Shown: in pieces, positions 1 through 64,000 of the stretch
How positions within the stretch are numbered: position 1 is the stretch's first letter
How the letters are laid out: each line of letters opens with the position of its first letter
NCBI RefSeq assembly: GCF_012163155.1
Contig: NZ_JAAVUN010000001.1
Coordinates: 62,001-126,000, forward strand
Direction: 5' to 3'
DNA from: Kocuria subflava
GTDB lineage: Bacteria; Actinomycetota; Actinomycetes; Actinomycetales; Micrococcaceae
Length of the DNA: 64,000 nt
Position numbers and translations under genes: made by a program
The notes under the pieces: generated by a model
Database searches by the model: none
What the model saw: only the letters and a program-made list of their open reading frames with translations
What the model was told of the DNA's origin: nothing

Positions 1-96
1 TGGCTTCTGCTCACCATTGCCGTGGTCCGGGTCCAGATGGCGCGGCGCCGCTGGGAGGACCTGGGGATCGACGACGTCGTGGTCCCCACCGCGTGA
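1..96 (+). CDS. C-terminal end of an unidentified membrane-associated protein (partial)
   Basis: The first 31 codons from the window edge are open and end in TGA. The peptide begins with a short hydrophobic run (WLLTIAVV) followed by a basic-acidic tail (MARRRWEDLGIDDV), as at the cytoplasmic end of a last transmembrane helix. Third codon positions are almost all G or C, much more so than in the opposite frame, which supports coding on this strand. Too little is present to name a family. It conflicts with the opposite-strand transporter, whose frame stays open across the same bases. Confidence 0.4.
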   Translation, partial: WLLLTIAVVRVQMARRRWEDLGIDDVVVPTA

Positions 97-921
97 TGAA
101 CCCACCCGTGGTGTGGGGGAGGCCGGCACCTCCGGGGTTCCCGGGGCCATGGCCAGCACCACCAGGGCCAGTCCAACAACGCCCAGGCCCACCCATCCGG
201 TCCCGGAGAGGCGTTCACCCACCACGGCAACAGCCAACAGGGCGGCCACGGCGGGTTCACTCAGCGTGATGGTGGTGGCGGTGCTGGGGCGAACGCGCGT
301 CAGACCCACGCCAAAGAGCACGTAGCCCAAGAACATGGGCACCAGGGCCATGTAGGCCCCAACGGCAAAGTTGGTGGTCGACTCCAGCAGCGGCGCGCCC
401 GTCAGCAGCAGCACCGGCATCAGCGCCAACCCACCCAGACCGAACACCGAACCCATGGCGGCCGCGCGTGGCGCACCGTGCCCCAGAAAACGATGCACCA
501 CCCAGGAGTACAGCGCGTAGCTCAGCCCTGCCACCAGGCCGAGCGCAATTCCGGCTGCGGTATGTGCTGCGGAGGCCTCCGGTTGTGCCGCTTTGGCCAA
601 GCACAGGAGCGTGCTGCCTCCTGTTCCCAGAACGGCAGCAGTCATCCACCAGGGCCCCAGGCGACGCCGGTCCAGCACCAACTCCAACACGCCTGAGGCC
701 AATGGGGCGCTGGCAAGGGAGATCACGGTGCCAATGGCCACCCCCGCCAGGTGCCTGGAGCCGTAGAAGGCCAGCGGGTAGACCACCACGGCGGCACCCC
801 CCAGGGCCACCAGGCCACGGTTGGCCAGCAGGGTGGATGTGTTGCGGCGCAGTGAGGGCACGGCAATGCCGGCCTGCTCATGGTTCCGTGACCTCAGTTG
901 ACGCGATGCTGATGCCCTCAC
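1..921 (-). CDS. EamA/DMT-family transporter (3' end beyond window)
   Basis: A ten-helix drug/metabolite exporter of the EamA (RhaT) type, acting in the cytoplasmic membrane; the substrate cannot be read from sequence. The two EamA repeats are visible, the second ending in SEPAVAALLAVAVVGERL, the typical EamA helix with its Glu-Pro. The GTG start overlaps the stop of the upstream TetR gene by four bases (GTGA), so the two are co-transcribed and the regulator probably controls the exporter. After the last helix the frame continues without a stop to the window edge through low-complexity sequence with poor codon bias, overlapping the opposite-strand gene by at least 96 bp. The real stop may have been lost, or lies further left. 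Confidence 0.85.
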   Translation of the reverse strand, partial: MRASASRQLRSRNHEQAGIAVPSLRRNTSTLLANRGLVALGGAAVVVYPLAFYGSRHLAGVAIGTVISLASAPLASGVLELVLDRRRLGPWWMTAAVLGTGGSTLLCLAKAAQPEASAAHTAAGIALGLVAGLSYALYSWVVHRFLGHGAPRAAAMGSVFGLGGLALMPVLLLTGAPLLESTTNFAVGAYMALVPMFLGYVLFGVGLTRVRPSTATTITLSEPAVAALLAVAVVGERLSGTGWVGLGVVGLALVVLAMAPGTPEVPASPTPRVGSSRGGDHDVVDPQVLPAAPRHLDPDHGNGEQKP

Positions 922-1492
922 CCGCTCAGGCCTTCCATCAGCTGCACGGCCAGTGCTCGGGCGTGGACGATCCGCTCAGGGCTGCGTTCCAACCCGGCCA
1001 GGGACATGGAACCCTCCAGCAGAAAGGCCATGTGCTCCGTCAGCCCCTCCGCCGTGTCAGGATCCGTGAGGTCGCACAGTGCGCTGCGCAGGATGCTCTG
1101 GACCTCCGCCTTGTGTTTTGTCACCGCGGCACGCGCGGGATCATCCGCAGCAAGCTCCCCTGCCGCGTTCAACAATCCGCACCCCCTGAACCCGTTGCGG
1201 TAGGCCCCCTGTGCATGGTCCAGATAGGCATCAAAACAGCCAGAACCCGATCCGTGGGAGTGTTGGCCTGCGCCGCGCGGAGTCGGTGAAGCTCCATCCA
1301 CTCCCGGTGCCTGGCCTCAATGTAGGCCTCCACCAGGGCGGACTTGTTGGCAAAGTTGTTGTAGAGACTGGCTTTGGCCACGCCGGCGTCTGCGATCACG
1401 GCATCGATTCCGGTAGCGGCAATACCGTCCGCGTAGAAGCGCCCTGCAGCGGCTGTCAGGATGCGCTCGCGGGCTGGTGCGCGGGGTGGCAT
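918..1492 (-). pseudogene. TetR-family regulator, frameshifted
   Basis: A TetR repressor in two overlapping frames. The N-terminal part, from MPPRAPARERIL at 1492, holds the helix-turn-helix (GIDAVIADAGVAKASLYNNF). The C-terminal ligand-binding part is one frame away and ends at 918. The frames meet near 1233-1236 at a short A-run (T-run on the coding strand); one extra T would join LAV to FDAYLDHAQGAY and restore a normal protein of about 190 residues. A 32-bp palindrome lies just upstream and the EamA exporter overlaps downstream, so this looks like a local repressor. Whether the single-base loss is real or a sequencing error in a homopolymer cannot be decided here. Confidence 0.8.
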
Positions 1493-1533
1493 GGTGGCTC
1501 TCCTGGGAGTTTGACGACGAATGCCACCGTTCA

Positions 1534-1565
1534 ATCCGCACTAGACAGATCTGTCTAGTGCGGAT
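1534..1565. promoter_or_regulatory. Perfect 32-bp palindrome, probable TetR operator
   Basis: Both 16-base halves match exactly around the centre at 1549/1550, with core CTAGACAGATCTGTCTAG. It lies 41 bp upstream of the TetR start (1492) and just past the 3' end of the Gfo/Idh gene (1578). Size, perfection and position are those of a TetR-family autoregulatory operator. It could also act as a hairpin terminator for the leftward gene ending at 1578. Confidence 0.7.
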
Positions 1566-1577
1566 CTGTCGGGTTAC

Positions 1578-2618
1578 TCAGTCCCGGGGATCGTCCGGGA
1601 ACTTCACGCCCAGAATCTGCCGCGTCCGATCCAGGATCGCCAAGGTGTCCAGGGATGCCTGTTGGTGGACGCGCAGGGCGTCGTCGTCGCGGTTGGCAGC
1701 AGGAGCCGCGGCCAGTCGGGTGAACTCCGCCAGTTCGTAGCTCATGTTCCCCGGCGCGCTGGAGCCACCCCCCAGGCCGTCCACGGTGATCTCCTCCGTG
1801 GATCCGTCCGTGCCGATCACGGTCAGGCGGCGGGGCGTGGTGATGGAGTCGATCTCCAGCGTGGCGTGCTCGCCCTCAATGGTGCTGGGGGTTCTGGATG
1901 AGGTGATCTTGGAATAGTTCAGGCTCACGGAGAAACCGGCGGGGGAGTCGTAACCGCACAGCACCGTCCCGGCACCGTCCGCACCGGTGCGCAGGATCGT
2001 GGCTTCGGCGTGGAGGCGTGCGGGCTCACCCCACAGGGCTGCCGCCGGGTGGGCGCAGTAGGTGCCGATGTCCAGCAAGGCGCCCGCGGACAGCTCGGGA
2101 TCAAAGATGGCAGGAGTTTCCCCGTCCAGGAATCGCTGGTAGCGGCTGGAGTACTGGCACAACCGGAACTCGGCGCGGCGCAGGGGGCCCAGAGTAGGGA
2201 GTAGTTCGCGAATGCGCGCAAAACCGGGGTCATGGACCGAGCGCATGGCCTCCATCAGCACCACCCCGGATTCCCTGGCGGTTTCCAGGAGGTCCTGGAA
2301 CTGCGCACGGTTGGAGGTGGCGGATTTCTCCACCAGGACATGCTTTCCGGCTGCCAACAGTTCCCGTGCCTGATGGTGGTGAATGGCATTGGGGCTGGCC
2401 ACATACACGGCGTCGATGTCCTGTGCTGCAGCCAGCTCGGTGAGGTCTGTGACCACCCGGGGTGTCTGCCCTTTGATTGCCTGCGCCTTGTTCGCAAATT
2501 CGGCGCCACGGGCGCTGCTGCGCGAAAACACCGCAGTGTGCACCACCTCCGGCACCTGGCGGCTGGCGGTCAAAAGGCTCAAAGTGATGGAGCTGGTCCC
2601 AATGGTTGCAAGGCGCAT
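1578..2618 (-). CDS. Gfo/Idh/MocA-family NAD(P)-dependent oxidoreductase
   Basis: A 346-residue soluble dehydrogenase of the glucose-fructose oxidoreductase/inositol dehydrogenase family. The start MRLATIGTSSIT gives a Rossmann fold directly at the N-terminus. The family motif EKS (usually EKP) follows GKHVLV near residue 95, and the C-terminal alpha/beta domain begins around residue 120 (MEAMRSVHDPGF). The EKP lysine is present. The longer frame upstream of 2618 has no family character. It is transcribed divergently from a TetR gene across 84 bp. The substrate, a sugar or cyclitol derivative, cannot be assigned. Confidence 0.85.
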   Translation of the reverse strand: MRLATIGTSSITLSLLTASRQVPEVVHTAVFSRSSARGAEFANKAQAIKGQTPRVVTDLTELAAAQDIDAVYVASPNAIHHHQARELLAAGKHVLVEKSATSNRAQFQDLLETARESGVVLMEAMRSVHDPGFARIRELLPTLGPLRRAEFRLCQYSSRYQRFLDGETPAIFDPELSAGALLDIGTYCAHPAAALWGEPARLHAEATILRTGADGAGTVLCGYDSPAGFSVSLNYSKITSSRTPSTIEGEHATLEIDSITTPRRLTVIGTDGSTEEITVDGLGGGSSAPGNMSYELAEFTRLAAAPAANRDDDALRVHQQASLDTLAILDRTRQILGVKFPDDPRD

Positions 2619-2685
2619 GGTGACCAGCCTACGGCTGCGGTGTGTCCCAAATCTCCAAAGTTGCAGTTGTGCAAAAAGTGCCTGA

Positions 2686-2700
2686 GTGCAAATATTGCAC
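2686..2700. promoter_or_regulatory. Inverted repeat in divergent promoter (GTGCAA-3-TTGCAC)
   Basis: Six-base arms with a three-base spacer lie immediately before the TetR start at 2703, between two divergent genes. Further TGCAA/TTGCA half-sites flank it at 2662-2680 and 2704-2709. This is a plausible operator for the TetR regulator encoded just downstream. Confidence 0.45.
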
Positions 2701-2702
2701 GC

Positions 2703-3326
2703 ATGCAAGAAATGAGTCTGCGGGAGCGGAAGAAGGCCGAAACCTGGGAGGCCATCCACCAAGAGGCCGCACGTGCCGTGTTGGACCGCGGTCTGGAGGC
2801 GGTCAAGGTAGAGGAGATTGCCCAGGCAGTGGGAATCTCACCGCGCACCTTCTTCAACTACTTCCCGTCCAAGGACCACGCGGTCCTGGGACTGAAAGAC
2901 CCGGTGGTGCCGCAGGGTGCTGCTGACCGTCTGACACCGGGGCCGGATCTGCTGCTCAAGGCCGTTGAGCTTCTGGACCACGTGGTGCGCTCGGCTCGGC
3001 CGACCACTGAACATTCCTTGCGCCACCGGCTGTTGGCCGAACATCCACAACTGATGGGTCTGCACAAGCAGTCCCTTCACCGCACCGAGGACCTGGTGCG
3101 CACCGCACTGCTGGAGCGGCTTGCGGAGACCGGCTCGACGCAACTTCAGGACAACGACGACGTCCCCATCACCGAGCGCGTTCGCATGCTCGTGTTGGTG
3201 GCAGGCAGCATTCTGCGCTTCGCCTGGACCGGTCCTGGCCATGTGCCAGGTCAGGACCCCACGGCCCAAGATCTCCAACGGGCCGTGGACACCTATCACT
3301 TTTTGAACAGAACGGATTTGTCATGA
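2703..3326 (+). CDS. TetR-family transcriptional regulator
   Basis: A 207-residue DNA-binding repressor. The N-terminal HTH is clear: VKVEEIAQAVGISPRTFFNYF at about residues 38-58, with the family-typical FFNYFPSKD after it. The C-terminal half is the variable ligand-binding domain. ATG at 2703 is used; a second ATG at 2712 (MSLRERKK) is also possible and neither has a strong ribosome site. The stop overlaps the start of the DHA2 exporter (ATGA at 3323), so regulator and exporter form one unit, the usual layout for a drug-responsive repressor controlling its own pump. The inverted repeat at 2686-2700 is the likely operator. Confidence 0.85.
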   Translation: MQEMSLRERKKAETWEAIHQEAARAVLDRGLEAVKVEEIAQAVGISPRTFFNYFPSKDHAVLGLKDPVVPQGAADRLTPGPDLLLKAVELLDHVVRSARPTTEHSLRHRLLAEHPQLMGLHKQSLHRTEDLVRTALLERLAETGSTQLQDNDDVPITERVRMLVLVAGSILRFAWTGPGHVPGQDPTAQDLQRAVDTYHFLNRTDLS

Positions 3327-4993
3327 CCACAACACAAGACACTGAGCGTGACCCCTTCCCGGAAACCGCCCCCACCACCGTGGTGGGGGCTTCCACCGGG
3401 TCCATCGGCGTGGTCGGTTGGGAGCCGGGCAAGCGCCCGGCCGAGGAGAAGAACACGCAACGCCTGCTGCCCATCTTCCTGGGCCTGATGGTGGCCATGC
3501 TGCTGGCTGCATTGGATCAGACCATCTTTTCCACGGCCCTGCCCACCATCGTGGGAGACCTGGACGGTGTGCACCAGATGCAGTGGGTGATCACCGGTTA
3601 CATCCTTGCCTCCACGGTGATGATGCCCGTGTACGGAAAGATCGGTGACCAGGTGGGCCGCAAGCCGGTGCTGCTGGTGGCCATTGCCCTGTTCATGCTG
3701 GGCTCCGCCATCAGCGGCATGGCCACCGACATCGACTGGATGATCGGTGGCCGTGTGGTCCAGGGTCTGGGCGGTGGTGGCCTGATGATCCTTTCCCAGA
3801 CGGTGATCGCAGACATTGTTCCTCCGCGTGACCGCGGCCGATACATGGGGCTGATCGGTGGCGTTTTCGCCCTGGCCTCCGTGGCAGGTCCGCTGCTGGG
3901 CGGTTGGTTGACTACAGGTCCCGGATGGCGTTGGGCGTTCTGGATCAACATTCCGCTGGGCCTGATCGCCTTTGGCCTGTTCGCCTTCCTGCTCAAGCTG
4001 CCGCGTCCGCAGAACCAAGTGAAGGTCGATTTCGCCGGCATGATCACCCTGGGTGCAGCAACGGTTGCTCTGATCCTGGCTGCCACGTGGGGTGGCAGCG
4101 ACTATGCGTGGGACTCTTGGCAGATCCTGTCCCTGTTCGCCGCCGTCGTGGTGCTCTCCGTGGTGTTCGTGCTGATTGAGCGCAAGGCAGCCCAGCCCGT
4201 GCTGCCGCTGAGCCTGTTCCGCAGCCGCAGTTTTGTGTTGACCATGTCCGCAGGCCTGTTCATGGGAATCGCCATGTTCGGGGCGCTCGGCTACATGCCC
4301 ACCTACCTGCAGATGGTGCACGGAGCCACCGCAACGGAGTCTGGTCTGCTGATGATCCCCATGATGGGTTCCATGCTGATCACCTCGATCGTGACCGGGC
4401 AGATCGTCTCCCGCACGGGCCGGTACAAGATCTTCCCGCTGGTGGGCATGGTGATCATCGGGGTGGCTCTGGTGTTGTTGAGCCAGCTCTCCGTGGACCT
4501 GCCCGTGTGGCGTGTCTGCTTGGCGCTGGGTGTCCTGGGCCTCGGATTGGGCATGACCATGCAGATCTTGGTGCTCATTGTGCAGAACGTGTTCTCCCCG
4601 GCCATGGTGGGCACGGCCACTGCGGGCAACAACTTCTTCCGCCAGGTGGGTGCCACCCTTGGTTCGGCCGTGGTGGGCAGCTTGTTCGCCTCCCGCCTGA
4701 TGGATCTCTTGGAGCAGCGCATGCCGGCCGGGACCATGTCCGGTGCCGGTGGTTCGGATGCCTCCGCGGGCTTCACCCCGGAGCTGGTGCACACCTTGCC
4801 GGGCCAGATCCAGAGCATTGTGGTGGACGCCTACAACGACGCCTTGATTCCCATCTACCTGTGGCTGGTGCCGTTTGTGGCGGTGGGTGCAATCCTGATG
4901 TTCTTTGTCCCGGAGACCACATTGCGCACCTCCAACCGGATCACCCCGGAGGACACTGCTTCAGCGGAGAAGGAGCCCGCCCCGCAGCGCTGA
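3323..4993 (+). CDS. DHA2-type MFS multidrug exporter (EmrB/QacA family)
   Basis: A 556-residue, 14-helix proton antiporter in the cytoplasmic membrane. After a 45-residue cytoplasmic head, helix 1 carries LDQTIFSTALPTIVGDL, the D1 motif of 14-TM exporters (LDxTivnvALP). GKIGDQVGRKPVL is MFS motif A, and GPLLGGWLTTGPGWRWAFWINIPLG is the motif C and RWxFxINxP region of the QacA group. The length matches the family. It is translationally coupled to the upstream TetR gene and followed by a strong hairpin at 5011. Expected substrates are lipophilic cations or drugs; specificity is not readable. Confidence 0.9.
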   Translation: MTTTQDTERDPFPETAPTTVVGASTGSIGVVGWEPGKRPAEEKNTQRLLPIFLGLMVAMLLAALDQTIFSTALPTIVGDLDGVHQMQWVITGYILASTVMMPVYGKIGDQVGRKPVLLVAIALFMLGSAISGMATDIDWMIGGRVVQGLGGGGLMILSQTVIADIVPPRDRGRYMGLIGGVFALASVAGPLLGGWLTTGPGWRWAFWINIPLGLIAFGLFAFLLKLPRPQNQVKVDFAGMITLGAATVALILAATWGGSDYAWDSWQILSLFAAVVVLSVVFVLIERKAAQPVLPLSLFRSRSFVLTMSAGLFMGIAMFGALGYMPTYLQMVHGATATESGLLMIPMMGSMLITSIVTGQIVSRTGRYKIFPLVGMVIIGVALVLLSQLSVDLPVWRVCLALGVLGLGLGMTMQILVLIVQNVFSPAMVGTATAGNNFFRQVGATLGSAVVGSLFASRLMDLLEQRMPAGTMSGAGGSDASAGFTPELVHTLPGQIQSIVVDAYNDALIPIYLWLVPFVAVGAILMFFVPETTLRTSNRITPEDTASAEKEPAPQR

Positions 4994-5010
4994 GCGTGAC
5001 CCCCTCCCAG

Positions 5011-5052
5011 CCGGTCGAGACCTGCATCACATACCATGCAGGTCTCGACCGG
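5011..5052 (+). terminator. Hairpin terminator after the DHA2 exporter
   Basis: Perfect 17-bp arms (CCGGTCGAGACCTGCAT) around an 8-base loop, followed by TTTCTTGT. It closes the TetR-exporter operon. Confidence 0.8.
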
Positions 5053-5120
5053 TTTCTTGTATCCACAACCGGCCCATCCCCGCGCCGTGTGCGCGGTGAC
5101 CCGAGCGCAAAGGAGCGACC

Positions 5121-6578
5121 GTGGGACTTCTGGACACTCCTGTTTTTGAGCACAAGGTTTTCACCGGCCAGTGGAGCGAGGGCGGCGGGGACCCCTTGAC
5201 CGTCCGCAACCCCGCCAACGACGACGTCCTGACCACCATTGGGACGGTGACTCCCGATGAGGTGCACCGCGCTGCTGCTGAGGCCGCTGCCGCCCAGGTT
5301 GAGTGGGCGCAGACCCCGGCTTCTGAGCGGGCAGCCATCATGCGCCGCGCCGGTCAGATCTTGGAGGACAACGCGGAGGAGATCTCCGACTGGATTGTGC
5401 GTGAAACCGGTGGCATCCCACCCAAGGCTGGTTTGGAGATCCACAACGGTGCCGCCGAATGTTTTGAGGCAGCGGCTCTGCCCATGCACCCGCAGGGCCA
5501 GTGGTTGTCCTCGGATTCCCCCCACTGGTCCCTGAGCCGGCGCCGGCCGGCCGGTGTGGTCACCGTGATCTCCCCGTTCAACTTTCCGTTGATTCTCTCC
5601 ATCCGCTCTGTGGCACCGGCATTGGCGCTGGGCAACGCGGTTCTGCTCAAGCCGGACCCCCGCACCACCATCACGGGTGGTTTTCTGATCGCTCGCGCTT
5701 TCGAGGAAGCCGGTTTGCCCGTCGGGGTGCTGCAGGTGTTGCCCGGTGATGGCGACGTCGGGGCGGCCACGGTGGCAGCTGATCCCGTTCGCATCATCTC
5801 TTTCACCGGCTCCACGGCTGCCGGACGGATGGTGGGGGCTGAAGGCGCCAAGTTGCTCAAGCGCACACACCTGGAGCTGGGCGGGAACAACGCCGTCGTG
5901 GTGTTGCCGGGTGCGGATCTGGACCTGGCGGCATCAGCCGGGGCCATGGGGTCCTTCTTCCACCAGGGCCAGATCTGCATGACCACGGGCCGCCATGTGG
6001 TCCACCAGGACGTCTACGACGACTACCTGACCAAGCTGACCGAACGCGCTGAGAACCTGGTGGTGGGGGACCCCTCTGCCGGGCCCGTGCACCTGGGGCC
6101 GATCATTGACGAGAAGCAGCTGAAGAACGTTGACTCGACTGTCCAAGAGACCGTGATCGCAGGCGGCACGGTGCGCCCCGGTGCCACCCATGACGGCTTG
6201 TTCTACCGGCCCACGGTGCTCTCCGACCTGACTGCGGAGATGCCCGCGTGGAAGGACGAGATCTTTGGGCCCGTGGCGCCTGTGCTCTCCGTGGGGTCAG
6301 TGGATGAGGCCGTGGAGATGGTCAACGCCTCCGAGTACGGGTTGTCCGTCTCCATCATCGGGCCCGTGGGGGAGGCCATGAAAGTGGCCGATCGTGTCCA
6401 TTCGGGCAAGGTCCACATCAATGAGATGACCGTGGCGGATCAAGCTCAGGCGCCGTTCGGTGGCGTGGGTGCCTCCGGAACGGGGTCACGGTTCGGTGGG
6501 GCGGAAGCCAACATCGAGGCGTTCACGGAAACCCAGTGGGTCACCGTTTCCCCGGAGATTGCGCAGTACCCGTTCTGA
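5121..6578 (+). CDS. Aldehyde dehydrogenase, benzaldehyde dehydrogenase-like
   Basis: A 485-residue NAD(P)-dependent aldehyde dehydrogenase. The catalytic set is complete: SPFNFP near residue 155, FTGSTAAG for cofactor binding, general base Glu252 in LELGGNN, nucleophile Cys286 in GQICMT, and EIFGPVAPV toward the C-terminus. The pattern, with GGVGASGTGSRFGG near the end, is closest to the aromatic (XylC/vanillin) group, so the substrate may be an aromatic aldehyde; that is inference. The GTG start at 5121 follows AAAGGAGCGACC. No regulator is attached. Confidence 0.88.
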   Translation: MGLLDTPVFEHKVFTGQWSEGGGDPLTVRNPANDDVLTTIGTVTPDEVHRAAAEAAAAQVEWAQTPASERAAIMRRAGQILEDNAEEISDWIVRETGGIPPKAGLEIHNGAAECFEAAALPMHPQGQWLSSDSPHWSLSRRRPAGVVTVISPFNFPLILSIRSVAPALALGNAVLLKPDPRTTITGGFLIARAFEEAGLPVGVLQVLPGDGDVGAATVAADPVRIISFTGSTAAGRMVGAEGAKLLKRTHLELGGNNAVVVLPGADLDLAASAGAMGSFFHQGQICMTTGRHVVHQDVYDDYLTKLTERAENLVVGDPSAGPVHLGPIIDEKQLKNVDSTVQETVIAGGTVRPGATHDGLFYRPTVLSDLTAEMPAWKDEIFGPVAPVLSVGSVDEAVEMVNASEYGLSVSIIGPVGEAMKVADRVHSGKVHINEMTVADQAQAPFGGVGASGTGSRFGGAEANIEAFTETQWVTVSPEIAQYPF

Positions 6579-6594
6579 TCGGCACCTGTTCTGA

Positions 6595-7476
6595 TCAGGC
6601 GGTGACGCTCACTTGTCCCTGAACCCGTGAGGTGACCGGTCCACCCACCCAGATCTCTGATCCTCGGGTGTGGACGTGGACCTTGGCCGAGCGTCCCAGG
6701 CTGGTGCCTTGGGAGACCGTGTAGGAGGAGGGGGCGATCTCCTGCGGCACCAGCCAGGTGGCAAAGCTGGCGCTCAAAGCTGCTGCCGCAGGATATTCGT
6801 CCACTCCCAGGGATGGGGCAAAGGAACGCATCTCGTAATCCGCCGGCCCGCCGTCGCCGTAAGCGCCCATGACGCCCACGCACAGCTGACCGAGTTCGTG
6901 GATGTTGGGATCCATGCCGATCACGGTTTCGGCGTCGTTGATCAGAAGGCCCAGAAATCCCGGGCCGTTGTCCAGCCACGTGGTGGCCTTGATGTCCTGC
7001 GGGTCCAGGCCCAGGACCTCACGGGCCATCTCCACCGTGAGCTCATCGGGTCCGCCGCGATCGTAAAGCGGAGGTGCCGTGAACTGGAGGTGGTTGTTCT
7101 CCTCCACCGCAACGTGCACCGTTCCCGCGGCGCACTCTTGAATGAGCTGCCCGGGGGAGCGGGGTTCGTGCCCCTGATCCAGCCAGGCACGGGCAGCAGC
7201 CAACGTGGAGAGCCCGGCAAACCGGACCTCCGTGGTGGGGCTGAAGAATCGCACCTGGTAATCGGCCACGGAGTCAGTGGCTGACAGGACAAAGGCCACC
7301 TCCGTGGAGGAGGACCACCGGGCAATGTTGGTCATCTCCTCCGTGCTCAGGCTGTCCGCATCCAGGACCACTGCAATGGGACTGCCCTGGAAGGGTGCGG
7401 GGGTGAAAACGTCCACCACCACGTGCGGCAGAACGGTGGTGCGGGCAAGCGTGGCGACGTTGGGGAGAGCGGTCAT
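6595..7476 (-). CDS. PhzF-family phenazine biosynthesis-like isomerase/epimerase
   Basis: A 293-residue protein of the PhzF/diaminopimelate-epimerase-like fold. The N-terminal family signature is present: VDVFTPAPFQGSPIAVVLDAD followed by SSSTEVAFVL, which carries the conserved acid. The second half repeats the fold (PADYEMRSFAPSLGVDEYPA, matching the R-F-P-x-x-G-x-x-E-D/E-P family pattern). MTALPNVATL at 7476 is taken as start because the longer frame upstream has no family character. No phenazine genes are nearby, so this is probably one of the many PhzF-like proteins of unknown reaction. Confidence 0.85.
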   Translation of the reverse strand: MTALPNVATLARTTVLPHVVVDVFTPAPFQGSPIAVVLDADSLSTEEMTNIARWSSSTEVAFVLSATDSVADYQVRFFSPTTEVRFAGLSTLAAARAWLDQGHEPRSPGQLIQECAAGTVHVAVEENNHLQFTAPPLYDRGGPDELTVEMAREVLGLDPQDIKATTWLDNGPGFLGLLINDAETVIGMDPNIHELGQLCVGVMGAYGDGGPADYEMRSFAPSLGVDEYPAAAALSASFATWLVPQEIAPSSYTVSQGTSLGRSAKVHVHTRGSEIWVGGPVTSRVQGQVSVTA

Positions 7477-7609
7477 GACCCGTAGGTTAGGGCCAACGTC
7501 CGCTGCAGCTGTCATCCAGACAGGCTCAGCGCCAGGATCCCCCTGCAAAAGCGGACGGGTCCATGCGGACACGACGACTCTGAGGGCTCCACCCACACCA
7601 CTGGGTGCT

Positions 7610-8635
7610 TCACATGCGCTGTTCGGAAACCCGGAGACGCTCCAGCATCTGCCGGAAGGACTCGGGCAGGTCCGTCAAGCTCGCCCGTTCGACTGCTGCG
7701 CCAAGCGCCGCGGGGTCCTTGGCCGACAGATCTGCGTCCTGCTCCCGCAAGGCGGCCAGGAATGTGGGCCAGGTCTGCAGTTCGGTTTCCAGATTCTCCT
7801 GCCACGCCGCCCAGTGGGGTCCCACAACGCCTGGATCCCCGCACCCCCAACTCGCCTGCTCACTGGGACACGGCAGGGTGGCGGTCAGAGCGGCCGTCTG
7901 CACCTGACGGGTTCGGAGCACTCGGTGAGCCTTGGCCGCATGGGGTGGGAGAGCGCCGCCGTCGCCGTCGAAAATCACGTACGTGCGTACCCCAAGCTGC
8001 TCGGCCAGGGCACGCAGCGCAGCCAACCGCACCTTGCTGTGCGCTGTGACCACGGTGCAGTGCCCAAGACCCCAGCGGCGCAACAGCACCGAGAAAACGG
8101 TGCGGTCCGTGGGGCCTTCCACCAGGACGGCGTGCTGCGCTCGCAAGAGTTGGGCAAGATCAGCCGGGTCCGTGCCCCACAATTCCCGCAGCACCTGGTT
8201 GCGGGGCCGGTTCAGCGCGGTGGCCAGGGCCGCCATGTCCGGGCGCAGAACCCCAACCGGGGTCACCCGTGCCAGATGCACAATCCACTCCCCGGGAAGG
8301 GGGTCCGCAGGGTCCGGCAGCAGCAGTGCGTTCCTGTGACCGCACGCCGTGGCCATGTGCTTGGCCTGACCGGCGGCTCGACGCAGCTCCCGCAGGCGAT
8401 TCGCCCGAGCGTGGCTTCCCGACGACGCCGCCCCCGTCAGACCCGAAGTGGATTGCGCTGGGGGCAATCTCAGGTCCACAACGGTCTGATCAGTCAACCC
8501 GGCGGCATCCAAGGCGGCCCATGGATGTGCCACGGTGCCAAATCCAGCGCACACGGCCACCGTCAGTCGGGCCGGAGACCCCTGAACGGGCGACGCCGAC
8601 CGGACCTGCCTGCCGCTGAAGTGTGAACGTGCCAC
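7610..8635 (-). CDS. Orphan TOPRIM protein related to the C-terminus of OLD-family nucleases
   Basis: A 341-codon frame whose middle is a clear TOPRIM fold: VLVEGPTDRTVF (Glu173, Asp177), TAHSKVRLAA (Lys201) and VIFDGDGG (Asp223, Asp225), the acidic set that binds metal in OLD-type nucleases and topoisomerases. In OLD proteins this domain follows an ABC-type ATPase. Here the first 165 residues have no Walker A or signature motif, and only a weak trace of the last ATPase strands just before the TOPRIM part. The start is uncertain (GTG at 8635 has no ribosome site; GTG codons near residue 26 are alternatives). Both flanking gaps hold nothing that supplies the ATPase. Nuclease or primase-like chemistry is inference from the motifs. 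Confidence 0.65.
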   Translation of the reverse strand: MARSHFSGRQVRSASPVQGSPARLTVAVCAGFGTVAHPWAALDAAGLTDQTVVDLRLPPAQSTSGLTGAASSGSHARANRLRELRRAAGQAKHMATACGHRNALLLPDPADPLPGEWIVHLARVTPVGVLRPDMAALATALNRPRNQVLRELWGTDPADLAQLLRAQHAVLVEGPTDRTVFSVLLRRWGLGHCTVVTAHSKVRLAALRALAEQLGVRTYVIFDGDGGALPPHAAKAHRVLRTRQVQTAALTATLPCPSEQASWGCGDPGVVGPHWAAWQENLETELQTWPTFLAALREQDADLSAKDPAALGAAVERASLTDLPESFRQMLERLRVSEQRM

Positions 8636-8832
8636 CTGGTCAGCTTAAGTGCGCTGCTATCACGGGGCGGGGCCTCATCCATAAGTTGGAGTACGGGTCC
8701 ACGAAACATTGTGACAAGTCCGGTGGTTCATTCTCTCGGTGGATGTTTCAAGCCAGCAGGTCAGCGACCATGGACATGTTCGCTCGTGTGAGCGGGCACC
8801 ACCGCACCCAAATGCAGCAGGAGGCGACGGCG

Positions 8833-9687
8833 ATGGAACCGCCGGTCCTTGAGACCGAAAACCTGGTCAAAGTCTACGGACGTGGAGCCAACCGATTCGA
8901 TGCCCTCAAGGGACTCACCTTGGAGATCAAGCGCGGGGAATCCGTGGCCGTGATCGGGAAGTCCGGATCAGGCAAGTCCACGCTCATGCACCTGATGGCG
9001 CTGTTGGACCGTCCCTCCCAGGGAGTGGTGGCGCTCAACGGGCGGCCCGTTTCCGAACTGAAGAACAAGGAAATCCACAAGGTCCGTAATGAGAGCTTTG
9101 GATTCGTGTTCCAGCAGTTCTTCCTGAACCCGAATCAGACTGTTCTGGAAAACGTGGTTCTGCCCCTCAAGATTGCGGGTCTGTCCAAGCGGGAACGCAA
9201 TCAGCGCGGCATGGAGGCTTTGGAGCGCCTGGAAATGGCGGACAAGGCCAAGAACAAGGCAACGGATCTCTCCGGTGGTCAGAAACAGCGCGCCTGCATC
9301 GCCCGCGCTCTGGTGACCAACCCGTCCGTGATTTTTGCTGACGAACCCACCGGCAACCTGGACTCCAACACCTCCGAGGTGGTGGAGGAGATTCTCTTTG
9401 GCCTCCAGCGCGAATGCGGCATCACCCTGGTGGTTGTCACCCACGACGACGACCTCGCCGCCAAGTGCGACCGCCGCATCCACCTCAAGGACGGGGAGAT
9501 CGTCTCCGTGGAGGAGGGGCGGTTGGATGCCACCCACGGTGAGCCGAACCAGCAGTCGGCGTCGTCTGCCGGTGACGCCGTGCCGGCACCGAACTACAGG
9601 GCCACGGAGCCCTGGGCCGCAACCGGCGGCAGCACCAGCAGCGCTTCAGAGGACGGCCCCAAGCACCGTGAGGAGGGAACTCGATGA
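8833..9687 (+). CDS. ABC transporter ATP-binding protein (MacB/LolD type)
   Basis: A 284-residue cytoplasmic ATPase. Walker A is GKSGSGKST at about residues 43-51, the Q-loop lies in FVFQQFFLNPNQTV, the signature is LSGGQKQR, Walker B is VIFADEPTGNLDS and the switch His is in VVTHD. The DEPTGNLD form and the NPNQTVLENV segment are typical of the MacB/FtsE/LolD subfamily. A 45-residue flexible tail rich in Ser, Ala and Pro follows. ATG 8833 is chosen because AGGAGG lies 9 bases before it. The stop overlaps the permease start (ATGA at 9684), so the two proteins are made together. Confidence 0.92.
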   Translation: MEPPVLETENLVKVYGRGANRFDALKGLTLEIKRGESVAVIGKSGSGKSTLMHLMALLDRPSQGVVALNGRPVSELKNKEIHKVRNESFGFVFQQFFLNPNQTVLENVVLPLKIAGLSKRERNQRGMEALERLEMADKAKNKATDLSGGQKQRACIARALVTNPSVIFADEPTGNLDSNTSEVVEEILFGLQRECGITLVVVTHDDDLAAKCDRRIHLKDGEIVSVEEGRLDATHGEPNQQSASSAGDAVPAPNYRATEPWAATGGSTSSASEDGPKHREEGTR

Positions 9688-10976
9688 AATCCACCGACGT
9701 AGTCACCACAGCCCTGGGCAACACCATGCGCTCCAAGGCGCGCACCATCCTGACCGTGATCGCCATCTTCATCGGTGCCTTCACGCTGACCCTGACCTCC
9801 GGTCTGGGCGTGGGCATCAACACCTACATCGATCGACTGGTGCAAGGTTTTGGGGATCAACAGCAGCTGTACGTCCAAAAGCCCTCGCAGCAGTCCAACC
9901 AGCCAGCAGATGCTGGCCCGCAGGAATACGACCCCGAGGAAGCAGCAGGCGCCCGGGAAGGCAACTTCGGTCTGCAGATGCTCAGCACCCCGGAGATCGA
10001 CAAGATTCGTGACATCGACGGTGTCGAGTCCGTGGAACCCCTTGTAGCGGTGTCCCCGACCTACCTGGCCGATGAATCCGGTGACCAGTACATCGTGTCC
10101 CTGGGGCTCCCCAGTGACGCCAGTAGCTTGGAGTACGCGGCAGGCGAGGCTCCCCAGCGGGACGCCGATGAGATCACCATCCCCACCACCTGGGTGGAGT
10201 CACTGGGTTACGACAACGCAGAGGATGCCGTCGGCGGGACCGTCAACATCGGCATGACCAACGCGACCGGTGAAAGCCAGGAGTTCGAAGCCACCATTTC
10301 CGGTGTCACGGAGATCATGCTGTCGAACCAGGGTTCTCAGCCCACGCCGTCGACGTCCTTCACCGACCGACTGTACGAGTACCAGAATGAGGGACTGCCT
10401 GAGCAGGCGGTTGAAAGCCAGGGTTACGCCATGGCAGTGGCTGACGTCCCCAACGTTGATCAACAGGACTCGGTCAAGGCCGCCTTGCGTGAAGAAGGCA
10501 TGGTGGGCATGACTGTGGAGGACCAAATCGGCTTGCTCCGCGGCATCATCAACACGGTGACCTGGGTCTTGAACGGTTTTGCCCTGATCGCCCTGCTGGC
10601 AGCGGCCTTTGGCATTGTGAACACCCTGCTGATGTCCGTTCAGGAACGTACCCGTGAAATCGGTTTGATGAAGTCCCTGGGCATGTCTCCAGGCAAGATC
10701 TTCGGCCTGTTCTCATCTGAGGCTGTGCTGATCGGTCTGATCGGTTCCTTGATCGGTGTGGGTGCCGGCGTCGTGGTGGGCACCCTGGCCAATGGGTGGC
10801 TCACGGGCGAAGGCGGCCCGCTGGCAACGGTGGCGGGCCTGACCCTCTACGGCATCGCACCCCTGCAGCTGTTGGGCATCATCTTGCTGATCATGTTCAT
10901 CGCGTTCATTGCAGGAACCCTGCCGGCCGCCCGAGCCGCTCGGAAGGATCCGATCGAAGCTCTGCGCTACGAGTGA
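9684..10976 (+). CDS. ABC transporter permease (MacB/FtsX family)
   Basis: A 430-residue membrane subunit with the MacB layout: one N-terminal helix (ARTILTVIAIFIGAFTLTLT), a large extracytoplasmic domain of about 250 residues rich in Gln, Asp and Glu, and three C-terminal helices with the FtsX motif AAFGIVNTLLMSVQERTREI and the family ending AARKDPIEALRYE. It pairs with the preceding ATPase in a mechanotransmission-type exporter for peptides, lipoproteins or drugs. No accessory membrane-fusion protein is adjacent, as usual in Gram-positives. A hairpin follows at 10988. Confidence 0.92.
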   Translation: MKSTDVVTTALGNTMRSKARTILTVIAIFIGAFTLTLTSGLGVGINTYIDRLVQGFGDQQQLYVQKPSQQSNQPADAGPQEYDPEEAAGAREGNFGLQMLSTPEIDKIRDIDGVESVEPLVAVSPTYLADESGDQYIVSLGLPSDASSLEYAAGEAPQRDADEITIPTTWVESLGYDNAEDAVGGTVNIGMTNATGESQEFEATISGVTEIMLSNQGSQPTPSTSFTDRLYEYQNEGLPEQAVESQGYAMAVADVPNVDQQDSVKAALREEGMVGMTVEDQIGLLRGIINTVTWVLNGFALIALLAAAFGIVNTLLMSVQERTREIGLMKSLGMSPGKIFGLFSSEAVLIGLIGSLIGVGAGVVVGTLANGWLTGEGGPLATVAGLTLYGIAPLQLLGIILLIMFIAFIAGTLPAARAARKDPIEALRYE

Positions 10977-10987
10977 TCGTGCGCACC

Positions 10988-11027
10988 GGGCCGGTGCGGT
11001 TCGGCAGATGTCAGACCGCACCGGCCC
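10988..11027 (+). terminator. Hairpin terminator after the ABC permease
   Basis: Thirteen-base perfect arms (GGGCCGGTGCGGT and its complement) with a 14-base loop, directly after the permease stop. It separates the exporter from the following small membrane proteins. Confidence 0.7.
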
Positions 11028-11106
11028 CAACCACCAACGAGCTCTACGTCAACCCACGAGCTCAGCATCAACCGATTGGTTCACCATCAACAAGGAGGAG
11101 ATTTCG

Positions 11107-11754
11107 TTGACGAACGCACCACAAGACCCTCAGTACCCCCAGCAGCCGCAGTACCCCCAGCAGCCGCAGTACCCCCAGCAGCCGCAGAATGCCCCGTACG
11201 CCCAGGGCGGCAACAAGTACGGCACTGCCGGCTACGACCCCAATCAGAACTTTGAAATGACCCAGCCCCCGCGGATCAACCGCTGGTTCCAGGTCACTGT
11301 GGCTTCCCTGGTGCTGTTCCTGGTTTACAGCGCGCTGGGTGTGGCCATGCTGTTCCACTCTGACTATGCGCAGCTTTTCCGTGATCAGTTTGCGGAGTCA
11401 GGGCAGACCCTTCCGCAGGGCATGAACATGGATGACATGGTTGCAGCCAGCCAGATTGGCGGCGCTGTATTCCTGATCATCTTTGCCCTCCTGGGCCTGG
11501 TGATCTACGCACTGGTTCTGCTGGGCATCAAGAAGCGATGGAATTGGGCCCGCATCCTGGGCATCGTCGTGGCCATCCTGACCACCCTGTACTTCGCCTG
11601 GAACCTCATCAGCTCGCTCACCATGGCAAGCGCAGGCGGGATGCTGGCGATTGTGTCCATCGTCGTTTTGTTGATTCTGGTGCTGGTCAACGTCTACTGG
11701 CTGATCCTGGCGTTCAACCGCAGCATCGCCCTGTGGATGAGCCGCCGCGCTTGA
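11107..11754 (+). CDS. Proline/glutamine-rich small membrane protein
   Basis: A 215-residue protein of unknown function. The first 60 residues are cytoplasmic and disordered, with three PQYPQQ repeats; four transmembrane helices follow (near residues 65-85, 118-142, 150-172 and 178-202), with the KKRWNWARILGIVVA loop-helix seen in related small membrane proteins. The TTG start at 11107 is chosen because AAGGAGGAG lies 6 bases upstream. The adjoining genes share the same plan: a charged or proline-rich head and four helices with an NWxR motif before helix 3. This is the intact first member of that row. Confidence 0.8.
   Translation: MTNAPQDPQYPQQPQYPQQPQYPQQPQNAPYAQGGNKYGTAGYDPNQNFEMTQPPRINRWFQVTVASLVLFLVYSALGVAMLFHSDYAQLFRDQFAESGQTLPQGMNMDDMVAASQIGGAVFLIIFALLGLVIYALVLLGIKKRWNWARILGIVVAILTTLYFAWNLISSLTMASAGGMLAIVSIVVLLILVLVNVYWLILAFNRSIALWMSRRA
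11131..11184 (+). repeat. Three exact 18-bp tandem repeats in coding sequence
   Basis: CAGTACCCCCAGCAGCCG occurs three times head to tail and encodes QYPQQP repeats in the cytoplasmic head of the membrane protein. The copies are identical at the base level, so the array is recent or still changing length. Confidence 0.9.
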
Positions 11755-11766
11755 GTCACAGCATCA

Positions 11767-12348
11767 GTGTCTGAGCACATGGCACCTGCGCCCGGGCCGC
11801 GGGAATCACGCGGTCCGGGCGGTGCCGTGCCCAAGAACCGGCAGGGCGCTGTACGCCCGCGGACCGTGAACCTCCTGGTGGGGTTGACGGTCCTCTCACT
11901 CTTCCTGCACGTGGCCGGCTCAATCGCCAGCATCACGGCACTGCGCAGCGCCCCCATGCTGGAGTCCCTGCGCCGGCAGTACTCCCTGCAAGGTGTGCCT
12001 GCGGACCTCATTCACAACGACGCCCTGCGCAACTCCCTTCTGGCATCCACCATGGGCAACATGGTGCTTGGCCTGATGATCACCAGCCTGTTCGTCGTCG
12101 TGCTGTTCGGGATCATGGCGGGAAGCGACTGGGGCCGCTGGGGCGGACTGGTGCTGACCGCAGCCTTCCTGATCTGGAACGCCGTACAGGTGGCCCCGTG
12201 GATCCCCACTGACAAGGCACCAGGCCTCTACGGCCAGGTTTCTGCCGGCATTTCCATCGCATTCCTGGTGGTCAGCCTGTTGTGGCTTGCCGTCGCTTTC
12301 ACAGCCCCGGTCAAACAATGGTTCCGCCGGGCACCCCAACCTTCCTGA
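11767..12348 (+). CDS. Four-helix membrane protein of unknown function
   Basis: About 193 residues: a short charged head with Gly, Pro and Arg, then four hydrophobic helices (VNLLVGLTVLSLFLHVAGSI; MVLGLMITSLFVVVLFGIM; WGGLVLTAAFLIWNAV; AGISIAFLVVSLLWLAVAF). SDWGRWG before helix 3 corresponds to the NWAR and NWGR segments of its neighbours, suggesting tandem duplication and divergence. GTG at 11767 or ATG at 11779 may start it; neither has a strong ribosome site. It begins 12 bases after the previous stop, so it is probably co-transcribed. No function can be named. Confidence 0.7.
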   Translation: MSEHMAPAPGPRESRGPGGAVPKNRQGAVRPRTVNLLVGLTVLSLFLHVAGSIASITALRSAPMLESLRRQYSLQGVPADLIHNDALRNSLLASTMGNMVLGLMITSLFVVVLFGIMAGSDWGRWGGLVLTAAFLIWNAVQVAPWIPTDKAPGLYGQVSAGISIAFLVVSLLWLAVAFTAPVKQWFRRAPQPS

Positions 12349-12375
12349 CCTGAGAGGTCGGCCACCACGTCTTAG

Positions 12376-12837
12376 AACGTCCCCCCGTACGTCACTGGGC
12401 GCAGCACAACTTTTGACGGAACACGCCTCAGTAAACTGCTTCTGGTTTCCGCGGGTGCTTACCTGCTTGTCCATGTCCTGCACCTGATCGGGAGGTCCAC
12501 ACAGACCTATCACGACAATCTGATGTCGGCCGCGGACAGAGTCTTCGGGGACGGGTCCACCACTGTGGAGATCAACCCTGGTGTGGGTCTATGGAGCATC
12601 GTGGGCCCCCTGGCGGTGCTGGCGGTCTATGCATTGATCTACTCCTACCTGCGTAAGGGCAAGAACTGGGCCCGCGTGACCGGGATCGTGTTGGCCTGCC
12701 TCGGATCAGCTTTCTCATTGGTGGGGTTCTTTGACGCATTCTTCTACGGCCTGTACGGAATCGTGGTTGCGCTGGCCATCGTGGCCTTTGTGGCCGTCAA
12801 CGTGGTGTGGATTGTTGCGGCCATTCGCGGCCGCTGA
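12376..12837 (+). pseudogene. Remnant of a third small membrane protein, start lost
   Basis: The frame ending at 12837 encodes three good helices and KGKNWARVTGIVLACLG, matching the plan of its neighbours. Its first helix (KLLLVSAGAYLLVHVLHLI) lies upstream of the only ATG (12523) in the same frame, and no ATG, GTG or TTG exists between that helix and the in-frame TAG at 12373. Either the N-terminus with its start is deleted, or translation from 12523 gives a shortened protein of 104 residues without helix 1. Confidence 0.6.
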
Positions 12838-12859
12838 CGGAGTCGAAAGAGGCTCGAAC

Positions 12860-13503
12860 ATGACCAACGCACCGGATGGGCACAACCACCAGCAACCGTC
12901 TGTTCCCCCTCAAGGTTCCCCGGGGCCACAACCGGGCCCCCGTACGGCCAACCGCCCGGACCGTATCCGCCTCATCCGGGTTCCTATCCCGGTCAGTAGC
13001 AGTATTGACAGTGGTACAACCCTTATGCCGGGCCACAGCCTGCCCGGCGCATCAACAAAGCAGACCTGGTGCGCAAACCGGTGTACTTGCTGCTGTTGAT
13101 CTCTGCGGCGCTGTACGTGGGCGAGCAGGTGGTGGGCGTCTTGGAACTGGTGATCAGGAGTCAGCTGCTCAGCTCGGCAAACACCGGAGCCATGATCGGC
13201 TCCAGTGTGATGGGTGTGGCATTCAGTGTGTGCACCATCGGTGCCCTCTACATGGTGGTCCTGATCCCCATGATGCTGGGCCACAACTGGGGCCGCGTGG
13301 TGGGTTATGTGTTTGCGTCCTTGGGCACCCTGGGGGCGATCCTCAACCTGGTGTACCTGATTGGTCTCCCGGGCCCGCTCTGGATTCTGAACGTGGGCGT
13401 GGAACTGCTGTTCATTGGAGTGAACATCGCCTGGATCGTGGTGGCCGCCAAGACCTGGGAGAAGCCCGCGGCTGCCCCCTATCCCTGCCCGCCGTTGCAC
13501 TAG
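12860..13503 (+). pseudogene. Fourth small membrane protein, frameshift plus two stop codons
   Basis: ATG at 12860 opens a Pro/Gln-rich head (MTNAPDGHNHQQPS) like that of the first gene of the row. At the C-run 12937-12941 the natural continuation (PPYGQPPGPYPPHPGSYPGQ) moves to another frame, as if one C were lost. That frame then meets TAG at 12997 and TGA at 13006 before continuing as QWYNPYAGPQPARRINKADL into four helices ending at 13503. Three separate lesions in the head show real decay rather than one sequencing error. A truncated 144-residue product could start at GTG 13069, but no ribosome site is visible. Confidence 0.7.
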
Positions 13504-13512
13504 GCTGAGCTC

Positions 13513-14766
13513 ATGTCGGCATCGGAAACTTCACCCCTGCGCCAGTTCATTCGCAAAGCCGTTGTGCGCACCGCAGTGGGCCTGGTGGGCGCTCAAGCAG
13601 CCACCATCGGTGGCCTGGTGGGCTACGACGCCCTGACCAAGAAGCAGCGCAAGACCCGCTCCGGGTTCCCCAAGCCGGGGCATTACGGCACGGACGTTGC
13701 CAACTCTGACGTTGACGTCTTCACCTTTGGTGCGGATCTGTACGACGACATGCTCACGCAGATCGCCAACGCCACCCACAACGTCTTCCTGGAGTCCTTC
13801 ATCTGGAAGGACGACGAATACGGGCAGAAGTTCCTGGACGCCATCAACCGCGCCTCCGAACGCGGCGTGGATGTCCGTGTGGTTTATGACGGCTTCGGCA
13901 ACCTGGTGGTGCCCAACAAGTTCTACCGATTCCACCATGACGTCCACGTCTACCGGTTCCCCGTCTTCCGCCCGCGGTTGTTCATCACCCCGCTGCGTGC
14001 TTCCGGTCTGACCCACCGCAAGTTGTTGATCGTGGATGACAACGTGGCCTACATCGGCGGGTACAACCTGGGTTCCACGTACGCCACCGAATGGCGGGAC
14101 ACCCACCTGAAAGTCACCGGCCCGGATTCCTGGGTGCTGCGTCAGTCCTTTGTGACCGTGTGGAACACCGTGGCTGCCAGGGAGGACCAGATTCCGCGCA
14201 TGGATCCCCCGGAGTGGGATTCCCGTGTGCGCTGCTGGTCCAATCTGCCCATGCGCCGGGTGTACCCCATCCGCGGCATGTACTTGCAGGCCATTGACCG
14301 CGCCAAGGACCACATCTACATCTCCACCCCGTACTTCATCCCGGATCACCAGATTCTGGATGCCTTGATTCGCGCCCAGGGGCGTGGTGTGGATGTCCGC
14401 ATCATGGTTCCCATGGACTCCAACCACGTCCTGGCGGACTGGGGCTCACGCGGGTTCTACGTGACTATGCTCAAGGCCGGTGTGACTCTGTTGCTCTACA
14501 AGGGCGCCATGATCCACGCCAAGACCGCCACCATTGACGGTGTGTGGTCCACGGTGGGCACCGCCAACATCGACCGCCTCTCCCTGTCCTTCAACTACGA
14601 GGTCAACCTGGAGATCATCGACAACGACCTCGCAGCCGTCATGGAACGGGTCTTTGAGGTGGACAGCTCCAACTCCCACCGCTTGACCCTGGACGAGTGG
14701 CAGGCCCGCCACCCGCTGGCCTGGGTGGGGGAGACAGCCCTGGCGCCCTTGCGCCCACTGCTCTGA
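13513..14766 (+). CDS. Phospholipase D-family cardiolipin synthase-like protein
   Basis: A 417-residue enzyme with two HKD motifs, THRKLLIVDD (His168) and IHAKTATIDG (His335), each followed by the usual GxxNLGxxY or GTANIDxxS segment. That is the two-domain arrangement of cardiolipin synthase, which joins two phosphatidylglycerol molecules or uses a related phosphatidyl transfer. The N-terminus has only a weak hydrophobic stretch (residues 20-40), so membrane contact is probably peripheral. It starts 9 bases after the decayed membrane gene and ends before a long hairpin. Other PLD-family transferases are possible. Confidence 0.85.
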   Translation: MSASETSPLRQFIRKAVVRTAVGLVGAQAATIGGLVGYDALTKKQRKTRSGFPKPGHYGTDVANSDVDVFTFGADLYDDMLTQIANATHNVFLESFIWKDDEYGQKFLDAINRASERGVDVRVVYDGFGNLVVPNKFYRFHHDVHVYRFPVFRPRLFITPLRASGLTHRKLLIVDDNVAYIGGYNLGSTYATEWRDTHLKVTGPDSWVLRQSFVTVWNTVAAREDQIPRMDPPEWDSRVRCWSNLPMRRVYPIRGMYLQAIDRAKDHIYISTPYFIPDHQILDALIRAQGRGVDVRIMVPMDSNHVLADWGSRGFYVTMLKAGVTLLLYKGAMIHAKTATIDGVWSTVGTANIDRLSLSFNYEVNLEIIDNDLAAVMERVFEVDSSNSHRLTLDEWQARHPLAWVGETALAPLRPLL

Positions 14767-14779
14767 GCGTTCTCAATCA

Positions 14780-14833
14780 ACGACGACGGCCGGTGGAAAC
14801 CTTGACTTCAAGGTTTCCACCGTCCGTCGTCGT
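14780..14833 (+). terminator. Long hairpin after the PLD-family gene
   Basis: Arms of 24 bases with two mismatched positions around a 6-base loop (centre near 14807). It ends the PLD gene and begins the convergent gap before the gene at 14917. Confidence 0.75.
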
Positions 14834-14838
14834 GAGAG

Positions 14839-14930
14839 GCGTGGAGCTCAGCCAGTCGTTGCAGGCGGAGCTCAGTGGTTACGGGCGGAGCTCAGCCAGT
14901 AGTGGCGGTGCGAAGTTCAGTCGTTGCGGT
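14839..14930. repeat. Four degenerate 20-26-bp tandem repeats overlapping a gene 3' end
   Basis: Units at 14839-14864, 14865-14884, 14885-14909 and 14910-14930 share the consensus GCGGAGCTCAGCCAGT plus a variable GTTGCGG-like end. The fourth unit contains the stop codon and last codons of the leftward gene ending at 14917, so the array looks like partial duplications of that 3' end. The role is unknown. Confidence 0.65.
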
Positions 14931-15330
14931 GCGCTGCCCACGCTGCCAGAAGGACAAGTGCCACAACGGCGCCTGCCACCACCAGGCCGACTCGGTCGTC
15001 CGCGTACCAGGCGTTGGCCTCCTGACCGTACTGGGGCGGCTTGAAGCCCTCCGGGCGGACCCAGGAGTTGCCCTTGACGGGAGCCCCACCGTCGGCGTCG
15101 CGGGAGGTCTGCGAAACTTCAGCGGCCCCTGCGTAGCTGGCTCCGCGGTCCTTGGCGTGGCCCTCGTTGTGGCTCACGTGGCGATCCTGCCCGGCGTTGT
15201 CCACGGCGTTCACACCCGGGGAATCCGGGTTGGAGCCGGGCTCATGTCCCTTGTGGACGGTGTTCTGCAGCCCGCTGTTCGGGTTGGCCTGCTCGTGCTG
15301 GTCATGTCCGGGGATCGGGTTGTGCGGCAT
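14917..15330 (-). CDS. Hypothetical protein with C-terminal membrane anchor
   Basis: A 137-residue protein I do not recognise. The first 110 residues are very polar and rich in His, Asn, Asp, Gly and Pro, with no predicted fold (for example HEPGSNPDSPGVNA and GHAKDRGASY). One C-terminal helix (VGLVVAGAVVALVLLAAWAA) and AHRND follow, so the polar part is tethered to the membrane. MPHNPIPGHD at 15330 is preferred over an upstream ATG at 15357. Codon bias is good throughout, which supports a real gene. Confidence 0.65.
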   Translation of the reverse strand: MPHNPIPGHDQHEQANPNSGLQNTVHKGHEPGSNPDSPGVNAVDNAGQDRHVSHNEGHAKDRGASYAGAAEVSQTSRDADGGAPVKGNSWVRPEGFKPPQYGQEANAWYADDRVGLVVAGAVVALVLLAAWAAHRND

Positions 15331-15473
15331 CGTCGCCTCCTGTGCCCGCGGGGGCATCGCTCGGTTTCAGGTCAAGGGAAGTCTGTCAGGGCCGCCACGG
15401 TGGTGGCTGCCACGTTCTCCAAGATACGGCCATCAGTCACCTGATGGCACGCCACGGTGTTCAGCTGACAGCA

Positions 15474-15510
15474 ATCTGGCCCGGCACCTGGGTGAGGTGC
15501 CGGGCCAGAT
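15474..15510 (-). terminator. Terminator of the cold-shock gene
   Basis: Perfect 16-bp arms (ATCTGGCCCGGCACCT) around a 5-base loop, 20 bp after the csp stop on the minus strand. Confidence 0.8.
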
Positions 15511-15530
15511 CGGGAAGTCTGGAACTTCAG

Positions 15531-15737
15531 TCAGTCAATGACGGTGATGTTCGCGGCCTGGAGACCCTTGGGGCCTTCCTGAACCTCGAACTCAACGCGC
15601 TGGTTCTCTTCCAGAGAACGGTAGCCATTGCCGTTGATGGCGGAGAAGTGCGCGAAAACGTCCTGCTGAGAGTCATCGGGGCTGATGAAGCCGAAGCCCT
15701 TGTCAGCGTTGAACCACTTGACAGTGCCGGTCTGCAT
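15531..15737 (-). CDS. Cold-shock protein (CspA family)
   Basis: A 68-residue OB-fold RNA/DNA chaperone. Both RNA-binding motifs are complete: [10 protein letters not shown] (RNP1) and VFAHFSAI (RNP2), with the N-terminal [14 protein letters not shown] typical of the family. It melts secondary structure in mRNA, in cold or in growth. It stands alone, with a long untranslated region upstream (to about 16.0 kb), as is usual for csp genes whose leader controls stability and translation, and a strong terminator downstream. Confidence 0.95.
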
Positions 15738-16406
15738 TATTGCTGGTCGATCCTTCCGGAACGGTAACGGGCGCCGACCTTCGGCGACCGATTGCCGTCG
15801 TTGTGCTCCTCACGACTTGGTCCCGGTGGACAGTCGGCCGCGAACGGCGGGGCGCCCGCGACTGCGAGCTCATTTACAACAACTCCCCATGACGGTACAC
15901 GAGGGAAGGCCCTGCGGTCGCTTCCGAGCCACAATTTGGGGTTCAGGTGCGGGAAGTTGCCACCTGGTCCATGCAAGTGCACTGAAAAACACCCAATTTT
16001 CAGGTGATGCGGCACGTTCAGGAAACGTTGAGGCGCTCTGGGGGTAAATACCAAGTCCATTTCAGGCTCATGTCAGGCGGGGGCGGTTAAGTGGTAATCA
16101 CCTCGAGAAGAGGACGGCAGCTCCGACTGGAGGGTTCGGATCTGCTGAGCTTCCTGTGGCAACGATGACGGTGGTGGTGCGTCGTCATCAAGAGCCTTGC
16201 TGCAGGAGGGGGACAGAAGAGAGCCGCTTGCCACTTGACCCCTGAGTGGTAGGCGGCTCTCTCTATGCGTTGAGGCATCCATTTCAATAAGTGAAGTGTG
16301 TTTCCATGCGTTTGCAGGTATTGTCCGGCTTCAAGGAGAGAATCAGCTCACCTGATTCCCGCATCAGGTGAGCGTCGGGGTAGTGGGGATCGGGGGGTGA
16401 TCCTGC
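15738..16406. other. 669-bp gap with cold-shock leader and two hairpins
   Basis: No convincing coding frame on either strand. The left part, read leftward, is the probable promoter and 5' leader of the cold-shock gene. Two strong inverted repeats lie to the right: 16218-16262 (AGAGAGCCGC arms plus an inner CACT/AGTG pair) and 16346-16373 (11-bp perfect arms, GCTCACCTGAT, 6-base loop). The second lies 33 bases before the gene at 16407, within its leader. They could be terminators, a small RNA or a leader control element. Confidence 0.55.
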
Positions 16407-17123
16407 ATGAACTCATCGGCAGGGCAACCGGTGAAGTTTCCAGACGTGGGCAGCGTCAGTGCTTGGCGTGCCCGCATCCAGTTCCGTGATGCGCACGGAG
16501 ATCTTGTGGCCATGGCAGACGGCCCCCTTCAGCGTTCTCTACACGGCGTACGTGAGGTCTTTCAGCACTGCCTGGTTTATGCCATGGCAACCATGGAGTC
16601 TTCCCAGGACGCCGGTGGCAATGACCTGGCGGTGGGGTACATGGCCATCACCACGGGGGACTACGCCTTGTGGTTCGACATCTTTGACCGGCGCCGGCGG
16701 TTCAAACGGTGGTTGACCACCAAGGAAAGCTGGGATGCAGCGGTGGATGCCGTCTTGCGGGCCGCCTCCTCCGAGCTGATGGCGCTGCTGCGAGGGATGT
16801 CCATGGCCATGATCTCAGACACGGAGGGACTGATGATCCGCCCGGTCTCAGGGCCAGAAGGTGTGCAGTCCAGGGTTGAGCTCTCCGTCCCGGGTCAGCA
16901 GCCGGCCAGGCTCTCCTCCGCCCTGTGGGAGTGGTGCAGCGATCCCCTTGGCTCCAACGCAGTGCGGGACATGTTCGCCGTTCTCCTGGCGCAGGACGTG
17001 GCTTCCGTGGATGTCCTTCTCTACCCGGGCACTGAACATGAACTGCGGGTTCGTCTGGACGCCTCGCCGTCGTTCGTGGAGTTTGTGCGCGGGGAGAACC
17101 CAACCTCAGGCGCCCGACCGTAG
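16407..17123 (+). CDS. Hypothetical protein, 238 residues
   Basis: Not recognised. The protein is soluble with no signal peptide or helix long enough to cross a membrane. It has a mixed alpha/beta composition, with a basic stretch FDRRRRFKRWLTTKESW near residue 95 and a hydrophobic alpha-helical segment (LMALLRGMSMAMI) around residue 125. The end (ELRVRLDASPSFVEFVRG) looks like beta strands. It is followed after 54 bases by a lipoprotein gene on the same strand, so the two probably form one transcript ending in the hairpin at 17996. A hairpin in its leader may regulate it. Confidence 0.7.
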   Translation: MNSSAGQPVKFPDVGSVSAWRARIQFRDAHGDLVAMADGPLQRSLHGVREVFQHCLVYAMATMESSQDAGGNDLAVGYMAITTGDYALWFDIFDRRRRFKRWLTTKESWDAAVDAVLRAASSELMALLRGMSMAMISDTEGLMIRPVSGPEGVQSRVELSVPGQQPARLSSALWEWCSDPLGSNAVRDMFAVLLAQDVASVDVLLYPGTEHELRVRLDASPSFVEFVRGENPTSGARP

Positions 17124-17177
17124 GATGTTCCCGGTCCCTGGAAGTGTTGACCCGTCATGCAGGAAGAGGAGCGCCCG

Positions 17178-17999
17178 GTGAAAGCCACTGTGTACATGCG
17201 CCGCACGGCAGCTGTGGTGGCAGCAGCATCACTGCTGGTCCTGGCTGGGTGCCGTACCGGTGAGGAGTCCACGGACGTCACCGGACGCATGAACTCGACC
17301 GCTCCCGCCAGCCTGCAGATCCAAGTGGCCCAGACATCCGGACACGATCTGACCATGGCCGCCGGTGGTGTGGGAGCCTCACAGCTCGGCACGCCCTCAC
17401 CTGAAGCTGATGATCCCGCATCTGCGTATCTTGCGGAAGTGGATGACCAGGAAAGCGCCCAGACTCGGGAGAGCGCCGAATCCCTGGTGGATGATCTGGG
17501 CCCCGGCCGGCACGTGGTGATCGTGGACAGTGCGGATGCCACCCCGGTGGCCACGGGGCGGTTGGACTCCGGTGTTGCCACCCACCCCGCATTGGACGAC
17601 GGCACCTACACAGTGGCCCTGTTGGATGTGAACGGCAACGGCTGGGTCTCCGGAATAGGCGTGGTGGAGATGACGGTCTCCGGCGGCGTCATGACCGCAG
17701 CGGTGCCTGAGACGCTCACGCGCACGTTGCCGGTGGTGCTGGAGCAGGCCACGGCCGGTGAACTCATGATCAATGCCTCCCCCTCCGCCCAGGAAGCGGC
17801 CCAGGAAATTTCCTGGCGTCTGGAGGGGTCGAACGGCCAATCTTCTGAGGGCTCCGATCCCAACCGCACCACGGTGGAGCTGGGTGCTGATGGTGACTAC
17901 ACGCTGGAGATCCGTGCCGCACGCGAAGGTGCGCCAGAAGTCATCCTGCAAAGCGTCCGCTACACGTTTTCCGTCACGGACGGCCAGGTCAGCTCCTGA
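17178..17999 (+). CDS. Secreted lipoprotein of unknown function
   Basis: A 273-residue precursor with a classical lipoprotein signal: MRR, a hydrophobic core AAVVAAASLLVLAGC, and lipobox LAGC with Cys25 as the diacylglyceryl site. GTG 17178 is used because GAGGAG lies a few bases upstream. The mature part has two beta-rich segments: around residues 115-150 (GTYTVALLDVNGNGWVSG) and the C-terminal 70 residues (GDYTLEIRAAREGAPEVILQ), suggesting Ig-like or jelly-roll domains at the cell surface. No family name is justified. Upstream lies the hypothetical gene at 16407 in the same operon. Confidence 0.8.
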   Translation: MKATVYMRRTAAVVAAASLLVLAGCRTGEESTDVTGRMNSTAPASLQIQVAQTSGHDLTMAAGGVGASQLGTPSPEADDPASAYLAEVDDQESAQTRESAESLVDDLGPGRHVVIVDSADATPVATGRLDSGVATHPALDDGTYTVALLDVNGNGWVSGIGVVEMTVSGGVMTAAVPETLTRTLPVVLEQATAGELMINASPSAQEAAQEISWRLEGSNGQSSEGSDPNRTTVELGADGDYTLEIRAAREGAPEVILQSVRYTFSVTDGQVSS

Positions 18000-18050
18000 C
18001 ACAGTTGTGGGGCCCGCACCGGATCGGTGCGGGCCCCACAACTGTGTCAG
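17996..18050. terminator. Bidirectional terminator between convergent genes
   Basis: Perfect 25-bp arms starting inside the lipoprotein stop codon (CTGACACAGTTGTGG...) with a 5-base loop. It serves the rightward lipoprotein gene and the leftward HerA-like gene that ends at 18065. Confidence 0.85.
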
Positions 18051-18064
18051 GTGACCTCAGCTCT

Positions 18065-19642
18065 TCAACGACGACGACGCGCCGTCCCAAAAATCGACCG
18101 AGTGATCTCCCGGCCAAGCGCCGTTCCGGCTGAACGCATCATGGAACGCACGGCGGGGTTGTCCAAGAACCCGCCGGTCTTGCGAGGCTCGGCCTCCCGG
18201 GAGGACTCAGTGTTCCTGCGTTCCCGGGGCTGCTCAGGTGCTGATTCCGGTGCCTGAGCCTGTGCAGTCTGCTGATCGGCCTTCTCCAGGCGGGCCTTGA
18301 GAATCTCGTAGGCCGACTCGCGGTCAATCGCCTCCGCGTACTTGGGCGTCAGAGGGGAAGCCGCAATCACGGTGTCGAACGTGGAATCCGGTGCCACGTC
18401 CATGAGGGACTGCGGGGCCCGCATCCGGGTCCAGGCAACGGGGGTGGGCGCGCCGGTCTCGGACAGCACGGTGACCACGGCCTCACCGGTGCCCAGCTGG
18501 GTCAGCAACTGCTCAAGGTCGTACTCGGAGGACGGGTACGTCCGGGCGGTGGCCTTCAAGGCCTTGGCGTCATCAGGGGTGAAGGCACGCAACGCGTGCT
18601 GGACGCGGTTGCCCAACTGCCCCAGCACCTCTGCAGGCACGTCCTTGGGGGTCTGTGTGATGAAAAAGACGCCCACACCCTTGGAGCGGATCAACCGGAC
18701 GGTCTGCTCGATCGAGGACAGGAACTCCTTGGTGGCGCCCTTGAACAGCAAGTGGGCCTCGTCAAAGAAGAACACCAGCTTGGGCTTGTCCACATCCCCC
18801 ACCTCAGGGAGGTCCTGGAACAAGTCAGCCAGCAGCCACATCAAGAACGTGGAGAACAACTCAGGGCGGGAGGCCACGCCGGGCAGCTGGAGATTGGAGA
18901 TGACCCCGCGGCCGTCGTCGTGAATCCGCAGCAGATCAGCGGTGTCGAACTCAGGTTCGCCAAAGAACACGTCAGCGCCGTTGTTGGCAAAAGTGGTCAG
19001 TTCGCGCAGGATCACGCCCGCGGTCTGCGGGGAGACACCGCCAATGTTCTTGAGTTCGTCCTTGCCCTGGTCCGAGGTCAGGAACATGATCACTTCCCGC
19101 AGATCCTTGAGATCCAACAGGGCCAGGCCGGCTTGGTCCGCGTAGTGGAAGATCAAACCCAACGCCGATTCCTGGGTCTGGTTCAGCCCCAGGACCTTGG
19201 CAAAAAGTACCGGGCCGAAATCGGTGACCGTGGTGCGGATGGGCGCACCCTTGCCCTGCCCGCCCAGGGTCAGGAAATCCATGGGGGCGGACTTGGGCTG
19301 CCAATCCTGCCCAATGGCCTGCGTGCGCTCCTCCAGCTTGGGGTTGCTCTGGCCCTCCACGGCGATCCCGGACAGATCCCCCTTCATGTCTGCCAGGAAC
19401 ACCGGCACACCGGCCTCAGAGAGTTGCTCCGCCATCATCTGCAAAGTTTTGGTCTTGCCCGTGCCGGTGGCTCCGGCAATCAGGCCGTGACGGTTCATGG
19501 TGGCCAACGGCAGGCCGACCTGAACATCAGCCACGGGCTCCCCGTCCGCCACGGCAGCGCCCAGATTCAGGGTGGGGCCGTCAAAGACGTAACCGGTGCG
19601 GATGGCTTCCAGCTGTGCATAACTGCGCGTGTTTTCGCTCAC
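18065..19642 (-). CDS. HerA-like ATPase/helicase (DUF853)
   Basis: A 525-residue P-loop ATPase of the HerA/FtsK superfamily, related to E. coli YjgR. Walker A is GATGTGKTKT (about residues 57-66), Walker B is LVFFFDEAHLLF, and GVGVFFITQTPKDVPAEVLGQLGNR is the sensor/arginine-finger region. The C-terminal 60 residues are charged and end in ARRRR. GTG at 19642 (SENTRSYAQLEA) starts the conserved part; the frame is open further upstream without family character. It stands alone. The family is thought to form hexamers acting on DNA; its cellular role is poorly known. Confidence 0.85.
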   Translation of the reverse strand: MSENTRSYAQLEAIRTGYVFDGPTLNLGAAVADGEPVADVQVGLPLATMNRHGLIAGATGTGKTKTLQMMAEQLSEAGVPVFLADMKGDLSGIAVEGQSNPKLEERTQAIGQDWQPKSAPMDFLTLGGQGKGAPIRTTVTDFGPVLFAKVLGLNQTQESALGLIFHYADQAGLALLDLKDLREVIMFLTSDQGKDELKNIGGVSPQTAGVILRELTTFANNGADVFFGEPEFDTADLLRIHDDGRGVISNLQLPGVASRPELFSTFLMWLLADLFQDLPEVGDVDKPKLVFFFDEAHLLFKGATKEFLSSIEQTVRLIRSKGVGVFFITQTPKDVPAEVLGQLGNRVQHALRAFTPDDAKALKATARTYPSSEYDLEQLLTQLGTGEAVVTVLSETGAPTPVAWTRMRAPQSLMDVAPDSTFDTVIAASPLTPKYAEAIDRESAYEILKARLEKADQQTAQAQAPESAPEQPRERRNTESSREAEPRKTGGFLDNPAVRSMMRSAGTALGREITRSIFGTARRRR

Positions 19643-19680
19643 GGCGCTGAGTGTACCGCCAGGCCTTGAGTTCCGCCTGA

Positions 19681-20142
19681 CTACTGGCGACCCTCGATGC
19701 GCTGAACCAACCTGCTGCCCGTGGCCACCAGGTAACGCTCCGTGACGGTGTTCAACAAGCCGGGGAATCGACTCCATCGCCGCGCAGGGCGACCGGCCAC
19801 ACTCAGCGTGATGCGGGTTTGTGTGGGATTTCCCGGGACGGGCTCCCAGGCAATCGTGGTGCGAGCGTCCACGGGACCCCGGGTGGAGCGCAGCACGATC
19901 TTCTCGTTGCGCTTGAACTGGGAGACCACCGCAATCCACGACGGCGTGAACGGACCCAAGGCGAGGGGGTATTCCAGGACGGTTCCCGGGGCGATCACCT
20001 CAGTGGACGACGACGTCCGGCCGCCCGGGGAGGCCCAAAACCCCAAGAACGCCTGCGCATCCTCCATGAAATGACCTGTTGCCTCGACGGACCAGGGGAT
20101 GTCCACCGAGTGGGAACAGGAGTACGGCTTGGGGGGACGCAT
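19681..20142 (-). CDS. SRPBCC-superfamily (START/polyketide cyclase-like) protein
   Basis: A 153-residue small protein with the helix-grip pattern: SVDIPWSVEATGHFMEDAQAFLGFW at the start, a run of beta strands (SWIAVVSQFKRNEKIVLRST, TTIAWEPVPGNPTQTRITLS), and a long C-terminal helix (LLNTVTERYLVATGSRLVQRIEG). These bind hydrophobic ligands in a central cavity; this one has no attached enzyme. It ends 38 bases before the HerA-like gene on the same strand, so the two may be co-transcribed. Confidence 0.75.
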   Translation of the reverse strand: MRPPKPYSCSHSVDIPWSVEATGHFMEDAQAFLGFWASPGGRTSSSTEVIAPGTVLEYPLALGPFTPSWIAVVSQFKRNEKIVLRSTRGPVDARTTIAWEPVPGNPTQTRITLSVAGRPARRWSRFPGLLNTVTERYLVATGSRLVQRIEGRQ

Positions 20143-20368
20143 GGAGCTCCACAGGGACGAATGTGATTTCGATGCTAAAGAATAAACCCTGCGATTGTTT
20201 TGCGGGTCCCCGGGCCCAGAAGTGACGACATGTGTCTCACATGCGGCTCTGGGTGAACACCCCTGGCCGAGCTCCCCGCCCGGATGTCAGCGTGTTCCAC
20301 ATGACGTTGCGTTGGGGTCGCCTTCAAGGGGCGGCCACGAGGCTTGAGACAACGCGGAAGGAAGAACC

Positions 20369-21028
20369 ATGACAAACGTTGTTCTGATCGGTGGACACGG
20401 CAAGGTGGCACTGCTGGCAGCCCCGCTGCTGGTGGAGGCCGGAGAAGAAGTCAGCTCCTGGATCCGCAACTCGCAGCATGCAGCTGAAGTGGAGCAGACC
20501 GGCGCTGAAGCGGTGGTTCTGGACGTTCAGCACGCCTCCACGGATGAGTTGGAGCGCGCCTTCGAGGGCATCGACGTCGTCGTCTGGACCGCAGGCGCCG
20601 GTGGCGGAGACCCCGAACGCACCTGGGCCGTAGACCGCGACGCCGCAGTCCGCACGGTCGATGCCGCCGAGAACGCCGGAGTGGGCCGTTATGTGATGGT
20701 CTCCTACCTGGGCGCCGGGTTCGATCACGGTGTGCCGGAGGATGATTCCTTCTACGCCTACGCACAGTCCAAGGCCGAGGCGGACGAACACCTGCGCAAG
20801 TCCTCCCTGCGCTGGACCATCTTGGGCCCGGGCAACCTGACCCTGGAGGAACCCACCGGAACCATTCGCGTGGTGAACGACGGTGAAGACGTGGAGGAGG
20901 CTTCCACCTCACGCGCCAACGTGGCCCGCACCATCGTGGCCGCAGTGAACAACGACGCCTCCGTGGGCCGCATGGTCCAGTACACCGACGGCGACCAGCC
21001 GATTGAGGAAGCATTCGCAGGCCAGTGA
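20369..21028 (+). CDS. NAD(P)-binding protein, atypical short-chain dehydrogenase family
   Basis: A 219-residue single-domain Rossmann protein. The dinucleotide-binding loop is VVLIGGHGKVA (residues 4-14), shorter than the usual GxxGxxG but standard for the atypical SDR a5 group. It continues with VVWTAGAGGGDPERTWAVDRD and a SYLGAGF region in place of the catalytic YxxxK; YAYAQSKAEADEHL supplies a Tyr and Lys. Such proteins are annotated as NAD(P)H-binding or epimerase-like, with redox sensing in some relatives. It is a single gene with its own terminator at 21038. Confidence 0.85.
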   Translation: MTNVVLIGGHGKVALLAAPLLVEAGEEVSSWIRNSQHAAEVEQTGAEAVVLDVQHASTDELERAFEGIDVVVWTAGAGGGDPERTWAVDRDAAVRTVDAAENAGVGRYVMVSYLGAGFDHGVPEDDSFYAYAQSKAEADEHLRKSSLRWTILGPGNLTLEEPTGTIRVVNDGEDVEEASTSRANVARTIVAAVNNDASVGRMVQYTDGDQPIEEAFAGQ

Positions 21029-21037
21029 CTCAGAACC

Positions 21038-21079
21038 ACATGGTGAGCCCCCACGTTGTGACGTGGGGGCTCACCATGT
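21038..21079 (+). terminator. Hairpin terminator after the SDR gene
   Basis: Perfect 18-bp arms (ACATGGTGAGCCCCCACG) with a 6-base loop, 10 bp after the stop. Confidence 0.85.
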
Positions 21080-21215
21080 CTATGAAGGGGGCGCTGCAAA
21101 GCACGCAATCGCGGCATCCAGCCATTCACCGGTGAGTGCCTTCCGTGCGGCTGCGGCATGACTACTATCGGATTCGCGGATCCGGTGTCCGCTTGCCGTA
21201 GACGAAGGAGTCATT

Positions 21216-22661
21216 GTGAGCGGTACTGCCCCCGAGGCCAGCAAGGTCCCCTTACCCCCACTGACCCAAGGGCCACACAGCCGCCGACTGGGCGTGGTGG
21301 CCATGGTGGCCACCCTGGGTGGGTTGCTGTTCGGCTACGACACAGGCGTGATCAATGGTGCCCTGGAGCCCATGGCAGCGGAACTCGGCCTGGAAACCAC
21401 CGCGCAGGGTGTGGTGACCTCAACCCTGCTGTTCGGGGCGGCCGTGGGTGCGTTGAGCATAGGGCGACTCTCTGACGCCTGGGGCAGACGCAGCACCATC
21501 CTGTTGCTGGCCGTCATGTTCTTTGTGGGTGCCATCCTGTGTTTTGCTGCACCCAATCTGATCGTTCTGCTGGTTGGCCGCGCCATGTTGGGCCTTGCCG
21601 TGGGTGGCGCCTCAGCGGTGGTCCCGGTTTTCCTGGCGGAATTGGCTCCGTACGAGATCCGGGGATCGCTGTCCGGGCGCAACGAGCTGATGATCGTGGT
21701 CGGTCAGCTGGTGGCCTTTGTGATCAATGCAGTCTTGGGCAACGTGCTGGGGCATCTGGACGGCGTCTGGCGCATCATGCTGGTCATGGCCGCAATCCCT
21801 GCGGTGTTCTTGTTTGTCGGGATGCTTCGGATGCCGGAATCTCCGCGCTGGCTCATGGTCAAGGGCCGACAGGAGCAGGCCTTGGCGGTGCTGCAAACCA
21901 TTCGTTCCCGTGAGCGTGCTGAAGCCGAAGTGGCAGAGATCCAGGCGCTGATCAACCAGGAGCATGCCGAGCGCGTCACTGGATTGCGCAGTGTTCTGCA
22001 GAACAAGTACCTGCTGCGCATCCTGCTGGTGGGCATTGCCATTGCGGTCTTCCAGCAGCTCACCGGCATCAACTCGATCATGTACTACGGCACGATCGTG
22101 CTGGGTGAAGCCGGTTTCGACCGTAGCGCCGCTCTGGTGGCCAACATCGCCCCCGGCGTGATTGCCGTGATCGGCGCCTTCATTGCGCTGTGGATGATGG
22201 AGAAGATCAACCGGCGCACCACCATGATCACCGGTTACACCCTCACCGCCACGTTTCACGTCCTGATCGGTGGTGCCTCCCTCCTGATCCCCGACGACGC
22301 CGCAGCCCGTCCCTACGTGCTCCTGGTGCTGATTGTGGGATTTGTGGGCTCCATGCAGACGTTCTTGAACGTGGCCACCTGGGTGTTGCTCAGTGAAATC
22401 TTCCCCCTGCACATGCGTGCCGTGGGCATGGGTGTGTCCGTGTTCTGCATGTGGATCATGAACGGCACGTTGGCGTTGTTGTTCCTGCCTCTGGTCCGTG
22501 GCCTGGGTCTGACGCCCACGTTCTTCGGCTTTGCGGTGATCAACGTGGTGGCGGTCGTGGTCTTTTGGAAGTTCCTCCCGGAAACCCGGGGGATTTCCCT
22601 GGAGAAAGTGGAAGAGGGCGTCACGGCCGGTCAGATCTTCAAGGGGCGCGGCCGCGCCTGA
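21216..22661 (+). CDS. MFS sugar porter (sugar/polyol:H+ symporter)
   Basis: A 481-residue, 12-helix importer. Sugar-porter signatures are present: GGLLFGYDTGVINGAL in helix 1, GRLSDAWGRRS after helix 2, PESPRWLMVKGR at the centre, QQLTGINSIMYYGT in helix 7, and PETRGISLEKVEE at the C-terminus. The central loop is extended by coil-forming sequence (RERAEAEVAEIQALINQEHAE). The closest group by motif is the myo-inositol/xylose/glucose symporters, but the sugar cannot be read. GTG 21216 follows GAAGGAG. The next MFS gene starts 28 bases downstream. Confidence 0.92.
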   Translation: MSGTAPEASKVPLPPLTQGPHSRRLGVVAMVATLGGLLFGYDTGVINGALEPMAAELGLETTAQGVVTSTLLFGAAVGALSIGRLSDAWGRRSTILLLAVMFFVGAILCFAAPNLIVLLVGRAMLGLAVGGASAVVPVFLAELAPYEIRGSLSGRNELMIVVGQLVAFVINAVLGNVLGHLDGVWRIMLVMAAIPAVFLFVGMLRMPESPRWLMVKGRQEQALAVLQTIRSRERAEAEVAEIQALINQEHAERVTGLRSVLQNKYLLRILLVGIAIAVFQQLTGINSIMYYGTIVLGEAGFDRSAALVANIAPGVIAVIGAFIALWMMEKINRRTTMITGYTLTATFHVLIGGASLLIPDDAAARPYVLLVLIVGFVGSMQTFLNVATWVLLSEIFPLHMRAVGMGVSVFCMWIMNGTLALLFLPLVRGLGLTPTFFGFAVINVVAVVVFWKFLPETRGISLEKVEEGVTAGQIFKGRGRA

Positions 22662-22689
22662 TGCTCGGCGGCACGGATACGATCATCTG

Positions 22690-23970
22690 ATGACCAACAA
22701 ACGTGGCCCTTCCCTGGCTCTGGTGGCAGTGGCCATCCTGGCCGCCGCCATCACCTTGCGGCCCGGGGCCACCTCCGTTGGGCCAGTCTTGGCAGAGATC
22801 ACCCAGGGCTTGGGGCTCTCCAGCGCATCGGCTGGGGTGCTCACGGCGCTGCCGGGATTCATGTTTGCAGCAGCCGGTTTGATGGCCGTTCCGCTGTCAC
22901 GCAAACTCGGCATCGGGTGGTCCATCGGTGTGGGACTGGCCTTGGCCGCAGTGTGCCTGTTGATGCGGCCCTACCTGGGCTCGGGTGTGGTCTTCATTCT
23001 GTTGAGTGCGCTGGCCCTGTCCGGCATGGCCATTGGCAATGTGCTGGTGCCCGCAGTCATCCGGACCTTCGTCCGGGACCGGCCGGCGTTCCTGGCTGGG
23101 GTCTACTCAACGGGCCTGGCCGTGGGTGGTGCGGCTCCACTGCTGATTGCGGGTCTGCTCCTGGCAGCCGCAGGCGGTTGGCAGCCCGCGTTGGCTTTTT
23201 GGGGTTGGCTCTCCGTGGGTGCCGCCGCACTGTGGGGCGTGCTCCTGGCACGTTCCAGGGGCATGCTGTCCAAGCCCGGTCGCCGGCCCAGAACCGTTCA
23301 ACGGCCCGTAGCAGAGGAGCCTCCCCTCACCTCGGCTGAGCTGGAAGTGGTTGCCCAGGTGGAACATCCCAGCGCCCATGTCAGCATCTGGAAGTCTCCA
23401 ACAGCTGTGGCGCTGGCATTCTTCTTTGGTCTGCAGTCCACCAATGCCTACGTCCAGTTCGGATGGATGTCCCAGATTTACCGTGATGCAGGACTGAGTC
23501 TGGGCTACGCCTCAGCGCTGGTGGGCGTGATTGCCGTCCTGGGTGTGCCGGGTGGCTTTGCCATGTCCTGGTTGGTCTCCAACTCGCCGCGCTTGTCCTT
23601 CTGGATCACGGGGATGGGAATGTGCATGGTGGCCGGTTACAACGGTCTGCTGTTCCTGCCCACCACTGTTCCCTATGTCTGGGCCATCCTCCTGGGGTTG
23701 GGTTCCTTGGCCTTCCCCACTGCTCTGGCCTTGATCACGGAGCGTTCACGTGACCCTCGGGTCACGGCTCGGGTCTCCGGTTTCATCCAGCCGGTGGGCT
23801 ACCTGATGGCTGGTTTCGGACCGCTGTTGATCGGCCTGATTCACGGATGGACCGGTAGCTGGACCATCCCATTGGTTCTGATGCTGGCGTCGTCGGTCCC
23901 CATGGCCCTCTTCGGCCGCAAAGTGGCTCGGGGGCGCCATGTGGACGACGAACTGGCCGCCGCCGCCTAA
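22690..23970 (+). CDS. CynX/NimT-family MFS transporter
   Basis: A 426-residue, 12-helix protein. The CynX/NimT hallmark near the N-terminus is LRPGATSVGPVLAEI (family pattern LRPxxxxxGPll). VYSTGLAVGGAAPLL in helix 4-5 and the absence of the usual DRxGRR motif also fit this branch. Relatives transport cyanate or carry 2-nitroimidazole resistance, but most are uncharacterised. It is transcribed with the sugar porter upstream and overlaps the convergent LysR gene by four bases at 23967. Confidence 0.88.
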   Translation: MTNKRGPSLALVAVAILAAAITLRPGATSVGPVLAEITQGLGLSSASAGVLTALPGFMFAAAGLMAVPLSRKLGIGWSIGVGLALAAVCLLMRPYLGSGVVFILLSALALSGMAIGNVLVPAVIRTFVRDRPAFLAGVYSTGLAVGGAAPLLIAGLLLAAAGGWQPALAFWGWLSVGAAALWGVLLARSRGMLSKPGRRPRTVQRPVAEEPPLTSAELEVVAQVEHPSAHVSIWKSPTAVALAFFFGLQSTNAYVQFGWMSQIYRDAGLSLGYASALVGVIAVLGVPGGFAMSWLVSNSPRLSFWITGMGMCMVAGYNGLLFLPTTVPYVWAILLGLGSLAFPTALALITERSRDPRVTARVSGFIQPVGYLMAGFGPLLIGLIHGWTGSWTIPLVLMLASSVPMALFGRKVARGRHVDDELAAAA

Positions 23971-24884
23971 CCGTTGCGGCCGTCGTGCCGGGTGGGCGGG
24001 GCCGCCATGCAGGCCTCGGCGATCAGATCCACAAGCCATGCCGTGCCCGCATTTGCCGGGATCCGCGGCTGCCAGTAGATCGAAACTTCGAACCGCGGCA
24101 CGTCAATGGGTAGTTCCCGGATCTCCAACTGTCCATCTGCGGCGAACTCTCTGGCTATGCGCAGCGGGAGGACCACCAGGAACTCACCCTGGACCAGGAG
24201 GCGGGGCAACGTGGCGTAGTGGGGAATGCGTAGCGTTGGGCGACGACGCAGTGCGCTGCTCTGGATGGCCCGTTCCACGCGGTCGTGACCGGCGGTTTCT
24301 TCCACCACCATGTGGCGTGCCCGGATGAAATCCTCCACGCTGATCACGGAACCGTTCTCCGCCGTCGTCCGAGGTTGGAGGCACACGTAACGGTCTCCGG
24401 TCACCAGCGTGCGGCACTTCAGCCCGGCGATGTGGCTGCTGGCCACGGCGGCATCCATTTGTCCCCGGCGTATCCGGTCGGCCACGGTGTCGATGTCCAT
24501 CGGTTCCACTTCCAACCCAACTGTGGGTGCACGTTGGGCTAGGAGAGCCCCAATGGCCGGGAGGAATGTGAGCTCCCCGAGGTCCGAGAGGGACAGACGG
24601 AAGATCCGTTCCGAGGACTGGGGGTCATAGGTGGGATCGGCCACGGCATCGATCTGGCTCACGGCGCGACTGAACACGGTGTAGAGCTCATCGGCGCGCA
24701 TGGTGGGCTCCATGCCGTGCGGGGTGCGGGCGAACAGAGGGTTTCCGAGCTGTTTGCGGAGGCGGGCCAAGGCGTAGCTGACGGAAGGTTGTGTGACGCG
24801 CAGGAGCACACTGGCCTCGGTCACGCTGCGAGTCTCGTAAATGGCATTGAAGGTGCGCACCAGTGCCAGGTCAATGTGAGCCAT
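23967..24884 (-). CDS. LysR-family transcriptional regulator
   Basis: A 305-residue regulator. The winged HTH occupies the first 60 residues (MAHIDLALVRTFNAIYETRS, then TEASVLLRVTQPSVSYALARL), and the periplasmic-binding-like effector domain follows from about residue 92 (FRLSLSDLGELTFLPAIG). That is the arrangement of the NahR/NodD-like subgroup, which often senses aromatic compounds. ATG at 24884 fits the family N-terminus; ATG at 24917 is an alternative 11 codons upstream. It is divergent from an aldehyde dehydrogenase across about 110-145 bp, the usual layout for a LysR activator and its target. Confidence 0.88.
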   Translation of the reverse strand: MAHIDLALVRTFNAIYETRSVTEASVLLRVTQPSVSYALARLRKQLGNPLFARTPHGMEPTMRADELYTVFSRAVSQIDAVADPTYDPQSSERIFRLSLSDLGELTFLPAIGALLAQRAPTVGLEVEPMDIDTVADRIRRGQMDAAVASSHIAGLKCRTLVTGDRYVCLQPRTTAENGSVISVEDFIRARHMVVEETAGHDRVERAIQSSALRRRPTLRIPHYATLPRLLVQGEFLVVLPLRIAREFAADGQLEIRELPIDVPRFEVSIYWQPRIPANAGTAWLVDLIAEACMAAPPTRHDGRNG

Positions 24885-25030
24885 GTGCGCCAATAGATCC
24901 TGTATATAACCCCCCATGTCAAAGTTCTATTGGATTCCCGTGATTCAGCCCACATAGTCTTTCGCGGAGCATTGCGAGCAACCGTATTCCGACCCGGTTG
25001 TGACTGCCACGGCTACGGAGGGATCCACCC

Positions 25031-26545
25031 ATGGCCACTCAAACCGCGAGTGAAGGCCAGGACGTCAAGACCCTGGCGCGCACGTTCATCGGTGACCTGC
25101 CGGGCGGGGTGTTCGTGGACGGGCAGTGGCGTGACGGCACCTCCGAACGCACCGTTGCCATGACGGCAGCCGTTGACGGCACCATGTTGCGTGAACTTCA
25201 GGGTTCTGCTGTGGCAGACGTGGATGAGGCTTACCAGGCCGCACGGAGGGCCCAGCGGGAATGGGTCGAGCGCCTGCCCCAGGAGCGAGCCGAGGTCCTG
25301 GCCCGTGCCGCGCAGATCATGGAGTCCCGCCGAGAAGAACTGACCGCAGTGCTGCGGGTGGAGGCAGGTGCCTCTGCGCTCAAGGCCAACATTGAGCTCT
25401 CGGCTGCGATTGCCATCACCCGGGAATCTGCCACGTTCCCCATGCGTGTGCCCGGCACCATCCACCCGTCTGTGTTCCCGGGCAAGGAGAACCGTGTCTA
25501 CCGCCAGCCGCGCGGGGTGGTGGGAGTCATTTCCCCTTGGAACTTCCCGCTGCACCTGTCCATGCGTTCGGTCTCCCCGGCTTTGGCCCTGGGCAACGCG
25601 GTGGTGCTGAAGCCCGCCTCTGACACGCCTGTGACGGGCGGCTTGGTCATGGCCACGATCTTTGAGGAGGCAGGCCTGCCCAAGGGCCTGCTCTCCGTGG
25701 TCCCGGGTGCCGGTTCAGAGATCGGTGACCACTTTGTGCAGCACCGCATTCCGTCCATGATCTCCTTCACCGGCTCCACTCCTGTGGGCCAGCGGGTTGG
25801 GGCCTTGGCCATGCAGGGCACGATGAAGCACGTGGCATTGGAGCTGGGTGGCAACGCACCCCTGGTGGTCCTGGACGATGCCGACCTGGACTCTGCTGTC
25901 CGGGGTGCCATGATGAGCAAGTTCCTCAACCAGGGGCAGATCTGCATGGCTGCCAACCGCATTATTGTGGATTCCTCCGTGTACCAGGAGTTCGTGGATC
26001 GATTCGCCGCCGCGGCCTCCCAGTTGCGGGCCGGTGACACCGTGGATCCAGAGGTGATTGTGGGCCCCATCATCAACGACGACCAGGCGCAGGCTGTCAC
26101 CCGCCTCATCGAGTCGGCGCGTGAGCAGGGTGCCCGTGAGGTTGTGGGCGGCCAGCTGGAGGGCCGGGTGATCGGGCCGCACGTGTTCGCGGATGTCACC
26201 GAGGACATGGACCTGGCCCGCGAGGAGATTTTCGGACCGGCTGTGGGAATCCTCAAGGCTGACGATGAGGAAGAGGCCCTGCGCATGGCCTACAACACCG
26301 AGTACGGGCTTTCCTCGGCTGTGTTCACCCGCGACGTCGAACGGGGTGTCTGTTTCGCCCAGCGGCTGGAGGCCGGAATGTCTCATGTCAACGACGCCAC
26401 CGTGAACGATGAACCGCATGTGATGTTCGGTGGGGAGAAGAACTCCGGCATCGGCCGTTTCAACGGCGAACAGGCCATCGAGGACTTCACGGTGCTGCAC
26501 TGGGTGGGTGTCCGCTCCGAGATGGGGCCGATTCCGTTCGGCTGA
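25031..26545 (+). CDS. Aldehyde dehydrogenase family protein
   Basis: A 504-residue NAD(P)-dependent enzyme with all catalytic elements: SPWNFP, FTGSTPVG, general base Glu271 in LELGGNA, Cys305 in GQICMAA, and EEIFGPAVGI. The C-terminal VMFGGEKNSGIGRFNGE replaces the usual GGxKxSGxGRE. It is a second ALDH in this window and differs clearly from the one at 5121. ATG 25031 follows GGAGGGATCCACCC. The divergent LysR gene probably controls it, in which case its substrate is likely the aldehyde intermediate of an inducible catabolic route; that is inference. Confidence 0.9.
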   Translation: MATQTASEGQDVKTLARTFIGDLPGGVFVDGQWRDGTSERTVAMTAAVDGTMLRELQGSAVADVDEAYQAARRAQREWVERLPQERAEVLARAAQIMESRREELTAVLRVEAGASALKANIELSAAIAITRESATFPMRVPGTIHPSVFPGKENRVYRQPRGVVGVISPWNFPLHLSMRSVSPALALGNAVVLKPASDTPVTGGLVMATIFEEAGLPKGLLSVVPGAGSEIGDHFVQHRIPSMISFTGSTPVGQRVGALAMQGTMKHVALELGGNAPLVVLDDADLDSAVRGAMMSKFLNQGQICMAANRIIVDSSVYQEFVDRFAAAASQLRAGDTVDPEVIVGPIINDDQAQAVTRLIESAREQGAREVVGGQLEGRVIGPHVFADVTEDMDLAREEIFGPAVGILKADDEEEALRMAYNTEYGLSSAVFTRDVERGVCFAQRLEAGMSHVNDATVNDEPHVMFGGEKNSGIGRFNGEQAIEDFTVLHWVGVRSEMGPIPFG

Positions 26546-26558
26546 TCGGGTGTTGTGT

Positions 26559-26592
26559 GCAGAGGGCCCCGGCGGATGCCGGGGCCCTCTGC
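26559..26592. terminator. Hairpin terminator between ALDH and galactokinase
   Basis: Perfect 15-bp GC-rich arms (GCAGAGGGCCCCGGC) with a 4-base loop, lying between convergent genes; probably used in both directions. Confidence 0.85.
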
Positions 26593-26613
26593 GTGTCCTG
26601 TCCGAATGCGGTG

Positions 26614-28002
26614 TCAGTCGCAGTCGCGGCAGAGTTGTCCACCGGGTGCGCTGGGCTCGATGCACAGGAACCGCGGGCGTGGCATCCCCGCGGAGACGAC
26701 TGCGCGGTCGATGGCGCTGACCACGTGGTCCACCTGGTCCATGGGCAGCAGCGTCAGGACGGAACCGCCGAATCCGCCGCCGATCAGACGGGCACCGGCC
26801 GCACCGGCCTGGTTGGCCGTGGCCACGATCAGGTCAGCAGTGGGGAAGGAGGCCTGGGCGTCGTCGCGCATGGAGACGTGACCCTCTGTGAGGATCCGCC
26901 CGAGTTCCCCTGCGGACCCGCCCGCCATCTCAGCCGTGGCGCCGTGGCGCAGCAGGGCGTCAATGCGCTCGGAGCGCAGCATTTCAGTCAGGGCGTGGGT
27001 GAGGCGTCGTCGGGCATCGGCAGGGTCGCGGCCCTCCAGCTCCGACGACGACGGCGCAGCTGCATCCCATCGCTCCAACACGGCATCCACGTCGGTGCGC
27101 GTGGGGGTTTCCGGCAGAAGATCACGCAGGCGGTCAGCACCCAGGAACCGGGCGGCGGCCTCCGCGTCCTGGCGGCGGGAACTGAACTCGTGGCCACCCA
27201 GCCAATGGGGGGTGCTGGTGTCAACGCCCACCAGACGGTGCCCGTCCAACAGATCTGCTGCGGGGTGGTGCTTGATGGTGAAGTCACGGCAGTCCAGGGA
27301 CAGGATGTGCCCGGGTTTGGAGCGCAGGCTTGCGGTCTGGTCCAGGCCGCCGGTGGCTGCACCCACCACTTCAACCTCCGCCATCATGCAGGCCCGTGCC
27401 AGCACGGCGCGGGTGGTGTCATCCAGGTCAGTGCGTCCGGTGGCCAGGGCAAGAAAGGCCAGGATGGCGGCGCATTCCAAGGCGGCAGAGGAGGAGAGCC
27501 CACCACCCACCGGCAGTGTGGAGCGCACCAGCAGGTCTGCGCCGAATCCTTCCGGGACGCTGAGGTCCGGGTGTTCCTGGGCGGCGATCTTCAGCGCCCA
27601 CAGGGCACCTGCGACGTAACCGCTCCACCCCTCAGGGCTGCCCGGGCCAATGCTGTCCACGGGGACTTCCACGATCCCGGTGTCCAAACTGGGCTCCAGC
27701 GTGCGCATGCGCAAAAGGCCGTCCGTGCGTGGGGCTGCCGCCACCAAGGTGCCGTAGGGCAGGGCCATGGGCAGGCATCGCCCACCCAGGAAATCAATGT
27801 GTTCACCGTTGAGGTTGGCCCGTCCGGGGGCCATCCAGATTCCATGCGGTTCGCGGCCGAACACGGCCCGGAATCGCGCAAAGCCGCGGCGGCCCATGGC
27901 CTCCAGGTCAGGATGTTCCACCCAGATCGGCTTGAGACCCTCCGGTCCGCCACCCGGCACGGGTTGGTCTGAACCGGCAGACATGCTGCGGTGTTCGCTC
28001 AC
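26614..28002 (-). CDS. galK: Galactokinase (GHMP kinase)
   Basis: A 462-residue kinase that makes galactose-1-phosphate in the Leloir pathway. GHMP motifs are clear: the galactokinase signature is GRANLNGEHIDF at about residues 60-71 (usual GRVNLIGEHTDY), ATP loop LPVGGGLSSSAAL, and C-terminal GGGFGGSVLTLLP. It is somewhat longer than the 380-400 usual, partly from an N-terminal extension. GTG 28002 is preferred because CAGGAGGCC lies 5-6 bases upstream. No galT or galE is adjacent. The changed signature (Val to Ala, Ile to Asn, Thr to Ile, Tyr to Phe) leaves some room for a related sugar kinase. Confidence 0.85.
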   Translation of the reverse strand: MSEHRSMSAGSDQPVPGGGPEGLKPIWVEHPDLEAMGRRGFARFRAVFGREPHGIWMAPGRANLNGEHIDFLGGRCLPMALPYGTLVAAAPRTDGLLRMRTLEPSLDTGIVEVPVDSIGPGSPEGWSGYVAGALWALKIAAQEHPDLSVPEGFGADLLVRSTLPVGGGLSSSAALECAAILAFLALATGRTDLDDTTRAVLARACMMAEVEVVGAATGGLDQTASLRSKPGHILSLDCRDFTIKHHPAADLLDGHRLVGVDTSTPHWLGGHEFSSRRQDAEAAARFLGADRLRDLLPETPTRTDVDAVLERWDAAAPSSSELEGRDPADARRRLTHALTEMLRSERIDALLRHGATAEMAGGSAGELGRILTEGHVSMRDDAQASFPTADLIVATANQAGAAGARLIGGGFGGSVLTLLPMDQVDHVVSAIDRAVVSAGMPRPRFLCIEPSAPGGQLCRDCD

Positions 28003-28071
28003 AAAGGCCTCCTGGAAACGGACAGTGGCTAAGAGCCTAATGTGTCCGCAGCCTGGCACCGCCGTGCGATC

Positions 28072-29349
28072 TCACTTGATCCGGGAGAACTTCACCGGCC
28101 GGGGCAGGGTCAGGGGAGGCAGTGCCAGCTGCCGGGTGCGCCGCGGCTTGGGCGGAGGGTTGCTGGCGCCGTGAGTGTTCACGGTTTGCAGGATGCGTTC
28201 CAGGTCCGTGCTCACGGACACCAGCCACCAGTGGTCCCAGGTGTTGCGGATCTCCAGGGTTTCCAATTGCTGGGAGAGATCTGCAATGCGGGCTCGTGCC
28301 CGGCGGGCCAGGATGGCGACTTCGTCCTTTTCGTCGTCGTTGAGGTCCACCGGGACCACGGTGAGGGCGGTGGTGAGCGCTTGCAAGGATTCACCGTCCA
28401 CGCGCCATGCCACGCGCAGCACCTCCGCCACTGCGCGCAGGGCCCGTTCCAACTCCTTGGACACCTCTGCGGGAACCACCATGTGGGACCCGTCCGTGGC
28501 AAACAGCCGGCGCAGAACGTCCGTGAGGTTACGCATGTAGAACGCCACGTACTCCACCTGGATCAGGCGGGCCAGGCCAGGCTCCTGGTTCTTGTAGTTG
28601 GGCAGCAGCATGCGTGGGTTGCCCTTCATGGCGGTGGCGGACTCCTGCACCACACCGCGAACCTCGGAGGTCATCTGTGCCAACTGTTGGTTGACCTCAA
28701 CCCAGTCCCTGCGAGAGGTGGAACCGGGAACTCGGACTTCACCAGCCACGTCACGCAGATACCGTGCCAGCAGTTTCTCTGCGCGGCCCAACTCCAGGGA
28801 AGCGGAACGGATGTCCACGGGAGGGGCAATCAGCAGGTGCACGATCAACCCGATCACAGCCCCCGTGGTCATCTGCACCAGGTATCCCACCGAGTAGGAA
28901 TCAGCGTTCGGGCCGCCGATCACCAACACGAACAGTGCAGTCATGGGGATGTAATCCGCACCCACCCCCAGTTTGCGTACGCCCGCCAGGATGGTGCCCA
29001 GAACAATCACGATGAACAACGTGATGACGGTGTTCAAATCCGTCAGCAGAACAATCAGCGCCAGGGCCATGCCCAGGGCCAGACCCAGAATGGTCTGCAT
29101 GCCCGTGCGCAGAGAACCCAACAACGTGGGATACATGACGGAGAGCGCACCCAGCGGCGCATAGAACGGGTACTGCGCCACAACGCCGGGCATGTGCGGA
29201 GCAACAATCCACGCAATGGTGCAGGCCGTGGCGGCTTTCAACGCCAGCAGCATGCGGGCAGGGGTCATTGCACCCTGGTGCCAGGGGCGGACCAGGGAAT
29301 CGTCGTCGTCGGTGGGGGCCTGCGCCGACGAACGGCTGAGAATACGCAC
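28072..29349 (-). CDS. FUSC-family membrane protein (fusaric acid resistance-like)
   Basis: A 425-residue protein with five or six N-terminal helices (from about residue 28 to 180: ALKAATACTIAWIVAP, LGALSVMYPTLLGSL, MQTILGLALGMALALIVLL, LFIVIVLGTILAGV, VGYLVQMTTGAVIGLIVHLL) and a long helical cytoplasmic C-terminus rich in Leu, Glu and Arg. That is half of the usual duplicated FUSC/AaeB exporter and is typical of actinobacterial members. GTG 29349 is chosen because AAGGAG lies 5 bases upstream. Export of aromatic acids is the family role; the substrate is unknown here. It precedes galK by 69 bases on the same strand. Confidence 0.8.
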   Translation of the reverse strand: MRILSRSSAQAPTDDDDSLVRPWHQGAMTPARMLLALKAATACTIAWIVAPHMPGVVAQYPFYAPLGALSVMYPTLLGSLRTGMQTILGLALGMALALIVLLTDLNTVITLFIVIVLGTILAGVRKLGVGADYIPMTALFVLVIGGPNADSYSVGYLVQMTTGAVIGLIVHLLIAPPVDIRSASLELGRAEKLLARYLRDVAGEVRVPGSTSRRDWVEVNQQLAQMTSEVRGVVQESATAMKGNPRMLLPNYKNQEPGLARLIQVEYVAFYMRNLTDVLRRLFATDGSHMVVPAEVSKELERALRAVAEVLRVAWRVDGESLQALTTALTVVPVDLNDDEKDEVAILARRARARIADLSQQLETLEIRNTWDHWWLVSVSTDLERILQTVNTHGASNPPPKPRRTRQLALPPLTLPRPVKFSRIK

Positions 29350-29526
29350 GGAACTCCTTGCCTCGCAGCGATGTGCGTGGGTCAGCGTATTAGGTGCGCT
29401 CGGTGCGCGTCGATGGGTCCGTAGGCCCCAATTTTTGCCCCCATTGGTGATCTTGGTCTCACCACCTCCGGGGATGACGACGCCGCTAGGCTGGGAGGAA
29501 ATCACCACCTGCGGAAAGGGAAGAAC

Positions 29527-29946
29527 ATGAGCCAGATCGGCAAGAACCTGCTGGGAGAACCCGACCCCACCCTGTTGGAGGGGAACCAGGAAATGGCCGG
29601 CCGAATCGAGGCTGGTGACGAGGCCGAGGACCTGGCGCGTTCCTTCCCCAAGGAGCAGCTGCCGTGGGCAGTCCTGGCGGAAGAAGCTCTGGCTGACGGG
29701 CGGACCCTGGAGGGTTACGCCTACGCCCGGGTGGGTTACCACCGTGGGCTGGATGCCCTGCGTGGCCACGGATGGAAGGGCCACGGCCCGGTTCCGTTCT
29801 CCCACGAACCGAACCGTGGCTTCCTCCGTGCTCTCTCAGCGCTGGGTCAGGCGGCCGCCGCCATCGGTGAGTTGGACGAGGCCGAACGCATCCAGAAGTT
29901 CCTCAACGACTCTGACCCTGAGGCAGCCCAGGAACTCCAGCGCTGA
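29527..29946 (+). CDS. DUF3151 family protein
   Basis: A 139-residue soluble protein of a family confined to actinobacteria. Typical features are GKNLLGEPDPTLLE at the start, YAYARVGYHRGLDALRGHGW in the middle, and VPFSHEPNRGFLRALSALGQAAAAIGE toward the end, a helical-repeat-like layout. The function is unknown. ATG 29527 follows GGAAAGGGAAGAAC. Its last 44 bases overlap the 3' end of the convergent metE reading frame. Confidence 0.88.
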   Translation: MSQIGKNLLGEPDPTLLEGNQEMAGRIEAGDEAEDLARSFPKEQLPWAVLAEEALADGRTLEGYAYARVGYHRGLDALRGHGWKGHGPVPFSHEPNRGFLRALSALGQAAAAIGELDEAERIQKFLNDSDPEAAQELQR

Positions 29947-32900
29947 GGTGCTCCTGGTGGCCGGCCTCCGCCGCAATCCGTTCCCGGACGCGGCCGGTGG
30001 CCTCCACCAGGTTGGCCAAGGACTGCTTGGTCTGTGCGTAGTTGCGGGTTTTCAGCCCGCAGTCCGGGTTGACCCACAGGTGATCGGCGTCCACATGGTC
30101 CAGGGCGCTGGTCAGCAGGGTTTCGATCTCGTTCGTGGACGGCACCCTGGGTGAGTGGATGTCCCACACTCCCGGGCCGAGCCCGCGGGAGAAACCCACG
30201 GATCGAACATCGGCCAGAACCTCCATGCGGGACCGTGCAGCCTCAATGCTGGTGACGTCAGCGTTCAACGCGTTCACGCCCTGGATCACCTCCCCGAACT
30301 CCGAGTAGCACAGGTGCGTGTGGATCTGAGTCCCCTCCCTCACCGCAGAGGTGGCCCGCCGGAAAGCGTTCACAGCCCAATCCAGGTAGCCCGGCCGATC
30401 AGCACCACGCAGTGGAAGCAGTTCCCGCAGTGCCGGTTCATCCACCTGGATGATCCCGATCCCGGCGGCTTCCAGATCCAACACCTCATCCCGAAGGGCC
30501 AGTGCCACTTGATCCGCGGTTTGGGCCAAAGGCTGGTCCTCCCGGACAAAGGACCAGGCCAGGATGGTGACCGGACCGGTGAGCATGCCCTTGACGGGGC
30601 GGTCGGTCAGAGACTGCGCATAGGAAATCCACGGCACGGTGAAGGCCTCCCCCCGCACGCCGGGGCCGGTGCGGGAGACGTCCCCCCAGAGGATCGACGG
30701 ACGGGTGGCACGTGACCCGTAGGACTGCACCCACCCGTTGCGGGTGACCGCAAAGCCGTCAAAGTTCTCCGCAAAGTACTGAACCATGTCATTGCGCTCG
30801 GCTTCCCCGTGCACCAGCACGTCCAGGCCCAACTCTTCCTGCAGTGAGATCACCTGGGCGATCTCATCCTGCAAGAACTGGTGATAGCGCTCGCGGTTGA
30901 TGGTGCCCGCCCGGAACGCCTCCCGAGCCTTGCGAACCGCAGCCGTTTGCGGAAAAGACCCGATGGTGGTGGTGGGCAACAGCGGCAGGCCCCCTTCACC
31001 GAACAGCGTCCGAGCCTGAGCTTCCCGCCGGATCTGGGCATCGGCCCGCACGGTGTCTGCGGGTTTCTGGGCGCGCAGCCGCTCACGCACTGCTGCATCA
31101 TGCACACCAGGAGCTTCTTGGCGTGTGGCCAGAGCCCGTGCTGAGATCTGCAATTCCTGGGTGATGGCTTCACGGCCCTGGGCCAGTCCGAGTGCAAGCG
31201 TTGCCACCTCATGGGTCTTCTCATCCGCGAATGCCAACCAAGACCGCAGCGTGGGATCCAGATGGTCTTCACCGTCCAGGGTGTGTGGCACGTGGATCAG
31301 GGAGGTGGAGGTTGCCACGGACACTCGGGCACCGGCCTGGCGCAGGGCTTCCAATTGTGAGAGGGCTGCTTCCAGGTCCGTGCGCCACACATTGCGTCCG
31401 TTGACCACTCCGGCCACCAGCACGGGGGAACCCGGTTGCGTGAACAGATCGAGTTGCTGGTCCTTGAGCTCCCCACGCACCAGGTCCACGTGAACGGCCT
31501 CAACCCCGGAATGCGCAATCGGTGAGAGCAGCGGGCCCGCATCCCCGTACGGGGTGGTCACCAGAATCTTGGGGCGCTCGGTCAACCCCGCCAGGTAGGT
31601 GGTGGCCCGAGTGATGGCCACCTGCAGGTCTTGTTGGGTCAGGTGCGCAAAATCTGCGACGACGGCCGGTTCCTCGATCTGGACCCACTGCGCCCCCGCG
31701 TTCTTGAGCTGGACCAAGATCTGGGCGTAGACGGGCAGAAGGTCCTCCAGTCGATCCAAAGGCCTGCACGGGGTGGCGCTGATGCCGTCGTCCTTGGCCA
31801 AGGCAAGGAAGGTCACAGGGCCCACGATGCTGGGGCGCACGGTGGTGCCCTGCTCGGCCGCGAGTTGCACTGCGGACACCAGCTCGTGAGGAGCTGCGCT
31901 GAACGTGGTCTGCGGGCCGATCTCCGGGACCAGGTAGTGGTAGTTGGTGTCAAACCACTTGGTCATCTCCAGGGGCTGCCGTGCGTCGTCGCCGCGGGCA
32001 AGGATGAAGGAACCGCGGCGAGTCACTGAGCCCTTGGCAGGCCCCGCGTCTGAGCGGAGGTCGGAAAAGCGCTCAGGGACGGCCCCCACGGCCACCAACG
32101 TGTCCAGGACGTGATCGTAGAGGGCAAAACTGGCGGGAACCGCAGAGGGTTCGTCCACGCCCAACTCCTGGATGCGCGCCGCAGCGCTGGCGACCACACC
32201 CCGGGCTGCACCTTCCAGGGCCTGGTCTGAGAGCTTTTGCGCCCAGTAGGACTCCAGCGCGCGCTTGAGGTCACGATTGGGGCCCAGGCGGGGGTATCCC
32301 AGGACAGTGGCGGACGGGAAGGCGGCGGAATTGTTCTCCTGAGCGCTGTGCTGAGTGTTCACGGTGGTCTCCTGATGGGTGGTGAGGTGGATGGATTGGG
32401 TTCGAATTGAGGTGTGCTGCTGCTGAAACCTGCCGTTCGGCACGGGCAACGGGGCAGTCATGTCGTCAGCCGGTGGTGGCACCGGCCGGGGGAGATCCAA
32501 GCGCTCCAGAACATCCAGAGCTGCCTGGTGTTCGTTGAACGTGTAGAGGTGCAGACCGGGGGCGCCGGCATCCAAGGCTGCGCGGGCGGTGAGCACCGCG
32601 TTGTCCACGCCGATCCGGTGCCGCTGAGCATCCGAATCCGCTGTTTCCAGGGCATGGGCCAGAGCGGGGTCGGGCTCCAGGCCGGCCAGTTGGCACACCT
32701 TCAGATAGCGGCGCAGATTGGTCACGGGGAGGATGCCCGGCACCACGGGAAGCTCAACGCCGGCGCGGCGTGCCCCGTGGAGAAAGAGGGCGTAGTCATC
32801 CGGTTGCCGGTACACCTGCGTGATCGCAAAGTCCGCACCGGCCCGTTGCTTGGACAGCAGGACCTCCAGGTCCTGGTGAACGCTCACCGATTCGGGATGT

Positions 32901-33406
32901 TTGATCGGGTAGGCGGCAACACCCACGGAGACACGTCCGGCGCACAACACCGCCGCCCGGTCCGCCTCCACCTGGCGGACCAGATCCACCAGGTGCCGGG
33001 CGTAGGGAAGTTCGTCCTCGGCAGGCTCTGGGGTCTGCGCGGGGCGGTCGCCCCGCAGAGCCAGGATGCCGCGAACACCCACGTCCAGCAGTTCATGCAG
33101 CAGCTCGGTCAGCTGCGCCTCCGTGGATCCTGTGCTCAACACATGTGCCAGGGGCTTGAAGGGTGTGGCGTGGACCAGGTGATTCAGCAGGGACAGTGCC
33201 CGGCGTCGTCGTTGCCCGTCCGTGCCCGCGGTCACGGACACGTAATCGGGGGCTGTGGGTTCCAACTGCGCCAATGTGGCCAACAGTGATTCCCTGCTGG
33301 CTTCACTCCGGGGCGGAAACAATTCGTAGGACAGTGCGGGGGTGGACTGCGCCGCCGCTGCTGACGGTTGACCTACTGGCCGTGGGATGTGGTGGGGGTG
33401 TGGCAC
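29903..33406 (-). CDS. metE: metF and metE in one open frame: methylenetetrahydrofolate reductase + cobalamin-independent methionine synthase
   Basis: One 1167-codon frame holds two complete enzymes. Residues 24-305 are MetF (LSYELFPPRSEASRESLL, DYVSVTAGTDGQ, ILALRGDRP, DFAITQVYR), which reduces methylenetetrahydrofolate. Residues 349-1167 are MetE (VLGYPRLGPNRDLKRALESY, TKWFDTNYHYLVPEI, TTIGSFPQT), which passes the methyl group to homocysteine. The MetE zinc ligands are intact: His1031 and Cys1033 in THLCYSE, and Cys1116 in NPDCGLKTR. A linker of about 35 polar residues joins them without a stop. MetE can also start at GTG 32362, which has AGGAGA 5 bases upstream, so a bifunctional protein and free MetE are both possible. 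The GTG at 33406 follows AAGGAGACC. A SAM riboswitch precedes it. Confidence 0.92.
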   Translation of the reverse strand: MPHPHHIPRPVGQPSAAAAQSTPALSYELFPPRSEASRESLLATLAQLEPTAPDYVSVTAGTDGQRRRRALSLLNHLVHATPFKPLAHVLSTGSTEAQLTELLHELLDVGVRGILALRGDRPAQTPEPAEDELPYARHLVDLVRQVEADRAAVLCAGRVSVGVAAYPIKHPESVSVHQDLEVLLSKQRAGADFAITQVYRQPDDYALFLHGARRAGVELPVVPGILPVTNLRRYLKVCQLAGLEPDPALAHALETADSDAQRHRIGVDNAVLTARAALDAGAPGLHLYTFNEHQAALDVLERLDLPRPVPPPADDMTAPLPVPNGRFQQQHTSIRTQSIHLTTHQETTVNTQHSAQENNSAAFPSATVLGYPRLGPNRDLKRALESYWAQKLSDQALEGAARGVVASAAARIQELGVDEPSAVPASFALYDHVLDTLVAVGAVPERFSDLRSDAGPAKGSVTRRGSFILARGDDARQPLEMTKWFDTNYHYLVPEIGPQTTFSAAPHELVSAVQLAAEQGTTVRPSIVGPVTFLALAKDDGISATPCRPLDRLEDLLPVYAQILVQLKNAGAQWVQIEEPAVVADFAHLTQQDLQVAITRATTYLAGLTERPKILVTTPYGDAGPLLSPIAHSGVEAVHVDLVRGELKDQQLDLFTQPGSPVLVAGVVNGRNVWRTDLEAALSQLEALRQAGARVSVATSTSLIHVPHTLDGEDHLDPTLRSWLAFADEKTHEVATLALGLAQGREAITQELQISARALATRQEAPGVHDAAVRERLRAQKPADTVRADAQIRREAQARTLFGEGGLPLLPTTTIGSFPQTAAVRKAREAFRAGTINRERYHQFLQDEIAQVISLQEELGLDVLVHGEAERNDMVQYFAENFDGFAVTRNGWVQSYGSRATRPSILWGDVSRTGPGVRGEAFTVPWISYAQSLTDRPVKGMLTGPVTILAWSFVREDQPLAQTADQVALALRDEVLDLEAAGIGIIQVDEPALRELLPLRGADRPGYLDWAVNAFRRATSAVREGTQIHTHLCYSEFGEVIQGVNALNADVTSIEAARSRMEVLADVRSVGFSRGLGPGVWDIHSPRVPSTNEIETLLTSALDHVDADHLWVNPDCGLKTRNYAQTKQSLANLVEATGRVRERIAAEAGHQEHLSAGVPGLPQGQSR
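32360..32373 (-). promoter_or_regulatory. Internal ribosome site and GTG start for MetE
   Basis: On the minus strand AGGAGACCACCGTG gives a normal Shine-Dalgarno and GTG exactly where MetE homology begins. It indicates that metE was, or still is, translated as a separate cistron within the metF-metE frame. Confidence 0.65.
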
Positions 33407-33521
33407 CGCGCGGGTCTCCTTCTAGTGAACCCCGACAGAGGGTGCACGGGACCTACGGCCCGCCTGTCGCGCCTTCAACGGCTAAGGACGACGGTCCGGG
33501 GACCACGGAACACGGTTCAGC

Positions 33522-33610
33522 TCCATCGGTCCTGGCGGGAGCACCGTTCCTGAAAACAGGATGGTTGCTGCGGCGTCGACGAGCCAGGTCTCTCAGCCGC
33601 TCTGGATAGA
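33522..33610 (-). ncRNA. SAM riboswitch (S-box/SAM-I type) upstream of metF-metE
   Basis: The leader carries the S-box core: CCAGAG, then GAGAGACCTGGCTC, then GCAGCAACC, then GGTGCTCCCGCC, closing with GACCGATGG. The P1 helix pairs CTATC (near 33609-33605) with GATGG (33527-33523). A second copy at 49199-49297 keeps every conserved block and changes P1 to CCATC/GATGG, preserving the pairing. Downstream the leader can form a CGACAG/CTGTCG hairpin before the ribosome site, a possible expression platform. It binds S-adenosylmethionine and shuts off methionine synthesis when SAM is plentiful. Confidence 0.88.
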
Positions 33611-33620
33611 TAGCCAAACC

Positions 33621-33650
33621 AGTATAAGCCGATCGCCAAGGTTTCCGCAA
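33621..33650 (-). promoter_or_regulatory. Probable promoter of the metF-metE leader
   Basis: TTGCGG (33650-33645) and TATACT (33626-33621) with an 18-base spacer on the minus strand; transcription would begin about 5 bases before the riboswitch. The remainder of the 424-bp gap (33407-33830) holds only this leader and the purA leader. Confidence 0.6.
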
Positions 33651-33830
33651 GGACTCTGCCGTGAGGTATTTCCTCTTGTGACGCGCACTGTCACGGTGGG
33701 CCGTGGGCTGGGTGGTTCGGAATGCTGTCCCAGAACTCACCACCCGGGTGTGGCAGTCGGCGCGCTAGACTCGGGCAGTACACGACCGCAGACCGGTGCC
33801 ATCCGCGCCGAACTCAGGAGCGCATCAGAT

Positions 33831-35117
33831 ATGCCAGCGATCTCGATCGTCGGAGCCCAGTGGGGCGATGAAGGCAAGGGCAAGGCCACAGACATCTTGG
33901 GTGGCCGTGTTGATTTTGTGGTCAAACCCAATGGTGGCAACAACGCAGGTCACACGGTGGTTGTTGGCAGTGCGAAGTTCGAGCTCAAGCTCCTTCCCGC
34001 CGGTATCCTCTCCGAGCAGGCCACCCCTGTGATCGGCAACGGCGTGGTGGTCAACCCGCAGGCGTTGTTCGAGGAGATCGACGGCCTTGAAGCCCGCGGG
34101 GCGGACACCTCCAAGCTGCGCATCTCCGCCAACGCACACCTGGTGGCCCCGTACCACCAGACCATGGACCAGGTCACCGAACGGTTCCTGGGCAAGCGGG
34201 CCATTGGCACCACCGGGCGGGGCATCGGCCCGGCCTACATGGACAAGGTGGGCCGGCTGGGCATCCGGGTGCAGGACGTGCTGGATGAATCCATCCTGAC
34301 CCAGAAGATCGAGGGCGCCCTGCGGCAGAAGAACGAGCTCCTGGTCAAGCTCTACAACCGCCGCGCGATCGACACCCAGGAAGTGGTGGACTACTTCATG
34401 GGCTACGCGGATCGCCTGGCCCCCATGATCGTGGACTCCACCCGGCTGCTCAACGACGGCCTGGATGCAGGCAAGACCGTTCTGCTGGAAGGCGGTCAGG
34501 CCACGTTCCTGGACGTGGACCACGGCACCTACCCCTTTGTGACCTCCTCCAACCCGTCCACCGGCGGGGCTTGTGTGGGGGCTGGCATCGGCCCCACCCG
34601 GATGACCCGCTCCATCGGCATCATCAAGGCCTACACCACCCGCGTGGGTGCCGGTCCGTTCCCCACCGAGTTGTTCGACGACTGGGGTGAGCGCCTGCGC
34701 ACCGTGGGTGGCGAGTTCGGCGTGAACACCGGCCGTCCGCGGCGCACCGGGTGGTACGACGCCGTCATGGCCCGCCACGCCTCACGGATCAACGGCTTCA
34801 CGGACTACTTCCTGACCAAGCTGGATGTTCTGACCGGCATTGAGTCCATCCCGGTGTGCGTGGCCTATGAGGTGGACGGTGTGCGCCATGACGAAATGCC
34901 CATGACCCAGACCGAGTTCCATCACGCCAAGCCGATCTTTGAGAACTTTGCGGGGTGGACCGAGGACATCTCCGGTGCCCGTTCCATCGAGGACCTTCCG
35001 GCCAACGCCCAGACCTATGTGCGCGAACTGGAAGCCATGTCCGGCACCCGGATCTCCGCAATCGGCGTCGGGCCGGACCGTGAGCACACCATTGAGGTGC
35101 GCGACCTCATCGACTGA
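33831..35117 (+). CDS. purA: Adenylosuccinate synthetase
   Basis: A 428-residue GTP-dependent enzyme of AMP synthesis that joins IMP and aspartate. The N-terminal [11 protein letters not shown] is the P-loop signature with the catalytic Asp, [10 protein letters not shown] holds the catalytic His, [14 protein letters not shown] the IMP-binding region, and [13 protein letters not shown] the GTP/aspartate loop. The length is standard. ATG 33831 ([15 protein letters not shown]) is the family start, with AGGAG 10 bases upstream. It stands alone with its own terminator at 35130. Confidence 0.97.
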
Positions 35118-35129
35118 CAAGTCCGCCAA

Positions 35130-35188
35130 CGTTTGACAGGCAAATGACCGTTTCGGGGCAACCGAGGCGGTCATTTGCCTGTCAAACG
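35130..35188 (+). terminator. Long hairpin terminator after purA
   Basis: Perfect 21-bp arms (CGTTTGACAGGCAAATGACC...) with a 17-base loop, 12 bp after the purA stop. Confidence 0.85.
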
Positions 35189-35238
35189 GAGTACGCTTCG
35201 GCTGAAATCCACGCACTTCCCTGACCGATAGGCGCGCC

Positions 35239-36729
35239 ATGTCCGTGAACTCCTCTCCAGAACTGGAGACCCAACCTGAGGGTGAGGGACTGCGGCGCAG
35301 TCTGCACACCCGCCACATGACCATGATCGCCATGGGTGGCGCCATCGGCACCGGGTTGTTCGTTGCCTCCGGCAACTCCATCAACACGGCAGGCCCGGGT
35401 GGCGCGCTGGTGGCCTACATCGCCATCGGACTGATGGTGTACCTGCTGATGATGTCCTTGGGCGAGATGTCCGCCTGGCGGCCCACCGCAGGTTCCTTCG
35501 GAGATCACGCGGGACGCTACGTGTCGCCGTCGTTCGGGTTTGCGATCGGCTGGAACTACTGGTTCAACTGGGCCATCACCCTGGCCGCGGAGCTGGTGGC
35601 TGCAGCCCTGGTGATGCGCTACTGGTTCCCGGACGTCCCGGCGTGGATCTGGTCTGCGGGATTCCTGATCATCGTGTTCAGCCTCAACGCCCTGTCCACC
35701 CGCGCCTACGGTGAGGGTGAGTTCTGGTTGGCGGCCATCAAGGTGACGGCCGTGATCGTGTTCCTGGTCCTGGGCGTGCTGATGATCTTTGGCATCCTGG
35801 GCGGGGAAAGCCCCGGATTCGCCAACTGGACCACCGGGGATGCTCCCTTTGTGGGCGGTCCCATCACTATCCTGGCGATCTTCATGGTGGCCGGATTCTC
35901 CTTCCAGGGCACTGAGCTGGTGGGTGTTGCCGCAGGTGAGGCCAAGGACCCGGAAACCACCGTGCCCAAGGCCATCCGCACCGTGTTCTTCCGCATCCTG
36001 CTGTTCTACGTGGGTGCCATCACCGTGATCGGCTTCCTGCTGCCCTACACCCACCCCAACCTGTTGGCCTCCGGGGAGACGGAAGTGGCCATGTCCCCGT
36101 TCACCCTGGTGCTGCAGAACGCCGGTGTGGCTTTTGCCGCCTCCGTGATGAACGCCGTGATCCTGACCGCCATCCTCTCCGCCGGCAACTCCGGGCTCTA
36201 CGCGTCCACCCGCATGATCTGGTCCCTGGCCATGGAGGGCAAGGCCCCCACGTTCCTGCGCAAGCTCAACAAGCGTGGTGTGCCGATCTACGCGTTGATC
36301 GCCACCTCATCCTTTGGCCTGTTGGCCTTCCTGACCACGTTCATCGGTGAAGGTGCCGCCTACACCTGGCTGATCAATGCCTCGGCTCTGGCCGGATTCA
36401 TTGTGTGGGCCGGTATTGCCTGGACCCACTACAACTTCCGCAAGGCGTTCAAGGCTCAGGGGCGTTCCATCTCCGAACTGCCGTTCCGCGCCAAGTTCTT
36501 CCCGGTCGGGCCGATCATCGCCTTGGCCATGTGCCTGCTGGTGATCGTGGGCCAGAGCTACGAGGCCTTCATCAACGGCACCGTCACGCCCATGTCCTTG
36601 CTCTCCTCCTACATTGGGCTGCCGCTGTTCCTGGCCTTCTGGATCGGGCACAAGGTGATCACCAAGTCCCACCGTGTGGATCCCGCCCATGCTGATCTGT
36701 CCCGCAATCAGATGGATGTGACGCGCTGA
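35239..36729 (+). CDS. Amino acid permease (APC superfamily, AAT family)
   Basis: A 496-residue, 12-helix proton symporter. The AAT signature is clear: LHTRHMTMIAMGGAIGTGLFVASG in helix 1, GGALVAYIAIGLMVYLLMMSLGEMSAW in helix 2, and FQGTELVGVAAGEAKDPETTVPKAI between helices 6 and 7. By these motifs it resembles the lysine-specific (LysP) and general aromatic/branched permeases; which amino acid cannot be stated. ATG 35239 follows CGATAGGCGCGCC with a weak ribosome site. It is a single gene downstream of the purA terminator. Confidence 0.9.
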   Translation: MSVNSSPELETQPEGEGLRRSLHTRHMTMIAMGGAIGTGLFVASGNSINTAGPGGALVAYIAIGLMVYLLMMSLGEMSAWRPTAGSFGDHAGRYVSPSFGFAIGWNYWFNWAITLAAELVAAALVMRYWFPDVPAWIWSAGFLIIVFSLNALSTRAYGEGEFWLAAIKVTAVIVFLVLGVLMIFGILGGESPGFANWTTGDAPFVGGPITILAIFMVAGFSFQGTELVGVAAGEAKDPETTVPKAIRTVFFRILLFYVGAITVIGFLLPYTHPNLLASGETEVAMSPFTLVLQNAGVAFAASVMNAVILTAILSAGNSGLYASTRMIWSLAMEGKAPTFLRKLNKRGVPIYALIATSSFGLLAFLTTFIGEGAAYTWLINASALAGFIVWAGIAWTHYNFRKAFKAQGRSISELPFRAKFFPVGPIIALAMCLLVIVGQSYEAFINGTVTPMSLLSSYIGLPLFLAFWIGHKVITKSHRVDPAHADLSRNQMDVTR

Positions 36730-36768
36730 GAGGTGCAGTGGGGTTCGTCGTCGTGAACCCGCTGCGGC

Positions 36769-37095
36769 TCACAGGCTGATGACCACCAGGCCCGCCGCGC
36801 CCAGGAGCACCACCGCTGCTCCCAGGGCGATGGCGGACCCCACTTTTGGGCTGCCCTGCGGCTGCCGCATGGCGCGTACGGACTGCCTGTAACGGTTGCG
36901 CTGGGTGGTCCAGATGGTCAGTGCCACGGCCAGTGCTACTGCAAAGAGCCCCACCACGACGACGCCCTGTTGGTTGCCCCACCGCAGGAAAAAGGCTGCC
37001 ACGATCACAAACGCCATCAGCGTGCGGTTCCAGGCCAAGGTGGTGCGCTCGGGCTGGAGACCGGGATCATTCGGGTGGATGTGCGGGTGGCTCAT
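36769..37095 (-). CDS. DUF202 family membrane protein (second of a pair)
   Basis: A 108-residue protein with three helices. The family pattern ERTTLAWNRTLMAFVIVAAFFLRW appears near residue 17 (DUF202: R-T-x-L-AW-x-R-T), followed by VVVVGLFAVALAVALTIW and a C-terminal helix. The start MSHPHIHPNDPG overlaps the previous gene's stop by four bases. Relatives include YidH-type inner-membrane proteins of unknown function that often occur in pairs, as here. Confidence 0.8.
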   Translation of the reverse strand: MSHPHIHPNDPGLQPERTTLAWNRTLMAFVIVAAFFLRWGNQQGVVVVGLFAVALAVALTIWTTQRNRYRQSVRAMRQPQGSPKVGSAIALGAAVVLLGAAGLVVISL

Positions 37096-37514
37096 GGCAG
37101 GAGAAGCACCGCCAGCATGACCCCTGTGGCAACGGCGGCACCAACTGCCAGGATCGGGGCGATCCAGGGGAGGGGCAGGGGCAGTGAATGGCGCATGGCC
37201 CGCTCCAGGCGGATCCATCGCAGCGTGGCGCCGGCGGCAATGACCATGCCGATCAGCAGCAGGGCCACCGCCAGGCCGGTGCGGACCACCACCGGAAAGA
37301 CGTCCCCGGCAAAGGCTTCCAACGCCACACCACCGGCCAGAAACGCCAGGGCCGTGCGGATCCAGGCCAGAAAGGTGCGCTCGTTGGCCAGGGTGAAGCG
37401 TGGGTCCGGCTCAATGCCGCCGCCCAACACCCGCGCAGAGAGACCTGTGCGCTGGGCGAGGTGTTGCGGTGGGGTGCGTTCTGAGTGCTCAGGCTCGTGC
37501 GGAGAATCGGCCAT
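37092..37514 (-). CDS. DUF202/YidH family membrane protein (first of a pair)
   Basis: A 140-residue protein with a polar N-terminal region of about 40 residues and three helices. The family segment is FTLANERTFLAWIRTALAFLAGGVALEAF, followed by VVVRTGLAVALLLIGMVIAAG and ILAVGAAVATGVMLAVLLLP. ATG 37514 (MADSPHEPEHSE) is the likely start. It overlaps the second DUF202 gene by ATGA, so the two are translated together and probably work as a hetero-oligomer. Confidence 0.82.
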   Translation of the reverse strand: MADSPHEPEHSERTPPQHLAQRTGLSARVLGGGIEPDPRFTLANERTFLAWIRTALAFLAGGVALEAFAGDVFPVVVRTGLAVALLLIGMVIAAGATLRWIRLERAMRHSLPLPLPWIAPILAVGAAVATGVMLAVLLLP

Positions 37515-37600
37515 GCTCTTGATGCTAGATCCCCTGGGCTGGAGACCTTGGGGGTGGGCACCTTGGTGTCGTCGGGTGGTCAATCTGCCGGCTCATGGAA

Positions 37601-37658
37601 TTGGGCGGTCGACTTCCTGGCCCATCAGCGCTGACGGGCCAGGAAATCGACCACCCAA
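37601..37658 (-). terminator. Hairpin terminator of the VOC-family gene
   Basis: Arms of 23 bases with one mismatch (TTGGGCGGTCGACTTCCTGG...) and a 12-base loop containing TCAGCGCTGA, downstream of the minus-strand gene ending at 37705. Confidence 0.75.
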
Positions 37659-37704
37659 ACGTAAGGACCGAGCGAATCGAGCTCTCAACAGGTTGAGTGA
37701 GCCA

Positions 37705-38118
37705 TCACTGCCCGGAGATGTTCACGCTCCAGCGGATGCTGAACTTGTCCACCAGGTCTCCGTACTCATCGCCCCACATCTGCTCCTCCAGAGGTGTGGT
37801 CACCGTGCCACCCTCCGACAGGGCGGTGAAGTAGCCACGGAGGGCGGCGGCGTCGTTGCCGTGCAGGCACAGGGAAACCCCACCGTTGCCGCCGATGGGG
37901 GCCTCCATGACGGAAGGCACGTCAGCGGCCATGATGTGCATGCCGTTGGGGGCGTCCAACTGGCCGTGCATGACCCAATCGACCTCCGGGCCCTCGGTTC
38001 CCATGGCGCTGTGACGCATGATCTGGGGCTGCCCGCCGAACACGTTGGCGTAGAACTCCAGGGCCTCGGCGGCTTCACCGCGGAAGTTGAGATAAACGGT
38101 CAAGAACCGATCAGCCAC
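37705..38118 (-). CDS. VOC family protein (PhnB-like)
   Basis: A 137-residue glyoxalase/bleomycin-resistance fold protein of the PhnB subgroup. It has the typical LTVYLNFRGEAAEALEFYANVFGG start, a central ADVPSVMEAPIGGNGGVSLCLHG region, and the PhnB-like end EEQMWGDEYGDLVDKFSIRWSVN. These are small metal-binding or stand-alone proteins of mostly unknown reaction; PhnB is named for its place in phosphonate operons but is not needed for that pathway. It stands alone, with a terminator downstream. Confidence 0.88.
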   Translation of the reverse strand: MADRFLTVYLNFRGEAAEALEFYANVFGGQPQIMRHSAMGTEGPEVDWVMHGQLDAPNGMHIMAADVPSVMEAPIGGNGGVSLCLHGNDAAALRGYFTALSEGGTVTTPLEEQMWGDEYGDLVDKFSIRWSVNISGQ

Positions 38119-38297
38119 GGGGGCCTCCTTGGGTCAGGCGCGCTGCTCTCACCGGTGTATGTCTCCGCAAGTGTAGGGGCCACGACGTCGCCAGGATGCA
38201 GGCGGCCTCCTGTGAACTGGCCCACAGGTGGGCGTAAAATTAGAGGTGCCCCGTCGAAGGATCCACCGGCCGGAAGTTGAACAAAGAGGTTCACGCC

Positions 38298-39309
38298 ATG
38301 AAGGCTCTCGTTTATCACGGACCCGGCAACCGCGTGTGGGAAGAGGTGCCGGACCCCCAGATCCAGGACCCCACCGATGTGATCGTCAAGGTGGAGACCA
38401 CCACCATCTGCGGTACTGACCTGCACATCCTCAAAGGGGACGTCCCGGCGGTGACTGACCGCCGCATCCTGGGCCACGAGGCCGTGGGAACCATCACGGA
38501 AGTCGGGGATGCTGTGACCGGCTTGTCCGTGGGGGACCGTGTGTTGGTACCTGCGGTGACCAACTGCGGCAAATGCTCCTACTGCAAGGCCAACCAGCCC
38601 TCCCACTGCCAGACCTTGGGCGGCATCGGCTGGGTGTTCGGTCACCTGATCGACGGCACCCAGGCCGAATACGTGCGTGTGCCGTTTGCGGAGACCTCGG
38701 TTGACCGCGCACCGGAAGGTCTGGATGACGAAGACCTGATCTTCCTGGCCGACTCCCTTCCCACGGGGTTCCAGATCGGCATCTTCAACGGCAACACCAA
38801 ACCCGGTGACACCATGGCGATCGAGGGAGCCGGACCCGTGGGGCCGGGTGATCACCATTGACCTGGTCGAGAACCGCATGAACAAGGCCCTGGAGCTCGG
38901 TGCCACGGACTCCGTGAACGCCGGGGACCCGGACCTGGTGGAGAAGGTCAAGCCCATGGCGCCGGACGGCCTGGGTGTGGACGTTGCCATTGAAGCCGTG
39001 GGCATCCCACAGACCTTCAAGACCTGCCTGGAGATCGTGCGCCCCTACGGCACCGTGGCCAACGCCGGTGTGCACGGCAAGGCGGTGGAACTGCCCATTC
39101 AGGACATGTGGATCTCCAACGTGACTCTGCGCATGGGCCTGGTGGACTGCAACACCGTGGGCAAGCTGCTCAACATGGTGCGCGCCGGTCGCCTCAACGC
39201 CCGCGCCATGGCCACCCACCACTTCAAGCTGGATCAGATCGAGGAGGCCTACGACCTCTTTGCCAACGCCGCCGAACACCAGGCGGTCAAGGTGGTGCTG
39301 ACGGCCTGA
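38298..39309 (+). pseudogene. Zinc-dependent alcohol dehydrogenase with a deletion in the Rossmann fold
   Basis: The N-terminal catalytic domain is intact from MKALVYHGPGNRVWEE: CGTDLHILKGD (first zinc ligand Cys), GHEAVG, and the structural-zinc Cys cluster NCGKCSYCKANQPSHC. At 38838-38850 the NAD-binding motif begins correctly (GAGPVG) and then jumps directly to GRVITIDLVENRM in another frame. The roughly 13 residues that normally lie between them (helix of the beta-alpha-beta fold) are missing and the frame has shifted. The C-terminal half then runs normally to 39309. A deletion of some 37-40 bp explains both, and no active enzyme is expected. ATG 38298 follows AAAGAGG. Confidence 0.85.
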
Positions 39310-39354
39310 GCCAAGCTTGCGTCTGGGCGTTTGCCTGGGCTCTCACCTGAGCAG

Positions 39355-39414
39355 ACTTTGGGCATGGATAGGGCGGATTCCGAGTCTGGAATCCGCCCTA
39401 TCCATGCCCAAAGT
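39355..39414. terminator. Long perfect hairpin between convergent genes
   Basis: Perfect 27-bp arms (ACTTTGGGCATGGATAGGGC...) with a 6-base loop, between the broken alcohol dehydrogenase and the convergent M13 peptidase gene. Confidence 0.85.
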
Positions 39415-39481
39415 TCTTGCGGCCCCTACCCCGGGGTCGGAGGCAGCGACGCCGCCGCCCGTTCACCCTGGGTGCATCACC

Positions 39482-41545
39482 TCACCAGATGCGCACGCGG
39501 TCCTCCGGGGCGAGCCACATGGTGTCCGTGTCGGTCACACCGAAGGCCTCGTGGAAGGCATCGATGTTGCGGGCGGTCTGGTTGGCCCGGAACTCGTTGG
39601 GGGAGTGCACGTCCACGGCCAGGCGCTGAGCTACCGTCTCGTCCCGGGCCTTCTGCTGCCACACGAAAGCCCAGGACAGGAAGAGCTTCTGCGCGGGGGT
39701 CAGCCCGGCGTCGTCGGTGTCGGAGAAGGCGGAAGGGTCAGCGGAGGCGGGGTCCGTGTCGGCCAGCTCCGAGGAGGCCGGCACCGGATCCGCCACCCCG
39801 CGGGAGTGTTCCCACGCCTTGTAGGTGATGGACAGCCCGCCCAGATCCCCGATGTTCTCGCCCAGGGTCATGCGCCCGTTCACGGACGGGGCATCCTCAG
39901 AACCGGCGAGCTGTTCGGGAACCAGGCCGTCGTACTGCTCCACCAGCTTGCCCGTGCGTTCCTCAAAGGCGGCGCGGTCGGAGTCGGTCCACCAGTTGCG
40001 CAGGCGGCCGTCGCCGTCGGCGGTCGAGCCCTTGTCGTCAAAGCCGTGACCGATTTCGTGGCCGATCACAGCCCCGATGGCCCCGTAGTTCACGGCGTCA
40101 TCGGCCTCCTCGTCAAAGAACGGGGGCTGGAGGATGGCTGCCGGGAACACGATTTCGTTGCGCAGCGGGTGGTAGTAGGCGTTGACGGTCTGCGGGGTCA
40201 TGAGCCATTCGTGCTTCTCCACGGGCTGCCCGGCCTTGCGGATCAGCTCGGCCAGTTCGAACTCGGAGGTCCGCACAATGTTGCCCACCAGGTCATCGGC
40301 CCGGATTTCCAGGGAGGAGTAGTCCTTCCACTTCTCCGGGTAGCCGATCTTGGGGGTGAAGGCGGAGAGCTTTTTCAGGGCCTCCGCGCGGGTGTCGTCG
40401 GTCATCCAGTCCAGCGTCTGGATGGAGGACCGGTAGGCGGCCAGCAGATTGGCCACCAGGTCATCCATGCGTGACTTGGCGGTGGGGGAGAAGTGCCGCT
40501 CCACGTAGAGCTTGCCCACGGCCTCACCCAGCACTCCGTTGACCAGCCCCACCCCGCGCTTCCACCGTTCCTTCAACTCGGGAGTTCCGGAGAGTGTGGT
40601 GCCGTAGAAGGCAAAGTCCTCGTTCACGAACGCGCTGGACAGATACGCTGCACGCCCCGTGATCACGCGCCACCGCGCCCAGGACTTCCACTGCTCCAGA
40701 CGCGCCGGGGTCAGCAGCTCCTCCAGCCCGGTGAAGAACGACGGCTGGGCATTCACCACGGTTTCCATTGCCGATTCCGGAACCCCCAGACCCTCGACGA
40801 CGACGCCCGACCAATCGAATGTTCCCGCCGACTCCGTCAGCTCGGACCAGCTGAACGGGTTGTACATCTTGGTCAGGTCCCGGACCTCCACCTTGTCCCA
40901 GTGATGGGTGGCAATGGCGGTTTCCAGTTCGAAGGCCCGCTGGGCCTGATCCCCGGCGTCGTTGAATCCGGCGTGGGCGAACATCCTCTGGATGTGCCCC
41001 AGGTACTGCTCCCGGATCTGGGCGTGGGCTTCCTCCCGGTAGTACTCCTCATCCGGTAGACCCAGCCCGGCCTGGCCCACGAACACCAGGTTGCGGGTGG
41101 GGTCCCCGGGGTCGGCATCCGTGTCCACACCCAGAACGGAGCCGATGCCGCGAGCCAGCAGCGTGCCGAACAGCTTCTGCAATCCCGCGACGTCGGTCAC
41201 CGCGTCCACGGCATCCAAGTCAGGCTGCAAGGGGGCAGCACCCAAGGACTCGATGTGTTCCTGATCCATGAAAGAGGCGTACAGATCAGCCACCTTGGAC
41301 TCCACCGAGCCCGGTTCCCCGGCTTCAACGCCGGTGATGATGCCGCGCACGGCTTCCTCGGCACGGTCGCGCAACACCATGAACGCGCCGGTCAGAGGCT
41401 TGTCATCAGGGATTTCCACCGAATCCAGCCACGGGCCGTTGACGTGGCGGAACAGATCGTCCTGCGCCCGGACCGAGGTGTCAAAGGTGGAGGGGGTGAG
41501 CACCGTCAGGGCGCCGTCGTCGTGGGTCTGATCATGGTGGGTCAT
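39482..41545 (-). CDS. M13-family metallopeptidase (neprilysin/PepO type)
   Basis: A 687-residue zinc endopeptidase. The active site is complete: VIGHEIGHGFDD with His496, Glu497 and His500, the third ligand Glu in GENIGDLGG, substrate-binding VNAYYHPLRNEIVFPAAIL, and the C-terminal end with DxMWLAPEDRVRIW (family end xxxCxVW). There is no signal peptide or N-terminal helix, so it is a cytoplasmic oligopeptidase of the PepO type. The conserved terminal Cys-x-Val-Trp is changed to VRIW. ATG 41545 starts the conserved region. Confidence 0.93.
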   Translation of the reverse strand: MTHHDQTHDDGALTVLTPSTFDTSVRAQDDLFRHVNGPWLDSVEIPDDKPLTGAFMVLRDRAEEAVRGIITGVEAGEPGSVESKVADLYASFMDQEHIESLGAAPLQPDLDAVDAVTDVAGLQKLFGTLLARGIGSVLGVDTDADPGDPTRNLVFVGQAGLGLPDEEYYREEAHAQIREQYLGHIQRMFAHAGFNDAGDQAQRAFELETAIATHHWDKVEVRDLTKMYNPFSWSELTESAGTFDWSGVVVEGLGVPESAMETVVNAQPSFFTGLEELLTPARLEQWKSWARWRVITGRAAYLSSAFVNEDFAFYGTTLSGTPELKERWKRGVGLVNGVLGEAVGKLYVERHFSPTAKSRMDDLVANLLAAYRSSIQTLDWMTDDTRAEALKKLSAFTPKIGYPEKWKDYSSLEIRADDLVGNIVRTSEFELAELIRKAGQPVEKHEWLMTPQTVNAYYHPLRNEIVFPAAILQPPFFDEEADDAVNYGAIGAVIGHEIGHGFDDKGSTADGDGRLRNWWTDSDRAAFEERTGKLVEQYDGLVPEQLAGSEDAPSVNGRMTLGENIGDLGGLSITYKAWEHSRGVADPVPASSELADTDPASADPSAFSDTDDAGLTPAQKLFLSWAFVWQQKARDETVAQRLAVDVHSPNEFRANQTARNIDAFHEAFGVTDTDTMWLAPEDRVRIW

Positions 41546-41607
41546 GCGGCCAGACTAAACGGGAGGGTGTGGCGGCACCCAAGGTCATCGCCCACCGCGT
41601 AAACACG

Positions 41608-41642
41608 CGACCCCCGGTCTCCGCTGTGGGAGCCGGGGGTCG
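41608..41642 (-). terminator. Hairpin downstream of the FMN reductase pseudogene
   Basis: CGACCCCCGG pairs with CCGGGGGTCG, extended by CTCC/GGAG with a one-base bulge, between 41545 and 41658. Confidence 0.65.
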
Positions 41643-41657
41643 GCGGGGGTGAGAGGC

Positions 41658-42206
41658 TCAGGCCTGGTAGCGCTTGATGGAGGCCTCAACCTCTTCAATC
41701 AGGGAGTTCAGCACGCCGTTGATGTGGTCATTGGGCACCAGCTGGCCGTCCTCCATGTTGTTGGCCAGGTTGACCTCCACGGCGGAGCGGACCACGTGCT
41801 GGTGGAAGTTGGCCAGGATCTGGCGCCAGTGCTCCACGGCGCGCACGCCACCGCTGAACCCGTAGCCCACCAGGCCGGTGGACTTTGCAGCCCACTCCGG
41901 GCCCAAGGTGTCCACGGCCTCCTTGAAAGAACCCGGGATCGAGTGGTTGTACTCGGGGGTCACAAAAATGTAGCCGTCGCAGGAATCGATGGTCTGGGAC
42001 CAGCGGGTGACCTCGGCGTCCTAGTACTCCTTGCCGGCCGCCATGGGAACGGTGGAGGCGGCCATGCGGGGAAGCTCAAAGGTCTTGAGGTCGATCAGCT
42101 CGAACTCGGCACCTCCCTTGGCCTCGGCAGTTTCCCTGACCCAGTTGGCCACCTGTTCGCCGTTGCGGCCGGCGCGGACGGATCCCAGGATGATCCCGAT
42201 CTTCAT
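41658..42206 (-). pseudogene. NADPH-dependent FMN reductase, in-frame amber stop
   Basis: A flavodoxin-like quinone/FMN reductase of about 182 codons. MKIGIILGSVRAGRNGEQVANWV is the NAD(P)H-dependent FMN reductase start with the phosphate loop GSVRxGRxG. After GKEY a TAG (42023-42021) interrupts the frame, and DAEVTRWSQTIDSCDGYIFV then TPEYNHSIPGSFKEAVD (family motif TPEYNxSxPG) continue in the same frame to 41658. A single CAG to TAG change within CCAGG would explain it. It is broken unless the stop is read through. The N-terminal fragment of 61 residues is too short to function. Confidence 0.85.
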
Positions 42207-42346
42207 GCTGACTCCTTGGTTCATGCAGGGTGGATGCACGTCCCTTACTTAGGTGACGTGACACGTTTTTGCCAGCCTAGCGTTTCTTCAGGCCGGTGGC
42301 GGATGATGTGAGTCACGTACAGCAACATCACCATTCAGGGGAGACC

Positions 42347-42955
42347 ATGACGCACCAGGACCCGTCCGGCCAGCACATTCACGAAGACCCCACCGCCGCT
42401 GACTCCGACCGTTGGCTGCGGGAGGACCCGGCTCCGGCTGATTACCGCGCGCCCCGGCTGGCCGGAGCCATGCCCTCCGACGACGCCGCCGCAGCAGCAC
42501 CCGCTTCCGCTTCCGCTTCTGATGGCGCTGGGCTGGAGAAGATCCGTGCCCTGGCTTCCGCAAAGGACCCCGTCCCGGTGCTCAACAGCCATCCCGGTCA
42601 GCTGGATGAACGGCTGGGGGTCACCTATCTGGAGGCATCCAAGGACCGAGTGGTGGCGCGCATGCCGGTGGAGGGCAACCGGCAACCCATGGGGCTGCTG
42701 CACGGTGGTTCCACCATTGCCCTGTGCGAGTCGGTGGCCTCCATTGGCGCCTTCCTGCACGGCGCCGAGTTGGGCAAGGCGGCCGTGGGGGTGGACGTGA
42801 ACGCCACGCACCACAAGTCGGCCACATCAGGTTTTGTGACCGCAACGGCCACCCCCATCAGGATGGGAAAGACGGCCACGAGTCACGAGGTCGTCGTCGT
42901 CGATGATGCCGGTGAGCGCGTCTGCACGGCCCGCATCACCTGCTTCCTGAAGTGA
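42347..42955 (+). CDS. Hotdog-fold thioesterase (PaaI/YdiI type)
   Basis: A 202-residue protein. The hotdog domain covers the last 125 residues: LGVTYLEASKDRVVARMPVEGNRQPMGLLHGGSTIALCES, with the HGG and the acid (ES) motif of PaaI-like acyl-CoA thioesterases, then AVGVDVNATHHKSATSGFVTATATPIRMGKT. The first 75 residues are a polar, Ala/Ser-rich extension not usual for the family. ATG 42347 is chosen for the GGGGAG site just upstream. It probably hydrolyses aryl- or 1,4-dihydroxy-2-naphthoyl-CoA-like thioesters; the substrate is not readable. Confidence 0.88.
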   Translation: MTHQDPSGQHIHEDPTAADSDRWLREDPAPADYRAPRLAGAMPSDDAAAAAPASASASDGAGLEKIRALASAKDPVPVLNSHPGQLDERLGVTYLEASKDRVVARMPVEGNRQPMGLLHGGSTIALCESVASIGAFLHGAELGKAAVGVDVNATHHKSATSGFVTATATPIRMGKTATSHEVVVVDDAGERVCTARITCFLK

Positions 42956-42962
42956 CCCCTCT

Positions 42963-43024
42963 GCCGAGACCGAGGTTTCTGCCCGATGCGTGCCGGTGAA
43001 CCGGGCGGAAACCTCGGTCTCGGC
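42963..43024. terminator. Bidirectional hairpin between thioesterase and TetR gene
   Basis: Arms of 17 perfect bases (GCCGAGACCGAGGTTTC) extended imperfectly by TGCCCG/CGGGCG, between convergent genes. Confidence 0.8.
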
Positions 43025-43026
43025 GG

Positions 43027-43680
43027 TCAGAGGAGGGTGCGGAATCCTGTCAGCAGGGCTTCCAGGGCGAGTTCGAAAGCCTGGTCCGCACCTTCGGCCG
43101 GGTCAGCGGTCCGGACAGCGACGACGCCCGTGAAGGTGGGTGCCAACTCCGCCAACTTGCCGGGGTTGAACAATCCGCCGGGGGCCGTGGCGTCGTAGGC
43201 GGAGCCGAACAGCAGAGACTCCACGGCCACGATCATGTTGACCACCTGGCCCGGTGGGAATCCCGCAGTGACCAGAGCGGCTGCCACGGATTCATACATG
43301 CACAAGGTGTGCGGGGCATCGGCCACCGGCAACACCGCCATCACCGGGATCAGCTCCACATTGCGGGCGTAGACCTCTCGGTAGGACCGGGCCCACAGCG
43401 TGAGCGCCTGATCCCAAGGCAGCGTGCCAAAGCCGCTGCAATCAATCTCCGCATTCAACGCATCCTGGACACCCAGCAGCACGTGGTGTTTGGACGGGGT
43501 GTGGTTGTAGAGCGCGGAGACGGAGACCCCCAGGTCAGAGGCCAACGCGGACATGGTCAGTGCCTTGACCCCGCGGGTGTGGATGATCTTGGTGGCGGCC
43601 GAGGTGATGCGCTTGGGGCTCAGAACAGCGGAGGTGGGGCGGCCGCGTCGTCGTGCTGTTGCTGCCGGTTCCTGCTTCAC
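43027..43680 (-). CDS. TetR-family regulator, probable repressor of the putrescine oxidase gene
   Basis: A 217-residue regulator. The HTH is VKALTMSALASDLGVSVSALYNHTPSKH at about residues 38-65, preceded by a basic arm (ARRRGRPTSA). The C-terminal domain is of the TetR type (PVMAVLPVADAPHTLCMYESVAAAL). GTG 43680 has GGAG 8-9 bases upstream. It is divergent from the putrescine oxidase gene across 123 bp that contain an inverted repeat at 43769-43785, so it likely controls that gene and may sense a polyamine or its product; the ligand is inference. Confidence 0.85.
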   Translation of the reverse strand: MKQEPAATARRRGRPTSAVLSPKRITSAATKIIHTRGVKALTMSALASDLGVSVSALYNHTPSKHHVLLGVQDALNAEIDCSGFGTLPWDQALTLWARSYREVYARNVELIPVMAVLPVADAPHTLCMYESVAAALVTAGFPPGQVVNMIVAVESLLFGSAYDATAPGGLFNPGKLAELAPTFTGVVAVRTADPAEGADQAFELALEALLTGFRTLL

Positions 43681-43768
43681 GCGGTTGCTCCAGGTGGCTG
43701 TGGTGGTGCGTTGCTTGTGGGTAAAAAGTACCCGGCCGGGGGTTGACGCAATCGTCCTCCTACGCCTT

Positions 43769-43785
43769 AATGAATCACATTCATT
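43769..43785. promoter_or_regulatory. Inverted repeat AATGAAT-CAC-ATTCATT
   Basis: Seven-base perfect arms with a 3-base spacer, AT-rich in a GC-rich gap, 18 bp before the putrescine oxidase start and between the divergent TetR gene and its presumed target. Typical size and place for a TetR operator. Confidence 0.6.
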
Positions 43786-43803
43786 TTAAGTGAAGGAGGC
43801 CAC

Positions 43804-45030
43804 ATGTCAGATCAGAGGACCCTGGGCAGCGTTGAGGCGATCGAGCGTGACGTGGTGGTGGTGGGTGCGGGACCGGCAGGGCTCATGGCCGCTCGCACCC
43901 TCCAGGCTGCAGGCAAGTCCGTGGCCGTTCTGGAGGCTCGTGACCGTGTGGGCGGCCGAACCTGGTCCCGGGTGATTGACGGCGCCTTCCTGGAAATCGG
44001 AGGCCAGTGGGTCTCTCCGGATCAGACCGAACTATTGGGGTTGATCCATGACCTGGGGCTGGAAACATTTGCCCGGCACCGTGACGGGGATTCGGTCTAC
44101 ATTGCCCCGGACGGCTCCAAACACACCTACACCGGGCCCACCTTCCCCGCCGGTGAACAGACCATTGCGGAGATGGAACGGCTGATCGGGATCCTGGATG
44201 ACCTGGCCGCGGAACTGGGAGCCACTGAGCCCTGGGCACATCCCAAAGCCCGCGAGCTGGACACCGTTTCTTTCCACCACTGGCTGCGTGAGCTCTCCGA
44301 GGACGAGGCGGCGTGCAACAACATCGGCATCTATGTGGCCGGGGGCATGCTGACCAAGCCCTCCCATTCCTTCTCCACCCTGCAGGCCGTGCTCATGGCA
44401 GCCTCCGCAGGGTCCTTCTCCAACCTGGTGGACGAGGACTTCATCCTGGACCGCCGTGTGGTGGGTGGCATGCAGTCCGTCTCGGAAAAGATGGCCGAGC
44501 AGCTGGGGGAGGACGCCGTCTTCCTGGACACTCCCGTGCGCACCATCCAGTGGGGTGGTCCTGAGGACACGTACGCCGAGTACGTTCCCGGCGCGGGGGT
44601 CACCGTGTGGTCGGAGACGGTCACCGTGAAGGCCCAGCAGGTGATTGTGGCGGTTCCGCCGAACCTGTACTCCCGCATCTCCTTTGAACCCCCGCTGCCG
44701 CGCCTGCAGCACCAGATGCACCAGCACCAATCGCTGGGCATCGTGATCAAGGTCCATGCGGTTTACCCAACCCCGTTCTGGCGTGACAAGGGTCTGTGCG
44801 GAACTGGATTCGGAGCCGCCGAGGTGTCCCAGGAGGTGTATGACAACACCAACCACGGGGACACCCGCGGCACACTGGTGGGCTTTGTCTCTGATGAGAA
44901 GGCAGATGAGGTCTTCAAACTGCCTGCCGAGCAGCGCAAGCAGCGCATCCTGGAAAGCCTCTCCCACTATTTGGGGGAGGAGGCACTGACCCCGGAGGTC
45001 TACTACGAATCCGACTTCGGCTCGGAGGAC
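43804..45030 (+). pseudogene. puo: Putrescine oxidase-like amine oxidase, 3' end deleted
   Basis: A flavin amine oxidase matching Kocuria-type putrescine oxidase as I recall it: FAD loop VVVVGAGPAGLMAARTL, VLEARDRVGGRTWS, EIGGQWVSPDQTELLGLI, and ILDRRVVGGMQSVSEKMAEQ. Homology is continuous to about Asp409 (YYESDFGSED). Then the sequence becomes the antisense of an MHS transporter gene, and the frame stays open as nonsense to 45651. The last 60 or so residues, including the C-terminal FAD-binding segment near the flavin ring, are missing, so the hybrid protein of 615 residues should be inactive. ATG 43804 follows GAAGGAGG. Confidence 0.85.
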
Positions 45031-46369
45031 CTCTTCCACGTGGAGGTCACGGCCCTGGTCCGACTTGCGCACCATGGAAACGGCGATCAGGGAGACCAAG
45101 CTGATGGCGGCCATGTAGATGCCGATCATCCACCCCTGGCCCGTCTGGTTCAGGATCAGCTGCGCAATCATGGGGGCAAAGGCGCCACCGATGATCGCCC
45201 CGAACGCGTAGCCGATGGACACTCCGGAGTAACGCACGCGGGCCGGGAACATCTCCGCGTACATGGCCGACTACGGTCCGTAGGAAGGGCCCAGGCCGAT
45301 GGTCAGCAGGAAGATCGCGGCGGCGAACAGCGGCAGGGAGGCCGTGTCCAGCAGGAACCACATGGGGATGGACCACAGGATCAGGATGACGTAGCCGATC
45401 TGGAAGGTCAGGCGGCGTCCGATGCGGTCGGAGATGTAACCACCGAACATGGTGAAGATCAGCCAGCCCACACCGCCCACCAGGGAGGCGATCAAGGTGT
45501 CCGTGCGTTCCATGCCCAATGTCCTGGTGCCGTAGGAGGCGAAGAAGGCGATCACCATGTAGCCCAGGGCGTTGTTGCCGGCAAAGATGAATGCGGCCAG
45601 GCTGACCTCGCGCTTGTGGTTCTTCACAAGCTGCCCCAGGGGAGCGGATGATTCGGCCTTGCGCAGCTGCATCTCCTTGAACACGGGGGATTCATCCACG
45701 GTCATACGGATCAGATAGCCCACCACAATCAGCACCACGGAGGACAGGAACGGAACGCGCCAACCCCAGGCCTCAAACTGTTCGGGGGTGAGCATGGAGG
45801 TCATCAGGAACATGAAACCGGTGGCCAGCAGCAAGCCCAGGGGCACGCCCACCTGGGGGTAGGCGCCGGACAAGCCGCGCTTGTGCCGCGGTGCGTGTTC
45901 CACGGCCATCAGCGCGGCACCGCCCCATTCGCCACCCGCGGAGAAGCCCCGCAGGATGCGCAGAAACATCAAAAGGATGGGCGCCCACAAGCCGATGGTG
46001 GCGTAGGTGGGCAGCAGGCTGATCAATGTGGTGGCGCCACCCATGCCCACCAGGGTGATCACCAGAACCACCTTGCGTCCGAACTTGTCACCCACGTGCC
46101 CAGCCACAATGGCGCCCAGCGGGCGGAACAGGAAGCTGATGCCCAGAGATGCCCAGAGATGCCCATGAGACCACCTGGGCCATGGCTGCGTTTTCCTCGC
46201 CCAGCGGGTTGAAGAAGTGGGTGGCCAGGATGAAACCTGCAGCCTGCGCGTAAATGTAGAAGTCGTACCACTCGATGGTGGTACCCACCAGTGTGCCCGC
46301 AAGGACCCTCTTCTCCTCGCGAGTCATCTCATGGCCGTGTGTGGAGCCAGAGCTCGCCGTAGTGCTCAT
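45031..46369 (-). pseudogene. MHS-family (metabolite:H+ symporter) MFS transporter, multiply broken
   Basis: An MHS/ShiA-type transporter recognisable from GTTIEWYDFYIYAQAAGFIL at the N-terminus, GDKFGRKVVLVITL, RGFSAGGEWGGAALM, and PARVRYSGVSIGYAFGAIIGGAFAP. It has three lesions. A 10-bp tandem duplication at 46141-46160 shifts the frame after about residue 70. A TAG at 45273-45271 replaces the conserved Gln in YGPQ. The 3' end stops at about 45030-45045, where sequence of the convergent putrescine oxidase begins. MHS members carry carboxylates, betaines or shikimate; neighbours suggest an amine- or acid-related substrate, but only as inference. The start ATG at 46369 is intact. Confidence 0.85.
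46141..46160. repeat. 10-bp tandem duplication causing a frameshift
   Basis: GCCCAGAGAT occurs twice in direct succession. Removing one copy restores the frame of the MHS transporter (SWASLGISFLFRPLGAIV). This is a replication-slippage lesion, not a homopolymer miscall. Confidence 0.9.
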
Positions 46370-46411
46370 GGATCTCTTCCGTGAGGTGGGGGCGAGGCCG
46401 CCCCGATTTAC

Positions 46412-46429
46412 TTACCGATTGATCGGTAA
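46412..46429. promoter_or_regulatory. Inverted repeat TTACCGAT-TG-ATCGGTAA
   Basis: Eight-base perfect arms with a 2-base spacer, 43 bp upstream of the MHS transporter start, in AT-richer sequence. TetR-type operators often have this form; the matching regulator is not obvious in the window. Confidence 0.5.
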
Positions 46430-46547
46430 TTAACGGCATACTAAGTGGCGCTGTGATGGCTGTCACCAGTATTCGGCACATCAGATACGATTTTCTTTGG
46501 TGGACGCGGAGGGGCGCTCCACGCCGTCGTCGTGACCTCACTAAAGC

Positions 46548-46607
46548 GCCGAGTAGGCCTTTTGATCGCTCCTCAGCGCTCAGGGGCGATCAAAAGGCCT
46601 ACTCGGC
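46548..46607 (-). terminator. Hairpin terminator after the distal short-metE gene
   Basis: Arms of about 22 bases (GCCGAGTAGGCCTTTTGATC...) around a loop with TCAGCGCTCAG. It is near-identical to the hairpin at 47889-47948 that follows the paralogous gene. Confidence 0.8.
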
Positions 46608-46667
46608 GGGTGTGGCGGGTGTGGCCCGGTCGGCTGGGGCCCGAGTGGTGGGGAGGGGACCGGGGGA

Positions 46668-47861
46668 TCAGAACAACCGCCAGGTTGCGATCCGCGCCCC
46701 CTCCACCAAGGTTTCCAACTTGGCGGCAGCAATCTGCGGGTGAATCCGGCCGCCCAGCCCGCAGTCGGTGGAGGCGATCACGCGCTCCGGGCCCACAGCA
46801 GAAGCAAAGCGCTCGATTCGGTCGGCCACGAGCTCCGGGTGCTCTACCACGTTGGTGGCGTGGGAGACCACACCGGGGATGATCACCTTGTCAGCGGGCA
46901 GTTCCAGGTCCTTCCAGATCTTCCACTCGTGTTCGTGGCGCACGTTGGCGGCTTCGAACGAGTAGGCCCCGGCGTTGATCTCCAGCATGAGTTCGGCGAT
47001 GTGACGGAACTCGATGTCGGTGGTGTGCGGACCGTGCCAGGAGCCCCAGCACAGGTGGAACCGCACCAGCTCGGCAGGGATCCCTTCCAGGGCGGTGTTG
47101 ATGGCATCCACTCGCTTCCGGGTGAAGGCAAGGTAGTCCTCCACGGTGGGTTCGGGGTTGATCTGATCCCAGTTCTCCGCGATGGAGGGGTCATCGATCT
47201 GCACGATCAGCCCAGCGTCCGTGATGGCCTTGTACTCCTCACGCATGGCTTGGGTGCAGGCGGCCAGGACGTCGTCCTCGTTGCCGTAGTGGTTGTCCTC
47301 AAGGCGCGCGCAGGATCCGGGGGAGAGCGCAGCCAGGTAGCCCTGCGTGGCCCCGGACTTGTCCATGGCGGCCTTCAGATTGGCGATGTCGCGCTGCACA
47401 GCCTCCTGGCCGACGTAGCGGATGGGCCCGTTGAACACCGGGAACGGTGCGGGTTTGCCGGTGAAGATTCCCGACGACGGGTCCTGGTACGCCTGCGCAA
47501 ACTTCCCCCAGTCGCGGCGATCCCCAAAGCTGGTGAGTTTCACGTTTCCGGGTTCGGAACGGTGGACGGGCTGGTCGGCCAAGGTGCGGGTACCGGGGGC
47601 CAGCCCGTCCAGGCGGGCAAAGATGTAGTGCCACCAGGCGCCGTAGTCCACGTCTTCAGCCATGGCGTGGCCGTATTCGCCGTCGTTGACGACGTCGATC
47701 CCCACCTCCGTCTGGCGGGCCACCACCTGGTCCACTGCGGTGGCCAACAGGCGGTCGTAGTCCTGCCCGGCAACGCGGGCTTTTGCGGCGTCGATCAGGT
47801 CCCGGGTGCGGGGAAGGGAACCGGCGTGGGTGGTCAGGATGCGGTTGGTTGAGTGCTGCAT
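46668..47861 (-). CDS. Short MetE-like (cobalamin-independent) methyltransferase, distal copy
   Basis: A 397-residue protein corresponding to the C-terminal catalytic half of MetE. TTHAGSLPRTRDL is the start, the zinc ligands His and Cys appear in RFHLCWGSWHGPH and Cys in ASTDCGLGGR, and PGVVSHATNVVEHPELVADRI precedes the last strand. Such short MetE proteins lack the N-terminal folate half and probably use another methyl donor. ATG 47861 has GGAG upstream. It is a paralog of the next gene upstream, both on one transcript led by the SAM riboswitch at 49199, though a hairpin lies between them. Confidence 0.88.
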   Translation of the reverse strand: MQHSTNRILTTHAGSLPRTRDLIDAAKARVAGQDYDRLLATAVDQVVARQTEVGIDVVNDGEYGHAMAEDVDYGAWWHYIFARLDGLAPGTRTLADQPVHRSEPGNVKLTSFGDRRDWGKFAQAYQDPSSGIFTGKPAPFPVFNGPIRYVGQEAVQRDIANLKAAMDKSGATQGYLAALSPGSCARLEDNHYGNEDDVLAACTQAMREEYKAITDAGLIVQIDDPSIAENWDQINPEPTVEDYLAFTRKRVDAINTALEGIPAELVRFHLCWGSWHGPHTTDIEFRHIAELMLEINAGAYSFEAANVRHEHEWKIWKDLELPADKVIIPGVVSHATNVVEHPELVADRIERFASAVGPERVIASTDCGLGGRIHPQIAAAKLETLVEGARIATWRLF

Positions 47862-47888
47862 GAAAGTCTCCAGGTGTGTGTCAATGCT

Positions 47889-47948
47889 GCCGAGTAGGCC
47901 GTTCGATCGCCGCTCAGCGCTCAGGGGCGATCAAACGGCCCACTCGGC
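47889..47948 (-). terminator. Hairpin between the two short-metE genes
   Basis: Arms GCCGAGTAGGCCGTTCGATC and complement with one mismatch, loop TCAGCGCTCAG. It would attenuate the distal gene relative to the proximal one, and it is a duplicate of the hairpin at 46548. Confidence 0.75.
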
Positions 47949-47971
47949 GAAGAAGAAAGGGAGGGGGTGGA

Positions 47972-49180
47972 TCAGAAGAGGCGCTCGGTGGCCAGGCGGG
48001 CGCCTGCCGTGAGGGACTCCAGCTTGGCGAATGCGATCTGCGGGTGCAGGCGTCCGCCCAGACCACAGTCGGTGGAGGCCACCACGCGCTCGCGGCCCAC
48101 AGCGGAGGCGAAGTTCTCAATCCGGTCCGCCACCAGCTCCGGGTGTTCCACCACGTTGGTGGAATGGGAGACCACACCGGGGATGATCACCTTGTCATCG
48201 GGCAGATCGGCCTCAGCCCACAGCTTCCACTCGTGGGCGTGACGCACGTTGGCAGCCTCGAAGGAGTAGCCACCGGCGTTGATGGACAACAGCGGTTTGA
48301 GCAGGTGCTTGAGTTCCAGGTCCGTGGTGTGCGGGCCGTGCCAGGATCCCCAGCACAGGTGGAAGCGGATCTGGTCCTGGGGCAGCCCGCGCAGTGCGTG
48401 ATTCAGGGCCTCGATCCGCAACTGGATGAACCCCAGGTAGTCCTCCACGGAGGGTTCGGGGTTGATCTGGTCCCAGGATTCGGCGATCGACGGGTCATCG
48501 ATCTGCACGATCAGTCCCGCGTCCGTGATGGCCTTGTACTCCTCACGCATGGCATCGGCGCACGCGTAGACCAACTCCTCATCGGTCTTGTAGTACTCGT
48601 TGGTCACCCGCGCACAGGAGCCCGGGGACAGTGCCGCCACAAAACCCTGGGTGGCGCCGGTGTGCTCCAATGCGGACTTCAGATTGCGAATGTCCGCGGC
48701 CACCGCCTCCTGACCCGTGTAGGTCAGCGGACCGGTGATCTTGGGTTGCGTGACGGCCTTGCGCGCGGTCAGGATTCCCGACGACGGATCCTCGTATGCC
48801 TCCCTGAACCTCTCCCGGTCACGGCGGTCCGTGAAGGTGGTCAGCACAATGTTGCCCGGGGAGGATCGGCGTTTTTCCGTGGTGGCCCAGCGGTCCTCGT
48901 CGGAAGGGCTCAATCCGCCCAGACGGGAGAACGAGTAGTTCCACCACGCCCCGTAGTCCACGGAGGAGGACATGGTGTGCCCGTATTCGCCGTCGTTGAC
49001 GACGTCGATCCCCAGCTGACGCTGCTTGGCCACGATGTCCACAACACCCTGCTGCATGGTGCTCACCAGCTGGTCCCAGGTGATGGACCCGTCCTGGTAG
49101 GCCTGATTGGCTTCCAACAGCTCCGGAGTACGGGGCAGGGAGCCCACGTGTGTGGTTTGGATGTGGTCAGAATTCAGCAT
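47972..49180 (-). CDS. Short MetE-like (cobalamin-independent) methyltransferase, proximal copy
   Basis: A 402-residue paralog of the gene at 46668, with the same layout: TTHVGSLPRTPELLEANQAY, zinc ligands in RFHLCWGSWHGPH and ASTDCGLGGR, PGVVSHSTNVVEHPELVADRI, and identical stretches such as EEYKAITDAGLIVQIDDPSI. It is the first gene after a SAM riboswitch, so its job lies in methionine synthesis from homocysteine or recycling of a methylated sulfur compound; the methyl donor is unknown. ATG 49180 is taken as start; an in-frame GTG at 49192 sits almost on the AAAGGA site. That site overlaps the 3' strand of riboswitch P1. Confidence 0.88.
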   Translation of the reverse strand: MLNSDHIQTTHVGSLPRTPELLEANQAYQDGSITWDQLVSTMQQGVVDIVAKQRQLGIDVVNDGEYGHTMSSSVDYGAWWNYSFSRLGGLSPSDEDRWATTEKRRSSPGNIVLTTFTDRRDRERFREAYEDPSSGILTARKAVTQPKITGPLTYTGQEAVAADIRNLKSALEHTGATQGFVAALSPGSCARVTNEYYKTDEELVYACADAMREEYKAITDAGLIVQIDDPSIAESWDQINPEPSVEDYLGFIQLRIEALNHALRGLPQDQIRFHLCWGSWHGPHTTDLELKHLLKPLLSINAGGYSFEAANVRHAHEWKLWAEADLPDDKVIIPGVVSHSTNVVEHPELVADRIENFASAVGRERVVASTDCGLGGRLHPQIAFAKLESLTAGARLATERLF

Positions 49181-49198
49181 GCGTGATTGCACGTCCTT

Positions 49199-49297
49199 TC
49201 CATCGGTCCCGGCGGGAGCACCTTGAGTGACCAGCGGGTCACATCATGGTTGCTGCGACATCAACGAGCCAGGTCTCTAAGTCGCTCTTGATGGGTA
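49199..49297 (-). ncRNA. SAM riboswitch (S-box/SAM-I type) upstream of the short-metE pair
   Basis: On the minus strand CCCATCAAGAG opens the P1 and K-turn region, followed by AGAGACCTGGCTC, GTCGCAGCAACC, a TGACC/GGTCA hairpin, GGTGCTCCCGCC and closing GACCGATGG. All blocks match the metF-metE leader. The 3' strand of P1 (GATGGA) runs directly into GGAAAGGA, the ribosome site of the first gene, so SAM binding would hide the site and block translation rather than transcription. Confidence 0.88.
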
Positions 49298-49394
49298 CCG
49301 AGCTCATCCTGTCACGTAGAACACAGCAGATGCCAAACTGGACGTCACATGACTGTTGGTGAGTCTCCGGCACAGCACGGGTGAGGCCACCAAC

Positions 49395-49448
49395 CCTGTA
49401 CAGCACACCAGCTGTGAACGGCGCACCAGCCCTGAACAGCACACCAAG
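49395..49448 (+). repeat. Three 18-bp imperfect tandem repeats in the thiolase leader
   Basis: CCTGTACAGCACACCAGC, TGTGAACGGCGCACCAGC and CCTGAACAGCACACCAAG follow one another with no gap. The third ends 25 bases before the thiolase start. They could be binding sites for one regulator, or simple slippage products. Confidence 0.7.
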
Positions 49449-49473
49449 CACGATGACGTGCAGGAGGAGACCC

Positions 49474-50700
49474 ATGACCCACCACCTGAACCACGGATCT
49501 GCCGGCGCCGGGGAGACCGACGGCACGGACGTTGTGATCCTGGGCGGAGCACGTACACCGCAAGGGAAGCTTTTGGGGCAGTTGGCCTCCCTGCAGGCCA
49601 CTGACCTGGGGGCTCACGCCATCCAGCACGCCTTGGAGCGTTCAGGAGTGTCAGGGGCGCAGGTTGAGCACGTGATCATGGGGCACGTGGTGCAGGCCGG
49701 GTGCGGGCAGAACCCCGCCAAGCAGTCAGCGGTCAAGGCAGGTTTTCCCATGACAGTGCCGGCAGTGACCGTCAACAAGGTGTGCCTCTCCGGCTTGGTT
49801 GCGGTCACGGATGCCGCCCGCATGATCCGGGCGGGGGAGGCGCATGTGGTGGTGGCCGGCGGCCAGGAGTCCATGACCAACGCACCCCACCTTCTACCGG
49901 GGTCCCGCCAAGGAACCGCCTATGGCAACGTGACCATGATCGATGCCGTGGCCCACGACGGCCTAGTGGATGCAGCGGAGAACATTGCCATGGGCACCCT
50001 GACGGAGCGCGGCAACACGGAACGCGGCCTGACCCGCCAGTCCCAGGACCAGGTTGCCGCTCGCTCCCACCAGCTGGCCGGGACGGCGGCGGCGGACGGG
50101 GTGTTCGCCCAGGAGATCGCTGCCCTGCAGATTCCCCAGCGCAAAGGAGAGCCCGTGACCGTGGATGCGGACCAGGGGATCCGCCCGGATGCCACGGCAG
50201 AGTCCCTTGCCGGACTACGTCCGGCTTTTGGCGCTGATGGCACCATCACTGCCGGCAATTCTTCCCCACTGTCCGACGGCGCCTGCGCCCTGGTGCTGGC
50301 CTCCCGCAGCTGGGCGGAGGAAAAGGGTCTGTCCTGGTTGGCCGCGGTGGGTGCCTCCGGACAGGTGGCCGGCCCGGACAACTCCCTGCACTCCCAGCCG
50401 TCACAGGCCATCAAGAGCGCTGTGGACAAGGCCGGATGGGGCGTGGCCGACCTGGACTTCGTGGAGATCAACGAGGCCTTTGCCGCCGTGAGCCTGCAGT
50501 CTTTGGCTGACCTGGGTTACCCGCTGAAGCAGACCAACATTCACGGTGGCGCCATTGCACTGGGCCATCCCATTGGTGCCTCCGGGGCACGGTTGGCTCT
50601 CACTGCGGCCTTGGAACTGTCACGTCGTGGCCACGGAAAAGCAGCTGTGAGCTTGTGCGGCGGGGGTGGACAGGGCGAGGCCCTGCTGTTGTACCGCTGA
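49474..50700 (+). CDS. Acetyl-CoA C-acetyltransferase (thiolase)
   Basis: A 408-residue thiolase. The nucleophile Cys lies in VTVNKVCLSGL, the His in GGAIALGHPIGASGAR, and the second Cys in SLCGGGGQGEALLLY; VEINEAFAAVSLQ completes the active site. The N-terminus has about 19 extra polar residues before DVVILGGARTP. ATG 49474 follows AGGAGGAGACCC. It interconverts acetoacetyl-CoA (or a longer 3-ketoacyl-CoA) and acetyl-CoA. No hydroxyacyl-CoA dehydrogenase or other beta-oxidation gene is adjacent. Confidence 0.92.
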   Translation: MTHHLNHGSAGAGETDGTDVVILGGARTPQGKLLGQLASLQATDLGAHAIQHALERSGVSGAQVEHVIMGHVVQAGCGQNPAKQSAVKAGFPMTVPAVTVNKVCLSGLVAVTDAARMIRAGEAHVVVAGGQESMTNAPHLLPGSRQGTAYGNVTMIDAVAHDGLVDAAENIAMGTLTERGNTERGLTRQSQDQVAARSHQLAGTAAADGVFAQEIAALQIPQRKGEPVTVDADQGIRPDATAESLAGLRPAFGADGTITAGNSSPLSDGACALVLASRSWAEEKGLSWLAAVGASGQVAGPDNSLHSQPSQAIKSAVDKAGWGVADLDFVEINEAFAAVSLQSLADLGYPLKQTNIHGGAIALGHPIGASGARLALTAALELSRRGHGKAAVSLCGGGGQGEALLLYR

Positions 50701-50718
50701 GTAAACGGAATGCCGCGA

Positions 50719-50757
50719 ATCGGGGCAGTTCCAGCGGATCGGGGAAGTGTCCAGCGG
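50719..50757. repeat. Two 19-20-bp imperfect direct repeats in a convergent gap
   Basis: ATCGGGGCAGTTCCAGCGG and ATCGGGGAAGTGTCCAGCGG stand head to tail just after the thiolase stop, before a hairpin at 50800. Purpose unknown; compare the array at 14839. Confidence 0.6.
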
Positions 50758-50799
50758 GTCCGGGCATTGAAGCGGTGCCGGTGAACAAGCCGTCAAACA

Positions 50800-50824
50800 A
50801 GCCAGGCCGTCCGAAAGCCTGGCT
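50800..50824. terminator. Hairpin between thiolase and TetR gene
   Basis: Eight-bp arms (AGCCAGGC/GCCTGGCT) with a 9-base loop, touching the stop of the minus-strand TetR gene. Confidence 0.65.
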
Positions 50825-51375
50825 CAGGCCTTGGCCGCAGCCGCCCTCACAAGATGCTCCAGACCCCAGGTGAACTCGCGTTCAAATCGGTCAGCCACAG
50901 CGGTGGCGGAGGGCTGATTCCGGGTGTCCGCTGCCGCAAGGGCCTGGGCGGTCTGCTGCGTCAGGACCGAGCCCAGGACCCACCGCACCAAGTTCTGGGC
51001 CGCGGCAGCCGAGTCACTGACCCCCAAGCTTTCCAACTGTGCCGCCAACTCAGGGGCTGGTGGCAGGTACAGGGGTTGGTCGGCGTGGGCCACCGCCACG
51101 ATCTCGGCACCGTCACGCACGGCCATCAGCCGCCGCCGGAACTCGGCCAGGACCCGGGCGGGTTCTGACGGCCAGGTGGGGGCGCCGTCGTTCGGGTTCA
51201 GGATGCGTTGAGCCACGGCAATCAACAGTTCTTGTTTGTTGGCCACGTGCCAGTAGAGCGCACCTGCCTGAACGCCCAGTTCCGTGGCCACGCGACGCAT
51301 GGACAGATCTCCCAAGCCGTAGTCACCGGCCACTGTCAAAGCGGCATCCACCACCTGGTCGCGAGTCAATGGCAC
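50824..51375 (-). CDS. TetR-family regulator with a TetR-type C-terminal domain
   Basis: A 183-residue regulator. The HTH is LGDLSMRRVATELGVQAGALYWHVANKQELL at about residues 21-51, a form (GALYWHVxNK) shared with the classical TetR subgroup. The C-terminal half has the TetR_C pattern. GTG 51375 lies 16 bases after the stop of the sugar kinase gene, so the two are co-transcribed and it likely regulates sugar use. Confidence 0.85.
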   Translation of the reverse strand: MPLTRDQVVDAALTVAGDYGLGDLSMRRVATELGVQAGALYWHVANKQELLIAVAQRILNPNDGAPTWPSEPARVLAEFRRRLMAVRDGAEIVAVAHADQPLYLPPAPELAAQLESLGVSDSAAAAQNLVRWVLGSVLTQQTAQALAAADTRNQPSATAVADRFEREFTWGLEHLVRAAAAKA

Positions 51376-51391
51376 AGCGGAAACCTTGCCC

Positions 51392-52921
51392 TCACGCAGA
51401 CACCAACTGGGTGTAGGCCTCCTGGTAACGCTGGGCTAGGTCCTCCCAGTGGCGGCAGTGCTTGCTCTTGGGCTTGAAGGTCTGGCTGCGCGGTGCTTCC
51501 ACCGGCTCAGTGTCCGGGGAGAGCACTTCTTGGGCCATGATGGCGGTCCCGCGCAGCGTGGAACGTTTGAACGTGGCCTGGATGGTTTCCCTGCCCAGTT
51601 GATCCGCCAGAAGTTGCTGGATCCCGGGCACGTTCTGTGACACACCGCCGGTGGTGACCAGACGTTCGACGTCGCCGGCGGCCTCCTTCAATTGTTCGGC
51701 CACACGGCCCAGGGACACCACAATCCCCTCCATCACGCCGCGGACCATGTCCTGCGGTTCCGTGGACGCGGTGATGCCCACGGCATGTGCTTGTGCGCCA
51801 CCCACCCAGCCGGTGGAGCGCTCGCCGCTGAGGTAGGGCAGGAACACGGGCACGTCCTGGGAGTAGGCCTGGGTGGCCACGTCTGCCACTTCGGTTCCCT
51901 CCGGGAGCCTGAAGGTGCGTTCGGCCCAGTCCACCGCACGTCCGACGTCGTTGATGGCCCCACCCAACAGGTAGCGGTGGTCATCCACCCGGTAGCACCA
52001 CAGGCCCGCGGGGATCTCCTCCGGAGCGCTGTGCAGCATGACCCGCATGGCACCGGAGGTGGACATGGAGGTCACCACGGTGGAGGAGTCCCGGCCTCCG
52101 GCTCCCACGTTCTGGGCCAGACCGTCTGCAATGGGGGCAAACCACTTGGCGTCCTTGAGGGCCGGCCAGCGCTGGGTGATACCTGCCGGCACCTCCAGGA
52201 TGGGTTGTGTGGGCCGGGCGATCAGGGACAGGTGGGAGAGGTCGATCTGGGCCAGCTCCAGCATGCGCTCGGACCAGTTGCCCGTGTGCCGGTCCTGCAG
52301 GCCGCTCCACGCGGCAATGGCGGTGCCTGCCCGGGCCTTGCCCAGCAGGCGGATGTGGAAGTACTCACCCAGGGAGACCCACCGCTTGGCCTGCGCAAAG
52401 ATCTCCGGTTCGTGCTCCCGCAACCACCGGAATCGTGGGGCCAGGTAAGAGGTGTGAAGTCGTGCGCCGGTCAGCTGCTGAAGTTCGTGTTCATCCACCT
52501 CGGAGCGCAGTTGTGCCAGCTGAGGTGTACTGCGGGAATCGGCGTAGGTGTAGCAGGGGCTGGTGGCGCGGCGGTTGGCGTCCACTCCCACCACGGAGGA
52601 GGCGAAGGTGTCAATGGCCACGCCCTTGACCCGGCCGATCAGCTCCTTCCGGGAACCGATCACCACGTCAATGATGGTGCCGAGTTCCTCCACCACCTGA
52701 TCGGGGTCGATCACACTCTTGCCGCCGCTTCCGGTGGTGAAGGCGTGCGGAATCTTGTGCCGGTAGCCGCGAACCGGAACACCCTCAGCGTCATGCAGAC
52801 TCCCGCGGCTGGCCGTTGAACCAACATCCAATGCCAGCACCAGCGGGTCCACGGCTTTGGCCAGGGGAACCGCAAAGTCGATGTCGTCGTCGGTCTTGGG
52901 AGGGTTGGCGGACTTGGCCAC
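51392..52921 (-). CDS. FGGY-family carbohydrate kinase (gluconokinase-like)
   Basis: A 509-residue sugar kinase. The first phosphate loop is VLALDVGSTASRGSL (usual GTSxxR), VKGVAIDTFASSVVGVD gives the substrate side, SSTVVTSMSTSGAMRV the second domain, and LVTTGGVSQNVPGIQQLLADQLG the FGGY signature-2 region. Overall it resembles gluconate/xylulose kinases; the exact sugar is open. GTG 52921 is preferred because AAGGA lies upstream; a TTG at 52957 has no ribosome site and nearly touches the hairpin at 52962. Confidence 0.85.
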   Translation of the reverse strand: MAKSANPPKTDDDIDFAVPLAKAVDPLVLALDVGSTASRGSLHDAEGVPVRGYRHKIPHAFTTGSGGKSVIDPDQVVEELGTIIDVVIGSRKELIGRVKGVAIDTFASSVVGVDANRRATSPCYTYADSRSTPQLAQLRSEVDEHELQQLTGARLHTSYLAPRFRWLREHEPEIFAQAKRWVSLGEYFHIRLLGKARAGTAIAAWSGLQDRHTGNWSERMLELAQIDLSHLSLIARPTQPILEVPAGITQRWPALKDAKWFAPIADGLAQNVGAGGRDSSTVVTSMSTSGAMRVMLHSAPEEIPAGLWCYRVDDHRYLLGGAINDVGRAVDWAERTFRLPEGTEVADVATQAYSQDVPVFLPYLSGERSTGWVGGAQAHAVGITASTEPQDMVRGVMEGIVVSLGRVAEQLKEAAGDVERLVTTGGVSQNVPGIQQLLADQLGRETIQATFKRSTLRGTAIMAQEVLSPDTEPVEAPRSQTFKPKSKHCRHWEDLAQRYQEAYTQLVSA

Positions 52922-52961
52922 GGCAGCGGTCCTTCGGGCGTCGGCGGTGTGGGTCAACGCA

Positions 52962-52998
52962 GGGGGCCGGGCCGACTCTTGCGGTCGACCCGGCCCCC
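52962..52998 (-). terminator. Hairpin terminator of the three-gene envelope operon
   Basis: GGGGGCCGGG and complement, with an inner CGAC/GTCG pair, downstream of the stop at 53089. Confidence 0.7.
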
Positions 52999-53088
52999 GG
53001 TCGTGACGTCCATGCTATCCAGACGGCACCGTCACCGGCGCCATCCGCATCTGAGGCGGCACAAAATTGCCACGGTAAGTGGCGCTGA

Positions 53089-53823
53089 TCAGGCCAAACC
53101 TGCAGCACGACGACGACGCGATGCCGTCACCCGGTTGACGATGATCAACACGATGCCCACCAGGAAGAGCAGGCCACCCAGCAGGATGCCGCCCAAGATG
53201 CCCACGGCACCTCCCACCAGGCCGCTGATATTGGCCTTGGCCACGTAGAGGTCGCTGCTGGCAAGCCCCGAGCAATAGATGTCGTACTCGCCTGCATCCG
53301 CGGAGGTGAAGGTACCCAGCACGGTGACGCTCTGGCCATCATCGCTGGATGCGCTGGTGGAGGTCTCGGTTGCCTCGAACTCGATGGAATTGGTCTGGGG
53401 GTCGTAGATGGAACAGGAGCCGGCCGAGCCGGACGAGACGGTGGGGTCGGCGGACATGACCCAATAGCTCTGCTCCGCTTCCAGGGTGTGAGTGCTTCCC
53501 GATTCCGCGTTGGCCATGTCCTGAGCGGTCCCGGCCATGGACACCACCGAGATGACCAGCAGGAGGATTCCCAACAACGGCCCGGCAACAGCCAGGGTGA
53601 TGCCCAACCACAGTGGCGGTGTTCCCTTGATCTTCTGGCCCGAGCCCTGGGGTTGCTGACCGGAGGGGGACTGGCCGTAGTGAGGCTGTTGCCCTTGTGT
53701 GGCGTAGGGGTTCTGGTTGGTCTGCGCGTTGTATTGGGGCAGATCGGAGCCATGGGGTCCAGAAGTTCCATGGGGCCCAGGAGTTCCGGTGGGCTCCGGA
53801 GTTCCGTTGGTGGGAGTGCTCAT
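53089..53823 (-). CDS. Envelope protein with two helices and a Cys-pair outer domain (third of operon)
   Basis: A 244-residue protein of unknown function. A disordered 65-residue cytoplasmic head (Gly, Pro, Gln, Thr) precedes GTPPLWLGITLAVAGPLLGILLLV, then about 110 residues outside the cell with two Cys (GSCSIYDPQTN and YDIYCSGL) and Thr/Ser-rich beta strands, then a second helix GILLGGLLFLVGIVLIIV and basic tail ASRRRRAAG. The two Cys could form a disulfide. The gene overlaps the previous one by ATGA. All three proteins of the operon share this plan. Confidence 0.75.
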   Translation of the reverse strand: MSTPTNGTPEPTGTPGPHGTSGPHGSDLPQYNAQTNQNPYATQGQQPHYGQSPSGQQPQGSGQKIKGTPPLWLGITLAVAGPLLGILLLVISVVSMAGTAQDMANAESGSTHTLEAEQSYWVMSADPTVSSGSAGSCSIYDPQTNSIEFEATETSTSASSDDGQSVTVLGTFTSADAGEYDIYCSGLASSDLYVAKANISGLVGGAVGILGGILLGGLLFLVGIVLIIVNRVTASRRRRAAGLA

Positions 53824-54518
53824 GACGGTACCTTTCCTTGGAGAATCCAGATGATGCGAGTTCGGATGAGATCAAGTTCGGAGATGTATCGACGGTGCCG
53901 GAAATAACCGTAGATGCGAATCAGACCCGCAACGGCAGGTAGTGCGGCAAGCACGAGTGCTCCCACCTGCAGGGCTGGTAGGACGCTCAGCAGCTGGGTC
54001 TCAATCACCACGGGCTGCAGGCCGTCCTCCTGGACAACTCGGGGCCGCTCAGAGGTCCTGCACTCAAACGTGATGTCGCCACTGTGTTCAGGGCTCATGT
54101 CCCCGACCTGGCTGAACCACTGGTCACCCACGTGCAGGAGGGGATCGGGGGCAAAGGACCCACGCATGTGACCGTCCGAGCTGCTGCACTGGGTGCTGGC
54201 AGCAGAAGGGTCGTGCGCCAGAAAAACCAGGTACTCGTTGCCTTCCTCCACGGTGACGGTGGACGAGGCCTGCGTTTGTTGAATCCTCTGTGCCAGGTAG
54301 AGGTTGCCCAACGGGGTGATGCCCAACAGCAAAGCCGCAGCCAGAGGCCCGCTGAGGCAGACCAGAAGTGTGGCAACCCAGGGCCATCGGGGTGGTGGGG
54401 TACGCGCAAGTTCCGCGTCCACCTCGTAGAGCTGATGTTGCAGATCCACGCGCGCCGCCGCTTGATCCTCACGGCTGAGGTGAGCCAAGTGGTTCACCTC
54501 AGCGTTGCCGTATGCCAT
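53820..54518 (-). CDS. Envelope protein with two helices and a Cys-pair outer domain (second of operon)
   Basis: A 232-residue protein of unknown function. A charged helical head of about 45 residues (LSREDQAAARVDLQHQLYEV) precedes the first helix (WVATLLVCLSGPLAAALLLGI). The outer domain has Cys in TQCSSSDG and TFECRTS, a second helix VGALVLAALPAVAGLIRIYG follows, and the cytoplasmic tail is longer and basic. It lacks the Pro/Gln head of its partners. ATG 54518 lies 10 bases after the previous stop. Confidence 0.72.
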   Translation of the reverse strand: MAYGNAEVNHLAHLSREDQAAARVDLQHQLYEVDAELARTPPPRWPWVATLLVCLSGPLAAALLLGITPLGNLYLAQRIQQTQASSTVTVEEGNEYLVFLAHDPSAASTQCSSSDGHMRGSFAPDPLLHVGDQWFSQVGDMSPEHSGDITFECRTSERPRVVQEDGLQPVVIETQLLSVLPALQVGALVLAALPAVAGLIRIYGYFRHRRYISELDLIRTRIIWILQGKVPS

Positions 54519-54528
54519 CGAGGCCTGC

Positions 54529-55266
54529 TCAGTACGGCCCGTAGGGAGTGGTTGCGCGCCGTGCGCGGGCCGCTGTGATGCGGTTGGCCACAATTAACAC
54601 AATGCCCAAGGTCCCCAGGCCCAGCGCGGCCAGGACGGCCACCACACCACCCAAGCCCATGGTCACAAAGCCGTCCCCTGCAATTGCCACGGTGTCAAAG
54701 GAACCGTCGCACAGGATACGGTAGGTGCCTTCTTGATCCGTGGTGAACTCACCGGTCTCCCGGTACACCACTCCGTCAGGATCGGTCTGGGTGGTGGCGG
54801 AACTTGGAATCAGGGTCACTTGGTCAAAGTCCGGATTCACCACGGTGCACCCAGAGGCCAGGACGGCGTCGTCCTCCGGGGTGTAGAGGGTGTAGAGGGT
54901 GCCTGCGCGCAGCTCGTGCGTGATTCCGGGGTCGGCGTCGGCGATTTCCTGATCCAGCTGCTGCTGACCGATCACAAATGCCAGGATCAGGCCCACAACG
55001 GCCAGCACAGGTGCCAGGCAGGTGACCACAATTCCCAACCACAGAGGTGGTTTGCCCTTGGCAGGTGCTGGGGGCGGTGCATACGGGGAGGGCTGTTGGC
55101 CACCAGTGCCCTGCATGTACTGCGGAGCTTGGTATGGCTGCCCCTGGTACTGCGGCTGCTGGTACTGGGGCTGCTGCGGGGCGGGCCGCTGGTACTGGGG
55201 CGGACCGCTGTACTGAGGTGCACCCTGGTACTCGGGGTTGCGCGGAGGGGGGAACTGGTTGCTCAC
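54529..55266 (-). CDS. Pro/Gln-rich envelope protein with two helices and a Cys-pair outer domain (first of operon)
   Basis: A 245-residue protein of unknown function. The head carries QYQ/QPQYQ/QAPQY repeats for about 65 residues, then GKPPLWLGIVVTCLAPVLAVVGLIL (compare GTPPLWLGI in the third gene). The outer domain has Cys in SGCTVVNPD and RILCDGS and the strand pattern GEFTTDQEGTYRILC, close to GTFTSADAGEYDIYC of the third gene. Helix 2 and ITAARARRA end it. GTG 55266 follows GAGAGGCACCAC. It leads the operon. Confidence 0.78.
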   Translation of the reverse strand: MSNQFPPPRNPEYQGAPQYSGPPQYQRPAPQQPQYQQPQYQGQPYQAPQYMQGTGGQQPSPYAPPPAPAKGKPPLWLGIVVTCLAPVLAVVGLILAFVIGQQQLDQEIADADPGITHELRAGTLYTLYTPEDDAVLASGCTVVNPDFDQVTLIPSSATTQTDPDGVVYRETGEFTTDQEGTYRILCDGSFDTVAIAGDGFVTMGLGGVVAVLAALGLGTLGIVLIVANRITAARARRATTPYGPY

Positions 55267-55490
55267 GTGGTGCCTCTCGGAGCGGATTTTCATTAGCAAA
55301 TGTTGATGTTCAGATTAGCGGGCCGCTCGGCTTCGTGCCAATGTTGTGGTGGGCGTGTGGGGTTGAAGGCGCCAACATGACGGAACAAGGCGTTCGTCGA
55401 CGTGGTTGGCGTGGAGTATCGGTGGTGGCCGTGCCCCAACACCGGGCCACCGCCCGCACGTCGAATGAGCTTGGATCTTGAGGAGTCACC

Positions 55491-57329
55491 GTGCCGCAGC
55501 TGCGTTCTGCCACATCAACCACCGGCCGCAACATGGCAGGGGCTCGCGCACTGTGGCGTGCCACGGGCATGGGCAGCGAGGACTTTGGCAAGCCCATCGT
55601 GGCCATTGCCAACTCCTTCACCCAGTTCGTCCCGGGTCACGTGCACCTCAAGGACATGGGTCAGTTGGTGGCGTCAGCGGTTCAGGAAGCCGGCGGTGTG
55701 GCCAAGGAGTTCAACACCATTGCCGTGGATGACGGAATCGCCATGGGCCACGACGGCATGCTCTACTCCCTGCCCAGCCGCGACATCATTGCGGATTCTG
55801 TGGAGTACATGATCAATGCGCACTGCGCGGACGCCCTGGTGTGCATCTCCAACTGCGACAAAATCACTCCCGGCATGCTCATGGCTGCCATGCGGCTGAA
55901 CATTCCCACCATCTTTGTCTCCGGTGGTCCCATGGAATCCGGTGAGGGCGTTGAGGGCGTGGTGGAGCACCGCGTGGATCTGGTGGATGCCATGGTCATG
56001 GCCGTGGACGAATCCGTCACCGATGCCCAGCTGGCTCTGATCGAGGAGAGTGCTTGCCCCACCTGCGGCTCCTGCTCCGGGATGTTCACCGCCAACTCCA
56101 TGAACTGTCTGACCGAGGCCCTGGGCCTGTCCCTGCCGGGCAATGGCACCGCACTGGCCACCCACGCCAACCGCAAGCGGCTGTTCCTGGAGGCCGGGCG
56201 CCGCATTGTGGAATCGGCCAAGAAGTACTACCACGACGACGACGAATCCGTACTGCCCCGCTCCATCGCCAACAAGACGGCGTTCAACAACGCCATGGCG
56301 CTGGACATTGCCATGGGCGGTTCCACCAACACGGTGCTGCACATCCTGGCCGCGGCTCAGGAAGCCGGTGTGGATTTCTCCATGTCAGACATTGACGCGC
56401 TGTCCCGGCGGGTGCCGTGCCTGGCCAAGGTGGCTCCGAACTCCACCAAGTACCACATCGAACACGTGCACCGGGCCGGTGGCATCCCCGCCATCCTGGG
56501 GGAGTTGCGCCGTGCCGGGCTGTTCGACGACTCCGTCTCTGCGGTGCACTCGCCCACCATGGGTGAGGCCCTGGATGAGTGGGACATCCGCTCCGGGAAG
56601 GCTTCTGAGGAGGCCAAGCAGTTCTTCCTGGCTGCACCCGGTGGTGTGCGCACCACGCAGGCCTTCTCCCAGGCCAACGAATACGAATCCCATGACGTTG
56701 ATGCCGCTGAAGGCTGCATCCGGGACCTGGAGCACGCTTACACCGCAGAAGGTGGCCTGTGCGTGCTGTTCGGCAACATTGCCGAGGACGGGGCCATCAT
56801 CAAGACAGCGGGCATTGACCCGGAGCTCTTCCACTTCGAGGGCAAGGCGTTTGTGGTGGAGTCCCAGGACGAGGCCGTGTTCGAGATCCTCTCCAAGAAC
56901 GTGCAGGAGGGGGACATTGTGGTGATCCGCTACGAAGGCCCCAAGGGCGGTCCCGGCATGCAGGAAATGCTGTACCCCACCTCCTACCTCAAGGGCCTGG
57001 GCCTGGGGAAGAAGTGCGCGTTGATCACGGACGGCCGGTTCTCCGGAGGCACCTCCGGGCTGTCCATCGGCCACATGTCCCCGGAGGCCGCCGCCGGTGG
57101 CGCCATCGCGTTGATTGAAACCGGGGATCCCATTGTGATCGACGTGAAGAACCGCGTGCTCAAGGTGGACGTGGACGACGCCGAGTTGGCGCGTCGTCGT
57201 GAAGCCAAGGGTGCCCTGCCCTGGAAGCCGGCCAAGGAACGCGAGCGCAAGGTCTCGGCTGCCCTGCGCGCTTACGCCTCCATGGTGACTTCTGCGGACA
57301 AGGGTGCCGTGCGGGTGATCCCGGAGTAG
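55491..57329 (+). CDS. ilvD: Dihydroxy-acid dehydratase
   Basis: A 612-residue Fe-S dehydratase of valine, isoleucine and leucine synthesis. Cluster cysteines lie in [11 protein letters not shown] (Cys122) and [14 protein letters not shown] (Cys189, Cys192 or Cys195). The catalytic end has [24 protein letters not shown]. The length is that of the longer, IlvD-type members, not the 570-residue form. GTG 55491 follows GAGGAGTCACC. It is a single gene; no ilvBNC is nearby. The leader (55267-55490) has no clear regulatory hairpin that I can defend. Confidence 0.96.
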
Positions 57330-57498
57330 TTTCAACTGCCGCCACCCAAACTGCCATCGGCTTGATTTGTGTCCGGCGTTGTGGCTTCTCACCTGCGTGA
57401 AACAACCTGGACAAGCATGCTGATGTACAGTGCGCCGGTCGGGAGCAAGCGTCCATGGTCTGCCCCCGTTTTCTGTCCCTCTCACCATCGGAGGAACC

Positions 57499-58980
57499 GT
57501 GGAACAGCTCATTGACCTGGTCGGCGTCGTCGACACCTGGATCTGGTACTTCGTTTTCATCATCTTGGTCGGGTCCGGTGTTTTCCTGACCATCCGCACC
57601 CGCGCCGTGCAGTGGCGCTCCATCCCGGAGATGTTCCGTGTCTTGGGGGATCCTCCCGGGGAGGACCCGGACGGCAAGAAGGGCATATCTTCCTTCCGTG
57701 CCTTCACCGTCTCCGCGGCCTCTCGCGTGGGAACGGGCAACATTGCCGGTGTTGCCCTGGCCATCAGCCTGGGTGGCCCAGGCGCCGTGTTCTGGATGTG
57801 GTTCATCGCTGCCATCGGCGGTGCCAGTGCCTTTGTGGAGTCCCTGTTGGGTCAGCTCTACAAGCGCACCGGACATCACGGCTACTACGGCGGTCCGGCG
57901 TACTACATGACGCACGGGCTCAACAAGAAGTGGATGGGTGCACTGTTCGCGGTCATCATCACCGTGACTTATGCGTTTGTGTTCAACTCCGTGCAGTCCA
58001 ACGCCATTGTGGATTCGCTGGCGGGCTCCTTCGACGTCGACACCACCTCCCCGGACAGCATGATGTTCAAGGTTCTTGTTGGACTCGCCATTGTGGTTCT
58101 CACGGCGCTGATCATCTTTGGCGGTATTCGTCGTATCTCGGCGTTCACCCAGGCGATCGTGCCAATCATGGCGATTCTGTATGTGATTCTGGGTTTGTTG
58201 GTGGTCGTTCTCAACATCACCGAGGTCCCCAACATGATCGCGGACATCGTCCTGGGTGCATTCGGCGTGCGGGAGTTCGCCGTCGGCAGCCTTTTCGGCG
58301 TGTTCATGCTGGGCATGCAGCGCGGGTTGTTTTCCAATGAGGCTGGCATGGGTTCGGCTCCCAATGCCGGTGCCACTGCCTCCATCTCCCACCCCGCCAA
58401 ACAGGGCTACGTCCAGTCCTTGGGTGTCTACTTTGACACCTGGCTGATCTGCTCCATGACCGCGTTCATCGTGCTGCTCTCCAACCCAACCGTTGGGGAG
58501 AGCGCACAGGGTGCGGCCCTCACTCAGTCGGCGCTGGCAGCACAGTTGGGAGATTGGGCGATCCACTTCCTGACGATCTCAATCTTCCTGTTCGCCGTCT
58601 CCTCCGTGATCGGCAACTACTTCTACGGTGAAGCCAACATCATGTTCCTCACGGGCTCCCGCGGTGCCATGTTGGCCTTCCGCATCACGGTGCTCGTGTT
58701 CGTGATGATGGGCGCGGTGGCCGCGCTTGAGCTCGTGTGGGCGCTAGCCAATGTGTCTATGGCCTTGATGGTCACCATCAACTTGATTGCAGTTGTACTG
58801 CTCTCGGGCGTGGCGGCCAAGGTCCTCAAGAACTACGAGGCCCAGCGCCGCCGTGGCGAGGAGCCCGTGTTCACCGGTTCCGACGTCCCCGGTCTGACCG
58901 GCCTGGACGCCTGGGACGGTTCCGACCGCGTCACCACCAGCATGTTCTGGACCCAGCAGCTCAAGAAGGTCAAGCGCTGA
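57499..58980 (+). CDS. Alanine/glycine:cation symporter (AGCS family)
   Basis: A 493-residue sodium- or proton-coupled importer with 10-12 helices. The family signatures are present: SRVGTGNIAGVALAISLGGPGAVFWMW near residue 80, YYGGPAYYM, and GLFSNEAGMGSAPNAGATA around residue 285, followed by GYVQSLGVYFDTWLICSMTAFIVL. It takes up alanine or glycine by family analogy. GTG 57499 follows GGAGGAACC. A single gene with a very long terminator at 59005. Confidence 0.94.
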   Translation: MEQLIDLVGVVDTWIWYFVFIILVGSGVFLTIRTRAVQWRSIPEMFRVLGDPPGEDPDGKKGISSFRAFTVSAASRVGTGNIAGVALAISLGGPGAVFWMWFIAAIGGASAFVESLLGQLYKRTGHHGYYGGPAYYMTHGLNKKWMGALFAVIITVTYAFVFNSVQSNAIVDSLAGSFDVDTTSPDSMMFKVLVGLAIVVLTALIIFGGIRRISAFTQAIVPIMAILYVILGLLVVVLNITEVPNMIADIVLGAFGVREFAVGSLFGVFMLGMQRGLFSNEAGMGSAPNAGATASISHPAKQGYVQSLGVYFDTWLICSMTAFIVLLSNPTVGESAQGAALTQSALAAQLGDWAIHFLTISIFLFAVSSVIGNYFYGEANIMFLTGSRGAMLAFRITVLVFVMMGAVAALELVWALANVSMALMVTINLIAVVLLSGVAAKVLKNYEAQRRRGEEPVFTGSDVPGLTGLDAWDGSDRVTTSMFWTQQLKKVKR

Positions 58981-59004
58981 CCCCTTGACCTCGGGTTCCT
59001 GAAA

Positions 59005-59068
59005 CCCCAGTACGACGACGCCGGCCGCTCACCTCATCATGTGAGCGGCCGGCGTCGTCGTACTGGGG
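59005..59068. terminator. Very long perfect hairpin between convergent genes
   Basis: Twenty-eight-bp perfect arms (CCCCAGTACGACGACGCCGG...) with an 8-base loop, between the AGCS symporter and the photolyase gene. Confidence 0.9.
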
Positions 59069-59133
59069 AGCCCGGCTGCAGCGCCACGAATAGGTCGACC
59101 ACAATGCCCAGAGGGCCCAGCGGTGGACGTGAA

Positions 59134-60594
59134 CTACTTGATGCTCTGGTAGGCATCCAACGCCTCGGCTCGTGAGGACTTGAGGTCCACGATCGGCGCC
59201 GGGTAAAGCTCAAGAGTCTGCGCCGGGGACAGGTTCGTGTCTGCGGGAAGGGAAGCTGGGGCGTCGTAGAGCTTCATGATGGATCCGGCTGGAACCTCCG
59301 CCAGTTCTGGAACCCACCGGCGGACGTAGGCGGCGTCGTCGTCAAAACGCTCCGCCTGCCGCCGGGGGTTGAAGATCCGGAAGTAGGGTGCAGCATCCGC
59401 GCCGGTACCTGAGGCCCACTGCCAGTTGCCGGGGTTGGAGGCGGGGTCGGCATCCACCAAGGTGTCCCAGAACCACTGCTCGCCCACGCTCCAATGCACT
59501 CCAAGGTTCTTGGTCAGCACAGAGGCCACCACCATGCGCACGCGATTGTGCATCCACCCGGTCTCCCACAGTTCACGCATCCCGGCATCAACCAGCGGAT
59601 GCCCGGTGTGCCCGGAGCGCCACAGGGCCACTTGATCGGCCACTGTGCCTTCTTGCGCAGACTTCCAGGGGAAGGCGTCAAAGCGGGCGTTGAGATTGCG
59701 CTGGTGCAGATCCGGGTAGTGGTAGAGCAAGTGGTGGTTGAACTCCCGCCACAACAGCTCGGTCTTGAAGGTCTCGGCAGACTCTGACGGCGCTGCCAGG
59801 GCGTGCTGCTGTGCCATCTCCCATGCTCTGCGGGGGCTGATCTCACCGTGGGCCAGATAGGGCGAGACCCCGGAGGTGCCGGGGCGTCCAGGAAGGTCCC
59901 GGGCCGTGGCGTAGTCCTCCACTGCACCATCCAGGAAGTCCTCCAGACGTTCGACGCCGGCGCGCTCCCCGGGCTCCCACGTGAACTTGGCGGCCCAGTG
60001 AGGTTCCTCAGCAGATTCCAGAGCGGTTCCACAGTCCAGATCCGTCACGGCATCAAAAAGCTCCGTATCGGTTTCCAGCGGCTCGGGTACATCCACGGGG
60101 GCGCCGTTGAAAGCCTCGTCGGAATCCCCAAAACGCTTGGAGAACGGCGTGAATACGCGATACGGGCCGCCTTGGCCCGTGGTCAGGGCCCAGGGGTCAT
60201 GCAAAGTGTGAGCGGTGTGACCGTGAACCGTCACGCCACGTTCTTTGACGGCCTCCGACCACTGACGGTCAACCTCCAGCGCATTTTCCCCCCAGCGCCG
60301 GTTGGCATGGATCTGCGTGACCCCCAGTTGCTCCACCAGACGGGGGATCAGTTGGCCCAGATCAACGCTGACAGCCACCAGCGGGATGCCCAGGTCTTCA
60401 AGATCCTGGCGGAACACGGGCAGAGACTTGGCTGTCCACCACGCGAATGCGGCCCCAGGTGCGCGCAGATTGGTGTCCTGGCAGACCACAGCCACCACCC
60501 GGTCATCGGATTCGGCAGCTTGAACAGCCGCGTGGAACAGGGCCGGGTTGTCATCCACCCTCAGGTTCATGCCGATCACGGCCAAGATGGTCAT
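59134..60594 (-). CDS. phr: Deoxyribodipyrimidine photolyase
   Basis: A 486-residue DNA repair flavoprotein using blue light to split pyrimidine dimers. The N-terminal antenna domain (TILAVIGMNLRVDDNPALFHA, with the RxxDN motif) and the FAD domain with signature TGHPLVDAGMRELWETGWMHNR are complete, as is the end NPRRQAERFDDDAAYVRRWVPEL. Trp residues for electron transfer are present (NWQWASGTGADA). The protein matches the class I CPD photolyase family; other cryptochrome-like activities cannot be excluded. It is a single gene preceding sdhB on the opposite side of a short gap. Confidence 0.94.
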   Translation of the reverse strand: MTILAVIGMNLRVDDNPALFHAAVQAAESDDRVVAVVCQDTNLRAPGAAFAWWTAKSLPVFRQDLEDLGIPLVAVSVDLGQLIPRLVEQLGVTQIHANRRWGENALEVDRQWSEAVKERGVTVHGHTAHTLHDPWALTTGQGGPYRVFTPFSKRFGDSDEAFNGAPVDVPEPLETDTELFDAVTDLDCGTALESAEEPHWAAKFTWEPGERAGVERLEDFLDGAVEDYATARDLPGRPGTSGVSPYLAHGEISPRRAWEMAQQHALAAPSESAETFKTELLWREFNHHLLYHYPDLHQRNLNARFDAFPWKSAQEGTVADQVALWRSGHTGHPLVDAGMRELWETGWMHNRVRMVVASVLTKNLGVHWSVGEQWFWDTLVDADPASNPGNWQWASGTGADAAPYFRIFNPRRQAERFDDDAAYVRRWVPELAEVPAGSIMKLYDAPASLPADTNLSPAQTLELYPAPIVDLKSSRAEALDAYQSIK

Positions 60595-60623
60595 GCAGAA
60601 ACCCTATCGGTGGACAGGCAACC

Positions 60624-61331
60624 TCACGTGTGGCGGGTCTTGCCTTGATTGCGCAAATGTTCCCTGGCCACCGCGGAAAGATTCTCCAACGGCAGACCTG
60701 CCGGGCACACCTCCGTGCAGTCACCCAGGGTGGAACACGGGCCAAAGGTCTCATCCGCGGTGGAGATCACCTGTGCCGTGCGCTCGCGGCGTTCGTCGTC
60801 GTCCTTCATCAGCGGCGGGAGTTCGGTGAGCAGCGAGCCCACGAACAACTGGCCTGAACCGTTGGGACAGGCGGCTACGCAGGCCCCGCAACTGATGCAC
60901 CCGGCATTGGTCAGTGCTTTCATGCCGGCCGGGCCGCGGGCGGCCTTGACCACGGTGCGCAGTGCCTTCTTCTTGTCCACGGTCAAATCGGCCAGAACGG
61001 GGAAGGATTGGGCCCGTAGCGGTTCCAGTTGCACGCGGTCACCGTTGCGGAAGGCGCGTACGTGCTGCTGGCAGCTGGCCTTGTTGTACTCGGGTCCGTG
61101 GGCCACACCGTCTACCATCACACCGCATTTGCCGCAGTTGCCCTCCCGGCAACCGTCGTCGAACTTGACGGGGGCCTCCCCCTCCGGCAGCTGGGCGTTG
61201 AGCAGGTCCAACAGTTCCAGAACAGTGGTCTCCGGACTCACCCCGGTGACGTCGTAGGTGACAAAGCGCCCCTGGGCCTGAGCGGCGGACTGCCGCCACA
61301 CGTCCACGGTCAGGGTGTTGGTGATCTTCAC
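60624..61331 (-). CDS. sdhB: Succinate dehydrogenase/fumarate reductase iron-sulfur subunit
   Basis: A 235-residue Fe-S protein. The [2Fe-2S] site is CREGNCGKCGV with Cys80-type partner in ASCQQHV; the [4Fe-4S] and [3Fe-4S] sites are CISCGACVAACP and CSTLGDCTEVCPAGLPL. This is the form with three-subunit SdhCAB enzymes of Gram-positives. GTG 61331 has AGGAG 8 bases upstream; an ATG at 61355 is an alternative. It comes 41 bases after the sdhC stop, where the flavoprotein gene sdhA is normally found, so this pair has no SdhA here. Confidence 0.9.
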   Translation of the reverse strand: MKITNTLTVDVWRQSAAQAQGRFVTYDVTGVSPETTVLELLDLLNAQLPEGEAPVKFDDGCREGNCGKCGVMVDGVAHGPEYNKASCQQHVRAFRNGDRVQLEPLRAQSFPVLADLTVDKKKALRTVVKAARGPAGMKALTNAGCISCGACVAACPNGSGQLFVGSLLTELPPLMKDDDERRERTAQVISTADETFGPCSTLGDCTEVCPAGLPLENLSAVAREHLRNQGKTRHT

Positions 61332-61372
61332 GCTGAAATCTCCTGCTGATTGCATTCGGGGACGGTGCGGGC

Positions 61373-62131
61373 TCAGCGCACCAGACGCAGTTGAACGGCC
61401 ACCGGGATGCTCGCATTGCCCAGTGCCACGCCCGTTCCGATCACCCGCCCTGCCAGTGCCAGTCTTTGGCGGGTACGGCGGTCAGCGGCCAGGCCGGTGT
61501 CATTGCCCACCTGGGTGATGCCCTGTGCGGTGTGCGCGGCCAGGGCCACCATGGCAGCCAGGTACAGGGCGGCCACCGGCGGACGCTGCAGGGAGGTCAC
61601 CAGGTTCTGGTAGGCCGCCCCAGGCGTGTGTTCGGCAGCAGCGGGCCGTATGCCCAAGGTCAGATCCGCCAGGTGGTGGGCGGCAAAGAGCCCCAAGACC
61701 GTTCCCGTGGAACGCATGGAGCGCTTGGCCACCTCCCACACCCCACGACGACGCCCCCGTGGCCGGGTCCGCTTCTGCGCTCGCGGACGTGAAGCCGACT
61801 GCTGGGCGCGGACCGTCAAGGCGGCAGCACAGCTCAGATGCGCCACGGTGCTGGCCAGAAGACCCAGGCGGAAGAACCACAGAACGGTGCCGCGTGGCAG
61901 AACCGGCGAGCCCACGGTGCGCAGGAAGTGGGCGTAGTCATCGAACTTCTGCTGACCCATGTAAACCTGCAGGTTGCCCATCATGTGGGCCACCGTGAAA
62001 GCGGAGAAGATGGTGCCGCTGGAAGCCATGGCCAACTTGAGCTCCGGGGTGGCGGGCATCCGGCTCACGGCCTGCTCGGCCAGGCGCAGCACCGCGCTCA
62101 GCGAGTCACCTGCAATATCCGATGAGGTCAT
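61373..62131 (-). CDS. sdhC: Succinate dehydrogenase cytochrome b subunit
   Basis: A 252-residue, five-helix membrane anchor of the SdhC/FrdC type. His residues that could hold haem lie in TVAHMMGNLQVYMG, TVAHLSCAAALTV, FAAHHLADLTLGI and ALAAHTAQGITQV, in the positions expected for a dihaem cytochrome b. SGTIFSAFTVAHMMGN is a family motif. The central loop is extended by very basic sequence (RPRAQKRTRPRGRRRG). ATG 62131 (MTSSDIAGDS) is the likely start. It is the first gene of an sdhC-sdhB pair with no sdhA. Confidence 0.88.
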   Translation of the reverse strand: MTSSDIAGDSLSAVLRLAEQAVSRMPATPELKLAMASSGTIFSAFTVAHMMGNLQVYMGQQKFDDYAHFLRTVGSPVLPRGTVLWFFRLGLLASTVAHLSCAAALTVRAQQSASRPRAQKRTRPRGRRRGVWEVAKRSMRSTGTVLGLFAAHHLADLTLGIRPAAAEHTPGAAYQNLVTSLQRPPVAALYLAAMVALAAHTAQGITQVGNDTGLAADRRTRQRLALAGRVIGTGVALGNASIPVAVQLRLVR

Positions 62132-62162
62132 GCACCGAAGCCTAAGCGTTGGAGTGGGAAGT

Positions 62163-63803
62163 TCAGGCACCGGGCGTAACAGGCTCGGCCTCACCGGCCT
62201 GATCCTGGGTCCCGGGCTCCTGGGGCGTCGGGCCGGCAGCATCCGGCTCCTGCGCATTCGGGATGGTGTCCGGGCACTCGAAGGTGGTCACCCGGAACCG
62301 TGAATCCCAGTTGTCATCCTCCAGGGTGCACTGGTTCTCCAGCAAATTGCCCTCCACCAGGGGGAAGTTGGCGTCGTCGTGGTAAGAGACCACGGCAACG
62401 CTGCCCGTGTCCTCCAGTTCCCAGGCAAGCTCATAGGGCTGGTTGATGCCCCACAGGGTTTCCGAATCCGCAGCGTCCACGACCAGCATGGGGTCTGCCA
62501 CCTCATGCTCCGGCGGGTAGGCAATGAAGATCCCGCGGTGCTGTTCATTCATGAAGATCACGGTGTCCGCCTGTTCGGCCTCCTGGGCGGCAGTCCCGTA
62601 GGCGTCGTCCTTGGCGAACTCTCCGTTCTGCCCCAACAGGGACGGGAAGGAGAGACCGGCAAACACCACGGCCAGGACAGCCCCGGCCACACGCCACGGA
62701 ATGGCCGCCAGGCCCAGGGCCAGCAGCACCACAACGGCGGGAGAGGTGAAGGCCAGGTAGCGCTCCTGGAAATACTGCCCACCGGTCAGCTGTGCGACCA
62801 CCACCACGGCGAACGGGAAGAAGATCAGCGCCAACAGCCAGAGCATGATTCCGCGTGCCCTGCTCAAGATCAGACCGGCCACCGTGATCAGCACTGCAAA
62901 GAGCGCCAGGAACGGGGCAATGGCCATGATCTGGTCGGAGAAGTCCCCCCGGTAGTTGCGTGGGCTGATGAAGAACACGTGGTAGGCCATGTAGTACAGG
63001 ACCTCCCGCAGCGTGTAGTGGATCCAGGAGACCTGGGCACTCTGCAGACTCCCGATGTAAGCCAGCGGGGCGCAGGCCACCACCACCAGCACACCGGCGA
63101 TCGCGTAATTCAGGGCAGCCTTCCATCCCAGGGCCAGCACACGAATGAAGAACACCGGCAACAAGAAAATGCAGTACAGGGAGAAGCCTGTGGCAGCAGC
63201 CAGCGCAAGGCCAAAGCCCACCATGAGCAAACCGTTGCGGGTGACGATGAACCGTTCAAAGCACCACCACGCCAGGCTCACGCTCATGGCCGCCATGGCG
63301 TATCCACGCGCCTCCTGCCCGGTCCAGGTCAGTCCCGGCAGCACCGCGCCGATCACCGCGATCAGCAAACCCACGAACACCATGCGCTGTGGCATGTACC
63401 TCCGGGCGTAGGTCATCCCGATCCTGGTGATTACGGCAGCCGTGACCATCAACCCAAGCGCTGACGGGGTGCGCATGGCCAGTTCAGAGGTACCGAAAAC
63501 CGCTGCCCAGGGATACATGACCAGGTAGTAGAGGCCATGGACGGCATCAATGGTGGAGAGCATGCCCACCATGGAGCTCAAAGGACGCTCGACGGCGGAG
63601 ATGGTGGCCGTCTCGTCAAACCAGAACTGAGGCTGGGTCATCCCCCAGAAAGCCACAATGCCGGCCAGGACGGCAGCCACCAGCGACGGCCACCACGGGA
63701 TGCGCGGCAGCGTGCTGGTGGCACCGGATGTGGTGCCACCGGTGACGGCAGGTGCCTTGTCCTGACTGGTCTCGGCCATCGCCCTGGGGGAACTGTTGTT
63801 CAT
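62163..63803 (-). CDS. Polytopic glycosyltransferase (GT39-like, GT-C fold)
   Basis: A 546-residue membrane protein with about 11 helices. The first outer loop after helix 1 has QFWFDETATISAVERPLSSM; the DE pair is the catalytic Asp motif of GT-C enzymes that use polyprenyl-phosphate sugars, and the later VHGLYYLVMYPWAAVFG is typical of the actinobacterial GT39-like group. A soluble domain of about 130 residues ends the protein (YPPEHEVADPMLVVDAADSE), followed by a Pro/Glu-rich tail. ATG 63803 has TAGGAG upstream. Substrate unknown; mannosylation of proteins or lipoglycans is a likely class of role. Confidence 0.8.
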   Translation of the reverse strand: MNNSSPRAMAETSQDKAPAVTGGTTSGATSTLPRIPWWPSLVAAVLAGIVAFWGMTQPQFWFDETATISAVERPLSSMVGMLSTIDAVHGLYYLVMYPWAAVFGTSELAMRTPSALGLMVTAAVITRIGMTYARRYMPQRMVFVGLLIAVIGAVLPGLTWTGQEARGYAMAAMSVSLAWWCFERFIVTRNGLLMVGFGLALAAATGFSLYCIFLLPVFFIRVLALGWKAALNYAIAGVLVVVACAPLAYIGSLQSAQVSWIHYTLREVLYYMAYHVFFISPRNYRGDFSDQIMAIAPFLALFAVLITVAGLILSRARGIMLWLLALIFFPFAVVVVAQLTGGQYFQERYLAFTSPAVVVLLALGLAAIPWRVAGAVLAVVFAGLSFPSLLGQNGEFAKDDAYGTAAQEAEQADTVIFMNEQHRGIFIAYPPEHEVADPMLVVDAADSETLWGINQPYELAWELEDTGSVAVVSYHDDANFPLVEGNLLENQCTLEDDNWDSRFRVTTFECPDTIPNAQEPDAAGPTPQEPGTQDQAGEAEPVTPGA

Positions 63804-63882
63804 TGCACTCCTAGAGAAGGTCGGAACATACAGTACGACGCCGCACCCCTCCCTGGGGGAACCGCTCAGGCTGCGCTGTGGT

Positions 63883-64000
63883 TCAGATCCACCCGTGCTC
63901 GCGCGCCTTGAGCGCCAACTGGAACCGGTTGCAGGCACCCAAGCAGTTGGACATCTCGCTGATCAGGCCGCGAAAAGTGTGCATGTCCAGGTTCAGCCGG
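63883..64000 (-). CDS. C-terminal end of a LuxR-type HTH regulator (partial)
   Basis: Thirty-nine codons from the window edge end in TGA. The peptide RLNLDMHTFRGLISEMSNCL, then LGACNRFQLALKAREHGWI, fits the second half of a LuxR HTH (helices 3-4 and the last helix, compare LNIGTVKxHLxxIxxKLGVxSRxQA). The start and any receiver domain lie beyond the window. Relation to the adjoining GT39-like gene is unknown. Confidence 0.6.
   Translation of the reverse strand, partial: RLNLDMHTFRGLISEMSNCLGACNRFQLALKAREHGWI

Follow-up and report, generated by a model that had tools for sequence, protein, structure and literature searches.

P4-less SAM-I-type leaders, probably OFF switches, precede a fused MetF-MetE frame and a pair of short MetE-like proteins in Kocuria subflava

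Are the two similar leaders that lie before two unlinked methionine loci of Kocuria subflava S-box riboswitches, and what would that say about the genes they precede? The question arises in a stretch of 64,000 nucleotides, here called the window, for which an initial annotation had proposed S-box leaders at 33522-33610 and 49199-49297. A cmscan of the whole window against Rfam found two matches over the gathering score of any family, both to the SAM-I (S-box) family RF00162 (gathering cut-off 44.4 bits) and both on the minus strand. The proposed leaders were thus recovered, at coordinates that agree within about 2 bases:

33520..33612, minus strand: SAM-I (S-box) aptamer 1, P4-less, upstream of metF-metE (RF00162, 58.6 bits, E 5.5e-11)
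33609-33605 with 33527-33523, minus strand: P1 of aptamer 1, CTATC with GATGG
49197..49297, minus strand: SAM-I (S-box) aptamer 2, P4-less, upstream of the short-MetE pair (RF00162, 47.6 bits, E 8.8e-8)
49294-49290 with 49204-49200, minus strand: P1 of aptamer 2, CCATC with GATGG

The two leaders are identical at 75 of 93 aligned bases, and model R1, whose own alignment includes both sequences, scores them at 99.1 bits (aptamer 1) and 88.2 bits (aptamer 2). It had been remarked that their P1 helices vary and keep pairing; this is correct as a description, and as evidence it is weak, the difference being a single C-to-U change that leaves a U-G pair. As judged from the sequences, stronger evidence for pairing is found in P2, where G-C in leader 1 corresponds to A-U in leader 2; both bases have changed, and 12 of 44 Micrococcaceae sequences have the same double change.

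Both aptamers contain P1, P2, P2b, PK-1 and P3, with P4 absent and no room for it in either leader, and since P4 is absent we file them as a SAM-I variant and not as canonical SAM-I. One could then suppose that they belong to another class of the SAM clan, SAM-IV or SAM-I/IV, and merely resemble SAM-I: SAM-IV too lacks P4, according to PMC6890682, and aptamer 2 stands only about 3 bits above the Rfam cut-off. We consider this very improbable. At both leaders it is the SAM-I model that matches, as the initial annotation had it, and the models of SAM-I/IV (RF01725) and SAM-IV (RF00634) match neither; in searches of the whole genome the former had no match at all and the latter had five, none of them at these leaders. 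Moreover, the leaders have PK-1, which SAM-I/IV lacks according to PMC6890682, and the short-MetE locus has no room for the P5 and PK-2 of SAM-IV, its start codon following P1 by 19 nt.

To what extent the absence of P4 is a settled trait can be judged from relatives. In the 44 Micrococcaceae sequences, which were chosen by a pattern requiring CTGGC, GCAACC, GGTGC and RATGG, the cells of P1, P2, P2b, PK-1 and P3 are paired at 99.4-100%, and double changes occur in P2 (G-C to A-U in 12 sequences, C-G to U-A in 1), in P2b (A-U to G-C in 5) and in P1 (1), with none in P3 or PK-1. The invariance of P3, of one P1 strand and of one PK-1 strand is partly built in, because the picking pattern fixes them. 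Four of five whole-structure measures were reached by none of 500 shuffles, and the fifth, which counts further pair types, by 499 of 500. Within P2, a K-turn-like sequence with a G-A motif and a three-base bulge can be recognised by eye, in sequence only. All PK-1 pairs are Watson-Crick (CUGG with CCAG) in 42 of the 44 sequences, leader 2 having one U-G pair; within Micrococcaceae PK-1 varies too little to show covariation.

The loss of P4 is close to complete among the top hits of the family. Among the top 30 Micrococcaceae loci ranked by the canonical RF00162 model, several of which are near-identical relatives, 29 lack P4 (28 of 29, and the thirtieth), and all 61 parsed hits (of 63) of a model built mostly from such P4-less sequences have just 18-19 nt from GGTGC to the end of P1. 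The one exception beside these 29, a Micrococcaceae aptamer at L119:1503-1614, carries a hairpin where P4 would stand. On the other hand, all 28 readable loci of the top 30 from the phylum have P4 (L160 judged by eye), in a list that favours P4-bearing forms because it was ranked by score against a P4-bearing model. A further 19 phylum loci, picked mainly for short match length, gave 14 without P4 and 5 with it. P4-less forms therefore predominate among the top family hits and are also present elsewhere in the phylum. Outside the family, a pattern test of PK-1 found both outer pairs standard in 4 of 14 P4-less rows and, of 27 P4-bearing rows, in 9 of the 26 that could be parsed, and 5 of the 14 P4-less rows pair when the register is shifted by one base (by eye); with so mixed a test, PK-1 covariation outside Micrococcaceae is only suggestive. 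Some Arthrobacter SAM-I variants have a very long P3 arm and reach 165-174 nt in all (L031:8345-8510, L037:6311-6476, L037:3969-4133, L034:6289-6462, L047:6384-6557).

The regulator is also widespread. Counting SAM-I matches at E 0.001, with those over the cut-off in brackets, we found it in 247 (219) of 295 Micrococcaceae genomes, belonging to 27 of 32 genera, and in 145 (139) of 296 genomes sampled from the phylum. The search for further copies in relatives that had been called for thus found them in abundance, and the view that S-box leaders are less typical of actinobacteria has to be given up, since by these counts they are ordinary both in the family and in the phylum. SAM-IV was found in 294 of the 295 Micrococcaceae genomes, and the sole genome without it, G139, has SAM-I; if both searches took the same 295 genomes, this suggests that the two classes coexist in 246 of the 247 genomes with SAM-I. 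The regulator itself is hence of an ordinary kind, and what is unexpected is the loss of P4 in the family, together with the MetF-MetE fusion described below.

In Kocuria subflava itself there are three SAM-I matches, so that the count of two copies given earlier holds for the window, with its two methionine loci, and falls short for the genome. The third lies on contig C146 ahead of an Acs-like gene; downstream on that strand come a MetY-like frame (a putative name) and a CoA-binding protein. The intergenic region in question, at L004:10748-11076, holds two leaders in opposite orientation: this SAM-I on the minus strand and, before a luciferase-like monooxygenase gene, a SAM-IV on the plus strand. 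Three other SAM-IV leaders are upstream of two Cys/Met PLP enzymes and of an NlpA (MetQ-type) lipoprotein, and for the fifth, at L008, no clear target emerged. A clean division of SAM-I and SAM-IV by pathway step was considered and is ruled out by the third SAM-I, at the acs/metY-like locus.

How much meaning should be given to the loss of P4? It may be a neutral quirk without functional significance, the whole finding then amounting to an ordinary S-box regulon, and we give this reading almost an even chance: SAM-I turns up often in both the family and the phylum, and P4-less aptamers occur in other families of the phylum as well (the 14 of 19 loci chosen mainly for short match length). At the same time, P4 is missing almost throughout from the top family hits (29 of 30), and the pairs of PK-1 are all Watson-Crick in 42 of 44 sequences, though not in leader 2 itself, which suggests a settled alternative scaffold. 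A broader hypothesis would have Micrococcaceae and scattered Actinomycetota using a distinct P4-less SAM-I scaffold between SAM-I and SAM-IV, with SAM-I placed, not cleanly, on methyl-transfer enzymes and SAM-IV on sulfhydrylation and uptake, and with the short MetE pair forming a further family of folate-independent methionine synthases. We hold it to be doubtful, the more so since parts of it are opposed by the third SAM-I locus and by the folds described below. No description of a P4-less SAM-I was found in the literature, as judged from listings and with subscription papers mostly outside reach.

The metF-metE of the initial annotation, downstream of aptamer 1, is a single open frame of 1167 codons:

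29903..33406, minus strand: MetF-MetE fused open frame, 1167 aa, with MTHFR, Meth_synt_1 and Meth_synt_2 domains
32360..32362, minus strand: GTG within the frame, preceded by AGGAG; possible internal start of a free MetE, conserved (as GTG or ATG) in the seven fused Kocuria frames
33416..33423, minus strand: Shine-Dalgarno-like sequence AGAAGGAG of the metF-metE frame
33505..33510, minus strand: UUCCGU, predicted partner of AUGGAG (the P1 3' strand) in an anti-P1 hairpin when P1 is open

Of 27 Kocuria genomes, 7 have MetF and MetE in a single frame without a stop, as do two genomes of another Micrococcaceae genus (G081, G118). Among seven further candidates, five (G061, G145, G098, G002, G077) have no single frame over both genes; G061 had been counted as an eighth Kocuria fusion from equal frame lengths, but a stop separates its genes. 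In the linker of all seven Kocuria fusions AGGAG is retained and is followed after 7 nt by GTG or ATG, and because of this a free MetE may also arise by internal initiation. We found no description of such a fusion in the literature, with subscription papers mostly outside reach.

The expression platforms of the two leaders differ, with about 110 nt after the aptamer at metF-metE and a direct overlap of Shine-Dalgarno sequence and P1 at the short-MetE locus. At metF-metE, the motif UUCCGU just after P1 is invariant in the seven aligned Kocuria leaders of fused frames. When folding was done with the P1 5' strand barred, its six bases had a pairing probability of at least 0.93 in all seven, and the observed anti-P1 score was reached by 1-5 of 150 shuffles per leader; as the leaders are related, they are not seven independent cases. 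We hypothesise that, with P1 open, the P1 3' strand would pair with UUCCGU within the platform of about 110 nt, and that SAM binding should break this anti-P1 hairpin and lower translation through some rearrangement. How the ribosome would sense the change did not emerge from thermodynamic folding of the P1-closed and P1-open states, which was tried as an explanation of the readout and did not provide one: with P1 open, Shine-Dalgarno accessibility clearly rose in just 1 of 7 leaders, start-codon accessibility fell in 5 of 7, against an OFF model, and across ten folded metFE leaders Shine-Dalgarno accessibility showed no consistent change. The folds did not favour a second anti-P1 candidate seen by eye about 20 nt before the Shine-Dalgarno sequence (CUCUGUCGG or CUCCAUCGG).

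This lack of a consistent effect on the metFE Shine-Dalgarno sequence, together with the length of the platform and its strong hairpins, is what one might expect if control were exerted by transcription termination or by Rho instead of at translation. We think this rather unlikely, though far from negligible, as no terminator-like site was found in 33340-33700 and no U-tract follows the hairpins in ten metFE leaders (by eye); the former result favours translational control at this locus, without proving it.

At the second locus the arrangement is much more compact:

49194..49200, minus strand: Shine-Dalgarno-like GAAAGGA, its first base being the last base of P1
47972..49180, minus strand: short MetE-like protein 1, Meth_synt_2 only, starting at ATG 49180-49178 as judged from relatives
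46668..47861, minus strand: short MetE-like protein 2, Meth_synt_2 only, 63.5% identical to protein 1

The listed open reading frame of protein 1 begins at GTG 49192, as against the ATG at 49180-49178 taken from relatives. Among named sequences, the short-MetE protein is matched best by one from Kocuria soli (91% identity), and the nine that follow also belong to Kocuria. In the best 80 of 259 relatives, a SAM-I leader lies directly upstream (within 400 nt) of the short-MetE homologue in 50, the match at L058 being weak (21 bits), and upstream of a neighbouring gene in 3 more; the model behind these matches was itself built partly from leaders of this kind. In the other 27 the leader is absent both at the gene and in its vicinity, and an Rfam scan of 12 of them and of L058 gave no SAM-I over the cut-off; three of the relatives scanned have SAM-IV matches downstream of the short-MetE gene. 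In 45 of the 50 leader-bearing relatives, the final base of P1 is also the first of the GAAAG(GA) stretch. Because the Shine-Dalgarno-like stretch starts there, a closed P1 should block translation, an arrangement that matches a direct-occlusion platform presented in PMC2258182. We propose that SAM binding would stabilise P1 at this locus and that the stabilised helix would block the ribosome directly, turning translation off at high SAM. The tight register of Shine-Dalgarno sequence and P1 makes the short MetE genes likely to be SAM-repressed, and so likely methionine synthases; the tie between these proteins and SAM level proposed at the outset is in this sense borne out, as an inference, by the leaders directly upstream in 50 of 80 relatives.

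The proteins themselves are compatible with such a role. Among Pfam families, only PF01717 (Meth_synt_2) matches both, and the folate-binding N-terminal half of MetE is absent. The residues HxC, E and DCG together with S, E and D, which we take to be zinc ligands and homocysteine-binding residues, align with MetE in both proteins. Part of the basis for these roles is PMC7857596. Both short proteins therefore keep these residues and lack the folate-binding N-terminal domain, the two features of core methionine synthases, and as far as sequence goes they are most likely SAM-repressed methionine synthases. Neither protein scores over the cut-off of any NCBIfam model, so the earlier statement that their methyl donor is unknown stands. 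Clustering the neighbours of the 80 relatives brought out purA, a uracil-DNA-glycosylase-like gene, fba and a HAD hydrolase (putative names), as well as a metB-like gene (also putative) near short MetE in 10 loci, and no obvious methyl-donor partner.

Taken together, the model scores, the conserved pairing and the Shine-Dalgarno register lead us to regard both leaders as very probably P4-less SAM-I-type OFF switches, with the locus-specific readouts proposed above. The aptamer would consist of P1, P2 with its K-turn-like sequence, PK-1 and P3; that it binds SAM, that it acts in the OFF direction and that it is read out at translation is what we infer from these features. If P4-less SAM-I is indeed spread across most of a family, it would offer a natural minimal scaffold on which the role of P4 could be tested, and it would bridge SAM-I and SAM-IV, both of which are present in these genomes. 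Moreover, with the short MetE genes likely SAM-repressed, their methyl donor becomes a testable question.

Among known riboswitches, SAM-I (RF00162) is closest, sharing P1, P2 with the K-turn-like sequence, P2b, PK-1, P3 and the core sequences, with scores over the cut-off, whereas the canonical P4, one of the four textbook helices, is absent from these leaders; PMC6890682 gives SAM-I both P4 and a kink-turn. SAM-IV (RF00634), which in the same source has no P4 and carries an extra P5 and PK-2, resembles the leaders in lacking P4 and having PK-1 and is present in five copies in the same genome, but its model misses both leaders and its P5 and PK-2 would find no room at the short-MetE locus. 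SAM-I/IV (RF01725) shares the clan and the core and differs in having P4 and no PK-1 (PMC6890682) and in that its model matches nowhere in this genome. Among known genes, yxjH of B. subtilis is likewise MetE-like and under an S-box, being listed as S-box regulated in a table of PMC3498285 and named as a MetE-like methionine synthase in PMC6004538; the likeness is one of description, and the Kocuria short proteins differ in reaching no NCBIfam cut-off. The core methionine synthases MesA-MesD, as described in PMC7857596, share with the short proteins a MetE catalytic domain that lacks the folate-binding N-terminal half, and the zinc and homocysteine residues align. The short proteins are so far assigned to none of the four families, and a search of this genome for MesX (PF08908) gave no match, control genomes being equally silent.
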